Positions 1-64,000 of a stretch of 64,000 nucleotides of DNA are shown piece after piece (within the stretch, counting starts at the first letter, position 1; each line of letters starts with the position of its first letter). Position numbers and translations under genes: made by a program. The notes below the pieces were generated by a model. The model was not told the DNA's origin and ran no database searches. It saw only the letters and a program-made list of their open reading frames with translations. The stretch comes from Ramlibacter ginsenosidimutans (GTDB lineage: Bacteria > Pseudomonadota > Gammaproteobacteria > Burkholderiales > Burkholderiaceae_C): the NCBI RefSeq assembly GCF_016654015.1, contig NZ_JAEPWM010000006.1:62001-126000 (forward strand), in the 5' to 3' direction.

Positions 1-99
1 CAAGGCCTGCCGGCGGACGGACGCCCGGGCCCGCTGACCTACATGCAACTGAATCGTGCCGCCGGCGTGGACGAACCGCGCCTGCGCACCCAACCCTGA
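1..99 (+). CDS. GspA/ExeA-type secretion ATPase, C-terminal end (partial)
   Basis: Only the last 32 codons are inside the window, in frame 1, ending at TGA 97-99. The tail contains LPADGRPGPLTYMQLNRA, which resembles the peptidoglycan-binding repeat that ends ExeA/GspA AAA+ ATPases. The next gene, 11 nt downstream, is GspB, the usual partner: in the ExeAB system the pair helps insert the type II secretin through the peptidoglycan layer. The assignment rests on this short tail plus the neighbour; the ATPase domain lies outside the window. Confidence 0.6.
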   Translation, partial: QGLPADGRPGPLTYMQLNRAAGVDEPRLRTQP

Positions 100-110
100 A
101 GAACCAGCGC

Positions 111-962
111 ATGTCGTACATCCTCGATGCCTTGCGCCGCGCCGACGCGGAGCGCGAACGCGATCCCGCCCGCGGCATTCACGCGCAGCCCGGCGCGGGC
201 GCGCCGGCGACTGCGCGGGCGCCCATCCCGGGCTGGGCCTGGCCCCTGGGAGCGCTGGCCGTGGTCGGCGCGGCCCTCGTGTTCGCGTGGCAGCGTCCGA
301 ATGCCGAGAGCGCGGCGCCGCAGGTCGCGGTCGCCGTGGTCCCGCCACAGCCAGCCGCACCCGCAGTGACCCCAGCCCCAGCCGCACCCACCGTGGTGGC
401 AGTGGCGGACGTGGTGAGCCCGCCGGCGCCTCCGATGCCGTTGAAGCCGCCCGTGGAGCGCGCCAAGCCCACCGTCGTGGCGGCCGCGCGGCCGCATGCC
501 GCTGCTGCGCCGGCGGCAGGCGCAAGCGCACCGCCTGCAACCGTGCCTGTGGCCTCGTCTGCAACCACGGCTGCGACCCCTGCGCCTGCCGCACCTGTCG
601 CCGCTGCCGCGCCAGGGACTGCACACGCCGCTGGGGCGCCGGCGAGTGCCGGCAACGGATCCCGACCGGAAGCGCTCGCGACCGCCAAGCTCGCGCCTGC
701 GAGCGCCGCGCCCGTCGCGACCGCGTCGGCCAATCGCGTCTTCAATCCCGCGGAACTGCCTGCCGACGTGCAAGGCGCACTGCCCAAGCTGGCGATCACC
801 GGCGGCGTGTACTCGGAGAACGCCGCGCAGCGCATGCTGGTCGTGGGCGGCCAAGTGGTCAATGAAGGCGCGGAACTCGCACCGGGCGTGGTGCTGGACC
901 AGATCCGCTCGCGCAGCGCGGTGCTGCGCTTCCGCGGCTACCGCTACGCCGTCAGCTACTGA
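111..962 (+). CDS. gspB: General secretion pathway protein GspB
   Basis: This 283-residue protein starts MSYILDALRRADAERER, the hallmark N-terminus of GspB/ExeB. A hydrophobic segment follows (about residues 40-63, PGWAWPLGALAVVGAALVFAW), giving a single-pass inner-membrane protein. A long Ala/Pro-rich periplasmic linker spans about residues 65-205. The C-terminal ~75 residues (FNPAELPADVQGALPKLAITGG onward) form the GspB domain with the AQRMLVVGGQVVNEGAELAPGV strand pattern. The family works with GspA in secretin assembly. It lies 11 nt after the gspA end, so the two are probably co-transcribed. Its stop overlaps the convergent downstream gene by 7 nt. Confidence 0.85.
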   Translation: MSYILDALRRADAERERDPARGIHAQPGAGAPATARAPIPGWAWPLGALAVVGAALVFAWQRPNAESAAPQVAVAVVPPQPAAPAVTPAPAAPTVVAVADVVSPPAPPMPLKPPVERAKPTVVAAARPHAAAAPAAGASAPPATVPVASSATTAATPAPAAPVAAAAPGTAHAAGAPASAGNGSRPEALATAKLAPASAAPVATASANRVFNPAELPADVQGALPKLAITGGVYSENAAQRMLVVGGQVVNEGAELAPGVVLDQIRSRSAVLRFRGYRYAVSY

Positions 963-1684
963 GGCGCCCGCGCGGATTCATCCGCCTCGAGCTTCTGCGG
1001 CGCCTGGAACACGGACCAGTGTCCGTCGCGGAACAGGTAGAGGCCGGAGGAGATCCGCGTGGCCTCTCCACCTGCGTACAAGGCCGCCGCGCTGAATCGC
1101 AGCGTCGCGATCGCAGACTCGTCATCGGCGCGGGCGAACACCAGGCCGCCGCGCTCCGGCACGGCGACGACCAGCCCCGCCGGCGAGCGGCGCTGCTGCT
1201 CCAGCCAGAACGCGCGATCGAGGAAGTAGCTGCTGTCCAGCGCCGGCGCGTCGCCGTGCACCTGCATCAGCCCGCCGGTCCACGGCTCGGCCACCGGGGC
1301 ACCATAGCGGTCGCGCAAGTTGGCCACGGCGCGCGCGAGCGCCTGCTCGGGGCTCAGGTGCAGCCGCTCCAGGTCCTCGGGCGTCGCGCTCTGCACCTGC
1401 CGGTCGCCGTCGAACACGAGCCGCAGGTGCATGTCGCCGAGGTACTGGAACCAGCTCGCCTCGAAGCTGAATTCGCGACCGTCCTCCCCGCGAGCGCTGA
1501 TCGTGCCGAACGGCACCAGCGCCTCGTCCGTCTTGTTCGCTCCCGGCGTCTCGCGCAGGACGACGATGAGGTTGGCGGGGCCGGTAGCGATGCTCTCGTC
1601 CTCGCCGCGGTCCGCGGCCAGGCTCGATGCGGACGCAGTGCACAGCGCGGTGATCGCGGCGATGGCTCGCAGGGCTCGGTGCAT
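956..1684 (-). CDS. Exported DUF1444-like protein
   Basis: This 242-residue protein has a clear Sec signal peptide (MHRALRAIAAITALCTASASSLAA, cleavage near residue 24). The C-terminal half (LSPEQALARAVANLRDRYG, a tyrosine-rich middle, then SPAGLVVAVPERGGLVFARAD and the YAGGEATRISSGLYLFRDGHW end) resembles DUF1444/YtpQ proteins in order and spacing, although those are usually cytoplasmic; the match is from memory. No catalytic motif is recognisable. It converges on gspB, overlapping its stop by 7 nt, and has no co-directional neighbour. Function unknown. Confidence 0.65.
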   Translation of the reverse strand: MHRALRAIAAITALCTASASSLAADRGEDESIATGPANLIVVLRETPGANKTDEALVPFGTISARGEDGREFSFEASWFQYLGDMHLRLVFDGDRQVQSATPEDLERLHLSPEQALARAVANLRDRYGAPVAEPWTGGLMQVHGDAPALDSSYFLDRAFWLEQQRRSPAGLVVAVPERGGLVFARADDESAIATLRFSAAALYAGGEATRISSGLYLFRDGHWSVFQAPQKLEADESARAPQ

Positions 1685-1833
1685 GGCGTCCTCCTCGTGG
1701 CTCTGCTGTCATCGTGATGCGTGGCCGGCCCGTGCGCAACCCGTACAAAGGGCATTCGCGGCAGAACCTCGGGGCAGCGTCGGCGCGCAGCAACGCCATT
1801 CGTTACCGTTCTTGCGCCGAGCACTGAACATGT

Positions 1834-1864
1834 AAGAGCTGCGCTGCCTACGATCGCAGCTCTT
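1834..1864 (+). promoter_or_regulatory. Hairpin in the bactofilin 5' leader
   Basis: AAGAGCTGCG (1834-1843) and CGCAGCTCTT (1855-1864) form a perfect 10-bp inverted repeat with an 11-nt loop, 26 nt before the bactofilin ATG and just upstream of its Shine-Dalgarno AGAGGA (1875-1880). There is no T-tract, so a plain terminator is less likely than a leader RNA structure or an operator. Confidence 0.45.
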
Positions 1865-1890
1865 CGTTGTCACTCAGAGGAAAACGCTTC

Positions 1891-2409
1891 ATGGCACTGC
1901 AGTCCCCCTTCTTCAACAACACCAACAAGCGCGAGGACGGCTATCCGCGTCCCGGGTCGAACCCGAACGCCGCTGCCCTTTCCGGCCAGGCCGCTTCCGC
2001 CGCGACGCAGCAGGCTGCCGCTCCCGCCGCTGCGGTGAAGGAGGGCGAAAGCAAGCTCACCGTCGGACCGAACATCAAGCTCAAGGGCGTCGAGATCACG
2101 GACTGCGACACGCTGGTGGTCGAGGGCTCCGTCGAGGCCACGATGGACTCGCGCGTGATCCAGATCTCCGAGCGCGGCGCCTTCAAGGGCTCCGCCGAGA
2201 TCGACGTCGCCGAGATCCGCGGCGTGTTCGAGGGCAACCTCACCGTGCGCCAGAAGCTGGTGATCTATTCCACGGGCAAGGTCACGGGCAAGGTGCGCTA
2301 CGGCAAGGTCGTGATCGAGGAGGGCGGGCAGCTCTCCGGCGAGATCGAGTCCGGCACCGGCCCGAAGACGCCGGCCGCACCGCGCACCGGCCTGCAGCCG
2401 GTGCAGTAA
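1891..2409 (+). CDS. Bactofilin (polymer-forming cytoskeletal protein)
   Basis: A 172-residue protein from ATG 1891. AGAGGA ends 10 nt upstream, which favours this start over an in-frame TTG at 1867. The first ~50 residues are a disordered Ala/Pro-rich tail. Residues ~52-150 carry the bactofilin beta-helix repeats (LTVGPNIKLKGVEITDCDTL, VVEGSVEATMDSRVIQISERGAFKGSAE, ...GVFEGNLTVRQKLVIYSTGKVTGKVRYGKVVIEEGGQLSGEIE). Bactofilins self-assemble into nucleotide-independent filaments at the inner membrane and often position wall or stalk machinery. A single gene here with no peptidase or wall-hydrolase partner next to it, so the process it serves cannot be read from context. Confidence 0.88.
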   Translation: MALQSPFFNNTNKREDGYPRPGSNPNAAALSGQAASAATQQAAAPAAAVKEGESKLTVGPNIKLKGVEITDCDTLVVEGSVEATMDSRVIQISERGAFKGSAEIDVAEIRGVFEGNLTVRQKLVIYSTGKVTGKVRYGKVVIEEGGQLSGEIESGTGPKTPAAPRTGLQPVQ

Positions 2410-2457
2410 GCGCGTCGACGTGGCCGCACCGGCTGCGGCCGTGCGGCCTCTCGTGCC

Positions 2458-3336
2458 TCAGACGACGGACTGGTGGCGCGCAATGCAGGTGTCCAGCGTC
2501 TCCTCGTGCGGGCGCTGCCACCAGTTGCCCGTCGAGAAGATTTCCACCTCGCTGTAGCCGGCGAAGCCCTGCGCCTCGACCCAGCCGCGGATGCGCGGAA
2601 TGTCGATCACGCCGTCCCCCATCATCCCGCGGTCGTTCAGCAGGTCGGTGGTGGGCGTGAGCCAGTCGCAGACGTGGAAGGCGAGGAGGCGCTCGCGGCC
2701 GGCGCGGGCGATCTGCGCTTCGAGCTTGGGGTCCCACCACGTGTGGTAGACATCGACGGCGACGCCGAGAGCACCCGTACGCCCCGGATCCAGCGCGTCG
2801 CACAGGTCCAGCGCCTGCTCCAGCGTGTTCACGCAGGCCCGGTCGGCTGCATACATCGGATGCAGCGGCTCGATCGCGAGCGGCATCTTCGCCTGCTTCG
2901 CATACTCCAGCATCTCCGCGATGCCGTCGCGCACCTGCGAGCGCGCCAGGGCGATGTCCTTGTGCGCCGCCCGGCCTTGCAGCGCGCCGGGCAGGCCGCC
3001 CACCACGAGCACGACGCAGGGGGCGCGCAGTTCCGCGGCCTCGTCGATCGCGCGGCGGTTGTCGTCGCGTGCGGCCTTCAGGCCGGCGGCGTCCGTGGCC
3101 GGGAACATGCCGCCGCGGCAATAGCCGGAGAGCTCCATGCCATGCGTGCGCACCAATTGCGAAATCGTGGCGAGGCCCGCGGCATGGACCTGGTCGCGCC
3201 AGGGCGAGATCGCTCGGATGCCGCGGCGCACGCAGGCTTCGATGATGTCGGGCAGCGGCAGGTCGACGCCGCGGCTCTTGCGGATCGTGGCGGTGTTGAT
3301 CGACAGCCAGCGGGTGTCTCGTGAAAAGTCGCGCAT
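2458..3336 (-). CDS. Sugar phosphate isomerase/epimerase family (TIM barrel)
   Basis: A 292-residue AP-endonuclease-2-like TIM barrel. I chose the ATG at 3336 (MRDFSRDTRWLSINTATIRKS) over an upstream in-frame start, because the upstream extension overlaps the previous gene and has shadow-frame composition. Metal-site features of the family are visible: AIEPLHP in the middle, DVYHTWWDPKLEAQI for the Asp-x-x-His step, HVCDW, and the closing YSEVEIFSTGNWWQ. It is the last gene of a minus-strand operon starting at 8270. Relatives isomerise or epimerise keto-sugars or inosose-type compounds; the substrate is unknown. Confidence 0.8.
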   Translation of the reverse strand: MRDFSRDTRWLSINTATIRKSRGVDLPLPDIIEACVRRGIRAISPWRDQVHAAGLATISQLVRTHGMELSGYCRGGMFPATDAAGLKAARDDNRRAIDEAAELRAPCVVLVVGGLPGALQGRAAHKDIALARSQVRDGIAEMLEYAKQAKMPLAIEPLHPMYAADRACVNTLEQALDLCDALDPGRTGALGVAVDVYHTWWDPKLEAQIARAGRERLLAFHVCDWLTPTTDLLNDRGMMGDGVIDIPRIRGWVEAQGFAGYSEVEIFSTGNWWQRPHEETLDTCIARHQSVV

Positions 3337-3340
3337 GGAT

Positions 3341-4234
3341 TCAGGAAGGTGGTGTGCGTTCGCGCCGCCACTGCAGCAGCAGGGCCGCGTTGTCCAGGTC
3401 GCCATCGCCCGCGGCGATGGCATCGCGCATCAGGCGTGCATGCGTTTGCGAGAGCGGCAGTGGCTGGCCGGCGGCCTGCGCCGCCTCGAGCATCAGACCC
3501 ACGTCCTTGAGGTGCTGGCGGATGCGGGATTGCGGCTCGAAGCGTTCGCTGACCATCAGCGGCCCTTTCACTTCCGCGGCGACGGAGCGTGCCGGCGTCG
3601 CCAGCACGAGGGCAAGGAAGGTCTCGGGTGGGATGCCCAGGCTCTCCGCAAAGGCCATGCCTTCGGCCAGCACCGCGCGGTTCAATCCGAGCACGAGGTT
3701 GGTCGCGAGCTTCGCCTTCGCCGCCATGCCTGCGGGGCCCACGTGCAGGCGGCGAAGCGCTATCGCCTCGAGCACATCCGCGCAGCGGGCAATGTCCTCG
3801 GCCTCGCCACCCAGCAACTGCGTTGCCTCGCCGGCGGCGATCTGCTGGCTCGATCCGGACAGCGGCGCTTCGATGAGAGCGATGCCGCGCGCGCGCAGCC
3901 GGGCCGCCAGCGCCTGCAGCTCCTCGGGCGTGCCGGTGGAGCAATCGACGACGCTGCGCACCCGATGGCCTGCGGACAGCAGCCCGCCTTCGCCTTCCAG
4001 CACGGCCAGCACGTCCTTCGTGTCGAACACGGCGAGCAGCACGCAGTCGCACTGCGCGCCGACGGCGGCGGCCGAAGTGTGCGCCGTGCCGCGCAGCGCC
4101 GTCAGGCGCTCACGCGCTTCCTGGCGCAGGTCGAAGCCATGCACGGGGAAGCCAGCCGCGAGCAGGCGCTGCGCCAGCGCATGGCCCACGAGGCCGAGGC
4201 CGACCAGTCCGACGGGGCGATGCTGCGTGTCCAT
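3341..4234 (-). CDS. NAD(P)-dependent beta-hydroxyacid dehydrogenase (3-hydroxyisobutyrate dehydrogenase family)
   Basis: A 297-residue protein from ATG 4234. An N-terminal Rossmann fold (VGLVGLGLVGHALAQRLLAAG) is followed by the family loop DCSTGTPEELQALA and the substrate segment IEAPLSGSSQQIAAGEATQLLGG. GPAGMAAKAKLATNLVLGLN carries the conserved catalytic Lys region (usual consensus GxGxxxKxxNN). Family members oxidise or reduce beta-hydroxyacids such as 3-hydroxyisobutyrate and tartronate semialdehyde. It is separated by 2 nt from the upstream SDR and by 4 nt from the downstream isomerase, so translation is probably coupled. Substrate not determinable. Confidence 0.85.
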   Translation of the reverse strand: MDTQHRPVGLVGLGLVGHALAQRLLAAGFPVHGFDLRQEARERLTALRGTAHTSAAAVGAQCDCVLLAVFDTKDVLAVLEGEGGLLSAGHRVRSVVDCSTGTPEELQALAARLRARGIALIEAPLSGSSQQIAAGEATQLLGGEAEDIARCADVLEAIALRRLHVGPAGMAAKAKLATNLVLGLNRAVLAEGMAFAESLGIPPETFLALVLATPARSVAAEVKGPLMVSERFEPQSRIRQHLKDVGLMLEAAQAAGQPLPLSQTHARLMRDAIAAGDGDLDNAALLLQWRRERTPPS

Positions 4235-4236
4235 GT

Positions 4237-4935
4237 TCAGGGGACCAGCGAGGTCCCGCCGCAGATCTGGATCTCCTGCCCCGTGATGGCCGCGGCGGCA
4301 GGCGAGAGCAGGTAGGCGACCAGCGACGCGACTTCGTCGGGCTGGATCAGCCGGCCGATCGGAGGCAGGCGCGAGGGCGTGCCCTGGCGGGCGGGATCGG
4401 TGAGCATGCCGGTCTGCGTCGCCGCGGGCGCGACCACGTTCACGGTCACGCCCTGCGTGACGACTTCCGCGGCCCAGCTGCGTGCGAGCGAGGCGATCGC
4501 GGCCTTGGTGGCAGCGTACTGGCTGCGCCCGGCGATGCCGCGCGCGACCCGGCTGCCGATCAGCACCATGCGGCCCTGGCCGGCGCGCGCCATGCGTGGC
4601 AGCAGCACGTTGGCCACCTGCGTGGCCGCCTGCACATGCAGCCGCCACATGGCCGCGCCGTCGGCGGGAGCTAGCTGGCCCAGCGAGCCAGGGCGCAGGA
4701 TCCCGGCCGCCTGCACGACCGCTTGCAGCGGCCCGGTGCGGGCAAGCGCCGCGCCCAGTGCGCCTGCGTCGCCGAGGTCCACCGCCACCGACTGGAAGTG
4801 GGGGTGCTCGATCGCGGGCCGCGCGATGTCCAGGCCCAGCACCTGCCAGCCTTCGTCCAGCAGGCGGCGCGCGACGGCCTGCCCGATGCCGGAACTGCTG
4901 CCGGTCACCAGGGCGCGGCGGTCCTCATTCGACAC
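4237..4935 (-). CDS. Short-chain dehydrogenase/reductase (SDR)
   Basis: A 232-residue classical SDR. The start is a GTG at 4935 (MSNEDRRALVTGSSSGIG), overlapping the end of the Bug-receptor gene by 11 nt. Visible features are the cofactor motif TGSSSGIG, a D-A-G-type AAGIL strand (VVQAAGILRPGS), the catalytic Ser in LIGSRVARG, the catalytic YAATK (YxxxK), and the C-terminal ITGQEIQICGGTS. The aspartate after beta-2 (LGLDIARP) suggests NAD(H) preference. It sits third from the end of the six-gene operon and presumably oxidises an alcohol intermediate of that pathway. Confidence 0.88.
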   Translation of the reverse strand: MSNEDRRALVTGSSSGIGQAVARRLLDEGWQVLGLDIARPAIEHPHFQSVAVDLGDAGALGAALARTGPLQAVVQAAGILRPGSLGQLAPADGAAMWRLHVQAATQVANVLLPRMARAGQGRMVLIGSRVARGIAGRSQYAATKAAIASLARSWAAEVVTQGVTVNVVAPAATQTGMLTDPARQGTPSRLPPIGRLIQPDEVASLVAYLLSPAAAAITGQEIQICGGTSLVP

Positions 4936-5887
4936 GGATGTGGCCCTCGGTGATGATCTTCTGCGCCCGCGCCATGTCGGCGGCCTGGAACTTCACGAAG
5001 TCGTCGACCGAGCCGGGCGTGAGCAGCAGGCCTTGCTGCACCAGCTTCTCCTTCATGTCCCCGGCGAGCGCCTTGTTCACTTCGGCATTGAGCTTGGTCG
5101 TGATGTCGGCGGGCAGCTTCGCCGGCCCCCACAGGCCGTACCAGCTGTAGAACTCGAAGCCGGGAAGGGTCTCGGCCACGGTCGGCACGTCGGGAAGGCT
5201 GGGCGAGCGCGTGCTGGAGGTGACCGCGACCACGCGCACCATGCCGCTCTTGTGGTACTGGACCGAACCGAGGATGGGGTCGATGAAGCCGTCGATCTGG
5301 CCGCCGATCAGGTCCTGGAAGGCCGGCGCCGTGCCCTTGTACGGCACCACCGTGTACTCGATGTTCCCGGCGCGCTTGAGCAGTTCGGTGGACAGGTGGC
5401 CCGCCGAGCCGATCGAGCCGACGGCGAAGGTCATGGTGCCGGGATGCGCCTTGGCGTAGGCGAGCAGCGACTTGATGTCGGTGATGGGCAGGCGCTTGTT
5501 GATCGCGACCGACAGCGGCGCCTTGGCGACGAGGGCGATCGGCTGGAAGTCCCTGGTCACGGAATAGGCGACCGACTTCATCGTCATGGGCGCGCTCACG
5601 AACGTGGAGGCGTTGAACAGCAGGGTGTAGCCATCGGGCTGGGAACGCGCGACGACATCGGCTCCGATGGTGCCGTTGCCGCCGGCCCGGTTCTCCACCA
5701 CGAACGCCTGCCCGAGCTGCTCGCTGAGCTTCTGCGCCAGCTGGCGGCCGACCGCGTCGAGCGTGCCGCCCGGCGGGAAGGGGATGATCACCTTGACCGG
5801 CCGCGTGGGCCACGCATCGGCGAGGGCGGCGATGCTGGCGGCGGCGAGGCACGCGGCCAGCGCGAACTTCATCATGGACTTGAGCAT
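4925..5887 (-). CDS. Bug/TctC-family periplasmic solute receptor
   Basis: A 320-residue secreted receptor from ATG 5887 with a Sec signal peptide (MLKSMMKFALAACLAAASIAALADA). The Bug family core follows at once: WPTRPVKVIIPFPPGGTLDAVGRQLA, VVENRAGGNGTIGADVVARSQPDGYTLLF, then YKGTAPAFQDLIGGQIDGFID and LPDVPTVAETLPGFEFYSWYGLWGPAKLP. Bug proteins bind carboxylates or small polar ligands and are greatly expanded in betaproteobacteria, often without adjacent TctAB membrane genes, as here. Its place inside a dehydrogenase/isomerase operon suggests the ligand is the operon's substrate. Confidence 0.92.
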   Translation of the reverse strand: MLKSMMKFALAACLAAASIAALADAWPTRPVKVIIPFPPGGTLDAVGRQLAQKLSEQLGQAFVVENRAGGNGTIGADVVARSQPDGYTLLFNASTFVSAPMTMKSVAYSVTRDFQPIALVAKAPLSVAINKRLPITDIKSLLAYAKAHPGTMTFAVGSIGSAGHLSTELLKRAGNIEYTVVPYKGTAPAFQDLIGGQIDGFIDPILGSVQYHKSGMVRVVAVTSSTRSPSLPDVPTVAETLPGFEFYSWYGLWGPAKLPADITTKLNAEVNKALAGDMKEKLVQQGLLLTPGSVDDFVKFQAADMARAQKIITEGHIRVE

Positions 5888-5910
5888 CTGCGGTTCTCCT
5901 CGGTGCGGGA

Positions 5911-7095
5911 TCAGGCGATGCCGTGCACGGCCGCGAGGGTCTTCATGCGCTGCACGGCGAGCTCGGGCTGTTCCAGCAGGTTGGCCGCGTCGGCCAGGCG
6001 GAACAGCTCCGCCAGGTGCGGGAAGCTGCGCGTGCTCTGCTGGCCGCCGACCATGGTGAAGTGCTTCTGGTGGCCATTGAGCCAGGCCATGAACACCACG
6101 CCGGTCTTGTAGAAGCGCGTGGGCGCCGCGAAGATGTGGCGCGACAGCGGCACGGTGGGACCGAGGATCGCGTGGAAGCGCTCGAGGTTCCCTTGCGCCA
6201 GTTCGCCGAGAGCGGCGCTCGCGGCCGGTGCGATGGCGTCGAAGATGCCCAGCAGCGCATCGCTGCGACCCTGGTTGGGGGACGTGCCGTAACCGTCGCC
6301 CGCGATCAGTTCCGCGTAGTTGAAGTCGTCGCCCGTGTACATGCGCACGCCCGCGGGCAGGCGGCGGCGCATCGCGATCTCCTTGTCCTTGTCCAGCAGC
6401 GAGATCTTGATGCCGTCGACCTTGGAGGCATGCGCGCCGATGATGCCCAGCGCCGTGTCCATCGCGGCGTCGACGTCCGGGGTGCCCCAGTAGCCCGCCA
6501 GCGCCGGGTCGAACATGTCGCCCAGCCAGTGCAGGATCACGGGCTGCTTCGCCTGCGAGAGGATGCGGCCGTACACCTTCTCGTAATCGGCGGGCGACTT
6601 CGCCACGCGCGCCAGGGCCCGCGACGCCATCACGATCAGGCGGCCACCGAGCTTCTCGATCGCGGCCATCTGCTCCTCGTAGGCGCGGATCACGTCGGCT
6701 GTGCTTTTCGCGTCTTCGACCGCGAGCTGGTCGGTGCCGCAGCCGGAGGCGACCAGCGCACCCGGCACGTCGCGTGCCGCGTCGACCGAGCGGCGAATGA
6801 GTTCCAGCGAGGTGGGCCAGTCCATGCCCATGCCGCGCTGCGCGGTGTCCATGGCTTCCGCGACGCCGAGGCCCAGCGACCACAGGTGCTGGCGATAGCC
6901 GATGGTGGCGTCCCAGTCGACCGCGCTTTGCAGCCAGGGATCGATGGCGGCCAGGGGATCCGCCACCACGTGCGCGGCGGAATAGGCGATGCGGTTGAAC
7001 TTCACGCCCTTCGCGGGCTTCACGGGCGCGGTGCCGCGCAGCGTGTAGCTCTCGATCTTGCCGGCGGACGTGGGCAGCTTCAGGGTCAGGGCCAT
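5911..7095 (-). CDS. DUF993 (dihydrodipicolinate-synthase-like) protein
   Basis: A 394-residue protein from ATG 7095 (MALTLKLPTSAGKIESYTL). It matches my memory of the DUF993 family, annotated as dihydrodipicolinate-synthase-like aldolase-fold proteins: YSAAHVVADPLAAIDPWL near the N-terminus, PVILHWLGDMFDPALAGYWG in the middle (the family's ILHWLG strand), and DGIKISLLDKDKEI, where the lysine after GIK sits at the place of a Schiff-base Lys. The enzymatic activity of this family is not established as far as I know. It lies between a Gfo/Idh/MocA oxidoreductase and a Bug receptor and probably cleaves or rearranges a keto-sugar-acid-like intermediate (inference). Confidence 0.75.
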   Translation of the reverse strand: MALTLKLPTSAGKIESYTLRGTAPVKPAKGVKFNRIAYSAAHVVADPLAAIDPWLQSAVDWDATIGYRQHLWSLGLGVAEAMDTAQRGMGMDWPTSLELIRRSVDAARDVPGALVASGCGTDQLAVEDAKSTADVIRAYEEQMAAIEKLGGRLIVMASRALARVAKSPADYEKVYGRILSQAKQPVILHWLGDMFDPALAGYWGTPDVDAAMDTALGIIGAHASKVDGIKISLLDKDKEIAMRRRLPAGVRMYTGDDFNYAELIAGDGYGTSPNQGRSDALLGIFDAIAPAASAALGELAQGNLERFHAILGPTVPLSRHIFAAPTRFYKTGVVFMAWLNGHQKHFTMVGGQQSTRSFPHLAELFRLADAANLLEQPELAVQRMKTLAAVHGIA

Positions 7096-7106
7096 GGCGT
7101 GCCTCC

Positions 7107-8270
7107 TCAGAATTGCAGCGCGGGCACGTCGACGAAGCGGCGTTCCTTCCAGCTTTGCAGCGCGGCTTCGACCAGCTGCACGCCCTTCGCGCCCTCGGGC
7201 AGCGTCCACTTGTAGGGCGCGTCCTCGACCACGTGGCGGATGAAGTGCTCCCACTGGATCTTGAAGCCGTTGTCGTAGAACTCCGTGTCCGGCACCTCCT
7301 GCCACTGGTCGAAGAAGTTCATGCTCTGCTTCACGTCCGGGTTCCACACCGGCCGCGGCGTGGTGACGCGGCTTTGCGCACGGCACTCCTGCAGGCCGGC
7401 GACGGCGGAGCCGTGCGTGCCGTCCACGTGGAAGGTCACCAGGTCGTCGCGCCGCACGCGCGTCGCCCACGACATGTTCAGCTGCGCCACGACCGGCTCG
7501 CCGTTGTGGCCGACCAGTTCGGCGATCGCGTACGCCGCATCGTCGGCGGTGGCCGCGTAGGGCTTGCCGTTCTCGTCCCAGCGCTGCGGGATGTGCGTGG
7601 CGCCCAGGCAGGAGATGGACTTCACCTGGCCGAACAGGTTGTCCAGCACGTAGCGCCAGTGGCACATCATGTCCAGGATCATTCCGCCGCCTTCCTCGGC
7701 GCGGTAGTTCCAGGACGGGCGCTGGATCGGCTGCAGGTCGCCCTCGAACACCCAGTAGCCGAACTCCAGGCGCAGAGACAGCATGCGGCCGAAGAAGCCG
7801 GAGCGGCGCAGCATGTCCAGCTTGCGCAGCCCGGGCAGGAACAGCTTGTCCTGCACGGCGCCGTGCTTGAGGCCAGACTTCTGCGCGGTCTCGGCGATCT
7901 GCATGGCCTCGGCCAGCGTCGTGGCGATCGGCTTCTCGCAGTACACGTGCTTGCCTGCGCGCAGCGCCTTGGCCAGCAGGGTGGGGCGCATCTGCGTGGT
8001 GCCGGCGTCGAAGAAGACCGTGTCGTCCTTGTTCGCGAGGGCCTTGTCCAGGTCCGTGCCCCAGCGCTCGATCTTCTGCGAGCGGGCGAGCGCCTCGATC
8101 TTCTCCGCGTTGCGCCCGATCAGGATCGGGTCGGGCATCACCTTGTCGCCGTTCGCGAGCGTCACGCCGCCCTGGTTGCGGATCGCCACGATGGAGCGGA
8201 TGAGGTGCTGGTTCATGCCCATGCGCCCGGTGACGCCGTGCATGATGATTCCGAGACGCTGGATGGCCAT
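7107..8270 (-). CDS. Gfo/Idh/MocA-family NAD(P)-dependent oxidoreductase
   Basis: A 387-residue protein from ATG 8270 and first gene of the minus-strand operon. The N-terminal nucleotide fold is atypical (LGIIMHGVTGRMGMNQHLIRS), followed by VFFDAGTTQMRPTLLAKALRAGKHVYCEKPIATTL, which holds the signature EKP (Gfo/Idh EKPxA). A large C-terminal substrate domain has GGGMILDMMCHWRYVLDNLFG in the position of the family's G-x-x-x-D-x-x-x-H catalytic stretch. Family members oxidise sugars, inositols or 3-keto-sugars. An operator-like 20-mer (8299-8318) starts 29 nt upstream of the ATG. Confidence 0.85.
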   Translation of the reverse strand: MAIQRLGIIMHGVTGRMGMNQHLIRSIVAIRNQGGVTLANGDKVMPDPILIGRNAEKIEALARSQKIERWGTDLDKALANKDDTVFFDAGTTQMRPTLLAKALRAGKHVYCEKPIATTLAEAMQIAETAQKSGLKHGAVQDKLFLPGLRKLDMLRRSGFFGRMLSLRLEFGYWVFEGDLQPIQRPSWNYRAEEGGGMILDMMCHWRYVLDNLFGQVKSISCLGATHIPQRWDENGKPYAATADDAAYAIAELVGHNGEPVVAQLNMSWATRVRRDDLVTFHVDGTHGSAVAGLQECRAQSRVTTPRPVWNPDVKQSMNFFDQWQEVPDTEFYDNGFKIQWEHFIRHVVEDAPYKWTLPEGAKGVQLVEAALQSWKERRFVDVPALQF

Positions 8271-8298
8271 GGGTCTGCCTCTGTGTGTGGGGGTTTAA

Positions 8299-8318
8299 TT
8301 AACTGGTTGGTGAATTAT
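8299..8318. promoter_or_regulatory. Candidate TetR operator O1 (catabolic operon side)
   Basis: The 20-mer TTAACTGGTTGGTGAATTAT occurs here. Its partner, read on the minus strand at 9046-9027, is TTAACTGTTTGGTGAATTAT: 19 of 20 identical. The outer parts form an imperfect dyad (TAAyT-N8-AATTA), as expected for a TetR dimer. It lies 29 nt upstream of the first gene of the minus-strand operon. Confidence 0.7.
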
Positions 8319-8369
8319 GGGCGAGGAACTCGCGCTGCGCAAGCCTGCGCGGACTAGCGGATTGGCCGC

Positions 8370-9020
8370 TCAGCTGGCGGCGAGATAGCCGAGGACGAGG
8401 TCCGCCATGTGCGACAGCCGCTCGGTGCGCGCCTTGGGCGAGAGCAGGTCGCGGCCGAAGATCGCCGACAGCGTGTGGCTGTTGGACAGGTAGAAGTACG
8501 ACAGCCCGGCGATCGACACGTACAGCTGCACGGGATCGACACCGCCGCGGAACTGGCCTTCCTTGCGCCCGCGTTCGAGCACGGCGCCGAGCGTCTCGAT
8601 CACCGGCGAGTTCAGCTCGCGCGCGCGCTTCGACTCCGCGAGGTGGCGGGCGCGGTGCAGGTTGGCGCTGTTCAGCAGTGTGAGGAACTCGGGGTGGTCC
8701 AGGTAGTACTGCCAGGTGAACTCGATCAGCCGCCGCACGGCGATCGGCGGGTCGAGCTCCAGCAGCCGCAGCTTCATCTCCTCGGTGCGGATGTCGCGGT
8801 AAGCCAGTTCCAGCACGGCCTGGAACAGCTTTTCCTTGTCCTCGAAGTAGTAGTAGATCAGGCGCTTGTTCAGCCCCGCGCGTTCGGCGATGCGATCGAC
8901 GCGGGCGCCGCCGAGGCCGTGCTCGGCGAATTCGTCGCGTGCCGCTGCTAGGATGGTGCTCTGCGAGCGGTCGGCATCGCGCAAGCGTTCCTCGCCGGGA
9001 GGGCTGGTGTCTCGGGCCAT
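8370..9020 (-). CDS. TetR-family transcriptional regulator
   Basis: A 216-residue protein from ATG 9020. The TetR helix-turn-helix is at about residues 20-66 (ILAAARDEFAEHGLGGARVDRIAERAGLNKRLIYYYFEDKEKLFQAVLE). The C-terminal ligand domain resembles RutR-type TetR proteins (WQYYLDHPEFLTLLNSANLHRARHL). It lies between the DUF993 operon (same strand, downstream) and the divergent ThDP-enzyme gene. One copy of the shared operator lies 6 nt upstream of its ATG and the other lies downstream of its stop before the operon. It therefore probably represses itself, the ThDP gene and the operon, with a pathway metabolite as inducer. Confidence 0.88.
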   Translation of the reverse strand: MARDTSPPGEERLRDADRSQSTILAAARDEFAEHGLGGARVDRIAERAGLNKRLIYYYFEDKEKLFQAVLELAYRDIRTEEMKLRLLELDPPIAVRRLIEFTWQYYLDHPEFLTLLNSANLHRARHLAESKRARELNSPVIETLGAVLERGRKEGQFRGGVDPVQLYVSIAGLSYFYLSNSHTLSAIFGRDLLSPKARTERLSHMADLVLGYLAAS

Positions 9021-9026
9021 CGTTCG

Positions 9027-9046
9027 ATAATTCACCAAACAGTTAA
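9027..9046. promoter_or_regulatory. Candidate TetR operator O2 (regulator/ThDP-enzyme side)
   Basis: ATAATTCACCAAACAGTTAA is the reverse complement of a near-identical copy of O1 (19 of 20). It sits 6 nt from the TetR start codon and 13 nt from the ThDP-enzyme ATG, so occupancy could block both divergent transcripts. The AT-rich 20-mer stands out against the GC-rich surroundings. Confidence 0.7.
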
Positions 9047-9059
9047 TCCAGTCAAGCAC

Positions 9060-10766
9060 ATGTCGCAAGAGAAGCAGCTCGCCGGCCACCTCATCGTCGA
9101 ATGCCTGGTGGCCCAGGGCGTGTCCCACGTCTTCGGGGTTCCCGGCGAAAGCTACCTCGCGGTACTCGATGGTTTCCACGCGTATCGCGATCGCATCCGC
9201 TTCGTGACCAACCGGCAGGAGGGCGGCGCCGCCTTCATGGCCGAGGCCGCAGGCAAGATCACGGGCCGGCCGGGCGTCTGCTTCGTCACGCGCGGCCCCG
9301 GTGCGACCAACGCGTCCATCGGCGTGCACACGGCGTTCCAGGACTCCACGCCCATGGTGCTGTTCGTGGGCGACGTCGCCAGCGACCAGCGCGACCGCGA
9401 GGCCTTCCAGGAGGTGGATTACGGGAGCTTCTTCGGCCCCAGCACCAAGGGCATGGCCAAGCGCGTGGAGCGCATCGACGACGCCGACCGCATCCCCGAG
9501 TACATCGCGCGCGCCTTCGCCACGGCCATGAACGGCCGGCCCGGCCCCGTGGTGCTGGTCCTGCCCGAGGACATGCTGACGCAGTTCACCGCCGCGCGCC
9601 CGACGGCGCGCGTGGAAGCGGTGGAGGCCTGGAGCGACCCCGGCGCGCTGCGCACGCTGCGCGAGATGCTGCTCGCCGCGCGCAAGCCCTTCGTCATCGC
9701 GGGCGGCGGCGGCTGGACCGTGCAGTCCGCGCAGGCGCTGCAGCGCTTCGCGGAGAACTGGAAGCTGCCGGTGGGCAACGCCTTCCGCTTCCAGGACACC
9801 TTCGACAACCACCACCCGCAGTACGCGGGCGACGTCGGCATCGGCATCAATCCGAAGCTGGCCGCGCGCGTCCGCGAGAGCGACCTGATCCTGGCGATCG
9901 GCCCGCGCCTGGGCGAGATGACCACGGGCGGCTACACCCTGCTCACGCCGCCGAAGCCGGCGCAGAAGCTGGTGCACATCCATGGCAGTGCCGAGGAACT
10001 GAACCGCGTCTACCAGGCGGACCTGGCGATCAATGCCACGATGAATGCCGCCGCGCGTTCCCTGGAGGTGCTCGCCGCGCCGACCGAGCTGCCCTGGGCT
10101 GCCTGGACCGAGGCCGCGCACGCGGATTACGAGGGCAACCTGCAGCCGCAGAAGCTGCCCGGCTCCATCGACATGCCGGCCATCGTTGCCAGCCTGCAGA
10201 AGCACCTGCCGCCGGACGCACTGATCACCAACGGCGCGGGCAACTTCGCTTCCTGGACGCATCGCTTCTTCCGGCACCACGGGCTGGCGAAGGGCAGCAG
10301 GACGCAGCTCGCGCCGACCTCCGGCGCCATGGGCTACGGCGTGCCCGCGGGGATCGCGGCGAGCATCGTCACGGGCCGCGTCGCGCTCACGATGGCCGGC
10401 GACGGCGACTTCCTCATGACGGGCCAGGAACTGGCGACGGCCAGCCAGTTCGGCGCGAAGTCCATCGTCGTGCTGCTGAACAACGGCATGTACGGGACGA
10501 TCCGCATGCACCAGGAGCGCGAGTACCCGACGCACGTCGAGGCCGCAGGGACCGCGCTGGCCAACCCGGATTTCGTGGCGCTCGCCCGGGCGTACGGCTA
10601 CGAGGGGACCCGCATCACGCGCACCGAGGAGTTCGAGCCGGCGCTGCTGGCGGCGCTGGAGCGCCCGCAGGGCACGGTGATCGAGGTCATGCTGGATCCG
10701 GAAGTGATCACGACGCGGGGCACGCTGAGCGCGATCCGCGACGCCGCGCTCAAGAAGGGCGGCTGA
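9060..10766 (+). CDS. Acetolactate-synthase-like ThDP-dependent enzyme
   Basis: A 568-residue protein of normal ALS large-subunit length. The N-terminal pyrimidine domain has the cofactor-activating Glu in TNRQEGGAAFMAEA. A central Rossmann-like domain follows, and a C-terminal pyrophosphate domain carries the ThDP motif GDGDFLMTGQELATASQFG...VVLLNNGMYG (GDG...NN). It is encoded away from ilvN/ilvC and next to a TetR-controlled catabolic operon, so a catabolic carboligase or decarboxylase (glyoxylate carboligase, sulfoacetaldehyde acetyltransferase or IolD-like) is more likely than branched-chain amino acid synthesis. No clear Shine-Dalgarno precedes the ATG, and an operator lies 13 nt upstream. 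Confidence 0.85.
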   Translation: MSQEKQLAGHLIVECLVAQGVSHVFGVPGESYLAVLDGFHAYRDRIRFVTNRQEGGAAFMAEAAGKITGRPGVCFVTRGPGATNASIGVHTAFQDSTPMVLFVGDVASDQRDREAFQEVDYGSFFGPSTKGMAKRVERIDDADRIPEYIARAFATAMNGRPGPVVLVLPEDMLTQFTAARPTARVEAVEAWSDPGALRTLREMLLAARKPFVIAGGGGWTVQSAQALQRFAENWKLPVGNAFRFQDTFDNHHPQYAGDVGIGINPKLAARVRESDLILAIGPRLGEMTTGGYTLLTPPKPAQKLVHIHGSAEELNRVYQADLAINATMNAAARSLEVLAAPTELPWAAWTEAAHADYEGNLQPQKLPGSIDMPAIVASLQKHLPPDALITNGAGNFASWTHRFFRHHGLAKGSRTQLAPTSGAMGYGVPAGIAASIVTGRVALTMAGDGDFLMTGQELATASQFGAKSIVVLLNNGMYGTIRMHQEREYPTHVEAAGTALANPDFVALARAYGYEGTRITRTEEFEPALLAALERPQGTVIEVMLDPEVITTRGTLSAIRDAALKKGG

Positions 10767-10807
10767 GTTCGGGGCTGGCCGCGCGGGCCGGCCGGCAAGG
10801 CATCCAG

Positions 10808-10829
10808 GGGCGCCGTGGCGCCCTTTTTT
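10808..10829 (+). terminator. Rho-independent terminator after the ThDP-enzyme gene
   Basis: GGGCGC (10808-10813), loop CGTG, GCGCCC (10818-10823), followed directly by six T residues, 41 nt after the ThDP-enzyme stop. Confidence 0.85.
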
Positions 10830-10862
10830 CATGACGCCGGCCCCTGGGGTTGCCCGCCAAAG

Positions 10863-10890
10863 AAAAACGCCGGCATGGGCCGGCGTTTTC
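10863..10890 (-). terminator. Bidirectional-type terminator after the SWIB gene
   Basis: AAAACGCCGGC and GCCGGCGTTTT form a perfect 11-bp stem around ATGG. On the minus strand the A-rich arm becomes a T-rich 3' arm, placing the terminator 19 nt beyond the stop of the SWIB-domain gene. Confidence 0.8.
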
Positions 10891-10908
10891 AGCGATCGCG
10901 AAGATCGA

Positions 10909-11370
10909 TTACTTCACGTGCTTGCCGATCAGGCCGGCCATTTCGAACATGGACACCTGGCCCTTGCCGAACAGCGTGCGCAGCTTGTCGTCCGCATTGA
11001 CCATGCGCTTGTTCGCCTGGTCCTGCAGCTTGTTCTTCTTGATGTAGGCCCACAGCTTGCTGACGATCTCGGTGCGGGGCAGCGGGGCGTTGCCCACCAC
11101 CGCGGCCAGGGACGCGTCGGGCGTCAGGGGCTTCATGAACGCCGCGTTCGGGGTGCGCTTCTTCGCCGGCGCCTTCGCGGCCTTCTTGGCCGGAGCGGCC
11201 TTCTTCGCAGTTGCCTTCTTGGCCGGAGCGGCCTTCTTCGCCGCGGCCTTCTTGGCCGGAGCGGCCTTCTTCGCTACGGCCTTCTTGGCCGGAGCCTTCT
11301 TCGCTGCTGCCTTCTTGGCCGGCGCCTTCTTCGCCGGGGCCTTCTTCGCCGCTTTCTTCGCAGTTGCCAT
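10909..11370 (-). CDS. Histone H1-like / SWIB-MDM2 domain DNA-binding protein
   Basis: A 153-residue protein. The first ~75 residues are a Lys/Ala/Pro repeat (AKKAAPAKKA-type units repeated many times), an H1-like basic tail expected to bind DNA non-specifically. The C-terminal ~75 residues (MKPLTPDASLAAVVGNAPLPRTEIVSKLW...IKKNKLQDQANKRMVNADDKLRTLFG...MFEMAGLIGKHVK) form a SWIB domain. Such H1/SWIB fusions occur in betaproteobacteria and Chlamydia and are regarded as nucleoid-associated. The gene is monocistronic, with its own terminator and a structured 347-nt upstream region. The repeat tail is prone to length change by slippage. Confidence 0.88.
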   Translation of the reverse strand: MATAKKAAKKAPAKKAPAKKAAAKKAPAKKAVAKKAAPAKKAAAKKAAPAKKATAKKAAPAKKAAKAPAKKRTPNAAFMKPLTPDASLAAVVGNAPLPRTEIVSKLWAYIKKNKLQDQANKRMVNADDKLRTLFGKGQVSMFEMAGLIGKHVK

Positions 11371-11717
11371 GGTCTGATTTCCTTGTAGAAGTTTGGTTGG
11401 AACCTACCAGCGGAAAACAGCACTCTCGCTGGCACTGCGGATGCTAAGGGAGAAATGAGGCGCGTCAAAGGGAAAGCGACGCTTTTTCATTGGGAAATGT
11501 TGCTTTTTCTCCCCGAGAGCGAGCCTGTTTTCCCTCTGAAGATCAGCAGCGCGCCCTCTGGAGAGCGCCCCCGCGCGTGCCGCGCGACATGCGCGCAGCG
11601 GTTTTCCAGAGGGAAAACGCAGTGCGCGCGCTGCTCACGCAGTGCGGCAGGAAGCGTCATCAACATCGCGTCGCCACTCGGAATTTCGCTCTCGCGAGTG
11701 GAGCGAACGCGTGCGCT
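11371..11717. other. Gene-free 347-nt region with inverted repeats upstream of the SWIB gene
   Basis: No credible gene. It contains a 12-bp inverted pair, GTTTTCCCTCTG at 11527-11538 and CAGAGGGAAAAC at 11607-11618. The second arm is itself part of a local hairpin (GTTTTCC-AGAG-GGAAAAC, 11601-11618). GGGAAA motifs recur at about 11470, 11491 and 11612. The part nearest 11371 must hold the SWIB promoter and ribosome-binding site. Confidence 0.55.
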
Positions 11718-12623
11718 TCAGCCCCTGCGCGGCAGCGTGGCGAGCAGCACGCCGGCGAGCGACGAGGCGAACGCGAGCACCTGCACGAGGCCCAGCGGCT
11801 CGCCGAGCACCAGCACGCCGACGGCTGCGGCGGACACGGGCAGCATCGCGGTGAACACGCCGGCCTGTGCCGCCGGGACGACCTTCAGCCCCGTCATCCA
11901 CAGCCACACCGTCCACACGCTGGCCGCGAGCGCGTAGAACACCAGCAACATCCAGGCGCCCGCGCCGACGCTGCCGAAGTCGAAGCGCAAGGCGGTGTAG
12001 ATGCCGAACGGCGTCACGAGCGCGAAACCCCAGAGGTTGATGAGCGCGGTGATCCGCTTCGGACCGAGCGTGCCGGTGAGCGCCTTGCCGATCACCGCGT
12101 ACGAGGCTTCGCAGAGCACGGCGCCGAGCACCAGCAGGTTGCCGAGCCACGCATTCGCATGGACCGCGGCAGCCCCGTTTGCGGGCGCCTTGGCCAGCGC
12201 CAGCAACCCGATGCCGAGCGCGGCGCACCCGATCGCCGTCCACGTGCGGCCCGTGATGCGTTCGCGCAGGAAGGCCCAGCTCAGGAGCGCCACCGTCGCG
12301 GGGATGGCCGCCATGATCACGCCGGCCGAGACGGCGCTCGTGAGGCTCACGCCGAACAGCATGCAGAGCGAGAACAGGAAGTTGCCAAGGAAGGATTCGA
12401 GGAACAGCAGCCCCTGCGTGCGGCGCGCGAGGGGCGGCTCGCTGGCCGGCTTGCGCAGCCAGTGCAGCATCGCCAGGCCGCCGATGCCGAAGCGCAGCCA
12501 GGCGAGAAGGAAGACGGGGATCGCTGCCACCAGCGGCTTGGATAGCGCGACGTAGCTGCCCACCAGCGACATGCTGAGCGCGAGGCAGGCGTAGGCGAGC
12601 GGCCGGCTGGGAACGAAGCTCAT
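11718..12623 (-). CDS. EamA/DMT-family transporter
   Basis: A 301-residue membrane protein with about ten hydrophobic segments arranged as two EamA repeats (first: LAYACLALSMSLVGSYVALSK...; second beginning near LGNLLVLGAVLCEASYAVIGKAL). The ATG at 12623 (MSFVPSRPLAYACLALS) is preferred to an upstream in-frame one, which would overlap the divergent neighbour. DMT transporters export amino acids, drugs or other small metabolites. No substrate can be inferred. It is divergent from the gamma-glutamylcyclotransferase-like gene, with 25 nt between the start codons. Confidence 0.85.
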   Translation of the reverse strand: MSFVPSRPLAYACLALSMSLVGSYVALSKPLVAAIPVFLLAWLRFGIGGLAMLHWLRKPASEPPLARRTQGLLFLESFLGNFLFSLCMLFGVSLTSAVSAGVIMAAIPATVALLSWAFLRERITGRTWTAIGCAALGIGLLALAKAPANGAAAVHANAWLGNLLVLGAVLCEASYAVIGKALTGTLGPKRITALINLWGFALVTPFGIYTALRFDFGSVGAGAWMLLVFYALAASVWTVWLWMTGLKVVPAAQAGVFTAMLPVSAAAVGVLVLGEPLGLVQVLAFASSLAGVLLATLPRRG

Positions 12624-12648
12624 CGACAATGGCGAAAACCGCCGCATC

Positions 12649-13050
12649 ATGCCTGAAGCTTTCTCGCGCCACGTCTTCGTCTACGGCACGCTGCGCCGCG
12701 GCGGCCGCAACGACATCAACCGCCTGCGGCCCGCGCCGGAGTACGTGGGCATGGGGGAAGTGCAGGGCGTGCTGTACCACTTCGACTGGTATCCGGGCCT
12801 CACCCTCGGAGGCGAGGAGGCGGTCACCGTCGTCGGCGAGGTCTACCGCATCACGCCGGAACTCGAGGCAGTGCTCGATCGCATCGAACAGATCGTGCCC
12901 GGTGCCGACAGCGAGTACTTCAAGCGCGAGGTCGACGTGAACGTGGAGGCGCGCGTCATTTCGTGCCTGCTGTACGAGATCAACGCCGCCCGCATCCGCG
13001 GCCGCCAGGCGATGGGGCACGGCGACTGGATCCTGTTTCACACATCGTGA
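12649..13050 (+). CDS. Gamma-glutamylcyclotransferase-like (AIG2-like) protein
   Basis: A 133-residue protein with the family N-terminal signature VFVYGTLRRGGRN (YGTLR binding loop), a central hydrophobic GVLYHFDWYPGLTL strand and VVGEVYRI, and the acidic catalytic-type segment ELEAVLDRIEQI. This small beta-barrel family releases 5-oxoproline from gamma-glutamyl compounds. A glutathione or gamma-glutamyl-amine role is possible but not shown by the context. It overlaps the promoter region of the divergent DMT transporter. Confidence 0.82.
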   Translation: MPEAFSRHVFVYGTLRRGGRNDINRLRPAPEYVGMGEVQGVLYHFDWYPGLTLGGEEAVTVVGEVYRITPELEAVLDRIEQIVPGADSEYFKREVDVNVEARVISCLLYEINAARIRGRQAMGHGDWILFHTS

Positions 13051-13174
13051 AAGGCGTTCCGCATCCTGAAAAATGGAGATTGTGCGTCGCCGCAAAATTT
13101 CTCAATACAAGAAAGAGAATCCCGCATTGCAAAACGGCTTTCGCAAGTCCTTGATCTGTCTGCCGAAAATATTT

Positions 13175-13190
13175 AGTCTTCTATAAGACA
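13175..13190. promoter_or_regulatory. Palindromic operator A upstream of isocitrate lyase
   Basis: AGTCTTCTATAAGACA contains GTCTT-N4-AAGAC. An identical arm arrangement occurs 30 bp downstream (centre to centre), about three helical turns, in the AT-rich region before aceA. Symmetry and phasing point to cooperative binding by a dimeric regulator. Confidence 0.6.
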
Positions 13191-13204
13191 CAAGAGCCCC
13201 ACGA

Positions 13205-13220
13205 AGTCTTGTACAAGACT
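13205..13220. promoter_or_regulatory. Palindromic operator B upstream of isocitrate lyase
   Basis: AGTCTTGTACAAGACT is a perfect 16-bp palindrome 65 nt upstream of the aceA ATG. A further half-site (AGTCT, 13224-13228) follows. It shares the GTCTT-N4-AAGAC arms with operator A. Confidence 0.65.
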
Positions 13221-13284
13221 TAAAGTCTCTCCAACGCGGCGCCCTCGTTGCCGCCCCGGTTTCCACATCAACCACGGAGAGATC

Positions 13285-14613
<1,329 letters not shown>

Positions 14614-14713
14614 CCCGCTCGGCCTGTGGCGGTGCGAGCCAACCTCGGGGACGGGCTGCCGCCCCCGCGGTAGAATCGTCGCAACACGAAGCAACAAGGG
14701 CGAGAAAGGCATC

Positions 14714-14761
14714 ATGGTTATGACACCGCGAACTACCCCGGAAGGTTCCACGGCCCGCTAG
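14714..14761 (+). CDS. Candidate threonine-rich leader peptide of thrS
   Basis: A short reading frame MVMTPRTTPEGSTAR (ATG 14714; a second ATG at 14720 gives MTPRTTPEGSTAR), with AAAGG at 14705-14709 upstream. Four of 13-15 residues are Thr, and the four codons are ACA, ACT, ACC and ACG: each threonine codon exactly once, although ACA and ACT are rare in such GC-rich DNA. It ends at TAG 14759-14761, 35 nt before a strong terminator-like hairpin that precedes thrS. This resembles leader peptides of attenuated operons. There is no direct evidence of translation. Confidence 0.55.
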   Translation: MVMTPRTTPEGSTAR

Positions 14762-14824
14762 CGGCCGGGTAGTCGCGCGTCCTTGCCTCCCCAGACGAAA
14801 AGCGCGGCTGCCGCCGCGCTTTTC
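14732..14824 (+). promoter_or_regulatory. Candidate thrS transcription attenuator
   Basis: Three mutually competing pairings are visible. (1) ACTACCCCGG (14732-14741, containing two Thr codons of the leader frame) pairs with CCGGGTAGT (14765-14773). (2) GUCGCGC (14772-14778) pairs with GCGCGGC (14802-14808). (3) GAAAAGCGCGGC (14797-14808) pairs perfectly over 12 bp with GCCGCGCTTTTC (14813-14824) around TGCC, a terminator-like stem whose 3' arm ends in TTTT. A ribosome stalled at the ACT/ACC codons would open pairing 1 and free pairing 2, which prevents pairing 3. The mechanism is inferred. Confidence 0.55.
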
Positions 14825-14845
14825 TCGTTTCCGGACAGCAGCACC

Positions 14846-16753
14846 ATGATCAACATCACGCTCCCCGACGGCTCGCAACGCCAGTATCCCGCCCCGCTCA
14901 CGGTGGCGGAGGTCGCTTCCTCCATCGGCGCCGGCCTTGCCAAGGCGGCGATCGCCGGCAAGGTCGACGGCAAGGTGGTCGACACCGCCTACAAGCTCGA
15001 ACACGACGCGAAGGTGGCCATCCTCACGCCCAAGGACCCGGAAGGCCTGGACGTGATCCGCCACTCGACGGCGCACCTGCTGGCCTATGCCGTGAAGGAG
15101 CTCTATCCCGACGCGCAGGTCACCATCGGTCCCGTGATCGAGAACGGCTTCTACTACGACTTCGCGTACAAGCGGCCCTTCACGCCGGAGGACCTGGCCG
15201 CCATCGAGAAGCGCATGTCCGAGCTCGCCGCGAAGGACGAGCCGGTCACGCGCCGCGTGCTGCCGCGCGACGAGGCGGTGAAGCACTTCCTCGAGATGGG
15301 CGAGAAGTACAAGGCGGAGATCATCGGCAGCATTCCGGCCGGCGAGGACGTCTCGCTGTACGCGGAAGGCGGCTTCGAGGACCTGTGCCGCGGCCCGCAC
15401 GTGCCGAGCACGGGCAAGCTGAAGTTCTTCAAGCTCATGAAGGTGGCCGGCGCGTACTGGCGTGGCGACCACCGCAACGAGATGCTGCAGCGGGTCTACG
15501 GCACGGCCTGGGCCAGCAAGGAGGAACTGCAGCAGTACCTCACGATGCTGGAGGAGGCCGAGAAGCGCGACCACCGCCGGCTCGGCCGCGAACTGGACCT
15601 GTTCCACATCGACGACGTCGCGCCCGGCGTGGTGTTCTGGCACCCCAAGGGCTGGGCCATCTGGCAGGCGGTAGAGCAGTACATGCGCCAGGTCTACAAG
15701 GACACCGGCTACCAGGAGGTGAAGGGGCCGCAGATCCTGGACAAGAGCCTGTGGGAGAAGACGGGCCACTGGCAGAACTACCGCGAGAACATGTTCACGA
15801 CGGAGTCGGAGAAGCGCGAGTACGCGCTCAAGCCGATGAATTGCCCGGGCCACGTGCTGATCTTCAAGTCGCAGCTGCGCAGCTACCGCGACCTGCCGCT
15901 GCGCTTCGGCGAGTTCGGCCAGTGCCACCGCAACGAGCCCACCGGCGCGCTGCACGGGATCATGCGCGTGCGCGGCTTCACGCAGGACGACGGCCACGCC
16001 TTCGTGACCGAGGACCAGATCCTGCAGGAATGCGTGGACTACACGGCCAAGCTGCAGCAGGTCTACCGGGACTTCGGCTTCACGGACATCCTCTACAAGG
16101 TCGCCACGCGGCCGGAGAACCGCGTCGGTTCCGACGAACTGTGGGACAAGGCGGAGCACGCCTGCATGGAGGCCTTGCGCCGGTCCGGCGTCGACTTCGT
16201 GGTCTCACCCGGGGACGGCGCGTTCTACGGGCCGAAGATCGAGTACACGCTGAAGGACGCGCTGGGCCGGCAGTGGCAGTGCGGCACGATGCAGGTGGAC
16301 TTCAACACGGCGGAGCGCCTGGGCGCCGAGTACGTGACGGAAACGAGCGGCCGCGCCCACCCGGTGATGCTGCACCGGGCGATCGTCGGCAGCCTCGAGC
16401 GTTTCATCGGCATGCTGATCGAACACCATGCCGGCGCGCTGCCCGCCTGGCTGGCGCCGGTGCAGGCCGTGGTGCTCAACATCACGGGCGACCAGGCCGG
16501 TTACGCTGGGGAAATCGCCAAAGCGCTGAGGAATCAAGGGCTTAGGGTGGAGACGGATCTGCGCAACGAGAAGATCACGTATAAAATACGGGAGCATTCG
16601 CTGCAAAAGCCGCCTTATCTCCTGGTCGTCGGCGACAAGGAGAAGGCGGCTGGTGCCGTCGCCGTGCGCGCCCGGGGTAACAAGGACCTCGGGGTGATGA
16701 GCCTGGACGCGTTCTCCCAGAGGATCGCCGAGGACATCGCCAGCAAGCGCTGA
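14846..16753 (+). CDS. thrS: Threonine--tRNA ligase
   Basis: A 635-residue class II aminoacyl-tRNA synthetase from ATG 14846 ([20 protein letters not shown], a TGS domain). The HxxxH editing site follows ([25 protein letters not shown]), and the catalytic core holds [11 protein letters not shown], the [13 protein letters not shown] motif 2 loop and [25 protein letters not shown] (motif 3). A C-terminal anticodon-binding domain completes it. An in-frame upstream extension from 14783 is rejected because it crosses the terminator stem. Only a weak GGACAG lies near a ribosome-binding position. It is followed by infC, so thrS control would also affect IF3/L35/L20 expression by read-through. Confidence 0.97.
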
Positions 16754-16841
16754 ATCTTGCCACAAGGTTCCGCAAGTCGCCCGCACGTTGACGGTGTTGC
16801 TACAGTTTCTGTAGTTACTTTTGGATTGAGGATCGAAGACC

Positions 16842-17447
16842 ATCGCTACTGACTTTCGCGACCGCCGCCAGCGCGAGGAACGCAAGCACCGCCTGAACCG
16901 GGAAATCATGGCCCCGGAAGTCCGCCTGAGCGGACCCAACAACGAGCCCCTGGGCATCGTGAGTCTGCAGGAAGCCTTGCGCATGGCAGGCGAGCTGGAC
17001 GTGGACCTGGTTGAAATCGCCGCTACTGCCAATCCGCCGGTCTGCCGGCTGATGGACTACGGCAAGTTCAAGTACCAGGAGCAGAAGAAGGCCGCGGAAG
17101 CGAAGTCGAAGCAGACGGTCATCGAGATCAAGGAAGTCAAGTTCCGGCCGGGCACCGACGACGGTGACTACAACATCAAGCTGCGCAATATCCGCCGCTT
17201 CCTGGCCGAAGGCGACAAGTGCAAGATCACGCTGCGCTTCCGGGGCCGCGAGATCACGCACCAGGAAATCGGCATGGCGCTGCTCCAGCGCATCCGGGAC
17301 GACCTCGGGGACACCATCCTCGTCGAGCAGTTCCCGAAGCTGGAAGGCCGCCAGATGATCATGATGATCGCGCCGGGCAAGAAGAAGCCGGCGCCGGTCA
17401 AGAGCGAAGGCGCCGCGGCGCCCGCAACGGCGACTTCGTCGTCGTAG
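16842..17447 (+). CDS. infC: Translation initiation factor IF-3 (ATC start)
   Basis: A 201-residue protein if started at ATC 16842. GAGGA (16828-16832) lies 9 nt upstream, ideal Shine-Dalgarno spacing. The frame then reads [21 protein letters not shown] into the conserved [20 protein letters not shown]. The first ATG (16908) would delete the N-terminal segment of the IF3 N domain and has no Shine-Dalgarno. Rare AUU/AUC/AUA starts are characteristic of infC and permit autoregulation, because IF3 rejects non-canonical start codons. The rest is a complete IF3: [21 protein letters not shown] linker, [20 protein letters not shown] and the C-terminal [15 protein letters not shown]. Confidence 0.93.
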
Positions 17448-17656
17448 GAGAGTTTCAACGCCATCGCGGTTGGTCGCCGGGGTGGTGGCGAGAGGGAACG
17501 AAGCGTGCGTGGCGCAGGGAAGCGTTGCTCCCCACAGGCGCAAATGCACCCTTCGTGCCCGGAACCCCAGGGTTCCAGACAAGTGGCTCGGGGCCATCAA
17601 GGCGCGGAATCATTTCCGCGACGCCTCACGAGCACAAGAAGAGAAGGAGCATTTCC
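17448..17656 (+). promoter_or_regulatory. Structured 209-nt infC-rpmI intergenic region
   Basis: No gene. Two clear hairpins occur: GGAACCC-CA-GGGTTCC (17561-17576) and CGCGGAA-TCAT-TTCCGCG (17603-17620). The rpmI Shine-Dalgarno AAGGAG (17644-17649) follows. In enterobacteria and Bacillus, L20 represses this operon through a leader RNA at this point; an equivalent here is plausible but unproven. Confidence 0.4.
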
Positions 17657-17860
17657 ATGCCCAAGATGAAGACCAAGAGCGGAGCGAAGAAGCGCTTCCG
17701 CGTGCGTCCCGGCGGGACCGTCAAGCGCGGCCAGGCCTTCAAGCGTCACATCCTGACCAAGAAGACCACCAAGAACAAGCGCCACCTGCGTGGACCGACC
17801 GCTGTGCATGAGACCAACATGGGTCACATGGCGCAGATGTTGCCGTTCGCCGGCCTGTAA
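17657..17860 (+). CDS. rpmI: 50S ribosomal protein L35
   Basis: A 67-residue basic protein, [20 protein letters not shown]...[19 protein letters not shown], the invariant L35 sequence pattern. AAGGAG lies 7 nt upstream of the ATG. It is 24 nt upstream of rplT and belongs to the infC-rpmI-rplT operon. Confidence 0.97.
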
Positions 17861-17884
17861 CCCATTGACCCAAGGAGAACACAC

Positions 17885-18244
17885 ATGCCTCGAGTCAAAC
17901 GTGGTGTAACGGCCCGCGCCCGTCACAAGAAGGTCCTCGCCCTCGCCAAGGGCTTCCGCGGCCGCCGCGGCAACGTCTTCCGCATCGCCAAGGAAGCGGT
18001 GATGAAGGCGGGGCAGTACGCGTACCGCGACCGCCGTACCAAGAAGCGCGTCTTCCGCCAGCTGTGGATCGCCCGTATCAACGCCGCCGCGCGTGCGAAC
18101 GGCCTGACCTACAGCCAGTTCGCCAACGGGATCCGCAAGGCCGGCATCGACATCGACCGCAAGGTCCTGGCCGATATCGCCTACCACGACCCCGCAGCGT
18201 TCACCGGCATCGTGAACCAGGTGAAGGCCAAGCTGGCTGCCTGA
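17885..18244 (+). CDS. rplT: 50S ribosomal protein L20
   Basis: A 119-residue protein of standard length. [62 protein letters not shown] is the canonical L20 N-terminus. It binds 23S rRNA early in 50S assembly and in other bacteria autoregulates this operon. A Shine-Dalgarno (AAGGAGAA) precedes the ATG. It is followed by a strong terminator-like hairpin just before pheS. Confidence 0.97.
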
Positions 18245-18302
18245 GTTTCGCGGTGGCTGCCGCTGCCTCCGGGCGGCGGCGGCTGGTGCAAACCCACTAG
18301 GA

Positions 18303-18339
18303 CAGGGCTAGGGCTGCGAGGCGCTAGCCCTGTTTTTTT
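18303..18339 (+). terminator. Terminator/attenuator between rplT and pheS
   Basis: CAGGGCTAG (18303-18311) pairs perfectly with CTAGCCCTG (18324-18332) around a 12-nt loop and is followed by seven T residues (18333-18339). pheS starts 8 nt after the T-run. An intrinsic terminator this close to the start codon suggests partial read-through or attenuation of pheST. Confidence 0.8.
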
Positions 18340-18346
18340 CTCTCCC

Positions 18347-19405
18347 ATGACCCAAGAATTCGACTCCATCGTCGCCGGCGCGCGTGACGCCTTCGCCAGG
18401 GCGGGCACGCCCGCGGAGCTGGAGAACGCCAAGGCGCAGTACGTCGGCAAGTCCGGCCGCATCACCGAGCTGATGAAGGGCCTGGCCGCGCTCTCCGTGG
18501 AGGAGAAGAAGACGCGCGGCGCCGCGATCAACCAGGCCAAGCAGGCGATCGAGGCGGCGCTCACGCAGCGGCGCCGCTCGCTTGCCGACGCGGAGCTCGA
18601 GGCGCAGTTGAAGGCCGAGGCGCTGGACGTCTCGCTGCCCGGGCGCATCCGCGAGCCCGGTGGCTTGCACCCGGTGTCGCTCACGATGGAACGCATCGAG
18701 CAGATCTTCGCGAGCATGGGCTTCGATGTCGCCGACGGTCCCGAGATCGAAAGCGACTGGCACAGCTTCACCTCGCTGAACAACCCGCCTAACCATCCCG
18801 CCCGCTCGATGCAGGACACGTTCTACGTGGACATCGACGGCGACGACGGCATCCCGTACAACCTGCGGCCGCACACCAGCCCGATGCAGGTGCGTTACGC
18901 CCACCAGCACATCAAGCGCTACCAGGAGGCGGTGCAGCGGGGCGACCCGATGCCGGAGATCCGGGTGATCGCCCCGGGCCGCACCTACCGCGTGGACAGC
19001 GACGCGACGCACTCGCCGATGTTCCACCAGTGCGAAGGCCTGTGGCTCGGCGAGAACGTGAGCTTCAAGGACCTGAAGGTCGTCTTCACCGACTTCTGCC
19101 GCACCTTCTTCGAGAGCGACGACCTGGCGCTGCGCTTCCGGCCCAGCTTCTTCCCGTTCACGGAGCCCTCCGCCGAGATCGACATCCAGTTCCAGAGCGG
19201 CCCGCTGGCCGGCCGCTGGCTGGAAGTCGCCGGCTCCGGCCAGGTGCACCCGACGGTGGTGCGCAACATGGGCCTGGATCCCGAGAAGCACATCGGCTTC
19301 GCCTTCGGCATGGGTCCGGATCGCCTGACCATGCTGCGCTACGGCGTCAACGACCTGCGCCTGTTCTTCGACGGCGACATCCGCTTCCTGAAGCAATTCC
19401 GATAA
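18347..19405 (+). CDS. pheS: Phenylalanine--tRNA ligase alpha subunit
   Basis: A 352-residue catalytic subunit. An N-terminal coiled-coil region (residues ~1-85, [26 protein letters not shown]) is followed by the class II core: [33 protein letters not shown] (motif 2 region), the FHQCEGLWL loop, and [22 protein letters not shown] (motif 3). It forms an alpha2-beta2 enzyme with PheT, encoded 2 nt downstream. No Shine-Dalgarno is present: the ATG directly follows TTTTTTTCTCTCCC from the terminator, so translation may depend on a U-rich leader or S1 binding. Confidence 0.97.
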
Positions 19406-19407
19406 CC

Positions 19408-21825
19408 ATGCAATTCCCCGAGTCCTGGCTGCGCGCGTTCTGCAATCCGCCGCTGACCACCCAACAGATCGCCGACACGCTCACCATGGGCGGGCTCGAG
19501 GTCGAGGACCTGCGCCCGGTCGCGCCGCCTTTCAGCAAGGTGGTCGTCGGCGAGATCAGGGAAGCGGTGCAGCACCCCAACGCCGACCGCCTGCGCGTGT
19601 GCCAGGTGGACGTGGGGCAGGGCGCCTTGCTGAACATCGTCTGCGGTGCGCCGAACGCGCGCGTGGGCATCCGCGTTCCGACCGCCCTCGTGGGCGCCGA
19701 GCTGCCCCCCGGCGAGGACGGCAAGCCTTTCGCGATCAAGCTCGGCAAGCTGCGCGGCGTCGAGAGCCAGGGCATGCTGTGCTCGGCGCGCGAGCTGCAG
19801 CTCTCCGACGACCACGGCGGCCTGCTGGAGCTGGATGCCTCCGCGCCGATCGGCAAGAACGTGCGCGAGGTGCTGAACCTCGACGACCACGTGTTCACGC
19901 TCAAGCTCACCCCGAACCTCGCGCACGCGCTCTCCGTGTACGGCGTGGCCCGCGAGCTGTCCGCACTCACCGGCGCGCCCCTGATCGAGCCGAAGTTCGA
20001 GCCCGTGCCGCCGAAGACCGACGCGAAGCTGAAGGTCAAGGTGAGCGCGCCCGACCTGTGCGGGCGTTTCTCCGGCCGCGTGATCCGCAACGTCGACACC
20101 ACGGCGAAGACGCCGCAGTGGATGGTGGAGCGCCTGGCCGGCTGCGGCCAGCGCAGCGTGACGGCGCTCGTGGACATCTCGAACTACGTCATGTTCGAGT
20201 TCGGCCGGCCCTCGCACATCTTCGACTACGACAGGATCCACGGCGGGCTCGAGGTGCGCTGGGGCCGCCCCGGCGAGACGCTCAAGCTCCTGAACGGCAG
20301 CACGATCACGGTGGACGAGAAGGTCGGCGTGATCGCGGACGACCGGCAGGTCGAGTCGCTCGCCGGCATCATGGGCGGCGACGCCACCGCGGTGTCGGAC
20401 GAGACGAAGAACGTCTACGTCGAGGCCGCCTTCTGGTGGCCCGAAGCAGTGCAGGGACGCTCGCGCCGCTACAACTTCTCGACCGACGCCGGCCACCGCT
20501 TCGAGCGCGGCGTGGACCCGAGCCACACGGTCGAACACATCGAGTACATCACGCGGCTGATCCTCGAGATCTGCGGCGGCGAGCCCGGACCGATGGACGA
20601 CCAGGTGCTGAAGCTGCCGCAGCGCAAGCCGGTGCAACTGCGCGTCTCCCGTGCCTCCAAGGTGATCGGGATGGAAATCTCCGGCGCGGAATGTCTGGAC
20701 GCGTTCCGCCGGCTGCGGCTGCCCGCCACGGCGGACCAGGACGTGATTACCGTCACGCCCCCGCCTTACCGATTCGACCTTGCGATCGAGGAGGACCTCA
20801 TCGAGGAGGTCGTGCGGGTGATCGGGTACCAGAACCTGCCGACCACGCCGCCGCTCGCGCCCATCAGCGCGAAGCTGCCGCCCGAAGCTCGCCGCAGCCG
20901 CTTTGCCGTGCGCCGGCTGCTGGCGGCGCTCGGCTACCAGGAGACGATCAACTTCAGCTTCGTGGAGGCCCACTGGGAGCAGGAGCTCGCGGGCAACGCC
21001 GACCCGATCAAGCTGCTGAACCCGATCGCCAGCCAGATGAGCGTGATGCGCTCCACGCTGCTCGGCTCGCTGCTGCAGGTGCTCAAGTTCAACCTCGATC
21101 GCAAGGCGGAGCGCGTGCGCGTGTTCGAACTCGGTCGCGTGTTCCTGCGCGACCCCGGGGTGCAGACGACCGACAGCACCGTGCGCGGCGTGCGCCAGCC
21201 GATGAAGGTCGCGGCCCTGGCCTATGGCTCGCCCGACGGCCTGCAATGGGGCCGCAAGGCGCAGGCCGTGGACTTCTACGACATGAAGGGCGACGTGCAG
21301 GCGCTGCTGTCCCCCTTGCAGGCCGAGTTCGTCCCGGGGTCGCATCCCGCCATGCATCCGGGCCGCTGCGCTGCCATCCGCGTGGATGGACGCGAGGTCG
21401 GCTTCGTCGGCGAACTGCACCCGCGCTGGCGCCAGCAATGGGAGTTGCCGCACACGCCCTTGCTGTTCGAGCTGGACCTCGACGTCGTGACGGCGCGCCA
21501 GGTGCCGGCCTTCGAGCCGGTCCCGCGCTTCCAGCCGGCCGAACGCGACATCGCAGTGATCGTCGGCGAGCAGGTCACACACGACCAGCTGCTGGCCGCG
21601 ATCCGCTCCGCCGAGACGGGTGGCCTCCTGCGTGATGCTTTCCTCTTCGACGTGTACAAGCCGCAGCAGGCGACGGCCGGCCTGGCGCTGGACGAGAAGA
21701 GCCTCGCCGTCCGCTTGACGCTCGCACGCAGCGACGCGACACTGACCGACGAGCAGATCGATGCGGCCGTGCGCGCGGTGGTGGAGCGGATCTCCGCGCA
21801 GTTGGGCGGCCGCCTGAGGGGATAA
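19408..21825 (+). CDS. pheT: Phenylalanine--tRNA ligase beta subunit
   Basis: An 805-residue subunit from ATG 19408. Visible modules are the EMAP-type tRNA-binding domain (VGEIREAVQHPNADRLRVCQVDVGQGALLNIVCGAPN), the B3/B4 editing domain (PQWMVERLAGCGQRSVTALVDISNYVMFEFG), the B5 domain, the inactive catalytic-like core (RRLLAALGYQETINFSFVEA), and the C-terminal ferredoxin-fold anticodon-binding domain (PVPRFQPAERDIAVIV...TGGLLRDAFLFDVYK). It follows pheS by 2 nt and precedes ihfA by 6 nt, the standard pheST-ihfA arrangement. Confidence 0.97.
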   Translation: MQFPESWLRAFCNPPLTTQQIADTLTMGGLEVEDLRPVAPPFSKVVVGEIREAVQHPNADRLRVCQVDVGQGALLNIVCGAPNARVGIRVPTALVGAELPPGEDGKPFAIKLGKLRGVESQGMLCSARELQLSDDHGGLLELDASAPIGKNVREVLNLDDHVFTLKLTPNLAHALSVYGVARELSALTGAPLIEPKFEPVPPKTDAKLKVKVSAPDLCGRFSGRVIRNVDTTAKTPQWMVERLAGCGQRSVTALVDISNYVMFEFGRPSHIFDYDRIHGGLEVRWGRPGETLKLLNGSTITVDEKVGVIADDRQVESLAGIMGGDATAVSDETKNVYVEAAFWWPEAVQGRSRRYNFSTDAGHRFERGVDPSHTVEHIEYITRLILEICGGEPGPMDDQVLKLPQRKPVQLRVSRASKVIGMEISGAECLDAFRRLRLPATADQDVITVTPPPYRFDLAIEEDLIEEVVRVIGYQNLPTTPPLAPISAKLPPEARRSRFAVRRLLAALGYQETINFSFVEAHWEQELAGNADPIKLLNPIASQMSVMRSTLLGSLLQVLKFNLDRKAERVRVFELGRVFLRDPGVQTTDSTVRGVRQPMKVAALAYGSPDGLQWGRKAQAVDFYDMKGDVQALLSPLQAEFVPGSHPAMHPGRCAAIRVDGREVGFVGELHPRWRQQWELPHTPLLFELDLDVVTARQVPAFEPVPRFQPAERDIAVIVGEQVTHDQLLAAIRSAETGGLLRDAFLFDVYKPQQATAGLALDEKSLAVRLTLARSDATLTDEQIDAAVRAVVERISAQLGGRLRG

Positions 21826-21831
21826 CGACGC

Positions 21832-22209
21832 ATGGCGGATCTCGCAACAACAAGCACGGCAATCAAGCCAGGGGACATCATGGAGTTTGCCGTCGAGAGC
21901 CTGGAGACGCCGGCGCTGACCAAGGCGCAACTGGCGGAACTGCTGTTCGAGCAGATCGGGCTCAACAAGCGCGAGTCCAAGGACATGATCGATGCGTTCT
22001 TCGACCTGATCTCAGGCAGCCTGGTGGAAGGCAAGGACGTGAAGATCTCGGGCTTCGGCAACTTCCAGATCCGCACCAAGGCGCCGCGGCCGGGCCGCAA
22101 CCCGCGCACCGGCGAAGCCATCCCGATCGACGCGCGCCGCGTCGTCACCTTCCACGCCAGCCACAAGCTCAAGGAACAGATCCAGGGCAACGGGTCGTCC
22201 GAGGGCTAG
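21832..22209 (+). CDS. ihfA: Integration host factor subunit alpha
   Basis: A 125-residue protein from ATG 21832. The HU/IHF fold begins at [36 protein letters not shown]. The DNA-intercalating beta-arm is intact ([30 protein letters not shown], with Pro in RNPRTG). It is longer than E. coli IhfA (99 residues) owing to an N-terminal extension of ~26 residues; an internal ATG at 21880 ([15 protein letters not shown]) is a possible shorter start. IhfA pairs with IhfB to bend DNA at promoters and recombination sites. It lies 6 nt after pheT and shares its transcript. Confidence 0.95.
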
Positions 22210-22228
22210 GGCGGGCAACGCAACACCC

Positions 22229-22338
22229 AACATCCGGACGCAGAAGACGCAGAGGTTGCGCAGAGGCCGCAGAAAAAACCCTTTAAAGGATTTCGTTCCC
22301 CTTTTGCGTCTTCTGCGAAACCTCTGCGTCCGGTTGTT
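22229..22338. repeat. Inverted array of degenerate ACGCAGAGG-type repeats
   Basis: The left arm begins CAACATCCGGACGCAGAAG and continues with ACGCAGAGG and GCGCAGAGG units. The right arm (22301-22338), reverse-complemented, begins CAACAACCGGACGCAGAGG and continues with CGCAGAAGACGC. The outer 15 nt (CAACAtCCGGACGCA) pair almost perfectly. The array lies between ihfA and the MerR gene and could fold into a long hairpin. Similar GACGCAGAG-type intergenic repeats recur, to my recollection, in environmental betaproteobacteria. Confidence 0.6.
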
Positions 22339-22465
22339 GGCCTTGCTGTGTAAGCGTTTTGCGCTACGCCAAAGCAACATCCGCAGCGGCCTGCTGCGGC
22401 CCCGCTTTGCATCCGCGGCCAGTTAGAGTAACCTCGAAGCTTTCTCTCCTAGTAGATTGATTTCA

Positions 22466-22918
22466 ATGGAGAAAGGCCTCCCGGCCATCCCGGCCAAGCG
22501 CTACTTCACCATCGGTGAAGTCAGCGAGCTGTGCGGCGTCAAGCCGCACGTGCTACGGTATTGGGAGCAGGAGTTCACGCAGCTGCGCCCGATGAAGCGG
22601 CGGGGCAACCGGCGCTACTACCAGCACCACGAGGTGCTGATGATCCGGCGCATCCGCGACCTGCTGTACGACCAGGGCTTCACCATCAGCGGCGCCCGCA
22701 ACAAGCTGCAGGAAATCGTGCAGGGCGAGCGCGACAAGCGCCGCGCGGGCGAGGTGATGCTCGAAGGCGTCGAGGTCATCGAGGTCGAGGAGTCCTCCTT
22801 CGGCGAGAGCCAGTTCGAGGATATTCCGCCGGACGAGCGCGACGCGATCACGTACAAGCTGCAACTGCTCAAGCGCGAGCTCTTCGAGATCCGCGACCTG
22901 CTCGGTTCGTTTCACTGA
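22466..22918 (+). CDS. MerR-family transcriptional regulator (post-ihfA type)
   Basis: A 150-residue protein from ATG 22466 (MEKGLPAIPAKRYFTIGEVSELCGVKPHVLRYWEQEF); a TTG at 22457 is an alternative. The winged HTH is intact (FTIGEVSELCGVKPHVLRYWE, MKRRGNRRYYQHHEVLMIRRIRDLLYDQGFTISGARNKLQE). It lacks the metal-binding cysteines of MerR/CueR. The acidic C-terminus (EVIEVEESSFGESQFEDIPPDER) ends in a helix. This orphan MerR-like regulator follows pheST-ihfA in many proteobacteria; its targets are generally not known. Confidence 0.88.
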   Translation: MEKGLPAIPAKRYFTIGEVSELCGVKPHVLRYWEQEFTQLRPMKRRGNRRYYQHHEVLMIRRIRDLLYDQGFTISGARNKLQEIVQGERDKRRAGEVMLEGVEVIEVEESSFGESQFEDIPPDERDAITYKLQLLKRELFEIRDLLGSFH

Positions 22919-22945
22919 TCCGCGAAAGTGGCCCGCGCGTCGGGC

Positions 22946-22951
22946 TATAAT
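22946..22951 (+). promoter_or_regulatory. -10 box of the proline tRNA gene
   Basis: A perfect TATAAT hexamer lies 9 nt upstream of the mature tRNA 5' end. No strong -35 could be chosen with confidence. Confidence 0.6.
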
Positions 22952-22960
22952 CGCGGGCTT

Positions 22961-23037
22961 CGGCGTGTAGCGCAGCCTGGTAGCGCACTTGCATGGGGTG
23001 CAAGGGGTCGCGAGTTCGAATCCCGCCACGCCGACCA
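22961..23037 (+). tRNA. tRNA-Pro (GGG anticodon)
   Basis: A 77-nt gene including encoded CCA. The acceptor stem CGGCGTG/CACGCCG pairs fully. The D-loop carries AGCGCAGCCTGGTAGCGC. The anticodon stem CTTGC/GCAAG encloses ATGGGGT, giving anticodon GGG (Pro, CCC codons). The T-arm contains GTTCGAATC. An intrinsic terminator follows 8 nt later. Confidence 0.95.
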
Positions 23038-23045
23038 ACGACACG

Positions 23046-23079
23046 AAAGCCCGGTTTCCGCAAGGAGGCCGGGCTTTTT
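23046..23079 (+). terminator. Intrinsic terminator after tRNA-Pro
   Basis: AAAGCCCGG (23046-23054) pairs with CCGGGCTTT (23069-23077) and runs into a five-T tract. The remaining sequence to 23297 (about 218 nt) holds no gene that I can support. Confidence 0.88.
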
Positions 23080-23297
23080 CGTTGGTGCCGCGCGACGACC
23101 AGCTCGCCCGCGCGGTTGCCACCCGGCAGCTCGCCCCCGGCACGCCGAGGTTGGCGACGCGGAGGGCGGCGGGCAGGTCGCCCACGGTCACATCCACACT
23201 CGCGGGTCCATTGCTGTCGTGCCTCCCTGGCAGGCTGCGCCGGCACCGACAGGGCCCCGGGGGCGCAGGCAAGCCCCTCGGGGCATAATCGTCGGGC

Positions 23298-24188
23298 ATG
23301 GCCTCCGTCGTATTCGCTGACCTCGTAGGTAGCACCGGGATCTTCGAGCGGCTCGGCGACCAGACCGCCGGGCGGTTCGTCACCCAGCTGACGACCGCGC
23401 TCGCCAAGATCTTCGAGCAGCACAACGGCCACGTCGTCAAGCTGCTGGGCGACGGCCTGTTCGTCGTGTTTCCCGAGGAGAGCCAGGCCATCGTCGCCTG
23501 CATGGCCATCCAGGAACGCCTCGCGCAGAAGCCCGTCCGCCCCGGCGGCGTCGGCCGGCCCGTGCAGATGCAGATGGGCATCGAGTCCGGCGAGGTGGTC
23601 GAAATCGAGGGCGACGTCTACGGCGATGCGGTGAACAGCGCCGCCCGGCTGGCGGACCTCGCGGGCGCGGACACGATCCTCACGACCCAACGCGTGCGCG
23701 ACGCGCTGCCGGCCGACATGCACGACAAGCTGCGCAAACTCGGGCCCATGTACCTGCGCGGCAAGGCCGAAGTGACGGAGGTGTACCGCGTGGAGTGGCA
23801 GCCCGAGCGCGATGCCGAAGCGACGGTGATGGGCGTGTCCATGTTCGGCCAGCCGCCCGAGTCGCACCTCGAGCTGCATTTCGGCTCCCTCGTGCGCCAG
23901 CTGGAACCGCGCGGCGAGCCGATCACGCTGGGCCGCTCCGCCACGGCGGACGTCAACGTGAACGACACGCGCGTCTCGCGCGTGCACGCCACCATCGAAT
24001 GGCGCGGCGGGCACTACGTGCTGCTCGATGCTTCCAGCTTCGGCACGTGGGTGTATTTCGGCAGCCAGCCGGAGCCCGTGGTGTTGCGCCGCACCGAGTG
24101 CTACCTGGTGGGGCAAGGGCTCATCGCGCTGGGCTGCGACCGCAACGCCGAAGCCGCGCCGATCGCCTCCTTCGCCGTAGTCATCTGA
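23298..24188 (+). CDS. Adenylate/guanylate cyclase-domain protein with FHA domain
   Basis: A 296-residue protein. Residues 1-~165 form a class III nucleotide cyclase homology domain (VVFADLVGSTGIFERLGD with the metal-binding Asp; HNGHVVKLLGDGLFVVFPE; GIESGEVVEIEGDVYGDAVNSAARLADLA; LRGKAEVTEVYRV). Residues ~195-296 are an FHA phosphothreonine-binding domain (ITLGRSATADVNVNDTRVSRVHATIEWRGGHYVLLDASSFGTWVYF, with Arg, Ser and His in the GR/SRxH positions). It is followed 4 nt later by another FHA protein and then a Ser/Thr kinase, so it is a likely kinase substrate or reader. Cyclase activity is unproven. Confidence 0.88.
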   Translation: MASVVFADLVGSTGIFERLGDQTAGRFVTQLTTALAKIFEQHNGHVVKLLGDGLFVVFPEESQAIVACMAIQERLAQKPVRPGGVGRPVQMQMGIESGEVVEIEGDVYGDAVNSAARLADLAGADTILTTQRVRDALPADMHDKLRKLGPMYLRGKAEVTEVYRVEWQPERDAEATVMGVSMFGQPPESHLELHFGSLVRQLEPRGEPITLGRSATADVNVNDTRVSRVHATIEWRGGHYVLLDASSFGTWVYFGSQPEPVVLRRTECYLVGQGLIALGCDRNAEAAPIASFAVVI

Positions 24189-24192
24189 GCCC

Positions 24193-25290
24193 ATGGCCCT
24201 CCACCTGCATGTCCGCGGTCCCGGGCTGGACGTGCATCGACGCCTCGAGGAAGGCGACCCTGCGCTGGTGCTGGGCCGCGACACGGACTGCGCCGTCTGC
24301 CTGCCCGACCCCGAGCGCAACATATCGCGCCGCCACCTGAGCGTGTGGAACGAAGGCGGCCAGTTGCACTTCCACGTGCTCTCGGTGGTCAACGGCATCG
24401 AGACCGCGCAGGGCGAACTGCCACCCGGCGCACGCGGCGTGCTCGCGCGCGGCGAGGTCATCGCCTTGTCGGCGTACCGCATCGAGGTCGCAGCCGCGGC
24501 GGCAGCGGCGAACGCGGCAAGGCCGGCCGATGCATGGGCGGAGTTCGAGCGGCAGGCCGCGCAACTCGTGCGGGAAGGCGACGGCGCGACGGTGCCCGCT
24601 GGGCCCGATGCGGACGATCCTTTCGAATGGGGCTTCCACAGCACCTTCGGCCCCGACTCCGGGCGCGGCGACCTGGACGCGGAGGCGCTGCAGCCCGCGC
24701 ACGACCTGCAGCCGTTCCTGCGCGGGCTGGGCGTGGAAGCGCAAGCGAGCTTCACGCAGGGCGCACTGGAAAACCTCGGGCGCGTGACGCGGATCGCGCT
24801 GCTGGGACTGCTGCAGGCGGCGCAGGCAGCGGCCGTCGCGCGGCAGGAGGCGCGTTCGGAGGACCGCAGCACGGCGGAAGTCCGCGAGCTCAATCCGCTG
24901 CGCCTGGAGGGCACGCCCGAAGACAAGCTCGGGTTCCTGTTCGGCGGGCAGCTCGCGGGCGCGGGCTTCCTGCCGCCGGACCGGGCGGTCGCACAACTGG
25001 CGGGCGAGCTCACGGCGCACCAGCATGCGATGGCGGAAGCCGCGCGGCATGCGGTGCAGGCCGTCGTGCAGGAGTTCGATCCGGAGGTCCTCAAGCAACG
25101 CCTGCTCGGAGGCGGCGCGCGCATCTTCGAGTCGGCCCGCGCATGGGACGCTTTCGTGCGTGACTACGCTGAACGGCGCGCCGAGGCGGACGAGTGGACG
25201 GCGCAGCTGATGGACCGCCACTTCGCTCGCGCCTATGCACGTGCAATGCTGCGGGCGAAACGCAACACACCGGGGCGCAACGGGGTGTGA
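24193..25290 (+). CDS. FHA-domain protein with TagH/ImpI-like C-terminal region
   Basis: A 365-residue protein. The N-terminal FHA domain (residues ~5-95) has ALVLGRDTDCAVCLPDPERNISRRHLSVWNEGG. A linker rich in Ala and acidic residues follows. The C-terminal ~190 residues (LQPFLRGLGVEAQASFTQGALENLGRVTRIALLGLLQAAQ...ARSEDRSTAEVRELNPLRLEGTPEDKLGFLFGG...QLMDRHFARAYARAM) resemble the domain attached to type VI secretion FHA proteins (TagH/ImpI), including the NPL(K/R)-type motif. No T6SS structural gene is in the window, so this may be a signalling paralogue. It forms an apparent operon with the cyclase/FHA protein and kinase. Confidence 0.8.
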   Translation: MALHLHVRGPGLDVHRRLEEGDPALVLGRDTDCAVCLPDPERNISRRHLSVWNEGGQLHFHVLSVVNGIETAQGELPPGARGVLARGEVIALSAYRIEVAAAAAAANAARPADAWAEFERQAAQLVREGDGATVPAGPDADDPFEWGFHSTFGPDSGRGDLDAEALQPAHDLQPFLRGLGVEAQASFTQGALENLGRVTRIALLGLLQAAQAAAVARQEARSEDRSTAEVRELNPLRLEGTPEDKLGFLFGGQLAGAGFLPPDRAVAQLAGELTAHQHAMAEAARHAVQAVVQEFDPEVLKQRLLGGGARIFESARAWDAFVRDYAERRAEADEWTAQLMDRHFARAYARAMLRAKRNTPGRNGV

Positions 25291-25354
25291 GGAAGCCCGT
25301 CCGGCACAGGGGGCCCGGCTAGAATGCGTTTCCACCTGTATCCCATGGCCTGAT

Positions 25355-27577
25355 GTGACTCTGAAGAAGCTGGGACGGTACGAAGTGCTCCGTGTCCTCG
25401 GCAAGGGTGCCATGGGCGTGGTGTACGAAGGACGCGATCCCAACCTGGACCGACGCGTCGCCATCAAGACCGTCAAGGTCGAGAACCTCTCCGAGGAAGC
25501 GGCGGCCGAATACGAGCATCGCTTCCGCACGGAAGCGCGGTCCGCTGCGCGCCTGCAGCATCCCAACATCGTCAGCGTCTACGACTCCGACCGCGACGGC
25601 GACGTCGCCTTCCTGGTGATGGAGTACATCCAGGGCGACGACCTCAAGCACCATCTCGATCGCGGCGTGCGCTACTCGCTGGAGCAGTCGCTGAAGATCA
25701 TCCGCGACCTGCTCAGCGCCCTCGACTACGCGCACAAGCAGGGAATCGTGCATCGCGACATCAAGCCCGCCAACCTGCTGATCGAGCCGGGCGGCCGCGT
25801 GAAGCTCACGGACTTCGGCGTCGCGCGCATCCAGGACTCGGGCGAGGCCACGCGCACGCAGGGCAGCATGGTGGGCACGCTGAAGTACATGGCGCCCGAG
25901 CAGGTGCAGGGCCAGAAGATCGACTCGCGCGCCGACCTCTTTTCCGCCGGCGTGGTCCTGTACCAGTTGCTGACGGACAAGCGTCCCTTCGACGGCGACA
26001 ACGACTTCTCGATCATCCACCAGATCATCGGCCACCACCCGCCGCCGCCGAGTTCGATCAACCCGAAGCTGCCCGCCGCGCTCGACGCCGTGGTGGCGCG
26101 GGCGCTGGCCAAGACACGCGAGGAGCGCTTCGCCACGGCGCGCGACTTCGCGGTGGCCCTGCAGGCCGCGATCCGGCGCGCCGAGGACCAGACGGTCGTG
26201 CCGCCGCTGAACCCCCACAAGCGGGTCGAAGGCGCTGCCTCGCGGCCGCTGACGGTGCCGGGCACGGCACCGGCGGGCTCCGGCACGACCCCGTCCATGG
26301 CCGGCGCAAGCTCCGTGACGCAGGAGCTGGAGCTGGTCTACTGGAAGGACGTGAAGGACTCGACGGAGCCGGAGGAACTCCAGGGCTTCCTCGACAAGTT
26401 CCCGGCCGGCATCTACGCGGACCTCGCGCGCCGGCGCCTGCGCAAGCTCACGAGCGGCGAACCCACCAACCTGAGCGTGCCCGGAGTCTTGCTGCCTTCG
26501 ACCGGCAGCAGTCCTTATCCGGGCACCGGCAGCACGTTCGCGTCAACGCAGTTCGCCGACACGGAAGCCACGCGCGTGCGCACCGATGTCTCGCGCCCCG
26601 CCGTGTCCGCCGACCGCTCGCAGATGCAGCCCTCCAAGTGGGTGCAGGAGGAGTATTCGGCCACCGTGGTGCAGGCGGTCTCGCCCGCGAGTGCAGCGGC
26701 CGCTGCGGCGACGGCGCCCCTGCCTGCGGCGGGCGCGGCTGCCGCCGGTCCCGGGCCCGCCGCGTACTCCGCGACCGTGCCCGGCACGCAGCCCCCCGAC
26801 TCCACCTTTCCCACCACCCAGATCCTGCAGCAGCCCGAAGCACCGACGCCCTTTGCGGCCGGCCTCGAGACGCGGTCGGGTGGCGCCGCCATCGACGATG
26901 GCATGAGCGTTCCGGTGCGCGCGCGCAGGAAGGTGCCGGTCGCCGCGCTGGCGGGCATAGTCGCGATCGCGATCGCTGCCGTCGTGGCGACCGTGGTCTT
27001 GCGCGGCAAGACGGTCGATGGGGGTGCGTCCACGGCCGCGGTGGTGCCGGCCGCGCCCGTTGCCGGCACCGCAGCGCCGGCCGCAGCCAAGGACGTGCCC
27101 ACGACAGCGGCCGCGCCGACGGTCTCCGCGACGGCCGCCGCAGGCGCCGCCGCCATGCCTCCCAATCCACCCGTGCCCGCGGCGCCCGCGCAAGCCAAGG
27201 CGGCGGTGACCAGGAACGAGCGGGACCGCGAGCACGAGCGCGAGCGCGAGCGCGAGCGGACCACGCGCACGGCGAAGCTTGCGGTGCCCGCGCCCGCGCC
27301 CGAACCCGTGCGCGCCAGCTCCGCCACGGCGCCGCGCGCGGAGCCCGAACCCGCGCCCTCCAGGCCCGCGACGCCGCCGGTGGCGAGCTCGGCCGGCGCC
27401 AGCTTCGCTGCGGTGGATGCCTGCCGCGACAAGCTGTTCATCGTCAAGGAACTCTGCCTCAGCGAGGCCTGCGCCAAGCCCGGCGCGCGCGGCCACCCGG
27501 CCTGCGTGCGCCATCGCGAGGAAGTCCACCTGCGCGAGGAAAGCAAGGTCCGCCAAGGCCCGCAGCAGCTCCCCTGA
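25355..27577 (+). CDS. Membrane-anchored Ser/Thr protein kinase (PknB/Stk type)
   Basis: A 740-residue protein from GTG 25355 (M/V-TLKKLGRYEVLRVLGKGAMGVVYEG). The bacterial Hanks-type kinase domain is complete: glycine loop GKGAMGVVY, Lys38 (VAIKTVKV), HRD at 133-135 (IVHRDIKPAN), DFG at 153-155 (LTDFGVAR) and GTLKYMAPEQ. A long Pro/Ala/Thr-rich linker reaches a single transmembrane helix (~527-549, VPVAALAGIVAIAIAAVV). The outside part is low-complexity with a short Cys-containing tail (CRDKLFIVKELCLSEACAKPGARGHPACVRHR). No PASTA repeats. The true start could be upstream, since no good Shine-Dalgarno is visible. The two FHA proteins upstream are natural partners. Confidence 0.9.
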   Translation: MTLKKLGRYEVLRVLGKGAMGVVYEGRDPNLDRRVAIKTVKVENLSEEAAAEYEHRFRTEARSAARLQHPNIVSVYDSDRDGDVAFLVMEYIQGDDLKHHLDRGVRYSLEQSLKIIRDLLSALDYAHKQGIVHRDIKPANLLIEPGGRVKLTDFGVARIQDSGEATRTQGSMVGTLKYMAPEQVQGQKIDSRADLFSAGVVLYQLLTDKRPFDGDNDFSIIHQIIGHHPPPPSSINPKLPAALDAVVARALAKTREERFATARDFAVALQAAIRRAEDQTVVPPLNPHKRVEGAASRPLTVPGTAPAGSGTTPSMAGASSVTQELELVYWKDVKDSTEPEELQGFLDKFPAGIYADLARRRLRKLTSGEPTNLSVPGVLLPSTGSSPYPGTGSTFASTQFADTEATRVRTDVSRPAVSADRSQMQPSKWVQEEYSATVVQAVSPASAAAAAATAPLPAAGAAAAGPGPAAYSATVPGTQPPDSTFPTTQILQQPEAPTPFAAGLETRSGGAAIDDGMSVPVRARRKVPVAALAGIVAIAIAAVVATVVLRGKTVDGGASTAAVVPAAPVAGTAAPAAAKDVPTTAAAPTVSATAAAGAAAMPPNPPVPAAPAQAKAAVTRNERDREHERERERERTTRTAKLAVPAPAPEPVRASSATAPRAEPEPAPSRPATPPVASSAGASFAAVDACRDKLFIVKELCLSEACAKPGARGHPACVRHREEVHLREESKVRQGPQQLP

Positions 27578-27612
27578 AGGCCGCACGGCGGCGCAGCCGC
27601 GGCCGGCCCGCG

Positions 27613-28164
27613 CTACAGGATGTCGAGCGTGTGCACCCCGAAGGCGCCGCGCGCGCGATCGGCGAAGAAGTGCTCCAGCGTTTCCTTCACCGTGCGGAAC
27701 GCGATCTCCTCCCAGGGGATCTCGTCCTGCCGGAACAGGCGCGCCTCGATGGTCTCGAAGCCCGGGTCGAAGGCGTCGCTCAGCAGCCGCGCCCGATAGA
27801 ACAGGTGCACCTGGCCCACGCGCGGCACGCTCAGCACCGTGAACAGGCCCTCCATCTCGATCTGCGCGCCGGCTTCCTCGTGGGTTTCGCGCGCGGCGCC
27901 CTGCGCGGTGGTCTCGCCCAGTTCCATGAAGCCCGCGGGGAGGGTCCACTTGCCCCAGCGCGGCTCGATGTTGCGCTTGCACAGCAGCACGCGGTCGCCC
28001 AGGTAAGGCACGGTGCCGACAACGTTCAGCGGGTTCTCGTAGTGGATGGTGTCGCAGGCGGGGCAGACCGCGCGCTGGTGCGTGTCGCCGTCGTCCGGGA
28101 CGCGATAGACGACGCCAGCGCCGCAGTTGCGGCAATGCTTGATGGGGCTGCGCAGGGTGGCCAC
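27613..28164 (-). CDS. NUDIX hydrolase with N-terminal zinc ribbon
   Basis: A 183-residue protein. The N-terminal zinc ribbon has CRNCG...CPACD (two CxxC pairs). The NUDIX box is complete: GFMELGETTAQGAARETHEEAGAQ (GX5EX7REUXEEXGU). This architecture is similar to NADH-pyrophosphatase-like/ADP-ribose hydrolases, but the NudC SQPWPFPxS motif is absent, so the substrate is not fixed. The gene faces the kinase and lies downstream of the TRAP-transporter genes. Confidence 0.88.
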   Translation of the reverse strand: MATLRSPIKHCRNCGAGVVYRVPDDGDTHQRAVCPACDTIHYENPLNVVGTVPYLGDRVLLCKRNIEPRWGKWTLPAGFMELGETTAQGAARETHEEAGAQIEMEGLFTVLSVPRVGQVHLFYRARLLSDAFDPGFETIEARLFRQDEIPWEEIAFRTVKETLEHFFADRARGAFGVHTLDIL

Positions 28165-28171
28165 GACATGA

Positions 28172-28195
28172 CAAGGGCTCCCGCAGGAGCCCTTG
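28172..28195 (-). terminator. Hairpin between dctP and the NUDIX gene
   Basis: CAAGGGCTCC-CGCA-GGAGCCCTTG forms a perfect 10-bp stem, 18 nt after the dctP stop on the minus strand. No T-tract follows on that strand, so termination would be weak or Rho-assisted. Confidence 0.5.
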
Positions 28196-28213
28196 GGTTT
28201 GGAGGCGCCTAGT

Positions 28214-29266
28214 TTACGCCTTGGTGGTCTTCGTGTACTTCTCGATGAGCGCGTGCGCGGTGTCCAGCAGCTTGCGGCCGTCGAAGCCGCGCTTGTTCAT
28301 GTCTTCCACCCACTCCACATCGAGCTGGCGCGAGCGGCGGCGGAACTCCTGGGCATCGGTCGGGCTGACCGTGAAGATGGTGTTGCCATGGTCGACGGCG
28401 GACTTGCGGCCCGCGGCGTCGCCGGCCTGCTGCGTCTTGCCGAGCCAGCCCGAAGTGGCGAGGCCCGAGTTGGCGTCGATCACCTTCTTCAGGTCCGGCG
28501 AGAGCGACTCGTACTTCGCCTTGTTCATGCACATGACGAAGGTGGTCGTGTAGAGGGCGCCGCCGGCGGGATCGAACTCGGCGCTGTACTTCGTGAGCTC
28601 GTTCACCTTGACCGAGGGGACCACCTCCCAGGGGATCACGCAGCCCTGGATCGTGCCCTTGGAGAGCGCGTCGGGGATCTGCGGCAGCGGCATGCCCACC
28701 GGCGTGGCACCCAGGGCTCCCAGCAGCTTCGTCACCTGCCGCGTCGGCGCGCGCAGCTTCAGGCCGCGCATGTCGTTCACCGTGTGCACCGGCTTTTCGG
28801 TGGTGTGGATGCAGCCCGGCCCGTGCACCTGCAGTGCGAGCAGGTGCGTTTCCTTGAATTCGTCCGGAGCCACGGTCTGCACGTACTCCCAGTACGCCTT
28901 GGACGTCGCTTCGGCGTTGGTCATGATGAAGGGAAGCTCGAACACCTCCACGCGCGGGAAGCGGCCGGCGGTGTTGCCAGGCAGCGTCCAGACCACGTCC
29001 ACGACGCCGTCGCGCGCCTGGTCGTACAGCTGCACGGGCGTGCCGCCCAGCTGCATCGCCGGATAGGCCTCGAACTTGATGCGGCCGTTGGAGTCCTTCT
29101 CCACCTTGGACATCCACGCCTTGTGCATGTTCAGCCACACGTTCGACAGCGGCGCCATGAAGGTGTGGAACTTCAGCGTGACCGCCTGCTGCGCGAGGCC
29201 GGACAGGGCGGAGCCGCCGAGCGCGGCGGCCGCGCCGGTCTTCAGGAGGGTTCTGCGTTGGATCAT
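28214..29266 (-). CDS. TRAP transporter periplasmic substrate-binding subunit (DctP family)
   Basis: A 350-residue receptor. The N-terminus MIQRRTLLKTGAAAALGGSALSGLAQQ has a twin-arginine-like signal (RRTLLK). The mature domain shows the DctP pattern (VTLKFHTFMAPLSNVWLNMHKAW, LPGNTAGRFPRVEVFELPFI, DMRGLKLRAPTRQVTKLLGALGATPVGMPLPQIPDALSKGTIQGCVIPWE), with the conserved carboxylate-binding Arg in LRAPTRQ. It binds an organic acid for the DctQM permease encoded immediately upstream in the transcript. Probable ligand: an aromatic acid feeding the gentisate genes (inference). Confidence 0.93.
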   Translation of the reverse strand: MIQRRTLLKTGAAAALGGSALSGLAQQAVTLKFHTFMAPLSNVWLNMHKAWMSKVEKDSNGRIKFEAYPAMQLGGTPVQLYDQARDGVVDVVWTLPGNTAGRFPRVEVFELPFIMTNAEATSKAYWEYVQTVAPDEFKETHLLALQVHGPGCIHTTEKPVHTVNDMRGLKLRAPTRQVTKLLGALGATPVGMPLPQIPDALSKGTIQGCVIPWEVVPSVKVNELTKYSAEFDPAGGALYTTTFVMCMNKAKYESLSPDLKKVIDANSGLATSGWLGKTQQAGDAAGRKSAVDHGNTIFTVSPTDAQEFRRRSRQLDVEWVEDMNKRGFDGRKLLDTAHALIEKYTKTTKA

Positions 29267-29334
29267 CTCGGAGCCCCTGGTTGCAAAGCGCCGACCTTAG
29301 CGGGAACGCCGCGCCCTGGCTCCTGTGGCTATCC

Positions 29335-30654
29335 CTAGCTCATGAAGCGCACGAGCCACAGCGCGATGCCGGGGAAGGCGAGCATCAGCGCGATGCGCAC
29401 GAAGTCGCTCACCAGGAAGGGCAGCACGCCGCGGAAGCTTTCCGCCAGCGGCACCCCCTTGGCCATGCCGTTCACCACATAGACGTTCAGGCCCATGGGC
29501 GGCACCAGCATGCCGAAGGAAATCACCATCAGGATCAGGATGCCGAACCAGAGCGCCAGCGGCTCCTTGGCCATGCCGAAGTCCAGGCTCATGACCACGG
29601 GGAAGAAGATCGGGATGGTGAGCAGCACGATCGACAGTTCCTCCGTCACCGTGCCCAGCAGGATGTGCAGGATGACGATGCCCACCATCACCCAGATCGG
29701 CGCGACGTGCCAGCCGTTGATCAGGCTCACGAGCTGGGACTGGATCTGCGTCAGCGCAAGCGCCGAATTCAGCACGTCGGCGCCGATGAAGATCAGGAAG
29801 ATCATCGCGGAGCTTTCCGCGGTCGCCAGGAAGCAGTCCAGGAACTTGCGCCAGCTCATCTCGCGCTTCAGGAGCGCCGCCACGAAGGCCGACGCCGCGC
29901 CCACGGCGGCGCCTTCGGTGGGCGAGAAGAAGCCGCCATAGATGCCGCCGAAGACCAGCAGGAACACGAAGGCGATCGGCATCAGGCCGAGCACCGTGCG
30001 CCACTGGAACGGCGGCGGGTTCTCCTCCAGCTCCGGCGCGTGGCCAGGGACGAGGCGCACATAGATCGCGATCACGATCATGTAGCCCACCATCGCGAGC
30101 ACGCCGGGCACCGTGGCCGCGAGGAACAGCTTCGCGATGTTCTGCTCGGTGAGGATCGCGTAGATCACCAGCGGCACCGAGGGCGGGATCAGGATGCCGA
30201 GCGTGCCCGCGGTGGCGAGTGCGCCGGTGGCGAGCCGGCCCGAGTAGCCGTGCCGCTTCATCTCCGGCAGCGCGACGCCGGTGATGGTGGCGGCCGTGGC
30301 GACCGAGGAGCCGCAGATCGCGCCGAAGGCGGCGCTGGCCATCACTGCCGCCATCGCGAGGCCGCCGCGGAAGCGGCCCACCACCGCCGCCGTGAACTCG
30401 AACAGCGCCTTGCTGATGCCGCCCTGCGTGGCGAACTGCCCCATGAGGATGAACAGCGGGATCACCGACAGGTCGTAGCTGGCGAAGCGCGCGAACGCCA
30501 TGCTGTTCATGAAGTTCGCGTAGGGCAGCCAGCCGGTCTGCAGCACGTAGCCGATCGACCCCGAGAGGAACATCGCGATCGCGATCGGCGTGCGGATCGC
30601 CATGAACGCGAACATCACGAGGATCATCGTGACCGCGAGCGAAATACCGGTCAT
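29335..30654 (-). CDS. TRAP transporter large permease (DctM family)
   Basis: A 439-residue membrane protein with about 12 hydrophobic helices (MTGISLAVTMILVMFAFMAI..., FASYDLSVIPLFILMGQFATQGG, GSSVATAATITGVALPEMKRHGYSG, LGILIPPSVPLVIYAILTEQ, GLNVYVVNGMAKG). This is the Na+/H+-coupled translocation subunit of a tripartite ATP-independent periplasmic transporter. It lies between DctQ and DctP; 37 nt separate it from DctQ. Confidence 0.95.
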   Translation of the reverse strand: MTGISLAVTMILVMFAFMAIRTPIAIAMFLSGSIGYVLQTGWLPYANFMNSMAFARFASYDLSVIPLFILMGQFATQGGISKALFEFTAAVVGRFRGGLAMAAVMASAAFGAICGSSVATAATITGVALPEMKRHGYSGRLATGALATAGTLGILIPPSVPLVIYAILTEQNIAKLFLAATVPGVLAMVGYMIVIAIYVRLVPGHAPELEENPPPFQWRTVLGLMPIAFVFLLVFGGIYGGFFSPTEGAAVGAASAFVAALLKREMSWRKFLDCFLATAESSAMIFLIFIGADVLNSALALTQIQSQLVSLINGWHVAPIWVMVGIVILHILLGTVTEELSIVLLTIPIFFPVVMSLDFGMAKEPLALWFGILILMVISFGMLVPPMGLNVYVVNGMAKGVPLAESFRGVLPFLVSDFVRIALMLAFPGIALWLVRFMS

Positions 30655-30691
30655 TCGGGAGCCTCCCCCAGGCTGGTCCGCCGTGCGGCGC

Positions 30692-31177
30692 TCATGCCGT
30701 CACCTCGTGGTGGTCCGGCTGCGAGCCGAAGCCGAAGAACGCCTGCTTCAGGCCGATCACCGCGGTCAGCGCGAAGCCCGGGACCATGGGTGCATACGCG
30801 TACCACTCGGGCACGCCGAGCAGCATGGTGCTGGAGTGGCTGTTCCAGGAGGACAGGCCGCCCAGCGCGGCGCGCCAGGCGAGCAGGGCGCAGCACAGCG
30901 CCAGCAGGAACGCGCCCACGCGGTCCAGGGCCCGGTTCACCCGTTTGGGCGCCCGCGCGGTGAAGAAGTCGACGACGATATTGCCGCGATGCAGCTGGCA
31001 CAAGGGCATGAACAGCCCGACGGCTGCGCCGGTCGCGAGGCCGACCAGTTCGAAGTCGCCGGTGATGGTGCGGCCCACCGTCTCACGCCCGACGATGCTC
31101 AGCACCGTCAGGACCACCATGAAGGCAATGAGCGCCCCTGCGAGCAGGGCGCACCAGCGCGCGAGTCGTTCCAGCAT
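30692..31177 (-). CDS. TRAP transporter small permease (DctQ family)
   Basis: A 161-residue protein with four hydrophobic helices (MLERLARWCALLAGALIAFMVVLTVLSIVGRE, FELVGLATGAAVGLFMPLCQLHRGNIVVDFF, ALLAWRAALGGLSSW, YAYAPMVPGFALTAVIGLKQAFFGFG). It is the first gene of the QMP set, 101 nt after the fumarylpyruvate-hydrolase-like gene, and is probably in the same regulon as the gentisate genes. Confidence 0.92.
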   Translation of the reverse strand: MLERLARWCALLAGALIAFMVVLTVLSIVGRETVGRTITGDFELVGLATGAAVGLFMPLCQLHRGNIVVDFFTARAPKRVNRALDRVGAFLLALCCALLAWRAALGGLSSWNSHSSTMLLGVPEWYAYAPMVPGFALTAVIGLKQAFFGFGSQPDHHEVTA

Positions 31178-31278
31178 CGTGTCGCTTCTCCGGGGTGGCC
31201 CGGTACGGCGGCCACGGATGAGTCAGGAGCGGGAATGGTATTGCATTCCCGCCCGCTGCCGGCAGCGCGGCGTGGGGC

Positions 31279-31974
31279 TCAGGCCACGCGCACGCGCAAC
31301 TCGGGCAGGCCCGTGACGCCGCCCACCAGCGTGTCGCCTTGCACGACCGCCGCCACGCCCTCGGGCGTGCCCGTGTAGATCAGGTCGCCGGGCGCCAGGT
31401 CCCAGGCCGTCGAGAGGTGCTCGATGATCTCGCCGATGTTCCAGATCAGCTTGGAGACGTTGCTGCGCTGGCGGTCCTTGCCGTTCACCTGCAGCCAGAT
31501 CTCCGCACGCTCGACGTCGCCTGCCTGGGCCGCGGGCACGATCGGGCCGATGGGCGCCGATTCCTCGAACGACTTGCCGATTTCCCAGGGCCGCCCCAGC
31601 TTCTTCTGCTCGCCCTGCAGGTCGCGGCGCGTCATGTCCAGGCCCACGGCGTAGCCGAAGATGTGCTTCTTCGCGTCCGCAGCCTTGATGTTCTTGCCGC
31701 CCGTGCCGATGCAGGCCACCAGCTCGATCTCGTGGTGCAGGTCCTTGGTCAGGCTGGGATAGTGGATCGTGCCCGTCTCGCCCTGCGGCACCACGACCGC
31801 CGCGTCGGCGGGCTTGAAGAAGAAGAACGGCGGCTCGCGGCCGGTGAAGCCCATTTCCTTCGCGTGCTCGACGTAGTTGCGGCCCACGCAGTAGATGCGG
31901 CGCACCGGGAAACGCTCGGACCGGCCCACGACGGGGACGCTCACCAGGGGCGCGGGGTTGAAGACGTAGCTCAT
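31279..31974 (-). CDS. Fumarylpyruvate hydrolase (fumarylacetoacetate hydrolase family)
   Basis: A 231-residue FAH-fold protein from ATG 31974, overlapping the dioxygenase stop by 4 nt (ATGA). The FAH core is intact: [38 protein letters not shown] (metal ligands Glu-x-Glu), [25 protein letters not shown], and [12 protein letters not shown]. In the gentisate pathway this enzyme splits fumarylpyruvate to fumarate and pyruvate. Coupling to gentisate dioxygenase supports that substrate over fumarylacetoacetate. Confidence 0.9.
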
Positions 31975-33026
31975 GACAACCTTTCTTCGTTGTGGATGCC
32001 CAGCGCTTCGTGCACCGGGCGATCCGAGAAACTGAACAGCACACAGCCCTTGCTGCTCGAGAGGCGGGCAGTGTGCCACGACGGCACCACGAAATGATCG
32101 CGCGGGCCGAAGCGGAACGACCAGCTGCGCTCGTCCTGCTGGATCTGCACCTCGCCTTCGCCCTCGACCACGCTGTACACCGCACCATCGGTCTGGCGCC
32201 AGCCCTGGCCCTGGAAACCGGCGGGCAGGCGCTGCATGAACGTGCCGATGGTGGGCATGGTCCAGCCGCCGGTGAGCGGGTTCACGTAGCGCAGCTTGAA
32301 GCCGTCCCAGGCGTCGACGGGCGCGTGCTGCTCCAGTTCGTGGAGCGCCTCGCGGCTGCGTTCGTAGGGATAGCTGAAGATGGGCGAAGTCTTGCCGAAG
32401 GGCGGCGCGTGCCGCACCGGCACCATGTTGTGCCCGTAGCGCGCGAAGCTCGTGCCCTCGGGACGCGTGACCTGCTGCGACTTGCTGGTGTCGTTCTGGG
32501 CGAAGCCGGCATCGAAGAAGCGCAGCATCGGGATGTCCAGGCCGTCGAGCCACACGACCGGCTCGTCCGCCTCGTGCCCGTGGTCATGCCAGGTCCAGCT
32601 GGGCGTGATGATGAAGTCGCCCGGGCGCATGGTGGTGCGCTCGCCGTCCACCGCGGTGTACGCGCCCGATCCTTCGACGATGAACCGCAGCGCGCTCTGC
32701 GTGTGGCGGTGGCTGGGCGCGACCTCGCCGGGCAGGATCAGCTGCAGGCCGGCGTAGAGGGACTGCGTGATGCACGACTGCCCGCGCAGGTTCGGGTTCT
32801 CGAGAATCAGCACGCGGCGCACCGCTTCTTCCGCAGTGATCGCGTCGCCCGCGCGCATCAGGAACGGACGCACCTCGTCGTACTTCCAGAGCGCCGGCGC
32901 GCACGGGCTCGCCGGGCGCGGCGGGACGAGTGCGTGCAGCACCTCCCACAGCGGCGTGAGGTTGTACGCGTCCATGTCGCGGTACAGCTGTTCGCGCACC
33001 TGAGCGGTGGGGATGGGGGCGTTCAT
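31971..33026 (-). CDS. Gentisate 1,2-dioxygenase
   Basis: A 351-residue bicupin from ATG 33026 ([30 protein letters not shown]), the typical GDO N-terminus. Iron-binding histidines lie in the first cupin ([30 protein letters not shown] with TWHDHGHE). The second cupin is [16 protein letters not shown]...HFVVPSWH. It cleaves gentisate (2,5-dihydroxybenzoate) to maleylpyruvate. The next step, maleylpyruvate isomerisation, has no gene in this operon; a zeta-class GST gene lies 13 kb away (46394-47035). Confidence 0.95.
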
Positions 33027-33036
33027 GCGAGCTCCT

Positions 33037-34380
33037 TTACCAGCGGCGGCCCAGGTAAGCGCCATTGTCTTCCAGGGCGCGCTGCAGCGTGGGTACGTCG
33101 ACTTCTGCATTGACCAGGCCGGACTTCAGGGCGAGATCGGCAGCCGCGCCGACGGCCTGCCCCATCACGAAGCAGGCCCCCGTCACCCGCGCGGCGGACT
33201 GCGCTTCGTGGCTCATCGACGCGCAGCGGCCCGCGACCCAGACGTTGTCCAGCCCCTGCGGCACGGTCATGCGATAAGGCAGCTGGTTGAAGCCGCGGCT
33301 CTCGGGGATCTTAGGCCAGCGGAATTCGACGTCGCCCTTCAGGTGCAGCTCCAGCGGCCACCCGTTGACGCCGACGGTGTCGTCGAAGCTGGCGCAGTCC
33401 AGCACGTCGGATTCGGTCAGCTCGTACAGGCCGTGGACGCGGCGCGTTTCGCGGATGCCCACCTGCGGCGCGATGTCCGAGATGTAGCTCTGCTCGAAGC
33501 CGGGCACCTCCCGCAGGAAGCCGGCGACGCTGGCGATCTGGCGGCGCCCCAGCACCTCCGCCTCGGAGAGCTCGGTCGCGTCGACCCCGTTCATGGCGTT
33601 GCCCTGCGCGTTCGCCAGCTGCGTGAGGTTGACGCGCCATTCGATGCCGCTCTTTTGCGGCCGCACGATCGCGCCCTTGCGTGGAAAGCGGTAGCGGCCC
33701 TCGGATTCGGCCTGCGCCATCAGCTTCGGGATCGCCTCCCAGGCCTTGCCGGCGCGCTGCGGATCGACGCCGTTGACGCGGAACATCGTGGACGGGTACA
33801 GCATGTTGCCGTGCCCGTCGCCCAGCGCGTAGGGCGCGCCGGCCCAGGCAGCGAGATCGCCGTCGCCGGACGCGTCGATGAACGCGCGGGCCAGCACGGC
33901 GCAGCGGCCCGACTTCGTCTCCAGCAGCAGCGCCTGCACGCGCCGCTCCCCGTCCATGACCACACCGGCCGCAAGTGCGTGGAACAGGACTTCCACGGCG
34001 GCGGAGAGCATCAGGTCGTCCGCCGCGATCTTGTACGCCGCCGTGTCGTAGGCCTGCGCCACGGTCTTGCCGAACAGCGCGTGCGGCGTGTTGAGGCCCC
34101 CTAGCGCGTCTATGCGTTGCAGCAGGTCGTCGGCGACGCCGTGGACCACCTGGCGAATCTCGCCATGCACGTTGGCGTGCAGGCCGCAGAAGTTGGTCAC
34201 GCCCGCCGCGGTGCCCATGCCGCCGAGGAAGCCGTAGCGTTCCACCAGCAAGGTCTTGCGGCCGGCGCGCGCGGCCGCGACCGCGGCAGCGATGCCGGCC
34301 GGGCCACCGCCCAGCACGACCACGTCGTATTCGCCCCGCACCGGTGTCTGGCGTGCGGGTTCAGTGAGGTTGCGGGTCAT
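33037..34380 (-). CDS. FAD-dependent oxidoreductase (FAD_oxidored family)
   Basis: A 447-residue flavoprotein from ATG 34380. The N-terminal dinucleotide motif is [37 protein letters not shown]. The family-specific [16 protein letters not shown] (with Cys) and [15 protein letters not shown] follow, and the C-terminal closing FAD motif is [33 protein letters not shown]. It is the first gene of the gentisate operon and precedes the dioxygenase by 10 nt, so it probably creates gentisate or processes a precursor. It is not a classical salicylate- or 3-hydroxybenzoate-type monooxygenase by sequence. The reaction is unknown. Confidence 0.8.
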
Positions 34381-34408
34381 CCGTTGGGCGCGAAGGGAAA
34401 AGATGATA

Positions 34409-34437
34409 AGCATACATAGCGATGCGGCGTGACGCAA
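34409..34437 (-). promoter_or_regulatory. Candidate promoter of the gentisate operon
   Basis: On the minus strand TTGCGT (34437-34432) and TATGCT (34414-34409) are separated by 17 nt, 29 nt upstream of the FAD-oxidoreductase ATG. The AT-rich stretch GATAAGCATACATAGC lies between the divergent operon and the MarR gene and is a likely MarR binding region. Confidence 0.4.
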
Positions 34438-34466
34438 GCCGCGGGTGCACCGCTACACTGGGTCGC

Positions 34467-34922
34467 ATGGCGAAGAGCTTCGATTTCCGGCACGCGCCCG
34501 GGCACCTGATCCGGCGTGCGCACCAGGTCTCCTGGGCACTGTTCATGCAGGAGACCGCGGCCTTCGACGTGACGCCGGTGCAGTTCTCCATCCTCAACGC
34601 GTTGATGGAAGATCCCGGCGAGGACCAGGTGACGCTCGCCCGCAAGGTCGCGTTCGATCCTGCGACCTTCGGCTCCGTCATCGCGCGGCTGGAAGGGCGC
34701 GGCTGGGTGCGGCGTGAAGCCGACGCCGAAGACCGCCGGCGCAAGCTGCTGTGGGTGACCGCCGAAGGCGCCGAGATGGCGCAGAAGATGAAACGCGCCG
34801 TGCATCGCGTGCAGCAGCGCATCCTGGAGCCGCTCTCGGCCGCGGAGGGCGAGCAGCTCGTGCACCTGCTCGATCGGCTGGTCGAGGGCCACGAGGAAGT
34901 CGGCGGCGAAGACACCGCCTGA
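34467..34922 (+). CDS. MarR-family transcriptional regulator
   Basis: A 151-residue winged-helix protein from ATG 34467 (MAKSFDFRHAPGHLIRRAHQ). MarR core: FDVTPVQFSILNALMEDPGEDQVTLARKVAFDPATFGSVIARLEGRGWVRREADAEDRRRKLLWVTAEG, with the conserved DxRxxxLxxT/A wing. It is divergent from the gentisate operon (86 nt between starts), the classic arrangement for repression relieved by an aromatic effector such as gentisate. It could alternatively affect the sugar ABC operon downstream on its own strand. Confidence 0.92.
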   Translation: MAKSFDFRHAPGHLIRRAHQVSWALFMQETAAFDVTPVQFSILNALMEDPGEDQVTLARKVAFDPATFGSVIARLEGRGWVRREADAEDRRRKLLWVTAEGAEMAQKMKRAVHRVQQRILEPLSAAEGEQLVHLLDRLVEGHEEVGGEDTA

Positions 34923-35075
34923 GCGCCAGCTCGGCCGCAGCGGCAAGGGTAAGTCCCATGCGGCCCCTGCACGCCAGCCTGAATGATGCTTCGGATGACG
35001 ATTGCGCCGCCCCGCGACAAGGGGCGCGCGGCCGAGGCAGGACGTGCGTGGGAGCATATCCACCAAGGAGACAGC

Positions 35076-36200
35076 ATGAGCTCACGCAATGCCATCGTTG
35101 CCGCCGTCGCGGCGTTTCTTGCGTCCTCCGCGGCCCTGTCGGCCGGCCCGACCGTGGTGAAGGGACCCGGCGAGAATCCCGGCTGCTTCAAGCCCTGGGA
35201 CGCCAGCACCAAGTACTTCCAGTGGCCGGCCAAGCCCGGCCCGTACCGGATCGCGCTGGCCAACGGCTTCGTCGGCAACACCTGGCGCATCCAGATGATC
35301 AAGATGGCCAAGGCCTACGCGGCGACGCCGGAGATGAAGTCCCAGATCAAGGAGTTCAAGATCGTCTCCACGGGCACGGACGTCGCCGCGCAGGTGGCCG
35401 CGATCGACAACTTCATCAACTCCGGCTACGACGCGATCATCACGATCGCCGTGAACCCCACCGCCTTCGGTCCGGTGATCAAGCGGGCCAATGCCAAGGG
35501 CGTGGTGCTCGTGCCCTTCGACAACGTGCTGGACACGAGCGACGTGATGATGGTCAACGAGGACCAGCTGGCCATGGGCGAGCAGTCGGGCGAATGGGTG
35601 GTGAACAACATCCCGTCGAAGTCCGGCAAGCTGCTGGAAGTGCGCGGCGTTCCCGGCAATTCGGTGGACCGCGACCGGCACCTGGGCTTCCGCAAGGTCG
35701 TCGAGGCGCCGGGCAACAAGTTCGAGGTCGTCGAGGTCGTGGGCAACTGGGACGACGGCACCGCCCAGAAGGCCGTCGCCGATGCGGTGGCCGTGCACAA
35801 GAACTTCGACGGCATGTTCGTGCAGGGCGGCTCCACCGGCGCCGTACGCGCGCTCATCGACGCCAAGCACAAGATGATCCCGGTCGCCGGCGAAGCCGAG
35901 AACGGCTTCCGCAAGCTGTGCGCCGAGCGCGCGAAGGACGGCCTCCTGTGCGCCTCGCTCGGGCAGTCGCCGGGCCTGGTGGCGATCTCGATGAAGGCGG
36001 CGGTCACGGCGCTGCAAGGCAAGGTGATGCCGCAGATGATCTCGGTGCCCATCCCCACGGCCACGCACCCGAACTTCAAGGCCAACGTCAACTACTTCCC
36101 CGAGCTGACGGACAACTTCTTCACCACCAACGACTTCCCGCCCTGCGGCGTGAACCTCAAGGCCACCGACATCATGTCGAAGGACGAGAAGAACAACTGA
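35076..36200 (+). CDS. Sugar ABC transporter substrate-binding protein
   Basis: A 374-residue exported protein from ATG 35076, with AAGGAG (35065-35070) at ideal distance. The signal peptide is MSSRNAIVAAVAAFLASSAALSAG. The mature protein has the Peripla_BP_4 (RbsB-type) fold: YRIALANGFVGNTWRIQMIKMAKAYAA, IDNFINSGYDAIITIAVNP, GVVLVPFDNVLDT, EVRGVPGNSVDRDRHLGFRKVV, FVQGGSTGAVRALIDA. It carries an N-terminal extension with a Cys (GCFKPWDASTKYFQW) not usual in RbsB. It is the first gene of a four-gene ABC operon. Confidence 0.92.
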   Translation: MSSRNAIVAAVAAFLASSAALSAGPTVVKGPGENPGCFKPWDASTKYFQWPAKPGPYRIALANGFVGNTWRIQMIKMAKAYAATPEMKSQIKEFKIVSTGTDVAAQVAAIDNFINSGYDAIITIAVNPTAFGPVIKRANAKGVVLVPFDNVLDTSDVMMVNEDQLAMGEQSGEWVVNNIPSKSGKLLEVRGVPGNSVDRDRHLGFRKVVEAPGNKFEVVEVVGNWDDGTAQKAVADAVAVHKNFDGMFVQGGSTGAVRALIDAKHKMIPVAGEAENGFRKLCAERAKDGLLCASLGQSPGLVAISMKAAVTALQGKVMPQMISVPIPTATHPNFKANVNYFPELTDNFFTTNDFPPCGVNLKATDIMSKDEKNN

Positions 36201-36211
36201 GGCACGCGGCC

Positions 36212-37723
36212 TTGGACCCCGTCCTGCAGCTCGTCGAGGTGTCCAAGCGCTATGGCGGGGTCCGCGCGCTTGCGCACGCGGACTTCGCCTGCACCGCCGG
36301 GCGCATCCACGCGCTGCTGGGCGAGAACGGCGCTGGCAAGTCCACGCTGATCAAGGTGATGGCGGGCGTGGTGCAGCCCGACGAGGGACGCATCGTGCTG
36401 CAGGGACGCGAGCGCCGTTTCGCGCATCCGCAGGAAGCGGTCTCCGCCGGCATCGCCTGCATCTTCCAGGAGCTCTCGCTGCTGCCGGACCTGAGCGTCG
36501 CCGACAACATCTGCATCACCAACCCGCCGCGGCGCTTCGGGCTGATCGATCGCAAGGAGCAGCGACGGCGCGCCGAGGCGGCGCTCGCGCGTGCGGGCGC
36601 GCAGGACATCCACCCGCTGGCGCCCGTGGCTGGCCTGCCGCTGTCGCGGCGGCAGCTCGTGGAGATCGCGAAGGCGCTGGCCCGCGACCCGAAGATCCTG
36701 ATCCTGGACGAGGCGACCTCGGCGCTGACGGCGGCCGACGTGCAGCGCGTCTTCGCGCTGCTGCGGCGGCTGCGCTCGGAAGGACTGGCAATCGTCTACA
36801 TCTCGCACCGCATGCCGGAAATCGCGGAACTGGCGGACGACTGCTCGGTGTTCCGCAACGGCACGCGCGTGGCCAGCTTCGAGGCCGGCACGCGCAGCGA
36901 CGCGCAGGTGCTGGAGATGATGATTGGCCGCGACATCGCGCACGCCTTCCCGCCCAAGCCGCCGCCGCCGGCGAACCAGCCGGCGCCCGTGCTGCAGACG
37001 CGGCGCCTCGGCTGGGCCGGGCGGCTGCACGACATCGACCTGGCGGTGCGCCCCGGCGAGATCGTGGGGCTCGGCGGCCTCGACGGCCAGGGGCAGCGCG
37101 AGCTGTTCCTGGCCTTGTTCGGCGTGCTGCGCGGCGTCACCGGCGAAGTGCGCATCGATGGCCTCCCCGCGCGCACGCGCGACCCGCGTGCAGCGAAGGC
37201 GCGCGCGCAGGGCATCGCGCTGGTGCCCGAGGACCGCAAGATGGACGGCCTGCTGCTGCCCATGTCCGTCAACGACAACCTCAGCCTCGCCGCCCTGGAC
37301 CGCTTCAGCCGCGCAGGCGTGCTGGTCGCCGCGGCCGAACGCGAAGCCGTGGGCGGCATGGTGCGGCGCCTCGCGATCAAGGTCGGCGACCCGGGCGATC
37401 CGGTCGCCACGCTGTCCGGCGGCAACCAGCAGAAGGTGGTGATCGGCAAATGGCTGCTGACGGCGCCGCGCATCCTGCTGCTGAACGATCCCACCCGCGG
37501 CATCGACGTGGGCACCAAGCAGGAGATCTACGCCTTGATCCGCGAGCTCGCCGCCGAAGGCGCGGCGGTGCTGCTGTATTCCACCGACTACGCGGAGCTG
37601 ATCGGCTGCTGCGACCGCGTCGCCGTGTTCTACGGCGGCCGCATCGTGCGCTGGCTGCAAGGCGATGCGCTTACGGAACGCGCGCTGGTCGCCAGCGCGC
37701 TGGACCTGCAGGAGGCGGCATGA
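36212..37723 (+). CDS. Sugar ABC transporter ATP-binding protein (RbsA type, two NBDs)
   Basis: A 503-residue tandem ATPase. The start is probably TTG 36212 (LDPVLQLVEVSKRYGGVRAL); GTG 36239 is an alternative. The first domain has Walker A GENGAGKST, the signature-like PLSRRQLVEIAKAL (Gly of LSGGQ replaced), and Walker B ILILDEATSAL. The second has a degenerate Walker A (LGGLDGQGQRELF), a full signature LSGGNQQKVVIGKWL and a Walker B reading LLLNDPTRGID, with Asp-Glu replaced by Asn-Asp. This asymmetry, one active site altered, is partly typical of RbsA/MglA. Its stop overlaps the permease start (ATGA). Confidence 0.92.
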   Translation: MDPVLQLVEVSKRYGGVRALAHADFACTAGRIHALLGENGAGKSTLIKVMAGVVQPDEGRIVLQGRERRFAHPQEAVSAGIACIFQELSLLPDLSVADNICITNPPRRFGLIDRKEQRRRAEAALARAGAQDIHPLAPVAGLPLSRRQLVEIAKALARDPKILILDEATSALTAADVQRVFALLRRLRSEGLAIVYISHRMPEIAELADDCSVFRNGTRVASFEAGTRSDAQVLEMMIGRDIAHAFPPKPPPPANQPAPVLQTRRLGWAGRLHDIDLAVRPGEIVGLGGLDGQGQRELFLALFGVLRGVTGEVRIDGLPARTRDPRAAKARAQGIALVPEDRKMDGLLLPMSVNDNLSLAALDRFSRAGVLVAAAEREAVGGMVRRLAIKVGDPGDPVATLSGGNQQKVVIGKWLLTAPRILLLNDPTRGIDVGTKQEIYALIRELAAEGAAVLLYSTDYAELIGCCDRVAVFYGGRIVRWLQGDALTERALVASALDLQEAA

Positions 37724-38706
37724 CACGGTTGGAGTGGCAGTACCGGCTGCGCGAACAGCGCGCCACGATGGCGGCCGTGGCACTGTTCGTGGTCCTGTTT
37801 GCGCTCTACATCGGCAAGCACCCGGTCGGCTGGGACGCCGCCGTGCTCACGACGGCCGCGAACAAGGGCGTGCTGCTGGCGGTGGCCGCGATGGCGCAGA
37901 CGCTGCCGGTGCTCACGGGCGGCATCGACCTGTCGGTGGGCATGGTGTTCGTGCTGGCGAACTGCCTGGCCTCGCACCTGGTCGTGGGCTCGGGCTGGCA
38001 TGCTGCGCTTGGCGTCGCCGCGGTGCTGGCGACGGGTGCCGCCTGCGGACTGGTGAACGGATTCATCATCGTCTACGGACGGCTGCAGCCGATCATCACG
38101 ACGCTTGCCACCGGGATCGTGTACTTCGGCCTGGCGCTGGGACTGCGGCCCGTGCCCGGCGGCGACGTCCACGCCGGCGTGGCGGAGGCGCTGACCGGCT
38201 CGCTGCCGGGCGCCGTGCCCAGCATGCTGCTGGTGTTGCTCGCGGTGGTGCTGCTCGTCTGGCTGCCTTACCGCCGCTCGGTGCTCGGGCGCGCGGCCCT
38301 CGCCATCGGCTCCTCGGAGACGGCCAGCTACATGTCCGGCGTGGCGATGGGCCGGACCATCCTGCTCACGTACACCCTGGCCGGCCTGCTCGCCGCGATC
38401 GGCGGCCTCCTGCTCACCTTCGTCACGTTCTCGGGCGAGGCTTCGTCGGCCATCGGCGGCGTCTACACGCTCAACTCCATCGCGGCGGTGGTGATCGGCG
38501 GTGTCTCGCTCGCAGGGGGCAGTGGCAGCGCCGTCGGCGCGATCTTCGGCGCCTTCGCATTGCGCACCATTGGCGACCTGCTGTTCGTGTTCGACTTCGA
38601 GCCCTTGTGGCAGCCGCTGTTCCAGGGCGTGATCCTGCTGGTCGCCGTGAGCGTCGGCTCCATCCGCCTGCTGCGCGTGGGCAACCGGCTCGCGCTCTTC
38701 CGCTGA
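37720..38706 (+). CDS. Sugar ABC transporter permease 1 (RbsC family)
   Basis: A 328-residue membrane protein from ATG 37720, overlapping the ATPase stop by 4 nt. About 8-10 helices. The RbsC family motifs LPVLTGGIDLSVGMVFVLANCLASHLV and GLVNGFIIVYGRLQPIITTLATG are present, and the C-terminal GVYTLNSIAAVVIGGVSLAGGSGSAVGAIFGAF carries the family's EAA-like interaction loop. It forms a heterodimer with the second permease. Confidence 0.94.
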   Translation: MTRLEWQYRLREQRATMAAVALFVVLFALYIGKHPVGWDAAVLTTAANKGVLLAVAAMAQTLPVLTGGIDLSVGMVFVLANCLASHLVVGSGWHAALGVAAVLATGAACGLVNGFIIVYGRLQPIITTLATGIVYFGLALGLRPVPGGDVHAGVAEALTGSLPGAVPSMLLVLLAVVLLVWLPYRRSVLGRAALAIGSSETASYMSGVAMGRTILLTYTLAGLLAAIGGLLLTFVTFSGEASSAIGGVYTLNSIAAVVIGGVSLAGGSGSAVGAIFGAFALRTIGDLLFVFDFEPLWQPLFQGVILLVAVSVGSIRLLRVGNRLALFR

Positions 38707-38711
38707 AACCG

Positions 38712-39680
38712 ATGACGACGATCGCCTTGCGCATGCGCAGCTCCCGCCACCTGCCGGTGCTGGCAGGGGCCGCATGCACGCTGGTGCTGCTGCTGGTGGG
38801 CAGCCTCTACTCGCGCAACTTCCTCTCGCCCGAGTACCTGCTGCTGCAGCTGCAGATCGCGTCCTTCCTCGGCATCATCGCGACCGGCGCGATGCTCGTC
38901 ATCCTGCTGGGCGGCATCGACCTGTCGGTGCCCTGGCTCGTGACGGTAGGCGGCATGATGTCGGCCGCGGCCGCAGGCTGGTGGCACGGGCAGGGCGCAG
39001 CGATCGCGATTCCCTTTGGCATCCTCTGCGGCGCGCTGCTGGGCCTGCTGAACGGGATCGGCGTCGCCTACCTGCGCGTGCCCTCGATGATCTTCACCCT
39101 CGGCATGAACGCCGTCGCCCAGGGACTCATCGTCGTGCACACGGGCGGCTTCGCGCCGCAGGACCGCGCCACACCCGCGATGCACCTGGTCGCGACGGGG
39201 CGCTCCTTCCTCGGCATTCCCAACGCCTTGCTGGTCTGGGCGGTGGTGGGCGCGGGCGCCTTGTTCCTCCTGCACCGGACCGCGTTCGGGCGCGCGGTGT
39301 ACGCCGTCGGCAACCGTGAGCGCGCGGCCTATCTTTCAGGCATTGCCACGCGCCGCGTCACCTTGCTCTGCTTCGTGATCGCCGGCGCGTGTTCGGCGGC
39401 CGCCGGCGTGCTGCTCACCGGCTATTCCACGAAGGCCTACCAGGCCATGGGCGATGCGTACCAGCTGCCCGCCATCGCCGCGGTGGTGCTGGGCGGCACC
39501 CACATCCTCGGGGGACGCGGTTCCTACCTGGGGACCGTCGTGGGTGTCGTGCTGGTCACGCTGCTGCAATCCATCCTCTCCGTGATGCAGATCCCGGAGA
39601 TGGGCCGCCAGGTGGCCTACGGCCTGGTGATCATCGCGATGCTGCTGGTGTACGGCCGAGGGCGCCGGCACGCGGCTTGA
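38712..39680 (+). CDS. Sugar ABC transporter permease 2 (RbsC family)
   Basis: A 322-residue RbsC-type permease, 5 nt after permease 1. Motifs: GAMLVILLGGIDLSVPWLVTVGGMMSAAAAG, LLGLLNGIGVAYLRVPSMIFTLGMNAVAQG, and QLPAIAAVVLGGTHILGGRGSYLGTVVGVVLV. Two distinct permeases instead of one are typical of several uncharacterised pentose/polyol importers. The lactonase gene follows 10 nt later. Confidence 0.94.
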   Translation: MTTIALRMRSSRHLPVLAGAACTLVLLLVGSLYSRNFLSPEYLLLQLQIASFLGIIATGAMLVILLGGIDLSVPWLVTVGGMMSAAAAGWWHGQGAAIAIPFGILCGALLGLLNGIGVAYLRVPSMIFTLGMNAVAQGLIVVHTGGFAPQDRATPAMHLVATGRSFLGIPNALLVWAVVGAGALFLLHRTAFGRAVYAVGNRERAAYLSGIATRRVTLLCFVIAGACSAAAGVLLTGYSTKAYQAMGDAYQLPAIAAVVLGGTHILGGRGSYLGTVVGVVLVTLLQSILSVMQIPEMGRQVAYGLVIIAMLLVYGRGRRHAA

Positions 39681-39690
39681 GGAGGCCTTC

Positions 39691-40638
39691 ATGGCGATCG
39701 AACTCACGTCCAGTTTCGAAGTCATCGACGAGCGCTTCCGCGCGCTGGCGTTCGGCAACGTGCACCTGGAACGCCTGTACACGGGTTGCCGCTGGGCCGA
39801 GGGACCGGCGTGGTTCGCCGCCGGCCGCTACCTGGTCTGGTCCGACATCCCGAACGACCGCATGCTGCGCTGGGACGAGACCGACGGCTCGGTGTCCGTG
39901 TTCCGCCAGCCGGCGATGAACACGAACGGGCACACGGTGGACCTGCAAGGCCGGCTGGTGTCCTGCGAGCACCGGGGCCGCTGCGTCTCGCGCACGGAGC
40001 ACGACGGCACGCGCACGGTGCTGGCCGAGCGCTTCGAAGGCAAGCGCTTCAACTCGCCCAACGACCTGGTCGTGAAGTCGGACGGCAGCATCTGGTTCTC
40101 CGATCCGAGCTACGGGATCGACAGCGACTACGAAGGCGATGCCGCTCCCGGCGAACTGGGCGAATGCTGCCTCTATCGCATCGACGGCGACTCCGGTGCG
40201 GTGAGCCGGGTGGCGACCGGCTTCGTGCAGCCGAACGGGCTGGCCTTCTCGCCCGACGAGCGCTGGCTCTATGTGGCGGACACGGGGGCGACGCACGTCG
40301 CGGGGGGACCACGGCACATCCGCCGCTTCCAGGTGAAGGAGGGCGGCCGCGCGCTTGCGGGCGGCGAGGTGTGGGCGCAATGCGGTGCCGGTCTCTTCGA
40401 CGGCTTCCGCGTCGACGTGCATGGCCACGTCTGGACCAGCGCCGGCGACGGCGTGCATTGCTACGCGCCGGACGGTGTGCTTCTCGGCAAGGTGCGCGTG
40501 CCCGAGGCCGTCGCCAACGTGTGCTTCGGCGGGCCCAAGCTGAATCGCCTGTTCATCTGCGCGACGAGCTCGCTGTACTCGGTGTACCTGAACACGCGGG
40601 CCGTGCCGCGGCCTAGGACGACTTGGCCAGCAGCGTGA
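39691..40638 (+). CDS. SMP-30/gluconolactonase-family sugar lactonase
   Basis: A 315-residue six-bladed beta-propeller. Features include the metal/substrate Glu in GCRWAEGPAWFAAGRYLVWSDIPNDRML, the Asn in RFNSPNDLVVKSDGSIWFSDPSYGID, and the Asp-containing GLAFSPDERWLYVADTG. This family hydrolyses aldonolactones. It lies 10 nt after the sugar permease, implying import of an aldose whose lactone is opened here; the dehydrogenase is not in this operon. Its 3' end overlaps the convergent ABM-domain gene by 26 nt. Confidence 0.92.
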   Translation: MAIELTSSFEVIDERFRALAFGNVHLERLYTGCRWAEGPAWFAAGRYLVWSDIPNDRMLRWDETDGSVSVFRQPAMNTNGHTVDLQGRLVSCEHRGRCVSRTEHDGTRTVLAERFEGKRFNSPNDLVVKSDGSIWFSDPSYGIDSDYEGDAAPGELGECCLYRIDGDSGAVSRVATGFVQPNGLAFSPDERWLYVADTGATHVAGGPRHIRRFQVKEGGRALAGGEVWAQCGAGLFDGFRVDVHGHVWTSAGDGVHCYAPDGVLLGKVRVPEAVANVCFGGPKLNRLFICATSSLYSVYLNTRAVPRPRTTWPAA

Positions 40639-40915
40639 AGTGCTCCACCACCGGCGGCTGCGCGAAGAACGGCCCCACGATGCTGCGCCATTGCGCGAAC
40701 AGCGGGCTTTGGCGGAAGCCCACGGTATGCGCCTCCAGCGTGTCCCAGAAGATCTGCAGGATGTAGCGCTCGGGGGATTCGATGCCCTTGTTCACCTTCC
40801 AGCCGCGCATGCCCTCCGCGTGGGCAGCGACCGTGCGCAGTCCGCGTTCGATGGCTTCGTCAAAGGCGGCCTGCTGGCCGGGTCGGATGCGGATGTCGGC
40901 GACTTCGAGGATCAT
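40613..40915 (-). CDS. Antibiotic-biosynthesis-monooxygenase (ABM) domain protein
   Basis: A 100-residue dimeric alpha/beta-barrel protein from ATG 40915 (MILEVADIRIRPGQQAAFDEAIERGLRTVAAHAEGMRGWKVNKG...QIFWDTLEAHTVGFRQSPLFAQWRSIVGPFFAQPPVVEHF). The ABM fold occurs in small monooxygenases and in accessory stress proteins; no cofactor-binding residues can be assigned. It is convergent with the lactonase gene, with 26 nt of coding overlap. It has no co-directional neighbour. Confidence 0.8.
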   Translation of the reverse strand: MILEVADIRIRPGQQAAFDEAIERGLRTVAAHAEGMRGWKVNKGIESPERYILQIFWDTLEAHTVGFRQSPLFAQWRSIVGPFFAQPPVVEHFTLLAKSS

Positions 40916-41008
40916 GCGGTTCTCCTTGGCAGTCGCGCAGTCTAGCCGTAAGCTCGTCACGCTCCGCGCGCGTTCCGGGGCGATTCGCCAGCAGCTTCAG
41001 GAGATGCC

Positions 41009-41656
41009 ATGAGACAGATCGCACTTGCCTTGGCCGCAGCCGCCTTGCTCGCGTCGTGCGCGGACACGGGCGCGCCCATGAGCGACACCACGAAGAGCAC
41101 CTTGATCGGCACCGGCATCGGCGCGCTCGCCGGAGCGGCCATCGGCGGCAATGCGAAAGGCGCCGTGATCGGCGGCGCTGTGGGCGCGGCCGGGGGCTAC
41201 GGCTGGTCCAAGTACATGGAGAACAAGAAGGCGCAGATGCAGCAGGCGACCGCAGGCAGCGGCGTGAACGTCGTGCAGACGCCCGACAACCAGCTGAAGC
41301 TCGAAGTGCCCAGCGACATCTCGTTCGCAGTCGGCCGCGCGGACATCAACCCGCGGCTGCGTCCCATCCTCGACCAGTTCGCCAGCGGCCTCGGCGGGCA
41401 GGCCAACACCGAAGTGCGCATCGTCGGCCACACCGACAACACCGGCGGCGACGCCCTCAATGACAGGCTTTCGCTTGAGCGCGCCGAGTCGGTCAAGAAC
41501 TACCTGGTGGACCGGGGCGTGCGCGCCGACAGCATCCAGGTGGCGGGCCGCGGCGAACGCGAACCGGTGGCCGACAACAGCACGGAAGCCGGCCGCGCAA
41601 GGAACCGGCGGGTGGAGATCTTCCTGGGCGAGCGGGCGAACGTGTCGTCGCGTTGA
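41009..41656 (+). CDS. OmpA-family outer-membrane lipoprotein
   Basis: A 215-residue protein with a lipobox (MRQIALALAAAALLASCADTG; modified Cys near residue 17). A glycine-zipper segment follows (LIGTGIGALAGAAIGGNAKGAVIGGAVGAAGGYGW, residues ~31-66). The C-terminal OmpA domain (VPSDISFAVGRADINPRLRPILDQFA...VRIVGHTDNTGGDALNDRLSLERAESVKNYLVDRGV...GRAENR-type ARNRRVEIFL) binds peptidoglycan; the key Asp/Arg pair TDN...ARNRR is present. YiaD-like. It tethers the outer membrane to the wall. Confidence 0.93.
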   Translation: MRQIALALAAAALLASCADTGAPMSDTTKSTLIGTGIGALAGAAIGGNAKGAVIGGAVGAAGGYGWSKYMENKKAQMQQATAGSGVNVVQTPDNQLKLEVPSDISFAVGRADINPRLRPILDQFASGLGGQANTEVRIVGHTDNTGGDALNDRLSLERAESVKNYLVDRGVRADSIQVAGRGEREPVADNSTEAGRARNRRVEIFLGERANVSSR

Positions 41657-41667
41657 AGCGCAGACTG

Positions 41668-41991
41668 CTAGTGCTGCGTCGCCGGCAGGTCGACGGTCAG
41701 TCCGTCGAGCGCCGGCGCGAGTTCGATCTGGCAACTCAGTCGGCTGTTCGCCTGGCGCGGCGCCGCGGTGAATTCCAGCATGCCCAGCTCGTCGTCCTGC
41801 GGGGGCGGCAGTTGCGCGGCGAAGGGTTCGCGGACATACACGTGGCAGGTCGCGCAGGTGAGCAGGCCGCCGCAGTCCGCCTCGATGCGGCGCACGTTCG
41901 CAGCGACCGCGGCCTGCATGAGGCTTTCGCCGGGTTTCGCTTCCAGGGTGGTTTCGGCGCCGTCCGGGGCCACGAGGTGGATCCTGATCAT
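41668..41991 (-). CDS. 2Fe-2S ferredoxin
   Basis: A 107-residue plant/adrenodoxin-like ferredoxin from ATG 41991. Cluster ligands: the Cys in RIEADCGGLLTCATCHVYV (Cys-X5-Cys-X2-Cys) plus the distal Cys in NSRLSCQIELAPALDGL. It is the last gene of the five-gene Rieske operon, 2 nt after the glutamine-synthetase-like stop. It is the obvious electron donor to the Rieske oxygenase; the reductase that recharges it is not encoded here. Confidence 0.92.
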   Translation of the reverse strand: MIRIHLVAPDGAETTLEAKPGESLMQAAVAANVRRIEADCGGLLTCATCHVYVREPFAAQLPPPQDDELGMLEFTAAPRQANSRLSCQIELAPALDGLTVDLPATQH

Positions 41992-41993
41992 GC

Positions 41994-43472
41994 TCAGAGG
42001 CGGGCGAAGTACTCGCGCCGCTGGAATTCGTCCGGGTCCTCGGCGGCGGCGAAGCGCTGCTGCTCGGACCGCTTGATGCGGGTGTAGTAGTCGACGAAGC
42101 CGCGGCCGAAGGCATCGCAGAGCACCGTGTCCTGCTCGAGCGCCGACAGCGCATCGCCCAGGCTGGTGGGCAGGGATTCGCCCTGGCCGGCGTAGGGTGC
42201 ATCGGTGGCGCGCGGCGCCCGCAGTGCGCGGGCGATGCCGTCCAGGCCGGCGTGCACCTGCGATGCGAAGTAGAGGTACGGATTGGCGGCCGGCTCGCCG
42301 ATGCGGTTCTCGATGCGCGTCGCCGCGTCGCCGCAGCCGCCGATCACGCGCAGCAGCGCGCCGCGGTTGTCGCGGCCCCACAGCACGGACTGCGGCGCCA
42401 GCGCATTCGGGCGGAAGCGGCCGAAGCCATTGGCGGTCGGCGTGCAGAACACGGTCGTGCCGCGCGCGTGCGCGAGCAGGCCGGCGAGATAGTGCTCGCC
42501 GAGGTCCGACAGCGTGTGCGCCGCATCCGAGGAATCGGTGCCGGCTTTCGGCACGTCGCGCTGGAAGGCGTTGCGCCCGGTGCCAGCGTCGCACAGCGAC
42601 TGGTGCAGGTGCCAGCCGCTCGACATGATGTTGGGGAAGGGCGGGCGGCACATGAAGCTCGCGTGGTAGCCCGCACGCCGCAGCGCCATCTTCACGGCAT
42701 TGCGGAACAGCACCATGTTGTCCGCGGCGGCGAGGGCGTCCGTCGCCTCGAACACCGCTTCCACCTGGCTGGGCCCCAGTTCGATCTCCAGCGACAGCAG
42801 CGGCAGGCCGAGCGCCTGCGCCGTGTGCTGCACGATGCGCATAGGCTCCTCCGCCTGGTCGTACCAGCCTTCGGCCAGCAGGTTGTAGCCGGGATGCACG
42901 AGGCTCACCGCCGGCGCCGGCGGCGGCCACGCGGACTGCATTGGATCCAGCGCGGGCTGCGTGTCCTGCAGCTTGTAGATGTGGAACTCCACCTCCAGCC
43001 CGCACTTCAGGGTGAAGCCCGCCTCGGCCAGCCGCGCGAGCGCGCGCTGCAGCACGCGCCGCGTGTCCAGCTCCACCGGCGTGCCGTCCTCGAACCAGGG
43101 CTGCGCGCGCAACCAGCCGGTGGCGGGCGTCCAGGGCAGCTGGCGGAAACTGTCCGGGTCGGCGAGCAGCAGCAGGTTGTTGGCGAAGCCGAAGCCAGGC
43201 AGGCTGGCGGTGCCACCCGGCTCGAACACCTTGAACGCAGTCCGGTCCGAGGTGTCCTTGAGCAGCAGCGTGCTGACCAGGCCCACGCCTTCGCGCAGTG
43301 CGCGTTCGGCCGCCGCGGCCACCAGCGTCTTGCCGCGCAACACGCCGTGCTGGTCGCACCAGGCGAAGCGCACGAGTTCCAGGCCTTGCCCGGAAATGAG
43401 CCGGCCCAGGCGCTGCACGGCCTGCTCGCGCGCGGCGTCGTGGATGCCGCAGCGTTGCGCGAACGAACTCAC
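41994..43472 (-). CDS. Glutamine-synthetase-like gamma-glutamyl/amide ligase
   Basis: A 492-residue GS-fold protein from GTG 43472, overlapping the Rieske gene stop by 4 nt (GTGA). GS features: FAWCDQHGVLRGKTL (beta-grasp), KCGLEVEFHIYKL (catalytic Glu pair), EIELGPSQVEAVFEATDALAAADNMVLFRN, SSGWHLHQSL (the GS His loop), and RIENRIGEPAANPYLYFASQVHAGLDG. The canonical NSYKRL region is replaced by NGFGRFRPNALAPQ, so it is unlikely to be housekeeping GlnA. Relatives ligate glutamate or other acids to amines (for example gamma-glutamylanilide or gamma-glutamylputrescine synthases). Substrate unknown. Confidence 0.85.
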   Translation of the reverse strand: MSSFAQRCGIHDAAREQAVQRLGRLISGQGLELVRFAWCDQHGVLRGKTLVAAAAERALREGVGLVSTLLLKDTSDRTAFKVFEPGGTASLPGFGFANNLLLLADPDSFRQLPWTPATGWLRAQPWFEDGTPVELDTRRVLQRALARLAEAGFTLKCGLEVEFHIYKLQDTQPALDPMQSAWPPPAPAVSLVHPGYNLLAEGWYDQAEEPMRIVQHTAQALGLPLLSLEIELGPSQVEAVFEATDALAAADNMVLFRNAVKMALRRAGYHASFMCRPPFPNIMSSGWHLHQSLCDAGTGRNAFQRDVPKAGTDSSDAAHTLSDLGEHYLAGLLAHARGTTVFCTPTANGFGRFRPNALAPQSVLWGRDNRGALLRVIGGCGDAATRIENRIGEPAANPYLYFASQVHAGLDGIARALRAPRATDAPYAGQGESLPTSLGDALSALEQDTVLCDAFGRGFVDYYTRIKRSEQQRFAAAEDPDEFQRREYFARL

Positions 43473-44857
43473 GTGGCCTGCGCCTCGACCTGGGACGCGG
43501 TGCCCTGCAGCCAGGGCGCGCCCGCGCGCTTGGCGCGCACGCGCTCCTGCCACCAGGTGCTCCAGGTGCCCGCGGGCGCGATGCCGTCCACCGTATCCGG
43601 CCCTTGCATCTGCGCCGCCAGGCTCGCATCGGCCGCGCCGGGCGCGGTGCCGCCGGCCTGCACGGCCTCGATCGCCTTGAGCAGCATGCGCCGGTTGGCC
43701 ATGATCACCTTGTCGCTGGTGCCCAGGTGCTCGCGCGTGCGGTCCTGGATGGGCCCCATGCTCTCGACGGCCCACTGGTCGTGGACGTTGATGTCTTCCT
43801 CGCCCATGCCCAGGTAGGTCTGCGTGCGCTGCTCCTCGGGATTGAAGCCCCAGCGGTTGTGGCGGCCGGACTTCGGCAGGTAGTCGGGCAGCGAGATGAA
43901 CTGCAGGCGCTGGTTGCGCATCGCGTCCTTGTCCACCGGGGCGCCGAAGCTGGTGAAGATCGAGTACCAGTAGGTGTGCTCGTCGTCGACGGGCAGGTGC
44001 ATCTGCGTGATGGTGAGCGTCTCCGACAGCGGGATCACGAAGGTGTGCGGGAAGATCGCCTGGGTGACGCGCACGTGCGTGAGCTCCTCGGTCATCGGCC
44101 TCAGCGTCGTGAGCTGCAGGCCCCAGGGCCTGGCTTCCGCGGCGATCTCCGGCTGGTGGAACTCGCGCATGATCCGGCTCATCGGCCACTTCTCGCCGGC
44201 AAACTCGCCTGCGCTGGCGCTGCGGAACTGCTTGCCCGCCGCGTTCTCGCCGACGGCGTCGAGCGGCGCGTCATTGAGGAAGCGGTGCAGGAACGAGGGA
44301 TGCGCCGGGTCGATGCCGACTTCGAACGCCTGCAGCCAGTTGCAGTGCCACAGGCCCTTGAACGCGAAGGTGTGCGTCGCGGGCGCCGCAAAGCAGTCGA
44401 AGGCGGGGAAGGGCGGCGCCTTGCCTTCTTCTCCCAGCCACGCGAACAGCACGCCACTCTTCTCGAGCACCGGATAATTGCGCTGCCGCACGCGCTCGCA
44501 CAGCTTGCTGCCCGCGGGCTCGGCGGGCGTTTCCAGGCAGCGGCCGGTGGCGTCGAACTTCCAGCCATGGAAGGGACAGCGCAGCCCGTCGCCTTCGTGG
44601 CGCCCGAAGGAGAGATCGGCGCCCCGGTGCGGGCAGTCGCGATCGAGCAGGCCCCAGCGGCCCGAGGCCTCGCGGAACAGCACGAGGTCTTGCCCCATCA
44701 CCCGCAGCGCCTTCACCGGCCGGTTCGCCATGCGCGGATCGAGCCGCGCATCGAATTCGTCGACCAGGGCAACGGGTTGCCAGTAGCTGCGCAGCACCGC
44801 CCCGCAGGGCGTCCCGGGGCCGATGCGCGTGACCAGTTCGTTCTGTTCTGCTTTCAT
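43469..44857 (-). CDS. Rieske-type aromatic ring-hydroxylating or O/N-demethylating oxygenase
   Basis: A 462-residue oxygenase alpha subunit. The N-terminal Rieske centre is CPHRGADLSFGRHEGDGLRCPFHGW (CxH-X16-CxxH). The mononuclear iron ligands lie in NWLQAFEVGIDPAHPSFLHR (D-X2-H-X4-H). The N-terminus ELVTRIGPGTPCGAVLRSYWQPVAL and the length place it with the phthalate-dioxygenase/LigXa-like group, which use a separate ferredoxin or reductase and lack a beta subunit. It lies between sodC (4 nt) and the GS-like ligase (4-nt overlap). The substrate may be an amine, amide or aryl ether. Confidence 0.93.
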   Translation of the reverse strand: MKAEQNELVTRIGPGTPCGAVLRSYWQPVALVDEFDARLDPRMANRPVKALRVMGQDLVLFREASGRWGLLDRDCPHRGADLSFGRHEGDGLRCPFHGWKFDATGRCLETPAEPAGSKLCERVRQRNYPVLEKSGVLFAWLGEEGKAPPFPAFDCFAAPATHTFAFKGLWHCNWLQAFEVGIDPAHPSFLHRFLNDAPLDAVGENAAGKQFRSASAGEFAGEKWPMSRIMREFHQPEIAAEARPWGLQLTTLRPMTEELTHVRVTQAIFPHTFVIPLSETLTITQMHLPVDDEHTYWYSIFTSFGAPVDKDAMRNQRLQFISLPDYLPKSGRHNRWGFNPEEQRTQTYLGMGEEDINVHDQWAVESMGPIQDRTREHLGTSDKVIMANRRMLLKAIEAVQAGGTAPGAADASLAAQMQGPDTVDGIAPAGTWSTWWQERVRAKRAGAPWLQGTASQVEAQAT

Positions 44858-44861
44858 GGCT

Positions 44862-45380
44862 TCAGGAGTGCTGGATGACGCCGCATGCGAGGCGCGGGCC
44901 CGAGTTGCCGGCGGGCTGCGACGTGAAGTCGTCCGGGTCGCGATGCACCACCACGCTGCGGCCGATCACGTTGTGCTCGCCGGTGCCGACACCGAAGTCG
45001 GCGGATACTAAGTTGACGTGGGCGACCCCCGCCGCATCGGCGCGCAAGCTCGGGAGGTCGCCTTCATGGTGCTCGCGCTGGTCGTAGCGTCCGTGCGCAT
45101 GCTTGCCGGGGTTGTAGTGGCCGCCGGCGCTCATGGCGTCGGGGCTGGAGCAGTCGCCCTTCTCGTGGATGTGGAAACCGTGTTCCGCGTCCGGCTTGAG
45201 CCCGCTGATTTCGCCGGAGACCAGCACCCGGTCGCCTTGCTGCGTGAAGTACAGGGTGCCCGATGCACTGTTTCCGACGGTTGGCGAGAGGACCGCGCGT
45301 GCAGTGGCGCCCGTCGGGCCGTTCATGTGGGAGCAGGCCGCCAGCAGCAAGGCAGTGGCGCAGGCGATGAGGTGGCGCAT
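44862..45380 (-). CDS. sodC: Cu/Zn superoxide dismutase lipoprotein
   Basis: A 172-residue protein from ATG 45380 with lipoprotein signal MRHLIACATALLLAACSH (lipobox LAAC). The mature part holds the SOD ligands: GFHIHEKGDC (Cu His-x-His and the disulfide Cys), GGHYNPGKHAHG (bridging and Zn His), DLPSLRADAAGVA (Zn Asp region), RSVVVHRDPDDF (Cu His) and the closing RLACGVI (second Cys). It detoxifies periplasmic superoxide. Unusually it is packed between a hydrolase (17 nt) and the Rieske oxygenase (4 nt), so it is translated with an oxygenase operon. Confidence 0.95.
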   Translation of the reverse strand: MRHLIACATALLLAACSHMNGPTGATARAVLSPTVGNSASGTLYFTQQGDRVLVSGEISGLKPDAEHGFHIHEKGDCSSPDAMSAGGHYNPGKHAHGRYDQREHHEGDLPSLRADAAGVAHVNLVSADFGVGTGEHNVIGRSVVVHRDPDDFTSQPAGNSGPRLACGVIQHS

Positions 45381-45397
45381 GGCGTTCCCTCCTCGCT

Positions 45398-46336
45398 TCA
45401 GGCCAGCGCCTGCCGCAACTGCGCGGCGCACAGTTGCACCGCGACGTTCGCTTCGTCGATCACGCGGCCCATCAGGATGAAGCCGTGGATCTGCCGCTCG
45501 AAGTTCACCAGCGCCGCCCGGTTGCCGGCCTCGGACAGCTTCTGCGCGTACTGCAGCCCTTCGTCGCGCAGCGGGTCGTAGCCCGCGGTGAGCACGAACG
45601 CCGGCGGCAGGCGTGCATGGTCGGCGTGCAGCAGCGGCGAGGCGCGCCAGTCGAGGTCCTGCGCCGGGTCGGCGATGTAGTGGTCGTGAAAGTAGTTCAT
45701 CGTGTCGCGCGTGAGCAGGTAGCCCTCGCCATTGCTGGTGTGCGAGGGCGCGCCGCGGCGCTGGTCCGTCGCCGGATAGATCAGCAGCTGGAACGCGATC
45801 GGCAGGTCGCCGTTGTCACGCGCCGCGAGCGCGACCACCGCCGCGAGGTTGCCGCCGGCGCTGTCGCCGCCGACGGCCAGTCGCCCGGGGTCGACCTTCA
45901 ATGCCGCGGCGTTCGCGCGGACCCAGCGCGTCGCTGCGATGCAGTCGTCCACCGCGGCCGGGAAGCGATGCTCGGGGCCCATGCGGTAATCGACCGCGAT
46001 CACCGCGCAGCCGGACAGGTTGGCGAGCTGCCGGCACAACGTGTCGTGCGTGTCCAGGTCGCCGATCACCCAGCCGCCGCCGTGGTAGTAGACGAGCACC
46101 GGCAGGGCGGCGTCGGCAGGCGAGCCGGCGGGCCGGTAGCTGCGCAGCGGGATCGGCCCCGCCGGGCCGCGCGCCTCCAGGTCGCGCACCAAGGCCACCG
46201 GGGGCGGCTCGGGCTGCGTGTACGTGCGCCGATCGCGGTACAGCGCGCGCGCTTGCTCGACGCTGAGGGTGTGCGTCGCCGGCACGCCCTTCTCTTCGAT
46301 CAGGCGCAGCAGCGCCCGGGCCTGAGGATGCAGCAT
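45398..46336 (-). CDS. Alpha/beta hydrolase, hormone-sensitive-lipase (HSL) family
   Basis: A 312-residue carboxylesterase-like protein. Oxyanion-hole motif VLVYYHGGGWVIGDLDTHD (HGGGW), nucleophile GGDSAGGNLAA (GDSAG), acid in VLTAGYDPLRDEG (Asp), and base in RQIHGFILM (His). HSL-type esterases cleave short acyl esters, including aromatic and carbamate-like esters. It is the first gene of the operon leading to sodC and the Rieske oxygenase, so it may release the oxygenase substrate from an ester or amide. Confidence 0.92.
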   Translation of the reverse strand: MLHPQARALLRLIEEKGVPATHTLSVEQARALYRDRRTYTQPEPPPVALVRDLEARGPAGPIPLRSYRPAGSPADAALPVLVYYHGGGWVIGDLDTHDTLCRQLANLSGCAVIAVDYRMGPEHRFPAAVDDCIAATRWVRANAAALKVDPGRLAVGGDSAGGNLAAVVALAARDNGDLPIAFQLLIYPATDQRRGAPSHTSNGEGYLLTRDTMNYFHDHYIADPAQDLDWRASPLLHADHARLPPAFVLTAGYDPLRDEGLQYAQKLSEAGNRAALVNFERQIHGFILMGRVIDEANVAVQLCAAQLRQALA

Positions 46337-46393
46337 GCTCGTCTCCGGTGGTTTCGCCGCAGTGTAGAGGAGAGTTGTTTATGCTTCGAGTCC

Positions 46394-47035
46394 ATGAAGC
46401 TCCACAACTATTTCCGCTCCTCCGCCTCCTTCCGGGTGCGCATCGCGCTGGAGCTCAAGGGCCTGGCGTACGACTACCTGCCGGTGCACCTCGTCAAGGG
46501 CGAGCACAAGTCCGAGCGCTACGCCGCCGTCTCTCCTTCGGGGCTCGTCCCGGCGCTGGAGACGGACTCCGGCGAGGTGATCGGCCAGTCGATGGCCATC
46601 ATCGAATACCTGGACGAGACGCACCCCGAGCCGCCGCTGCTGCCGAAGGACCCGCTGGGCCGCGCCCGGGTGCGGGCGCTGGCGCAGCTGATCGCCTGCG
46701 AGATCCATCCGCTGAACAACCTGCGCGTGCTGAAGTACCTCGTGCGCGACATGAAGGTGACCGAGGAGGCGAAGAACACCTGGTACCGGCACTGGGTGCG
46801 CAGCGGCCTGGAGGCGTACGAGGCCGAGTTGCAGCGACTGCCCGCCTCCACCTTCTCCTTCGGCGATACGCCTTCGCTGGCGGACTGCTGCCTGGTGCCG
46901 CAGATCTTCAACGGCAAGCGCTTCGACGTGGACTTCAGCGGGCTGCCGCGCACCATGGCGGCTTTCGACGCGTGCATGAAGCTGCCGGCGTTCCAGCGAG
47001 CCCAACCCTCGAACTGCCCGGACAACGAAGGTTGA
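46394..47035 (+). CDS. Zeta-class glutathione S-transferase: maleylpyruvate/maleylacetoacetate isomerase
   Basis: A 213-residue GST from ATG 46394. The zeta-class motif SSASFRVRIALELKG (SSxSxRVRIAL) holds the glutathione-activating Ser. The segments PSGLVPALE and GQSMAIIEYLDETHPEPPLLP complete the thioredoxin half, and the C-terminal domain has IHPLNNLRVLKYL. Such enzymes isomerise maleylacetoacetate (tyrosine pathway) or maleylpyruvate (gentisate pathway, NagL). The window contains gentisate dioxygenase and a fumarylpyruvate hydrolase but no homogentisate dioxygenase, favouring maleylpyruvate; the gene is 13 kb from that operon, so this is inferred. Confidence 0.88.
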   Translation: MKLHNYFRSSASFRVRIALELKGLAYDYLPVHLVKGEHKSERYAAVSPSGLVPALETDSGEVIGQSMAIIEYLDETHPEPPLLPKDPLGRARVRALAQLIACEIHPLNNLRVLKYLVRDMKVTEEAKNTWYRHWVRSGLEAYEAELQRLPASTFSFGDTPSLADCCLVPQIFNGKRFDVDFSGLPRTMAAFDACMKLPAFQRAQPSNCPDNEG

Positions 47036-47039
47036 GGCC

Positions 47040-47777
47040 GTGACGCCGCAGTGGGACCTGCCGGCGGGCGTGCACGCGTTCTGCAGCGAGCGCGCGGGCG
47101 GTGTCTCGTCCGGAGCCTATGCATCCCTGAACCTGGGTGATCACGTCGGCGACGAGCCGGCGGCGGTGGCGGAGAACCGCCGCCGGCTGGCCACGCAGAT
47201 CGGTACGCGACCGGTGTTCCTGCAGCAGGTGCATGGGCGCGGCGTCGTGCGGCTCACGCGCGAGACCGCCGATGGCACCGAGGCCGATGCCTGCTGGACC
47301 ACCGAGAGCGGCGTGGCCTGCACGATGATGGTCGCGGATTGCCTGCCCGTGCTGCTGGCGGCCGCCGATGGCCGCGTGGTCGGGGCGGCGCACTGCGGCT
47401 GGCGCGGACTGGCCGGCGGCGTGATCGAGGCGCTGTGGCAGGCGATGGAGCAGGGCGGCGCGCACCCCGGCACGGCGACCGCCTGGCTGGGCCCGTGCAT
47501 CGGGCCGGAGGCCTTCGAGGTGGGCCCGGAGGTACGCAGTGCCTTCGTGGACTCCGACCCCGGCGCCGCTTTCGCCTTCACTCCCTATGGTGAGGGCAAG
47601 TTCCTCGCCGACCTGCAGGTCCTCGCGCGCAGGCGCCTGGCCAGGCTCGGCATCGGCGCGGTGCAAGGCAATGACGGCAGCCTGCCGTGGTCGACCGTCG
47701 CCCAGGTCTCACGGTTCTTCTCGCACCGGCGGGACCGGGTCAGCGGGCGGTTCGCCGCCGGCATCTGGCGCGACTGA
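47040..47777 (+). CDS. pgeF: Peptidoglycan editing factor PgeF (YfiH/laccase-domain family)
   Basis: A 245-residue protein from GTG 47040. YfiH-family motifs: VHAFCSERAGGVSSGAYASLNLGDHVGD, FLQQVHGRGVV (His), EADACWTTESGVACTMMVADCLPVLLA (conserved Cys), GAAHCGWRGLAGGVIEALW (metal-binding His), LGPCIGPEAFEVGPEV (Cys), and FFSHRRDRVSGRFAAGIW. The family includes purine-nucleoside-phosphorylase-like activity and, in E. coli, correct peptidoglycan amino acid incorporation. It follows the GST gene by 4 nt. Its 3' end overlaps a convergent small membrane gene by 69 nt. Confidence 0.9.
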   Translation: MTPQWDLPAGVHAFCSERAGGVSSGAYASLNLGDHVGDEPAAVAENRRRLATQIGTRPVFLQQVHGRGVVRLTRETADGTEADACWTTESGVACTMMVADCLPVLLAAADGRVVGAAHCGWRGLAGGVIEALWQAMEQGGAHPGTATAWLGPCIGPEAFEVGPEVRSAFVDSDPGAAFAFTPYGEGKFLADLQVLARRRLARLGIGAVQGNDGSLPWSTVAQVSRFFSHRRDRVSGRFAAGIWRD

Positions 47778-47972
47778 CGCCTGGGCTTCGCGCCGCAGCC
47801 GGGCAGCGCGCCGCGCCGGCCTGCCCATGAGGTACATCAAAAGGGCGACAGGACCGACTCCATAGAGTACAAAGGTGACGACGGCGCCGAGGACGGTGCC
47901 GTCCGGATGGTTCGCTTCCGCCACCGCCATCATGAGGGCGACGTAGATCCAGCCGACGACGATGAGGTACAT
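47709..47972 (-). CDS. Small conserved-type membrane protein (unknown)
   Basis: An 87-residue protein from ATG 47972 (MYLIVVGWIYVALMMAVAEANHPDGTVLGAVVTFVLYGVGPVALLMYLMGRPARRAARLRR). Two predicted transmembrane helices (~1-18 and ~28-50) are followed by an Arg-rich and then Pro/acidic cytosolic tail. It is convergent with pgeF (69-nt coding overlap) and divergent from phaC; the shared upstream region holds the phaC promoter and palindrome. Function unknown; kept because of the clear membrane pattern and start position. Confidence 0.6.
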   Translation of the reverse strand: MYLIVVGWIYVALMMAVAEANHPDGTVLGAVVTFVLYGVGPVALLMYLMGRPARRAARLRREAQASVAPDAGGEPPADPVPPVREEP

Positions 47973-47988
47973 GCTTCCGCCGAAAGAA

Positions 47989-48019
47989 TGTTGCAGTGCA
48001 ACATGGATGATGGGATACT
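47989..48019 (+). promoter_or_regulatory. phaC promoter with palindrome overlapping the -35 (candidate PhaR box)
   Basis: TTGCAG (47991-47996), 17 nt, GATACT (48014-48019) form a plausible sigma-70 promoter. The perfect dyad TGTTGC-AGT-GCAACA (47989-48003) covers the -35. A repressor dimer there would block phaC transcription and also the divergent small membrane gene. TGC/GCA-arm dyads are in keeping with PHA-responsive PhaR sites (family knowledge, not verified here). Confidence 0.5.
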
Positions 48020-48049
48020 TCGGGCCGGCAAAAAAGTCAGGAGACAGGT

Positions 48050-49726
48050 ATGGATTCTCACGTGGACTGGGCTGCTCAGGCCCGCCAGTTCCAGCAGGGC
48101 GTCGGCCAGCAATGGTCGCAGGCGCTGCAGGCTTTCCAGCAAGGCGCCACGGGCTTTCCTGCCCTGCGCTTCGAGCCGGCCAAGCTGATGGAACTGCAGC
48201 AAGCCTACGTGCGGGAGGCCTCCGATCTCTGGAACGAGGGACTCGGCGAACGCAAGTCGGGCGACAAGCGATTCGCCAGCGACGCCTGGTCGCGCAATCC
48301 GGTGGCGGCATTCTCCGCCGCGGTGTACCTGCTGAACGCGCGCACGCTGCTGGGCCTGGCCGAGGCCGCCGACACGGACGCGAAGACGAAGGCGCGCCTG
48401 CGCTTCGCCGTGGAGCAATGGATGGCCGCTTCGGCGCCCAGCAACTTCATGGCCCTGAACGCCGAAGCGCAGCAGAAGGCGCTGGAGACCAAGGGCGAGA
48501 GCATCGCCCGCGGCGTGCAAAACCTGCTGGCGGACCTGCAGGTCGGGCGCGTGTCGATGACCGACGAGAGCGCGTTCGAGGTGGGCCAGAACGTGGCCAG
48601 CACCGAAGGCGCGGTGGTGTTCGAGAACGACCTGTTCCAGCTGATCGAATACAAGCCGCTCACCAGGCAGGTGTACGAGCGTCCGTTCCTGGTCGTGCCG
48701 CCCTGCATCAACAAGTTCTACATCCTCGACCTGCAGCCGGAGAACTCGCTGATCCGCTACCTGGTGGAGCAGGGGCATCGCACCTTCGTCGTGAGCTGGC
48801 GCAACCCGGACGCCTCGATGGAAGACAAGACCTGGGACGACTACGTCGAGGACGCCGCGATCAGGGCGATCTCGGTGGTGCAGGACATCTCGGGCGCGAA
48901 GCAGATCAATGCGCTGGGCTTCTGCGTCGGCGGCACCATCCTCGGCACCGCGCTGGCGGTGCTCGCCGCGCGCAAGGAAAAGCCGGTCGCGTCCGCGACC
49001 TTCCTCACCGCCATGCTCGACTTCAGTGACACCGGCGTTCTCGACGTGTTCGTGGACGAGGCCTCGGTGAAGATGCGCGAGATGATGATGGGCACGAAGG
49101 GCCTGCTCAAGGGCCAGGAACTCGCGTCCACCTTCAGCTTCCTGCGGCCCAACGACCTGGTCTGGAACTACGTCGTCGGCAACTACCTCAAGGGCGAGAG
49201 CCCGCCGCCCTTCGACCTGCTCTACTGGAACAGCGACGCGACCAACCTGCCGGGGCCCATGTACACCTGGTACCTGCGCAACACCTACCTCGAGAACAAC
49301 CTGGTGAAGCCGGGCAAGCTCACGGTCTGCGGCGAGAAGGTGGACCTGAGCAACGTCGACATCCCGGTCTTCTTCTACGGGTCCCGCGAGGACCACATCG
49401 TGCCGGTCCAGGCCGCGTACCTGTCGGTGAAGCACCTGCCGGGCAAGAAGCGCTTCGTGATGGGCGCCTCCGGCCACATCGCCGGCGTGATCAATCCGCC
49501 GGCGAAGAACAAGCGCTCGTACTGGACCAACGACAAGCTGCCGGAAAACTTCGACGCCTGGGTCGCCGGTGCGAAGGAGCACGCCGGCAGCTGGTGGCCC
49601 GACTGGGCGAGCTGGCTCAAGCCGCAGGCGGGCAAGCAGATTCCCGCTCCGAAGACCTATGGCCGAGCCGGCAAGTACAAGGCCATTGAACCGGCACCCG
49701 GCCGCTATGTGAAGGCGAAAGCGTAG
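48050..49726 (+). CDS. phaC: Class I poly(3-hydroxyalkanoate) synthase
   Basis: A 558-residue synthase, AGGAGA at 48039-48044 upstream of the ATG. The lipase-like box GFCVGGT holds the catalytic Cys (residue 292). Catalytic Asp in YGSREDHIVPV (~448) and His in GASGHIAGVINPP (~476) are present, as is the conserved Trp region RSYWTNDKLPENFDAWVAGA. Length and the phaC-phaA-phaB order fit class I short-chain PHA (PHB) synthesis from (R)-3-hydroxybutyryl-CoA. It polymerises on granule surfaces. No phaR or phasin gene is adjacent in this window. Confidence 0.97.
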   Translation: MDSHVDWAAQARQFQQGVGQQWSQALQAFQQGATGFPALRFEPAKLMELQQAYVREASDLWNEGLGERKSGDKRFASDAWSRNPVAAFSAAVYLLNARTLLGLAEAADTDAKTKARLRFAVEQWMAASAPSNFMALNAEAQQKALETKGESIARGVQNLLADLQVGRVSMTDESAFEVGQNVASTEGAVVFENDLFQLIEYKPLTRQVYERPFLVVPPCINKFYILDLQPENSLIRYLVEQGHRTFVVSWRNPDASMEDKTWDDYVEDAAIRAISVVQDISGAKQINALGFCVGGTILGTALAVLAARKEKPVASATFLTAMLDFSDTGVLDVFVDEASVKMREMMMGTKGLLKGQELASTFSFLRPNDLVWNYVVGNYLKGESPPPFDLLYWNSDATNLPGPMYTWYLRNTYLENNLVKPGKLTVCGEKVDLSNVDIPVFFYGSREDHIVPVQAAYLSVKHLPGKKRFVMGASGHIAGVINPPAKNKRSYWTNDKLPENFDAWVAGAKEHAGSWWPDWASWLKPQAGKQIPAPKTYGRAGKYKAIEPAPGRYVKAKA

Positions 49727-49774
49727 CTTTCGCAGGGGCTGGAGGCCAGGTTCCGGGGAAACGCTCCTCAACCA

Positions 49775-49842
49775 CCCAGCCCCTAGCCCCAAACCCCAAG
49801 CCCCCTAGTCCCCTAGTCCCTAGCCCCTAGCCTCCAGCCCCT
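49775..49842. repeat. C-rich tandem array CCCTAG(T/C)CC between phaC and phaA
   Basis: About 68 nt composed of imperfect CCCCTAG-type units (CCCCTAGCCCCAAACCCC, then CCCCTAGTCCCCTAGTCCC). The minus strand has at least six GGG/GGGG runs separated by 3-4 nt, a typical G-quadruplex pattern; the plus strand could form an i-motif. It ends just upstream of the phaA ribosome-binding site. Confidence 0.8.
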
Positions 49843-49854
49843 CAGGAGTCCCCC

Positions 49855-51036
49855 ATGGAAGACATCGTCATCGTTTCCGCCGTGCGCACCGCCGTCGGCA
49901 AGTTCGGCGGCTCGCTCGCCAAGATTCCCGCGACTGAGCTCGGCGCGATCGTGATCAAGGAAGCGCTCGCGCGCGCCAAGGTCGATCCCGCGCAAGTGGG
50001 CGAAGTGATCATGGGCCAGGTGCTGGCCGCCGGCGCCGGACAGAACCCGGCGCGCCAGGCTTCGCTGAAGGCCGGCCTGCCCAAGGAAGTGCCTGCGCTG
50101 ACGATCAACGCGGTGTGTGGTTCCGGCCTGAAGGCCGTGATGCTGGCCGCCCAGGCGATCGCCTGGGGCGACAGCGAGATCGTGGTGGCCGGCGGCCAGG
50201 AGAACATGAGCGCCGCGCCGCACGTGCTGCCCAACTCCCGTGACGGCCAGCGCATGGGCGACTGGAAGCTGCAGGACACCATGATCGTCGACGGCCTCTG
50301 GGACGTCTACAACCAGTACCACATGGGCGTCACGGCCGAGAACGTCGCGAAGGAACAGAACATCGACCGCGCCGCGCAGGATGCGCTGGCGCTGGGCAGC
50401 CAGCAGAAGGCCGCCGCCGCGCAGGACGCGGGCAAGTTCAAGGACGAGATCGTCACGGTCCCGATCCCGCAGAAGAAGGGCGACCCCGTCCAGTTCGCCA
50501 GCGACGAGTTCATCAACAAGAAGACCAGCGCCGAAGCGCTGGCGGGGCTGCGTCCTGCCTTCGACAAGGCCGGCACGGTCACCGCGGGCAACGCGTCCGG
50601 CCTGAACGACGGCGCCGCCGCCGTGGTGGTGATGAGCGCCAAGAAGGCCAAGGAACTGGGCCTGACGCCGCTGGCGACGATCAAGGCCTTCGCCACCACC
50701 GGCCTCGATCCCAAGACGATGGGCATGGGCCCGGTGCCCGCCACGAAGAAGGCGCTGCAGCGCGCCGGCTGGAAGGCCTCGGAAGTGGACCTGTTCGAGC
50801 TGAACGAAGCCTTCGCGGCCCAGGCCTGCGCCGTCAACAAGGCGCTGGACATCGATCCGGCCAAGGTCAACGTCAACGGCGGCGCGATCGCGATCGGCCA
50901 CCCGATCGGCGCGTCCGGCGCCCGCATCCTGGTGACGCTGCTGTATGAGATGCAGCGTCGCGGCTCGAAGAAGGGCGTGGCCGCGCTGTGCATCGGCGGC
51001 GGCATGGGGGTTTCCCTCGCCGTCGAGCGCGCGTGA
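49855..51036 (+). CDS. phaA: Acetyl-CoA C-acetyltransferase (beta-ketothiolase)
   Basis: A 393-residue thiolase. The nucleophilic Cys lies in TINAVCGSGLKAVML (~residue 88), the catalytic His in GGAIAIGHPIGASGARI and the second Cys in LCIGGGMGVSLAVE; NEAFAAQAC is also present. It condenses two acetyl-CoA to acetoacetyl-CoA for PHB. The C-rich repeat precedes it, so the distance from phaC is 128 nt. Being in a pha operon defines it as biosynthetic. Confidence 0.96.
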   Translation: MEDIVIVSAVRTAVGKFGGSLAKIPATELGAIVIKEALARAKVDPAQVGEVIMGQVLAAGAGQNPARQASLKAGLPKEVPALTINAVCGSGLKAVMLAAQAIAWGDSEIVVAGGQENMSAAPHVLPNSRDGQRMGDWKLQDTMIVDGLWDVYNQYHMGVTAENVAKEQNIDRAAQDALALGSQQKAAAAQDAGKFKDEIVTVPIPQKKGDPVQFASDEFINKKTSAEALAGLRPAFDKAGTVTAGNASGLNDGAAAVVVMSAKKAKELGLTPLATIKAFATTGLDPKTMGMGPVPATKKALQRAGWKASEVDLFELNEAFAAQACAVNKALDIDPAKVNVNGGAIAIGHPIGASGARILVTLLYEMQRRGSKKGVAALCIGGGMGVSLAVERA

Positions 51037-51077
51037 ACGCGCAGAATGATTTTCCAGCGAACCGACAGGAGAGGAAC

Positions 51078-51815
51078 ATGACCCAGAAAGTTGCCTACGT
51101 GACCGGCGGCATGGGCGGCATCGGCACCGCCATCTGCCAGCGCCTGCACAAGGAGGGCTTCAAGGTGATCGCCGGCTGCGGCCCCACGCGCGACTTCGGC
51201 AAATGGCTGAACGAGCAGAAGGCGCTGGGCTACACGTTCTACGCGTCTGTCGGCAACGTCGGTGACTGGGACTCGACGGTCGAAGCGTTCGGCAAGGCCA
51301 AGGCGGAGCACGGCGGCATAGACGTGCTGGTGAACAACGCCGGCATCACCCGCGACCGCATGTTCCTCAAGATGACGCGCGAGGACTGGGACGCGGTGAT
51401 CGAGACCAACCTCAACTCCATGTTCAACGTGACCAAGCAGGTCGTGGGCGACATGGTGGAAAAGGGCTGGGGCCGCATCATCAACATCTCCTCGGTCAAC
51501 GGCGAGAAGGGCCAGGCCGGGCAGACCAACTACTCCGCGGCCAAGGCCGGCATGCACGGCTTCTCGATGGCGCTGGCGCAGGAACTCGCCAACAAGGGCG
51601 TGACCGTCAACACGGTGAGCCCGGGCTACATCGGCACCGACATGGTCAAGGCGATCCGCCAGGACGTCCTGGACAAGATCGTCGCCACCATCCCGGTCAA
51701 GCGCCTGGGCGAGCCGAGCGAGATCGCGTCCATCATCGCGTGGCTGGCCGGTGAGGAAAGCGGCTACACCACCGGTGCGGACTTCTCCGTCAACGGCGGC
51801 TTGCACATGGGTTGA
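51078..51815 (+). CDS. phaB: Acetoacetyl-CoA reductase
   Basis: A 245-residue SDR from ATG 51078 (MTQKVAYVTGGMGGIGTAICQRLHKEGFKVIAGCGP), with GAGAGGAA just upstream. It holds the NADPH motif TGGMGGIG, NNAGITRD, catalytic Ser in INISSVNGEKGQ, YSAAK (YxxxK) and the terminal SGYTTGADFSVNGGLHMG. It reduces acetoacetyl-CoA to (R)-3-hydroxybutyryl-CoA for PhaC. It closes the phaCAB operon; a GC hairpin (51850-51871) follows. Confidence 0.97.
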   Translation: MTQKVAYVTGGMGGIGTAICQRLHKEGFKVIAGCGPTRDFGKWLNEQKALGYTFYASVGNVGDWDSTVEAFGKAKAEHGGIDVLVNNAGITRDRMFLKMTREDWDAVIETNLNSMFNVTKQVVGDMVEKGWGRIINISSVNGEKGQAGQTNYSAAKAGMHGFSMALAQELANKGVTVNTVSPGYIGTDMVKAIRQDVLDKIVATIPVKRLGEPSEIASIIAWLAGEESGYTTGADFSVNGGLHMG

Positions 51816-51849
51816 GGCGCGGCGGCCCGCGCCGCCACACCGCTGCCAG

Positions 51850-51871
51850 GAGGCCCCGCTTGCGGGGCCTC
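51850..51871 (+). terminator. GC-rich hairpin between phaB and the convergent gene
   Basis: GAGGCCCCGC and GCGGGGCCTC form a 10-bp inverted repeat with a 2-nt centre, 35 nt after the phaB stop and 7 nt from the convergent gene's stop. There is no T-tract; it may serve both convergent transcripts. Confidence 0.6.
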
Positions 51872-51877
51872 GCCGTT

Positions 51878-52291
51878 TCAGCGGCTGGCCACGAGGTCTT
51901 CAATGACCAGCCTGCGGTAACGCTGGCCGTAGCTGATCGGGAGATCGCGCAGCACCTGCAGCACGTGCTCCGACGTCGTCGCCGCCGACGCGTGCACGAT
52001 CAGCGCGTGGTGTCCCTGGTGCGCGAGGTGGCGGAACCGCCGCGCGGTGTCCACTTCGGTGGCCACCGAGGGCAGCAGGTCCTCGGACTCGTCGATGGCG
52101 TCGCTGATCTGGCGCTCGAACTCCTGCGGGTGCGCGACGCACAGGTCGTCGTCCGATACGCCGTCCGCCCGCAGCAACTCGCAGGCGCGTCGCGCGTCCC
52201 GCTCGGTGGGGAACATCAGCACCATGTGGCCCGTGGGATAGAACACACCGCGCATGTTGGTCATGCCGGCGCCGATCGAAAATGTCTTCAT
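51878..52291 (-). CDS. Hypothetical protein, possibly stress-related
   Basis: A 137-residue cytoplasmic protein from ATG 52291 (MKTFSIGAGMTNMRGVFYPTGHMVLMFPTERDARRACELLRADGVSDDDLCVAHPQEF). It begins with a hydrophobic glycine-containing strand, then VLMFPTERDARRACELL, reminiscent of a ferredoxin-like fold helix, and a histidine-rich middle (RHLAHQGHHALIVHA). No signal peptide or membrane segment. I do not recognise a family. It is convergent with phaB. Confidence 0.65.
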   Translation of the reverse strand: MKTFSIGAGMTNMRGVFYPTGHMVLMFPTERDARRACELLRADGVSDDDLCVAHPQEFERQISDAIDESEDLLPSVATEVDTARRFRHLAHQGHHALIVHASAATTSEHVLQVLRDLPISYGQRYRRLVIEDLVASR

Positions 52292-52503
52292 CGCCGCACT
52301 CCTTGGCCGAACGGAGTCCAGCATAGGCGCGCGCTGGGCGCTTGGGCCAAGACCCTGGGCCATTCAGGGGAGTGCGCTCAGGCGTCGATGTTCTCGATGA
52401 TGAGCTCGCCGCGCCCGCGTTTCCGCCCGTTGCAACGTCCCGCGGTGGGCCGCCCCTGGAGCCGACCCGGGCGGGTGGGGAGGGCAGCGCGTACAGTCGC
52501 GGG

Positions 52504-53493
52504 GTGACGAAAGACAAGGATGGCTGGCGCCTCAGCGTGGCGCCCATGATGGACTGGACGGACCGGCACTGCCGCTTCTTCCACCGGCTGCTCAGCCGGC
52601 GTGCGCGGCTCTATACGGAGATGGTCACGACCGGGGCGCTGCTGCACGGCGACGTGCCGCGCCACCTCGACTTCGATTCGAGCGAACACCCGGTGGCGCT
52701 GCAGCTCGGCGGCAGCGAGCCGGCGGACCTGGCGCACTGCGCCAAGCTGGGCGTCGAGTGGGGCTATGACGAAATCAACCTCAACTGCGGCTGTCCCAGC
52801 GAGCGCGTCCAGCGCGGCGCCTTCGGCGCCTGCCTGATGGCGGAGCCGGCCCTGGTGGCCGACTGCGTCAAGGCGATGGTGGACGCCGTGAGCGTGCCGG
52901 TGACCGTGAAGCACCGCATCGGGATCGACAAGGTGGAGAGCTACGAGTTCGTGCGCGACTTCGTGGGCACGGTGGCAGCGGCCGGCTGCGGCGTCTTCAT
53001 CGTTCATGCGCGCAATGCCTGGCTGAAGGGCCTGTCGCCCAAGGAAAACCGCGAGGTGCCGCCCCTGCGGCACGCGCTCGTCGAGCGGCTGAAGCGCGAA
53101 TTCCCGCAACTGGTGATCTGCACGAACGGCGGCATCACCAGCGACGAGGAAGTGCGCGAGCAGCTCGAGCTGCTCGACGGCGTGATGATCGGGCGCGAGG
53201 CCTACCACCACCCATGGTGGCTGGCGCACTGGGACGCGCTGTACTACGGCGCCGGGCCTTCCTCGCTGTCACGCCAGGAGGTGGAGGAGGCGATGGTCGC
53301 GTACATGGAGCGGGAGCACCGTGAGCGCGGCACGCCCTGGCATTCCATCGCGCGGCACATGATGGGCCTGTACAACGGCTTGCCGGGTGCGCGGCGCTGG
53401 CGCCAGGTCTGGAGCGACCACCGCCTGAAAGGCGAGCCGCCGCGGGAAGTGATGCGCCTTGCGCACGAAGGTCAGACGCTGGCCGCGGTGTAG
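52504..53493 (+). CDS. dusA: tRNA-dihydrouridine(20/20a) synthase DusA
   Basis: A 329-residue FMN enzyme with GTG start at 52504 (VTKDKDGWRLSVAPMMDWTDRHCRFFHRLL). DusA signatures are clear: APMMDWTDRHCR, LYTEMVTTGALLHG, HPVALQLGGSEPADLA, the catalytic Cys in DEINLNCGCPSERVQ, and GACLMAEP...VTVKHRIGID...LSPKENREVPPL. It reduces U20/U20a of tRNA D-loops. The C-terminus (QTLAAV) and its stop codon lie inside a copy of the repeat that recurs at 53613-53659. Confidence 0.96.
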   Translation: MTKDKDGWRLSVAPMMDWTDRHCRFFHRLLSRRARLYTEMVTTGALLHGDVPRHLDFDSSEHPVALQLGGSEPADLAHCAKLGVEWGYDEINLNCGCPSERVQRGAFGACLMAEPALVADCVKAMVDAVSVPVTVKHRIGIDKVESYEFVRDFVGTVAAAGCGVFIVHARNAWLKGLSPKENREVPPLRHALVERLKREFPQLVICTNGGITSDEEVREQLELLDGVMIGREAYHHPWWLAHWDALYYGAGPSSLSRQEVEEAMVAYMEREHRERGTPWHSIARHMMGLYNGLPGARRWRQVWSDHRLKGEPPREVMRLAHEGQTLAAV

Positions 53494-53525
53494 GCTGGCG
53501 GTGAGCGCAGCGAACCCCAGCTTGC
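53479..53525 (+). repeat. 47-bp intergenic repeat, copy 1 (overlaps dusA stop)
   Basis: CTGGCC-R-CGGTGTAGGCTGG-Y-GGTGAGCGCAGCG... (through AACCCCAGCTTGC). Copy 2 at 53613-53659 is identical at 45 of 47 positions. The TAG in CGGTGTAGG is the dusA stop codon. Partial reverse copies (GGTTCCTGCGTCACCCCAGCCTAC at 53547-53570, CACCCCAGCCCAC at 53597-53609) lie between the two. Confidence 0.85.
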
Positions 53526-53612
53526 TGCGCGCCGCTGGATCGCTGGGGTTCCTGCGTCACCCCAGCCTACGTGCTGGATTGCCGCGGTTGCTGCGACACC
53601 CCAGCCCACGAA

Positions 53613-53659
53613 CTGGCCACGGTGTAGGCTGGTGGTGAGCGCAGCGAACCCCAGCTTGC
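53613..53659 (+). repeat. 47-bp intergenic repeat, copy 2
   Basis: Direct repeat of 53479-53525 with two mismatches, including the six bases before CGGTGTAGG that in copy 1 belong to the dusA coding end. It lies 68 nt upstream of the monooxygenase/reductase gene and close to its presumed promoter. Confidence 0.85.
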
Positions 53660-53691
53660 CGTGCACCGCTTGCGTCGGCCCGCCCAATTGC

Positions 53692-53703
53692 TTTAAACTT
53701 AAA
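53692..53703. promoter_or_regulatory. AT-rich dyad upstream of the CoA-thioester aromatic cluster
   Basis: TTTAA-AC-TTAAA is a perfect dyad within the AT-rich TTTAAACTTAAAATATCTAGG, 24 nt before the ATG at 53727. It is the only AT-rich stretch there and is a likely promoter/operator, perhaps for a MarR- or TetR-type aromatic-CoA regulator. No such regulator gene is adjacent. Confidence 0.45.
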
Positions 53704-53726
53704 ATATCTAGGCCTGGAGCAATTCC

Positions 53727-56063
53727 ATGAACATCGTCTGCATCGGCGGCGGCCCGGCGGGTCTGTACTTCGCGCTTCTCATGAAGAAGCAGGACCCCAC
53801 GCACCGCATCCGCGTCGTCGAGCGGAACAAGCCCTACGACACCTTCGGCTGGGGCGTGGTGTTCTCCGACCAGACGCTGGGCAACCTGCAGGCGGCGGAC
53901 CCCGAGACTGCGGGCGAGATCCTGGGCGCCTTCAACCACTGGGATGACATCGAGGTCAACATCCGCGGGCACAAGGTCGTGTCGGGCGGCCACGGCTTCT
54001 GCGGCATCGGCCGCAAGCGGCTGCTGAACATCCTGCAGCGCCGCTGCGAGGATCTGGGCGTGGAGCTGGTGTTCGAGACCGACGCGCAAGGCGACCAGGA
54101 CTATCCGGACGCCGACCTCGTCATCGCCAGCGACGGCCTGAACAGCCGCATCCGCGCAAAGTACGCGGCGAGCTACCAGCCCGACATCGACCTGCGCAAG
54201 TGCCGCTTCGTCTGGCTGGGCACGCACAAGAAGTTCGACGCCTTCACCTTCGCCTTCGAGGAGACGCCCTTCGGCTGGTTCCAGGCGCACGCCTACCAGT
54301 TCGACGGCGACACCTCCACGTTCATCGTGGAGGCGCCGGAGGACGTGTGGCTCAAGGCCGGTATGGACAAGATGGAGAAGGAAGAGTCCATCGCCTTCTG
54401 CGAGAAGCTGTTCGCGAAGTACCTCGATGGCAATCGGTTGATGTCGAACGCGTCGCACCTGCGCGGCTCGGCGCAGTGGATCAAGTTCCCGCGCGTGGTG
54501 TGCAAGACCTGGGTGCACGACAACGGCCGCGCCCCAGTGGTGCTGATGGGCGACGCGGCGCACACCGCGCATTTCTCGATCGGCTCCGGCACCAAGCTGG
54601 CGCTGGAGGATTCCATCGAGCTGGCCCGCTGCATCGGCCGCCACCCGGGCGACCTGAAGCAGGCGCTGCAGGAGTACGAGGACGTGCGCAGCGTGGAGGT
54701 GCTGAAGATCCAGAACGCCGCGCGCAACTCCACCGAATGGTTCGAGAACGTGAAGCGCTATGTGAACCTGCCGCCCGAGCAGTTCGCGTACTCGCTGCTC
54801 ACGCGCAGCCAGCGCATCAGCCACGAGAACCTGCGCCTGCGCGACAAGGACTACGTGGAGCACTACGAGGACTGGATCGCCGAGCGCTCCGGCCTGCATC
54901 GCACCGCCGTGCAGCAGTCCGTGCCGCCGATGTTCACGCCGTTCACGCTGCGCGGCGTCACGCTCAAGAACCGCGTCGTCGTTTCGCCGATGGCGCAGTA
55001 CTCCTGCGTCGACGGGCTGCCGGGGGACTACCACCTGGTGCACCTCGGCGCGCGCGCCATGGGGGGCGCGGGGATGGTCGTCGCGGAGATGACCTGCACT
55101 AGTCCCGACGCCCGCATCACCCCCGGCTGTCCCGGGCTGTGGAGCCCGCAGCAGCGCGACGGCTGGAAGCGCATCGTGGACTTCGTGCATGCGAACAGCG
55201 ACGCGAAGATCGCGATGCAGCTGGGCCACGCGGGTCCCAAGGGCTCCACGCGCGTGCCATGGGAAGGCGAGGACCAGCCGCTCGCGTCCGGCAACTGGCC
55301 GCTGCTGTCGGCCTCGCCCGAGCAGTACATCGACGGCGTGAGCGACTGGGCCAAGCCCATGACCCGCGCCGACATGGACCGCGTGCGGGACGACTTCGTG
55401 CGCGCCACCCGCTACGCGGTGGAAGCCGGCTTCGACTGGCTGGAGCTGCACTGCGCGCACGGCTACCTGCTCTCCGCCTTCATCTCGCCGCTGACCAACC
55501 AGCGCACCGACGACTACGGCGGCTCGCTGGAGAACCGCCTGCGCTACCCGCTGGAAGTGTTCCGGGCGATGCGCGCCGTGTGGCCGCAGGACAAGCCGAT
55601 GTCGGTGCGGATCTCCGCGCACGACTGGGTCGAAGGCGGCATCACGCCCGACGACGCCGTGGAGATCGCCCGCGCCTTCAAGGCGGCCGGCGCCGACCTG
55701 ATCGACTGCTCCTCGGGCCAGGTGAGCAAGAAGCAGAAGCCGGTGTACGGCCGCATGTACCAGACGCCGTTCGCCGATCGCATCCGCAACGAGGCCGGCA
55801 TCGCGACCATGGCCGTGGGCGCCATCTCGGAAGCCGACCACGTCAACAGCATCATCGCCGCGGGACGCGCGGACCTCTGCGCCGTCGCCCGGCCGCACCT
55901 GGCGAATCCCGCCTGGGCGCTGCTGGAAGCGGCGAAGATCGGCTACCACGACGTGGCCTGGCCGAAGCAGTACCTTTCGGGCAAGCAGCAGCTCGAACGC
56001 AACCTCGAACGTGAACGCATGCTGGCCGCAGCACAGGAGACCCCCCTTGAACGATTCAACTGA
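53727..56063 (+). CDS. 2-Aminobenzoyl-CoA monooxygenase/reductase-like fusion (FAD monooxygenase + Old Yellow Enzyme)
   Basis: A 778-residue two-domain protein. Residues 1-~390: FAD aromatic monooxygenase ([59 protein letters not shown]). Residues ~395-778: NADH:flavin oxidoreductase/OYE ([66 protein letters not shown]). This fusion is known from Azoarcus evansii 2-aminobenzoyl-CoA monooxygenase/reductase and is often annotated as bifunctional salicylyl-CoA 5-hydroxylase. It dearomatises the CoA thioester by hydroxylation plus hydride transfer. First gene of a seven-gene operon including RidA, which favours an amino substrate. Confidence 0.88.
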
Positions 56064-56907
56064 GCGCGTCGACCCGGCGCTGGCCGCGGGCAACCGCAAG
56101 CAGCTCGCGGGCTACCGCGCCGAACATTTCCTCTGGGCCGTGGACCAGGGCGTGGCCACGGTCACGCTGAACCGGCCCGAGCGCAAGAACCCGCTCACCT
56201 TCGATTCGTACGCGGAACTGCGCGACCTGTTCGGGCAACTGAAGTACGCGACCGATGTGCACGCGGTGGTGGTCACCGGCGCCGGCGGCAATTTCTGCTC
56301 CGGCGGCGACGTGCACGAGATCATCGGTCCGCTGGTGCGGCTGAAGGCGCCGGAACTGCTGATGTTCACGCGCATGACCGGTGACCTGGTGAAGGCAATG
56401 CGGGCCTGTCCGCAGCCCGTCGTGGCCGCCATCGACGGCGTGTGCGCCGGCGCCGGTGCGATCGTCGCGATGGCCTCGGACATCCGCTACGGCACCGCGC
56501 GCAGCAAGACCGCCTTCCTGTTCAACCGCGTGGGCCTCGCCGGCTGCGACATGGGCGCCTGCGCGATGCTGCCGCGAATCATCGGCCAGGGCCGGGCAAG
56601 CGAGCTGCTGTACACCGGCCGCTCGCTCGGCGGAGAAGAGGGCGAGCGCTGGGGCTTCTTCAACCGCCTCTGCACGCCCGAGGCGCTGGTGCAAGAGGCG
56701 CAGGCATTGGCCCGCCAGCTGGTCGAAGGCCCGACCTTCGCCAACGGCATCACCAAGACCATGCTGCACCAGGAATGGGCCATGACGATCGAGCAGGCGA
56801 TCGAGTCGGAAGCGCAGGCGCAGGCCTTGTGCATGCTGACGCAGGACTTCACCCGCGCTTACGAAGCCTTCGTGGCGAAGCAGAAGCCGAAGTTCGAGGG
56901 CAATTGA
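56047..56907 (+). CDS. Enoyl-CoA hydratase/isomerase family protein
   Basis: A 286-residue crotonase-fold protein starting at TTG 56047 ([15 protein letters not shown]), with AGGAGA (56035-56040) 6 nt upstream, overlapping the fusion gene by 17 nt. Core motifs: [27 protein letters not shown], the oxyanion loop [39 protein letters not shown] (second oxyanion Gly), and the catalytic loop region [23 protein letters not shown]. It probably hydrates an unsaturated ring CoA ester or opens the ring. Confidence 0.92.
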
Positions 56908-56926
56908 AATGAATGCGAAGCACATT

Positions 56927-56964
56927 CCTCACCCTCTCCCTCTGGGAGAGGGCCGGGGTGAGGG
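56927..56964. repeat. Inverted-repeat element of the CCCTCTCCC...GGGAGAGGG ([12 protein letters not shown]) type
   Basis: CCTCACCCTCTCCC-TCTGGGAGAGGG-CCGGGGTGAGGGC: a palindromic element common between genes in proteobacteria, recognised by the peptide [12 protein letters not shown] when read on the minus strand. It is flanked by near-identical 17-mers, GAGGGCAATTGAAATGA (56896-56912) and GAGGGCAATTGAAGTGA (56960-56976), and separates the hydratase stop from the acyl-CoA dehydrogenase start. Confidence 0.85.
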
Positions 56965-56972
56965 CAATTGAA

Positions 56973-58115
56973 GTGAGCGACACCACCTACCTCGACTGGC
57001 CCTTCTTCGAAGACCGGCACCGCAAGCTGCAGCGCGAGCTCGACCCTTGGGCCGCCGAACACGTCGCGCACATCCACGGTCCGGATGTGGATGCATCGTG
57101 CAAGGAACTCGTTCGCAAGCTCGGCGGGGCCGGCTGGCTCCAGCACGCCGTCGGCGACCGCATCGACACGCGCGCCATCTGCCTGCTGCGCGAAACGCTG
57201 GGCCGCCACAACGGCCTCGCCGACTTTGCGTTTGCGATGCAGGGACTCGGCTCCGGCGCAATCAGCCTGCAAGGCACGCCCGCGCAGAAGGAGCGCTGGC
57301 TGCCGCGCGTGGCGCGCGGCGAGGCCATCGCCGCCTTCGCCTTGTCCGAGCCGGACGCCGGCTCGGACGTCGCGAGCATGCAGTGCGCCGCACGCGTGGA
57401 AGGCGATCACGCGATCCTCGATGGCGAGAAGACCTGGATCTCCAACGGCGGCATCGCGGACTTCTACGTGGTGTTCTGCCGCACCGGCGAGGCGCCGGGT
57501 GCGCGTGGCATCTCCGCGTTCATCGTCGAAGCCGGCACGCCGGGCTTCGAGATCGCCGAGCGCATCGAGGTGATCGCGCCGCATCCGCTCGCACGCCTGA
57601 AGTTCACGAACTGCCGCGTACCGCTGGGCAACCGCGTCGGCGCAGCCGGCGAAGGCTTCAAGGTGGCGATGCGCACGCTGGACGTGTTCCGCACTTCGGT
57701 CGCGGCCGCGGCGCTGGGATTCGCGCGCCGCGCGCTCGACGAGGCGCTGCACCGGGCGACCACGCGCAGGATGTTCAACGGCACGCTGGCCGATTTCCAG
57801 CTCACGCAGGCGAAGCTCGCGCAGATGGCGACCACGATCGACAGCGCCGCGCTGCTGGTCTACCGCGCCGCGTGGCTGCGCGACCAGGGCCGGACCGTCA
57901 CGAAGGAAGCCGCCATGGCCAAGATGGCTGCCACCGAAGGCGCGCAGCAGGTCATCGACGCGGCCGTGCAGATGTTCGGCGGCCTGGGCGTGAAGAGCGG
58001 CGAGCCGGTCGAACAGCTGTACCGGGAAATCCGCAGCCTGCGCATCTACGAAGGCGCCACCGAGGTGCAGCAGCTGATCATCGCGCGCGAATTGCTCAAG
58101 GAAGTGAAGTCATGA
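56973..58115 (+). CDS. Acyl-CoA dehydrogenase
   Basis: A 380-residue flavoprotein from GTG 56973 ([31 protein letters not shown]). The longer frame from 56913 is rejected because its N-terminus is encoded by the repeat element. Family motifs: [81 protein letters not shown], and the C-terminal [42 protein letters not shown], where the Glu of IYEGATEVQ is the usual base. One of two dehydrogenases in the cluster. Stop overlaps the RidA start (ATGA). Confidence 0.92.
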
Positions 58116-58522
58116 CCCAGGAATCCAGACCCCAAGCCGTCCTCCCCGAGGGATGGGCTCGCCCCAAGGGCTACTCCAACGGCGTCATCGCGAAGGGGCG
58201 CATGCTGTTCATCGCCGGGATGATCGGCTGGGACGGCGACCAGCGCTTCCACAGCGACGACTTCGGCGAGCAGGCCCGGCTGGCTCTGCAGAATGTCGCC
58301 GACGTGCTGAAGGCCGCCGGCGGGACAGGCGAGAATATCGTCCGGATGACCTGGTACGTGACCGACAAGCGCGAATACCTGGCCGCCGCCCGCGCGGTGG
58401 GCCAGGCGTTCCGCGAGATCATCGGCAGCTACACCATCGCCATGACGGCCGTGGAGGTGCGCGCCCTGATCGAGGACCGCGCCAAGGTCGAGATCGAATG
58501 CACTGCAGTCCTGCCAGACTGA
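58112..58522 (+). CDS. RidA-family (YjgF/UK114) enamine/imine deaminase-like protein
   Basis: A 136-residue protein from ATG 58112, overlapping the dehydrogenase stop by 4 nt. RidA-type core: [117 protein letters not shown]. The conserved Arg/Glu positions of active RidA are partly recognisable (the VEIECTAV end). In this cluster it plausibly hydrolyses the enamine/imine left after ring dearomatisation of 2-aminobenzoyl-CoA, releasing ammonia. Confidence 0.9.
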
Positions 58523-58543
58523 CCCACTGAACCGGAGAGTTTC

Positions 58544-59722
58544 ATGGCCGCCAAAGCTTCGTTCCACTGGGACGACCCCCTGCTGCTCGAGCAGCAGATC
58601 ACCGACGACGAGCGCGCCGTGCGCGACGCCGCCCGCGCGTACTGCCAGGACAAGCTGGCGCCTCGGGTGCTGGAAGCCTTCCGCCACGAGAAAACCGACC
58701 CGGCCATCTTCCGCGAGATGGGCGAGTTGGGCCTGCTGGGTCCCACAATCCCCGAGCAGTACGGCGGCGCCGGCCTGAACTACGTGTGCTACGGCCTCAT
58801 CGCCCGCGAAGTCGAGCGCGTGGACTCCGGCTACCGCTCGATGATGTCGGTGCAGTCTTCGCTGGTGATGGTGCCGATCAACGAATTCGCCAACGAGCAG
58901 ACCAAGCAGAAGTACCTGCCGAAGCTCGCGACCGGCGAGTGGATCGGCTGCTTCGGCCTGACCGAGCCGAACCACGGCTCCGACCCGGCGAGCATGATCA
59001 CGCGCGCCCGCAAGGTCGACGGCGGCTACAAGCTCACCGGCTCCAAGATGTGGATCTCCAACAGCCCGATCGCCGATGTGTTCGTCATCTGGGCCAAGGA
59101 CGACGAAGGTTCGATCCGCGGCTTCGTGCTGGAGAAGGGCTGGAAGGGCCTGACGGCGCCTGCCATCCACGGCAAGGTGGGCCTGCGCGCCTCCATCACC
59201 GGCGAGGTCGTGATGGACGAAGTGTTCTGCCCCGAGGAGAACGCCTTCCCCGAGGTACGCGGCCTGAAGGGCCCGTTCACCTGCCTGAACTCCGCGCGCT
59301 ACGGCATCGCCTGGGGCGCGCTGGGTGCGGCGGAGGACTGCTGGCACCGCGCGCGCCAGTACGTGATCGACCGCAAGCAGTTCGGCAAGCCGCTCGCGGC
59401 CAACCAGCTGGTGCAGAAGAAGCTGGCCGACATGCAGACCGAAATCACGCTGGGGCTGCAAGGCTGCCTGCGCCTGGGCCGCATGAAGGACGAGGGCACG
59501 GCGAGCGTGGAGATCACCTCGATCATGAAGCGCAACTCCTGCGGCAAGGCGCTGGACATCGCGCGGCTGGCGCGCGACATGATGGGCGGGAACGGCATCA
59601 GCGACGAATTCGGCGTGGCGCGCCACCTGGTGAACCTGGAAGTCGTGAACACCTACGAGGGCACGCACGACATCCACGCGCTGATCCTGGGCCGCGCCCA
59701 GACCGGCATCGCCGCCTTCTGA
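58544..59722 (+). CDS. Glutaryl-CoA-dehydrogenase-like acyl-CoA dehydrogenase
   Basis: A 392-residue protein with the GcdH pattern: [156 protein letters not shown], and catalytic-Glu [21 protein letters not shown]. GcdH oxidises and decarboxylates glutaryl-CoA to crotonyl-CoA, but paralogues in aromatic-CoA clusters can act on ring-derived dicarboxyl-CoA esters. It may be the sole GcdH or a cluster-specific one. Confidence 0.92.
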
Positions 59723-59727
59723 CGTTC

Positions 59728-59767
59728 TCCTCTCCCTCCCCCCTGGGGGAGGGCCGGGGTGGGGGCG
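59728..59767. repeat. Second CCCTCCC/GGGAGGG palindromic intergenic element
   Basis: CTCTCCCTCCCCCCTGGGGGAGGGCCGGGGTGGGGGCG, the same class as 56927-56964, in the gap between the GcdH-like and thiolase genes. Its 3' half is GC-identical in pattern (GGGCCGGGGTGnGGGC). Confidence 0.75.
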
Positions 59768-59794
59768 CTCCACCCTCCGCAAGGACCTCAACCC

Positions 59795-61000
59795 ATGTCC
59801 TCTGCCTTCATCCCCTACGGCCAGTACTGGTCCACGCCCTTCGCGCGCTGGCAAGGCGCGCTCGCGCACCTGCACAGCCTGGAGTTCGCCGCGTGGAACA
59901 GCCGGCGCGAACTGCAGGCGCGTGGCTTGCAGGACGCGCCGATCGACTATGGCGTGCTGGGCCTCACGGTGCCGCAGCAGGGCTCGTTCTACGGACTGCC
60001 CTGGGCCATGGGCCTGATGGGTTTCGAAGGCGTCGGCGGACCCTCGGTCGCGCAGGCCTGCGCGACGTCGGCACGCTGCCTCGCCATGGCCGCCGATGAA
60101 GTGAACGCAGGGCGCGCGTCGTGCGCCTTCGTGCTCACGGCCGACCGCGTGAGCAACGGACCGCAGCTCTACTACCCTGACCCCCAAGGCCCCGGCGGCA
60201 GCGGGCGCAGCGAGAACTGGGTGCTGGACAACTTCCGCGAGGACCCGTTCGCCAAGGTGGCGATGGTGCAGACCGGCGAGAACGCCGCGCGCAAGCACGG
60301 AATCTCGAAGGCGGAACAGGACGAGGTCACGCTGCTGCGCTATGCGCAATACCAGGACGCGCTGGCCGACGACCACGCGTTCCAGCGCCGCTACATGCGG
60401 CTGCCGTTCGAGGTGCCGGACGCGCGCCTGCGCAAGACCGTGGCCAGGCTCGCGGGTGACGAAGGCGTGCACGCGACCACGCGCGAAGGCCTGGCGAAAC
60501 TGGAGCCGGTGCTGCCCGGCGGCACGATCAGCTATGGCGGGCAGACGCACCCCGCGGATGGCCATGCGGCGATGTTCGTGGGCTCGCGCGAGCAGGCGAG
60601 GGCCTTGTCCACGCGACCCGAAATCATGATCGAACTGCTTGCCTTCGGCCAGGCGCGCGTGGAGAAGGCGCACATGCCGCTCGCCCCGGTGCCGGCCGCG
60701 CGCGCGGCGCTGCTCCAGGCCGGCATGGAAGCCGCGCAGGTCACCCACGTGAAGACGCACAACCCCTTCGCGGTGAACGACATCGTGCTGTCGCGCGAGA
60801 TGGGCTTTGCGCTCGATCGCATCAACCGCTACGGCTGCTCGCTGGTGTGGGGCCATCCGCAAGGTCCCACCGGCCTGCGCAGCGTGATCGAGCTGATCGA
60901 GGAGATGGTGCAGGACGGCGGCGGCATCGGCCTGTTCACCGGCTGCGCCGCGGGCGACACGGCGATGAGCGTGCTCCTGAAGGTGGACGGCGCGCGATGA
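59795..61000 (+). CDS. Thiolase-family acetyl-CoA acyltransferase
   Basis: A 401-residue thiolase from ATG 59795 (MSSAFIPYGQYWSTPFARWQGAL), AAGGACC upstream. Nucleophilic Cys in SVAQACATSARCLAMAADE, His in VKTHNPFAVNDIV (HNPF rather than the usual GHP), and second Cys in GIGLFTGCAAGDTAMSVLL. The altered His region and divergent N-terminus separate it from biosynthetic thiolases such as PhaA. It would perform the thiolytic step late in the aromatic-CoA pathway. Stop overlaps the ligase start (ATGA). Confidence 0.85.
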   Translation: MSSAFIPYGQYWSTPFARWQGALAHLHSLEFAAWNSRRELQARGLQDAPIDYGVLGLTVPQQGSFYGLPWAMGLMGFEGVGGPSVAQACATSARCLAMAADEVNAGRASCAFVLTADRVSNGPQLYYPDPQGPGGSGRSENWVLDNFREDPFAKVAMVQTGENAARKHGISKAEQDEVTLLRYAQYQDALADDHAFQRRYMRLPFEVPDARLRKTVARLAGDEGVHATTREGLAKLEPVLPGGTISYGGQTHPADGHAAMFVGSREQARALSTRPEIMIELLAFGQARVEKAHMPLAPVPAARAALLQAGMEAAQVTHVKTHNPFAVNDIVLSREMGFALDRINRYGCSLVWGHPQGPTGLRSVIELIEEMVQDGGGIGLFTGCAAGDTAMSVLLKVDGAR

Positions 61001-62541
61001 GCGCGCTGGCCGGCAGCGCGGGACGGGTGCATGCGAGCATCCTCGCGATGCTCCAGGACACGGCTGCGGCCTTTCCGGATCACGAAGCGGTGGTGTTCGA
61101 AGGCACCACCTGGACTTATGCGGAGTTGCGGCGCGTCGTGGCCGGCCTGGCCGCGCTGCTGCGCGCACAGGGCGCAGCAGGTACGCGCGTGGCCACCTTG
61201 CTGCCGAATTCGCTGCTCGCGTGCGCGGCGCCTTACGCCGTCGCCGCGGCCGGTGCACAGCTGGTGCCCCTCAATCCGCTCTACACGCCGCGCGAGCTCG
61301 ACTACATGTTGCGCGATGCGGCGCCGCGGCTGCTGCTCGTAGACGACGCACTCGCCGGGCGCGTGCAGCCGCTGCTGGCGCAGCGTCCCGGCTGCACGCT
61401 GCTGCGCGCCTCCGGGCTCTCCGCGAAATTCGAGGCGTGGCGGGCCGACCCATCGCTGGCGATTCCGCCCGAGTGGCTGCCCGACGCGGACGTGCCCGGC
61501 CTGCTGCAGTACACCGGCGGCTCCTCCGGCTTTCCCAAGGGCGTGATCCTCACGCACCGCGCGCTCGCCACCAACGTCGCCCAGCGCGACAGCCTGCTGC
61601 CGGTCGCGCGCGGGCGCGAGCGCGTGCTGTGCGTGATGCCCCTGTTCCATTCCTATGCGATGGCCATGGGCCTGTTTCTTTGCGGCAACTCGGGCAGCAC
61701 GCTGGTCGTGCAGGCGGGCTACCACCCCGAGCGCCTGCTGGACGCCATCGCGCGGGAGCGCATCACCATCTTCCCGGGCAGCCCGACGATCTTCACCGGC
61801 CTGATGCAGCACGAAGCCTTTGCGCGCACGGACTGGTCGCGCGTGCACACCTGCTATTCCGGCTCCGCCGCGCTGTCGCGCGAGACGCTGGAGCGCTGGC
61901 AGGCCGCGACGGGCGCGCCCATCTACGAGGGCTACGGCCAGACGGAGGCGGGTCCGGTGCTGAGTTTCAATCCTGTCCGCGGCCCGGTGAAGGTCGGCTC
62001 GGTGGGCATCGCGGTCGCCGGCACCGAACTGCAGGTCGTCGACCTGGAGCAGGGCAAGCGGGTGCTGCCGACCGGAGAGCGCGGCGAGATCCGCGCACGC
62101 GGCCCGCAGCTCATGAGCGGCTACTTGAACCTGCCGGCCGAAACCAAGGAGGCGCTGCGCGATGGCTGGCTCTACACCGGCGACATCGGCGAATTCGATG
62201 CGGACGGCTACCTCTACATCCGCGACCGCAAGAAGGACCTGGTGATCGTCGGGGGCTACAACGTGTACCCGCGCGAAGTGGAGGAGGTGCTGTTCACGCA
62301 CCCCGATGTCGCCGAGGCCGCGGTCGTCGGCCAACCCGACGCCTACCGCGGCGAGGTCCTGCGCGCCTTCGTGGTGCTGCGGCCGGGACGCGCTTTCGAC
62401 GAGGAAGCGCTCAAGGCGTTCTGCGCCGGGCAACTCGCGCGCTACAAGGTGCCCGCGCGGATCGAGCCGCTGGAGGCGCTGCCGAAGACCGGCGTGAACA
62501 AGACCGACAAGAAGGTGCTGAAGGCGCGCGTGCGCGGCTGA
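60997..62541 (+). CDS. Acyl-/aryl-CoA ligase (AMP-binding), likely pathway-activating
   Basis: A 514-residue ANL-superfamily ligase from ATG 60997. Motifs: A3 LLQYTGGSSGFPKGVILTH (P-loop), A5 PIYEGYGQTEAGPVLS, A7 GWLYTGDIGEFDADGYLYIRDRKKD, A8 GYNVYPREVEEVLFTHPDV, and the catalytic Lys in KTGVNKTDKKVL. It activates a carboxylate to a CoA ester. Translational coupling to the thiolase and the monooxygenase/reductase upstream suggest 2-aminobenzoate (or salicylate) as substrate, but sequence alone also permits a fatty or other aryl acid. Confidence 0.88.
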   Translation: MSALAGSAGRVHASILAMLQDTAAAFPDHEAVVFEGTTWTYAELRRVVAGLAALLRAQGAAGTRVATLLPNSLLACAAPYAVAAAGAQLVPLNPLYTPRELDYMLRDAAPRLLLVDDALAGRVQPLLAQRPGCTLLRASGLSAKFEAWRADPSLAIPPEWLPDADVPGLLQYTGGSSGFPKGVILTHRALATNVAQRDSLLPVARGRERVLCVMPLFHSYAMAMGLFLCGNSGSTLVVQAGYHPERLLDAIARERITIFPGSPTIFTGLMQHEAFARTDWSRVHTCYSGSAALSRETLERWQAATGAPIYEGYGQTEAGPVLSFNPVRGPVKVGSVGIAVAGTELQVVDLEQGKRVLPTGERGEIRARGPQLMSGYLNLPAETKEALRDGWLYTGDIGEFDADGYLYIRDRKKDLVIVGGYNVYPREVEEVLFTHPDVAEAAVVGQPDAYRGEVLRAFVVLRPGRAFDEEALKAFCAGQLARYKVPARIEPLEALPKTGVNKTDKKVLKARVRG

Positions 62542-62556
62542 GGTGCGAGGCGCGCT

Positions 62557-62596
62557 GCCTATAACAGGCAGCCCAGCCTTGCGTCTTGTTATAGGC
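62557..62596. promoter_or_regulatory. Inverted repeat upstream of the Fic gene
   Basis: GCCTATAACA (62557-62566) and TGTTATAGGC (62587-62596) are perfect 10-bp inverted arms separated by 20 nt. Further echoes (GCAGCCCAGCC and GGCTGGCTAT) lie beside them, all in the 105-nt gap after the CoA-ligase stop. It is a candidate operator for the Fic gene or a remnant of an element end. Confidence 0.5.
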
Positions 62597-62646
62597 TGGC
62601 TATCATACGGCTCCAAACTCTGCCCATACAGGAGCCAGCCTTTCAC

Positions 62647-63825
62647 ATGGCGCATGCCGCAGGCCCCGCCCACGCGCACCGCGCCGGTCGCTACATTGCC
62701 CAGCCTACGGGCTATCGAGCTTTCCATCCCGCGGCGCTGCCGCCGGACCCGCCGGTGGAGCTGACGGGTGACTTGCAGCGCCTGCTGTCGGCAGCCGACC
62801 GTGCCTTGGGGCGGTTGGACGGGTCCGTCCTGACGTTGCCGAACCCGGACCTCTTCGTGCTCATGTACGTGCGCAAGGAGGCCGTGCTTTCCAGCCAGAT
62901 CGAGGGGACACAGAGCTCCTTGCAGGACCTGCTTTCCGCCGAGGCGCAGATCTTCGACGAGAACATGCCGCGCGACGTGGACGAGGTCGTCAACTACGTC
63001 CGGGCGATGAAGCATGGTCTGGCACGCCTCGCCGAACTGCCGGTCTCCGTGCGGCTCATTCGCGAGATTCATTCCGAGTTGATGCAAGGCGTGCGCGGAG
63101 GCCGCCTGACCCCGGGTGAGCTGCGTACCAGCCAGAACTGGATCGGCCCCGCCGGCTGCACGCTGGCGACCGCCACCTTCGTGCCTCCCCCGCAGCACGA
63201 GGTTCCGCAGGCACTCGGCGCCCTCGAGAACTTCCTGCACCGGGATGACGATCTTCCGCCGTTGGTGAAGATTGGGCTGGCCCATGTCCAGTTCGAGACC
63301 ATCCACCCCTTCCTGGACGGCAACGGCCGCGTGGGACGCCTGCTGATCACCTTCCTGCTCACGGAACGACAGGTTTTGCACAAGCCCGTGCTGTACCTGT
63401 CGCACTACTTCAAGCGTCATCGGCAAGAGTACTACGAGCACCTGCAAGCAGTGCGCGACCGGGGCGAATGGGAATCGTGGCTCGCCTTCTTCCTTCGCGG
63501 CGTGGTGGAGGTGGCGCACGAAGCGACCGAAACCGCGCGCCGCATCCTGCACTTGCGAGAGCAGCACCGAAGCGCGATCACCGAGCACCTCGGTCGCGCC
63601 GCCGGCAGCGGCCACCGCGTGCTGGAGTCGCTCTTCGACCGTCCCATCGTCACAGTAGCGGATGTGCAGGGCATCACCGGCACCACGTATGCGGCCGCGA
63701 ACCAGCTCGTCGGCCGGCTCGTGCAGCTCGAAGTCCTGCAGGAGATGACCGGCTACACGCGCAACCGGCGGTTCCGCTACGCCCCCTACATCGCTCTATT
63801 CAACGATACGCCCCCGGCGGGTTGA
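62647..63825 (+). CDS. Fic-family protein (AMPylase/adenylyltransferase type, class II)
   Basis: A 392-residue protein. The Fic core is HPFLDGNGRVGR (catalytic His ~220) with upstream VQFETI. An inhibitory motif precedes it in the N-terminal half: SSQIEG at 82-87 fits (S/T)xxxE(G/N), marking a class II, intramolecularly inhibited Fic. The N-terminal domain (Fic_N-like) and C-terminal winged helix (SLFDRPIVTVADVQGITGTTYAAANQLVGRLVQLEVLQEMTGYTRNRRFRYAPYI) complete the SoFic-like architecture. It transfers AMP to target proteins. No adjacent antitoxin gene, consistent with self-inhibition. An inverted repeat lies upstream. Confidence 0.92.
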   Translation: MAHAAGPAHAHRAGRYIAQPTGYRAFHPAALPPDPPVELTGDLQRLLSAADRALGRLDGSVLTLPNPDLFVLMYVRKEAVLSSQIEGTQSSLQDLLSAEAQIFDENMPRDVDEVVNYVRAMKHGLARLAELPVSVRLIREIHSELMQGVRGGRLTPGELRTSQNWIGPAGCTLATATFVPPPQHEVPQALGALENFLHRDDDLPPLVKIGLAHVQFETIHPFLDGNGRVGRLLITFLLTERQVLHKPVLYLSHYFKRHRQEYYEHLQAVRDRGEWESWLAFFLRGVVEVAHEATETARRILHLREQHRSAITEHLGRAAGSGHRVLESLFDRPIVTVADVQGITGTTYAAANQLVGRLVQLEVLQEMTGYTRNRRFRYAPYIALFNDTPPAG

Positions 63826-63934
63826 TCGCCGCCGCGAGCGCGTGGACAGCTTGCGCGCGCAGATGTCCGATTCGGCTGTCGCTGGTGAGACGCCACAGCG
63901 GTCCGGGACTTTGGTCTCGCGGTACGCTTCCGTC

Positions 63935-64000
63935 ATGCAGTGTCCCGCTTCCACGCCGCGCCCGGAGACGCGGCACCTGCCTTTCTGGCCCACGGGCCAG
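63935..64000 (+). CDS. Start of an acyl-CoA ligase-like gene (partial)
   Basis: The frame from ATG 63935 (MQCPASTPRPETRHLPFWPTGQ) is open to the window end. The RHLPFWP motif resembles the N-termini of fatty acyl-CoA ligases (HLPxWPxxLPHxxxxPxTSL) in Comamonadaceae, as I recall them. An in-frame earlier ATG at 63863 would add MSDSAVAGETPQRSG and cannot be excluded. Only 22 codons are visible, so this is tentative. Confidence 0.4.
   Translation, partial: MQCPASTPRPETRHLPFWPTGQ

Follow-up and report, generated by a model that had tools for sequence, protein, structure and literature searches.

A probable Sad-type aromatic amine oxygenase operon in Ramlibacter ginsenosidimutans

Background

Gan et al. 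(2012) reportedly described sad as the 4-aminobenzenesulfonate 3,4-dioxygenase system of Hydrogenophaga intermedia PBC, and the reductase gene of that system is said to be located elsewhere. The parts of a report by Gan and colleagues on which we draw present sad as an operon that converts 4-aminobenzenesulfonate to 4-sulfocatechol (PMC5632844). Its genes for a dioxygenase (sadA), a glutamine synthetase (sadB) and a ferredoxin showed fair conservation across every Hydrogenophaga genome reported at the time (PMC5632844). The proteins SadA, SadB and SadD of H. intermedia PBC are given there as WP_009515254, WP_009515256 and WP_009515258. The authors consider a natural substrate akin to 4-aminobenzenesulfonate likely, because the operon occurs in strains presumably little exposed to xenobiotics (PMC5632844). 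Other relatives are the aniline-type systems (AtdA/Npa/Dca). Residue F75 of the ligase NpaA1 belongs to the bottleneck of its tunnel, according to the sections of the source used here (PMC11335346).

This work will focus on a window of 64,000 nt from Ramlibacter ginsenosidimutans (contig NZ_JAEPWM010000006.1, positions 62,001-126,000), which is the whole stretch of DNA that we analysed. We believe its operon is likely to be a Sad-type aromatic amine oxygenase system.

Gene content of the operon

Five intact genes lie on the minus strand at 41668-46336 of the window with spacings of 17, 4, -4 and 2 nt, as expected of the compact operon in the original prediction, and domain matches agree with the identity it gave to each. 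They encode a LipP1/HSL-type esterase (45398-46336, minus; Abhydrolase_3; NF058653 at 406 bits against a cut-off of 350), the Cu/Zn superoxide dismutase SodC (44862-45380, minus; Sod_Cu, PF00080), whose lipoprotein-like signal was judged by eye only, a SadA-like one-component Rieske oxygenase (43469-44857, minus; PF00355 and LigXa_C, PF19301), a SadB-like GS-family ligase (41994-43472, minus; Gln-synt_C, PF00120) and a SadD-like [2Fe-2S] ferredoxin of the putidaredoxin type (41668-41991, minus; Fer2, PF00111; ATG start). The GTG start of the ligase gene overlaps the stop of the Rieske gene. A MaiA-family isomerase (46394-47035, plus; TIGR01262 at 276 bits against a cut-off of 171) is the divergent upstream neighbour. 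Clustering of neighbouring ORFs mixed true genes with shadow frames, and we used only those confirmed by Pfam or NCBIfam.

Two further features were not part of the original prediction. One is a gene for a small ABM-domain protein (40613-40921, minus; PF03992), an accessory 0.7 kb downstream of the operon, with a plus-strand ompA between it and the ferredoxin gene. The other is a block on the same strand at 34.4-28.2 kb. It holds an FAD-dependent oxidoreductase of uncertain start (33037-34437, minus; PF12831) that has the same place in relatives, a gentisate 1,2-dioxygenase, GDO (31971-33026, minus; TIGR02272 at 539 bits, cut-off 442), whose coupling to the operon is uncertain, an FAH-family hydrolase (31279-31974, minus; PF01557) overlapping the GDO stop, and the TRAP large permease DctM (29335-30654, minus; TIGR00786; PF06808) and substrate-binding protein DctP (28214-29266, minus; PF03480).

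The Rieske protein carries the CPH..CPFH motif and the D..H....H metal motif. Its nearest solved structure by sequence is the putative phthalate 4,5-dioxygenase alpha subunit 7fhr (210 bits), a match that implies no ligase partner, and the named substrate of 7fhr is not an amine. An AtdA4-like beta subunit gene has no match in the window, whereas beta-subunit matches occur in all 11 aniline-type loci having a Rieske; the single-subunit oxygenase was correctly predicted to set this locus apart from the aniline system. The nearest solved structures to the ferredoxin are putidaredoxins (98 bits). A search of the organism's own genome, run without a positive control, found no close reductase. There is no glutamine-amidotransferase-like gene in or adjacent to the operon, and the Polaromonas JS666 protein has no match in the own genome, again without a positive control. 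The missing amidotransferase had been read as a mark of a new system, but some relatives have one nearby.

The ligase and its Lys/Arg signature

The nearest solved structure to the ligase is NpaA1 (8wwu) at 344 bits, with the next at 156, and the idea of gamma-glutamylation by analogy with aniline oxidation gains support from this homology. The protein falls below the glutamate-ammonia ligase equivalog cut-offs (195 of 429 bits for TIGR00653; 204 of 470 for TIGR03105). Both features that we checked for glutamyl organic amine synthetases (GoaS) are present. The flap Glu of ammonia-type GlnA is absent, with NALAP in place of the GFEAP of the own GlnA (Glu to Leu), and in the tree the ligase groups with NpaA1-type ligases, apart from the own GlnA and a second GS-family protein (branch 98/99; those two rows are long branches).

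The loop of the window ligase reads KDTSDR, which gives the signature K72/R77. Lys stands at the position of NpaA1 F75 in 28 of 43 ligases, which one 100/99 branch sets apart, in a tree that includes the loop columns defining the Lys label and so slightly favours the split. Sad-type ligases have Lys at K72 of the window, almost always plus Arg or Lys at 77, whereas in the aniline type the bottleneck of the amine tunnel holds Phe or some residue other than Lys. The partner of a Lys-type ligase is a one-component Rieske in 27 of 27 cases, and that of a non-Lys ligase is two-component in 11 of 11. The L036 ligase, left out of our 127-row ligase comparison (which counts some genomes twice), is of the non-Lys type, and its stretch has no Rieske or beta-subunit match. 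This sequence rule separating Sad-type from aniline-type ligases is new here. Since the signature comes together with TRAP genes nearby, it suggests an anionic aromatic amine as the substrate.

Conservation of the gene set

Rieske and ligase orthologues adjoin in other species of the genus at 67-89% identity, so their pairing is not chance. Our named loci are the closest 80 of at least 569 confirmed, 49 of them full length, and the counts describe close relatives only. The original prediction proposed co-occurrence of the Rieske and GS-like genes as a check, and the two adjoin in all of the closest 80. In 58 of these closest 80 a ferredoxin gene lies downstream of the ligase, and it is present in 13 of 16 long loci of the genus; the other 22 of the 80 have none beside the ligase, some being cut by contig ends. 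SodC and the esterase are not conserved with them. SodC occurs in 2 of the 16 long loci and 1 of the closest 80, and G045 (L008) has a truncated piece of it; the esterase occurs in 8 of 16 and 6 of 80. Only the Rieske, the GS-like and usually the ferredoxin genes are kept together as a core; SodC is lineage-specific, as is the accessory esterase. The ABM-domain gene is found in 11 of the 16 long loci and 20 of the closest 80, and in several relatives (L055 and L056, for example) it comes immediately after the gene for the ferredoxin or the ligase. MaiA occurs in 23 of the closest 80. DctP at 65% identity or more occurs in 34 of them as well as in the window.

The Rieske-ligase-ferredoxin order is the same in all nine Hydrogenophaga-labelled loci, which we infer to be the published operon, at identities of 67-74% (Rieske) and 63-69% (ligase). 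Each of three whole genomes searched from the Hydrogenophaga group has a single ligase at 66-69%, any other reaching 37% at most. A Rieske orthologue (68-74% identity) is present in 53 of 67 genomes of that group and was not found in 14, mostly small ones. The window genes match sad in domains and order and are probably a member of this kind from the Ramlibacter group. A route of this design has thus already been described. The view that the gene set is undescribed is not supported, since Rieske, GS and ferredoxin make up the sad operon as given in the published portion cited (PMC5632844). Placement of the ligase with a characterised family, or scattering of the genes in relatives, had been named as evidence against the prediction, and each is partly seen: the ligase groups with an operon from a genus whose system has been characterised, and SodC and the esterase, two of the five, are not kept with the others.

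Chemistry and substrate

We infer the chemistry from described relatives. By analogy with SadB and NpaA1, the GS-like enzyme would couple an acidic aromatic amine, through its amino group and at the expense of ATP, to the gamma-carboxyl of glutamate. Lys72 and Arg77, at the mouth of the tunnel, probably hold the acidic group on the ring. The one-component Rieske, supplied by the ferredoxin next to it in the operon and by a reductase whose gene lies elsewhere, would then oxidise two neighbouring ring carbons, one of which bears the amide. The nitrogen would depart with glutamate and leave a catechol-type acid, as the Hydrogenophaga product 4-sulfocatechol suggests. Our best guess is that the native substrate is an aminobenzoate. 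Several points count against a Sad-type reading. The linked ring cleavage is of gentisate, and an aminobenzoate would not yield gentisate directly by ipso-ortho dioxygenation. The 14 Hydrogenophaga-group genomes without the Rieske orthologue, the 22 of the closest 80 loci that show no ferredoxin gene beside the ligase, and the negative genome searches for a close reductase or amidotransferase point the same way, as does the distance to the ligase of the sulfanilate degrader SA1 (48% identity).

The neighbouring genes disagree about the substrate, pointing to 4-aminobenzoate in some plasmid relatives and to the gentisate pathway downstream in Ramlibacter and its kin. With 4-aminobenzoate the product would be protocatechuate, and sulfanilate would be used since its sulfonate resembles a carboxylate. 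We entertain this tentatively. The Lys/Arg signature favours it, as do the Lys-type plasmid operons of Caballeronia insecticola, Paraburkholderia phymatum and Methylobacterium nodulans, which lie about 2.7-5 kb from a gene for PnbB (4-hydroxylaminobenzoate lyase; by tblastn only in P. phymatum) and near nitroreductases, a neighbourhood that fits use of 4-nitrobenzoate or 4-aminobenzoate. The ligases of C. insecticola and P. phymatum are sister rows in the tree. A Lys-type ligase of Palleronia adjoins pcaG/H/C/D genes. However, that PnbB, nitroreductase and PcaGH have no match in the closest 80 loci of at least 569, PnbB has none in the own genome (nor in the control genomes), and the linked pathway in the window's own clade is that of gentisate. 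The protocatechuate 4,5-dioxygenase LigA is present in the own genome but is uninformative, because 52 of the 60 genomes of the genus have it above cut-off, including 12 of the 14 lacking the Rieske.

The operon might instead feed the gentisate pathway (GDO, MaiA, FAH, TRAP) from an amino-aromatic acid such as anthranilate, 3-aminobenzoate or 5-aminosalicylate, with oxidation ending at gentisate or a close analogue. In most loci of Ramlibacter, Caenimonas and Polaromonas the operon is followed on its own strand by the FAD oxidoreductase, GDO, FAH and TRAP genes, and 14 of the 16 long loci of the genus have GDO downstream of the ligase on that strand. MaiA adjoins the operon. In 8 of 9 Hydrogenophaga-labelled loci FAH comes no more than 0.1 kb after the ferredoxin gene, and in most of them DctP is next. 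The window FAH is 77% identical to the protein after the ferredoxin gene in Hydrogenophaga L085, and its DctP 75% identical to that of the L076 cluster. Yet we consider this rather unlikely. It calls for chemistry other than the known Sad chemistry, no GDO was seen in the stretches of the nine Hydrogenophaga loci, and GDO also stands alone: an orthologue is present in 41 of the 46 genus genomes that have the Rieske and in 11 of the 14 that lack it, so co-occurrence across genus genomes is not significant (Fisher p 0.37).

A system of the aniline type (AtdA/Npa/Dca), acting on neutral aromatic amines, would share the ligase family and the two-step logic. The ligase lies on the other side of the 100/99 branch, the Rieske has one component and not two, and Lys/Arg stands in the tunnel, all of which makes this very unlikely; the absence of an amidotransferase counts for less, because one is present in some plasmid operons of the Lys type. 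It is more improbable still that all five genes form one functional pathway with SodC and the esterase as required steps. The tight spacing in the window speaks for it, but the low counts of SodC and the esterase in relatives speak against it.

Within the Sad-type reading we offer one speculative proposal. A Lys/Arg-type ligase with a one-component Rieske may be an old chromosomal pathway of the Comamonadaceae for natural amino-aromatic acids, which would attach glutamate to the amine and pass a dihydroxy acid to the gentisate pathway and TRAP importer of the same cluster. Use of sulfanilate would then be a by-product and Sad not mainly a xenobiotic system. If so, the two-residue rule would predict the use of acidic versus neutral amines in this ligase family. 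This work widens the question of the natural role of sad to several Comamonadaceae genera. It also offers a testable handle in the Lys/Arg pair of the amine tunnel, and the linked ring-cleavage and TRAP genes point to candidate substrates. If the rule holds, it would help to predict from sequence which aromatic amines, pollutants included, a strain can attack.

Comparison with known systems

Our literature searches gave nothing usable on the homarine pathway as a match and, among the entries listed, no matching system for an acetaminophen/4-aminophenol route. Like AtdA1-A5 and NpaA1-A5, the window has a GS-family ligase of the kind that glutamylates an amine before Rieske oxidation, but these kin, as the sections used here describe them, have a two-component Rieske and an adjacent amidotransferase, and the window has neither (PMC11335346). 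The window ligase is 37-44% identical to the aniline-type ligases. A cluster on Delftia plasmid pLME1, which presumably has a role in chloroaniline use, resembles the AtdA/NpaA systems and differs from the window likewise.

The sulfanilate degrader Novosphingobium resinovorum SA1 has a Rieske-ligase cluster on its plasmid pSA3. This cluster, apparently the sulfanilate cluster of SA1, has a SadA-like Rieske directly before a Lys-type ligase, as in the window, with a separate ferredoxin and FAD reductase nearby; unlike the window, it lies beside maleylacetate reductase and insertion sequences. The substrates may differ, because the two ligases are 48% identical across a long branch. The sad operon has the Rieske dioxygenase, GS-like ligase and [2Fe-2S] ferredoxin of the window, ordered in the Hydrogenophaga loci compared as they are here. 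The window differs in coming from another genus and in having esterase, SodC and ABM genes around this shared core.

The operon and its conserved core

Five closely packed genes on the minus strand encode an esterase (45398-46336), SodC (44862-45380), a Rieske oxygenase (43469-44857), a GS-like ligase (41994-43472) and a putidaredoxin-type ferredoxin (41668-41991). All five are real and intact, as the original prediction held, with spacings from esterase to ferredoxin of 17, 4, -4 and 2 nt, and domain searches concur with the identities it gave them. In the Rieske protein the motifs for the cluster and for the metal (D..H....H) are both present; of the proteins with a solved structure, a putative phthalate 4,5-dioxygenase alpha subunit matches it best.

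The idea that these genes form a single unit stands only in part. The Rieske gene adjoins the ligase gene in 28 of 29 loci of same-genus genomes, the contig ending in the remaining one. It lies immediately upstream on the same strand in 80/80 named loci (the closest relatives from a separate scan, being the best 80 of at least 569 confirmed), a few of them contig-end pieces. This is the co-occurrence the original prediction proposed to look for. The ferredoxin gene comes next after the ligase in 58 of these best 80 of at least 569, whose labels are mostly Comamonadaceae or Burkholderiales, with one Methylobacillus MAG. The 16 longer genus loci hold the ferredoxin in 13 cases, an ABM gene in 11, the esterase in 8 and SodC in only 2. 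On these presence counts the conserved core is the Rieske oxygenase and the ligase, usually with the ferredoxin; the ABM gene often accompanies it, and the esterase and SodC are additions. A plus-strand ompA sits between the ABM and ferredoxin genes in the window.

Of 59 same-genus genomes, 45 have a ligase orthologue, complete or almost so in 41 and as fragments or pieces in 4. Rieske orthologues occur in 46 of 60, and 2 of 40 genomes from other families of the order have a ligase relative at 46-51%. Two members of the genus have the ligase orthologue in several pieces or frames (G049:C1:3103628-3105102 and G054:C1:2944863-2946272), which may reflect sequencing errors or decay.

The ligase and its Lys/Arg signature

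The solved structure closest to the ligase is NpaA1 (8wwu), at 344 bits against 156 for the runner-up. The window ligase scores below 50% of the cut-offs for ammonia-type GS families, and it carries Leu where the host's own GlnA has the flap Glu. NpaA1 is described as glutamylating 1-naphthylamine and anilines, and the bottleneck of its amine tunnel is formed by W235 together with F75 and F86 of the neighbouring subunit (PMC11335346). The window ligase has Lys72 in place of F75, retains F86 and has Leu in place of W235; Arg77 follows five residues past Lys72.

Lys occupies the F75 site in 120 of 127 loci, a set into which some genomes entered twice, and in 118 of these the second place is Arg or Lys as well. 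The remaining 7 comprise aniline-type clusters plus a second ligase in one comparison genome (G068). With the reference set enlarged by ten further plasmid references, a single branch (100/99) divides 28 Lys-type from 15 non-Lys ligases. Every Lys-type ligase with a Rieske gene in its fetched stretch has a one-component enzyme (27/27, zero beta-subunit matches), and every such non-Lys ligase a two-component AtdA3/A4 enzyme (11/11; Fisher p 8e-10, related rows treated as independent). The fetched stretches of the 28th Lys-type row (Palleronia) and of 4 non-Lys rows gave no Rieske match. No beta-subunit gene was found in the window or in the named loci (best 80 of at least 569). We believe the Lys/Arg pair is the predicted site for an acidic group of the substrate. 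No earlier paper on this signature was found among openly licensed PMC literature judged by titles and abstract openings, which is weak evidence of absence.

Most likely the ligase would use ATP to gamma-glutamylate an acidic aromatic amine, which the Rieske enzyme would then oxidize, the ferredoxin and an unlinked reductase supplying the electrons and the nitrogen departing together with glutamate. The best reductase candidate in the 5.3 Mb host genome matches the Caballeronia protein at just 34% identity over partial length.

What the neighbours say about the substrate

Plasmid relatives suggest 4-aminobenzoate. In Caballeronia insecticola and Paraburkholderia phymatum, which form sister rows in the ligase tree, and in Methylobacterium nodulans, Lys-type plasmid operons have PnbB (4-hydroxylaminobenzoate lyase) and nitroreductase genes no more than about 5 kb away; a protocatechuate 3,4-dioxygenase cluster adjoins the Palleronia Lys-type ligase. 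However, PnbB had no match near the Lys-type plasmid operons of Polaromonas JS666, Novosphingobium SA1, Cupriavidus HN-2 and M. aquaticum, and neither PnbB, the plasmid-type nitroreductase nor PcaGH had one in the named loci (best 80 of at least 569; 49 full length). The window's own clade offers a clue that disagrees: gentisate. A block of FAD oxidoreductase, gentisate 1,2-dioxygenase (539 bits, cut-off 442), FAH hydrolase and TRAP transporter genes lies downstream of the core (sad) genes on the same minus strand (28214-34437), an arrangement recurring among genus and named loci. Of the 16 long genus loci, 14 have the dioxygenase, as do 18 of the named loci (best 80 of at least 569). MaiA (276 bits, cut-off 171) is a neighbour in 23 of those best 80 of at least 569. 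The nine Hydrogenophaga loci have FAH within 0.1 kb after the ferredoxin gene in 8 cases and no gentisate 1,2-dioxygenase in the fetched stretches. The sad and gentisate blocks are not obligately coupled, because 41 of 46 genus genomes with the Rieske gene have the dioxygenase orthologue against 11 of 14 without it (Fisher p 0.37; paralogues at 37-53% left out).

In related genomes the gentisate block comes shortly after the sad genes, but in the window plus-strand genes intervene. These include a sugar-type ABC transporter block (34983-40638) ending in an SMP-30/gluconolactonase-like gene, whose binding protein was matched in R. cellulosilyticus only (L053, L037) among 100 loci examined. LigA is uninformative as a substrate clue, being above cut-off in 52 of 60 same-genus genomes. 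Among openly licensed PMC titles and abstract openings we found no aerobic Rieske/GS-like route for aminobenzoates, which is weak evidence of absence; one paper among them, PMC7500099, treats anaerobic aniline degradation via 4-aminobenzoate and mentions glutamine synthetase.

A small protein directly follows the Lys-type ligase gene in fetched loci of Novosphingobium SA1 (L133 11569-11910), Pseudooceanicola (L168 6362-6700) and Palleronia (L167 6427-6780); the first two are annotated 5-carboxymethyl-2-hydroxymuconate isomerase and the third is similar by eye. Ahead of the Palleronia ligase gene is a hypothetical protein (L167 3426-4895), metal-dependent hydrolase-like by eye, and after that of Sphingobium CFD-2 an annotated CehA/McbA-type metallohydrolase (L174 6299-8869). 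These hydrolases perhaps release an amine from an amide or carbamate.

Relation to known systems

The sad operon of Hydrogenophaga turns 4-aminobenzenesulfonate into 4-sulfocatechol. In the 2012 sad paper sadD is reportedly the ferredoxin and sadC a reductase encoded elsewhere, and loss of sadB is said to have abolished activity in E. coli. For H. intermedia PBC, PMC5632844 gives sadA as 4-aminobenzenesulfonate 3,4-dioxygenase and sadB as glutamine synthetase, labels the ferredoxin sadC in a legend and lists SadD with the other participating proteins. The operon is described there as fairly conserved across all Hydrogenophaga genomes reported by then, and a natural substrate similar to 4-aminobenzenesulfonate is held likely (PMC5632844). 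Rieske orthologues at 68-74% occur in 53 of 67 Hydrogenophaga-group genomes, one with a second copy at 60%; the 14 lacking one are mostly small. In each of three whole genomes of the group a single ligase matches at 66-69%, and no other exceeds 37%.

From gene order and this distribution we conclude that the Hydrogenophaga-group loci are probably the published sad operon and the window operon its orthologue. The suggestion of an undescribed gene set is not supported, a set of Rieske oxygenase, GS-like ligase and ferredoxin being already in print (PMC5632844). The observation itself is confirmed; it is a known kind of system to which the window adds one more case, and its value lies in the native-substrate question, now better framed. 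The window shares with the sad operon the Rieske oxygenase, ligase and ferredoxin, in an order matched in 9 of 9 Hydrogenophaga-labelled loci, whereas aniline-type systems pair a two-component AtdA3/A4 Rieske enzyme with a non-Lys ligase where the window has a one-component enzyme and Lys.
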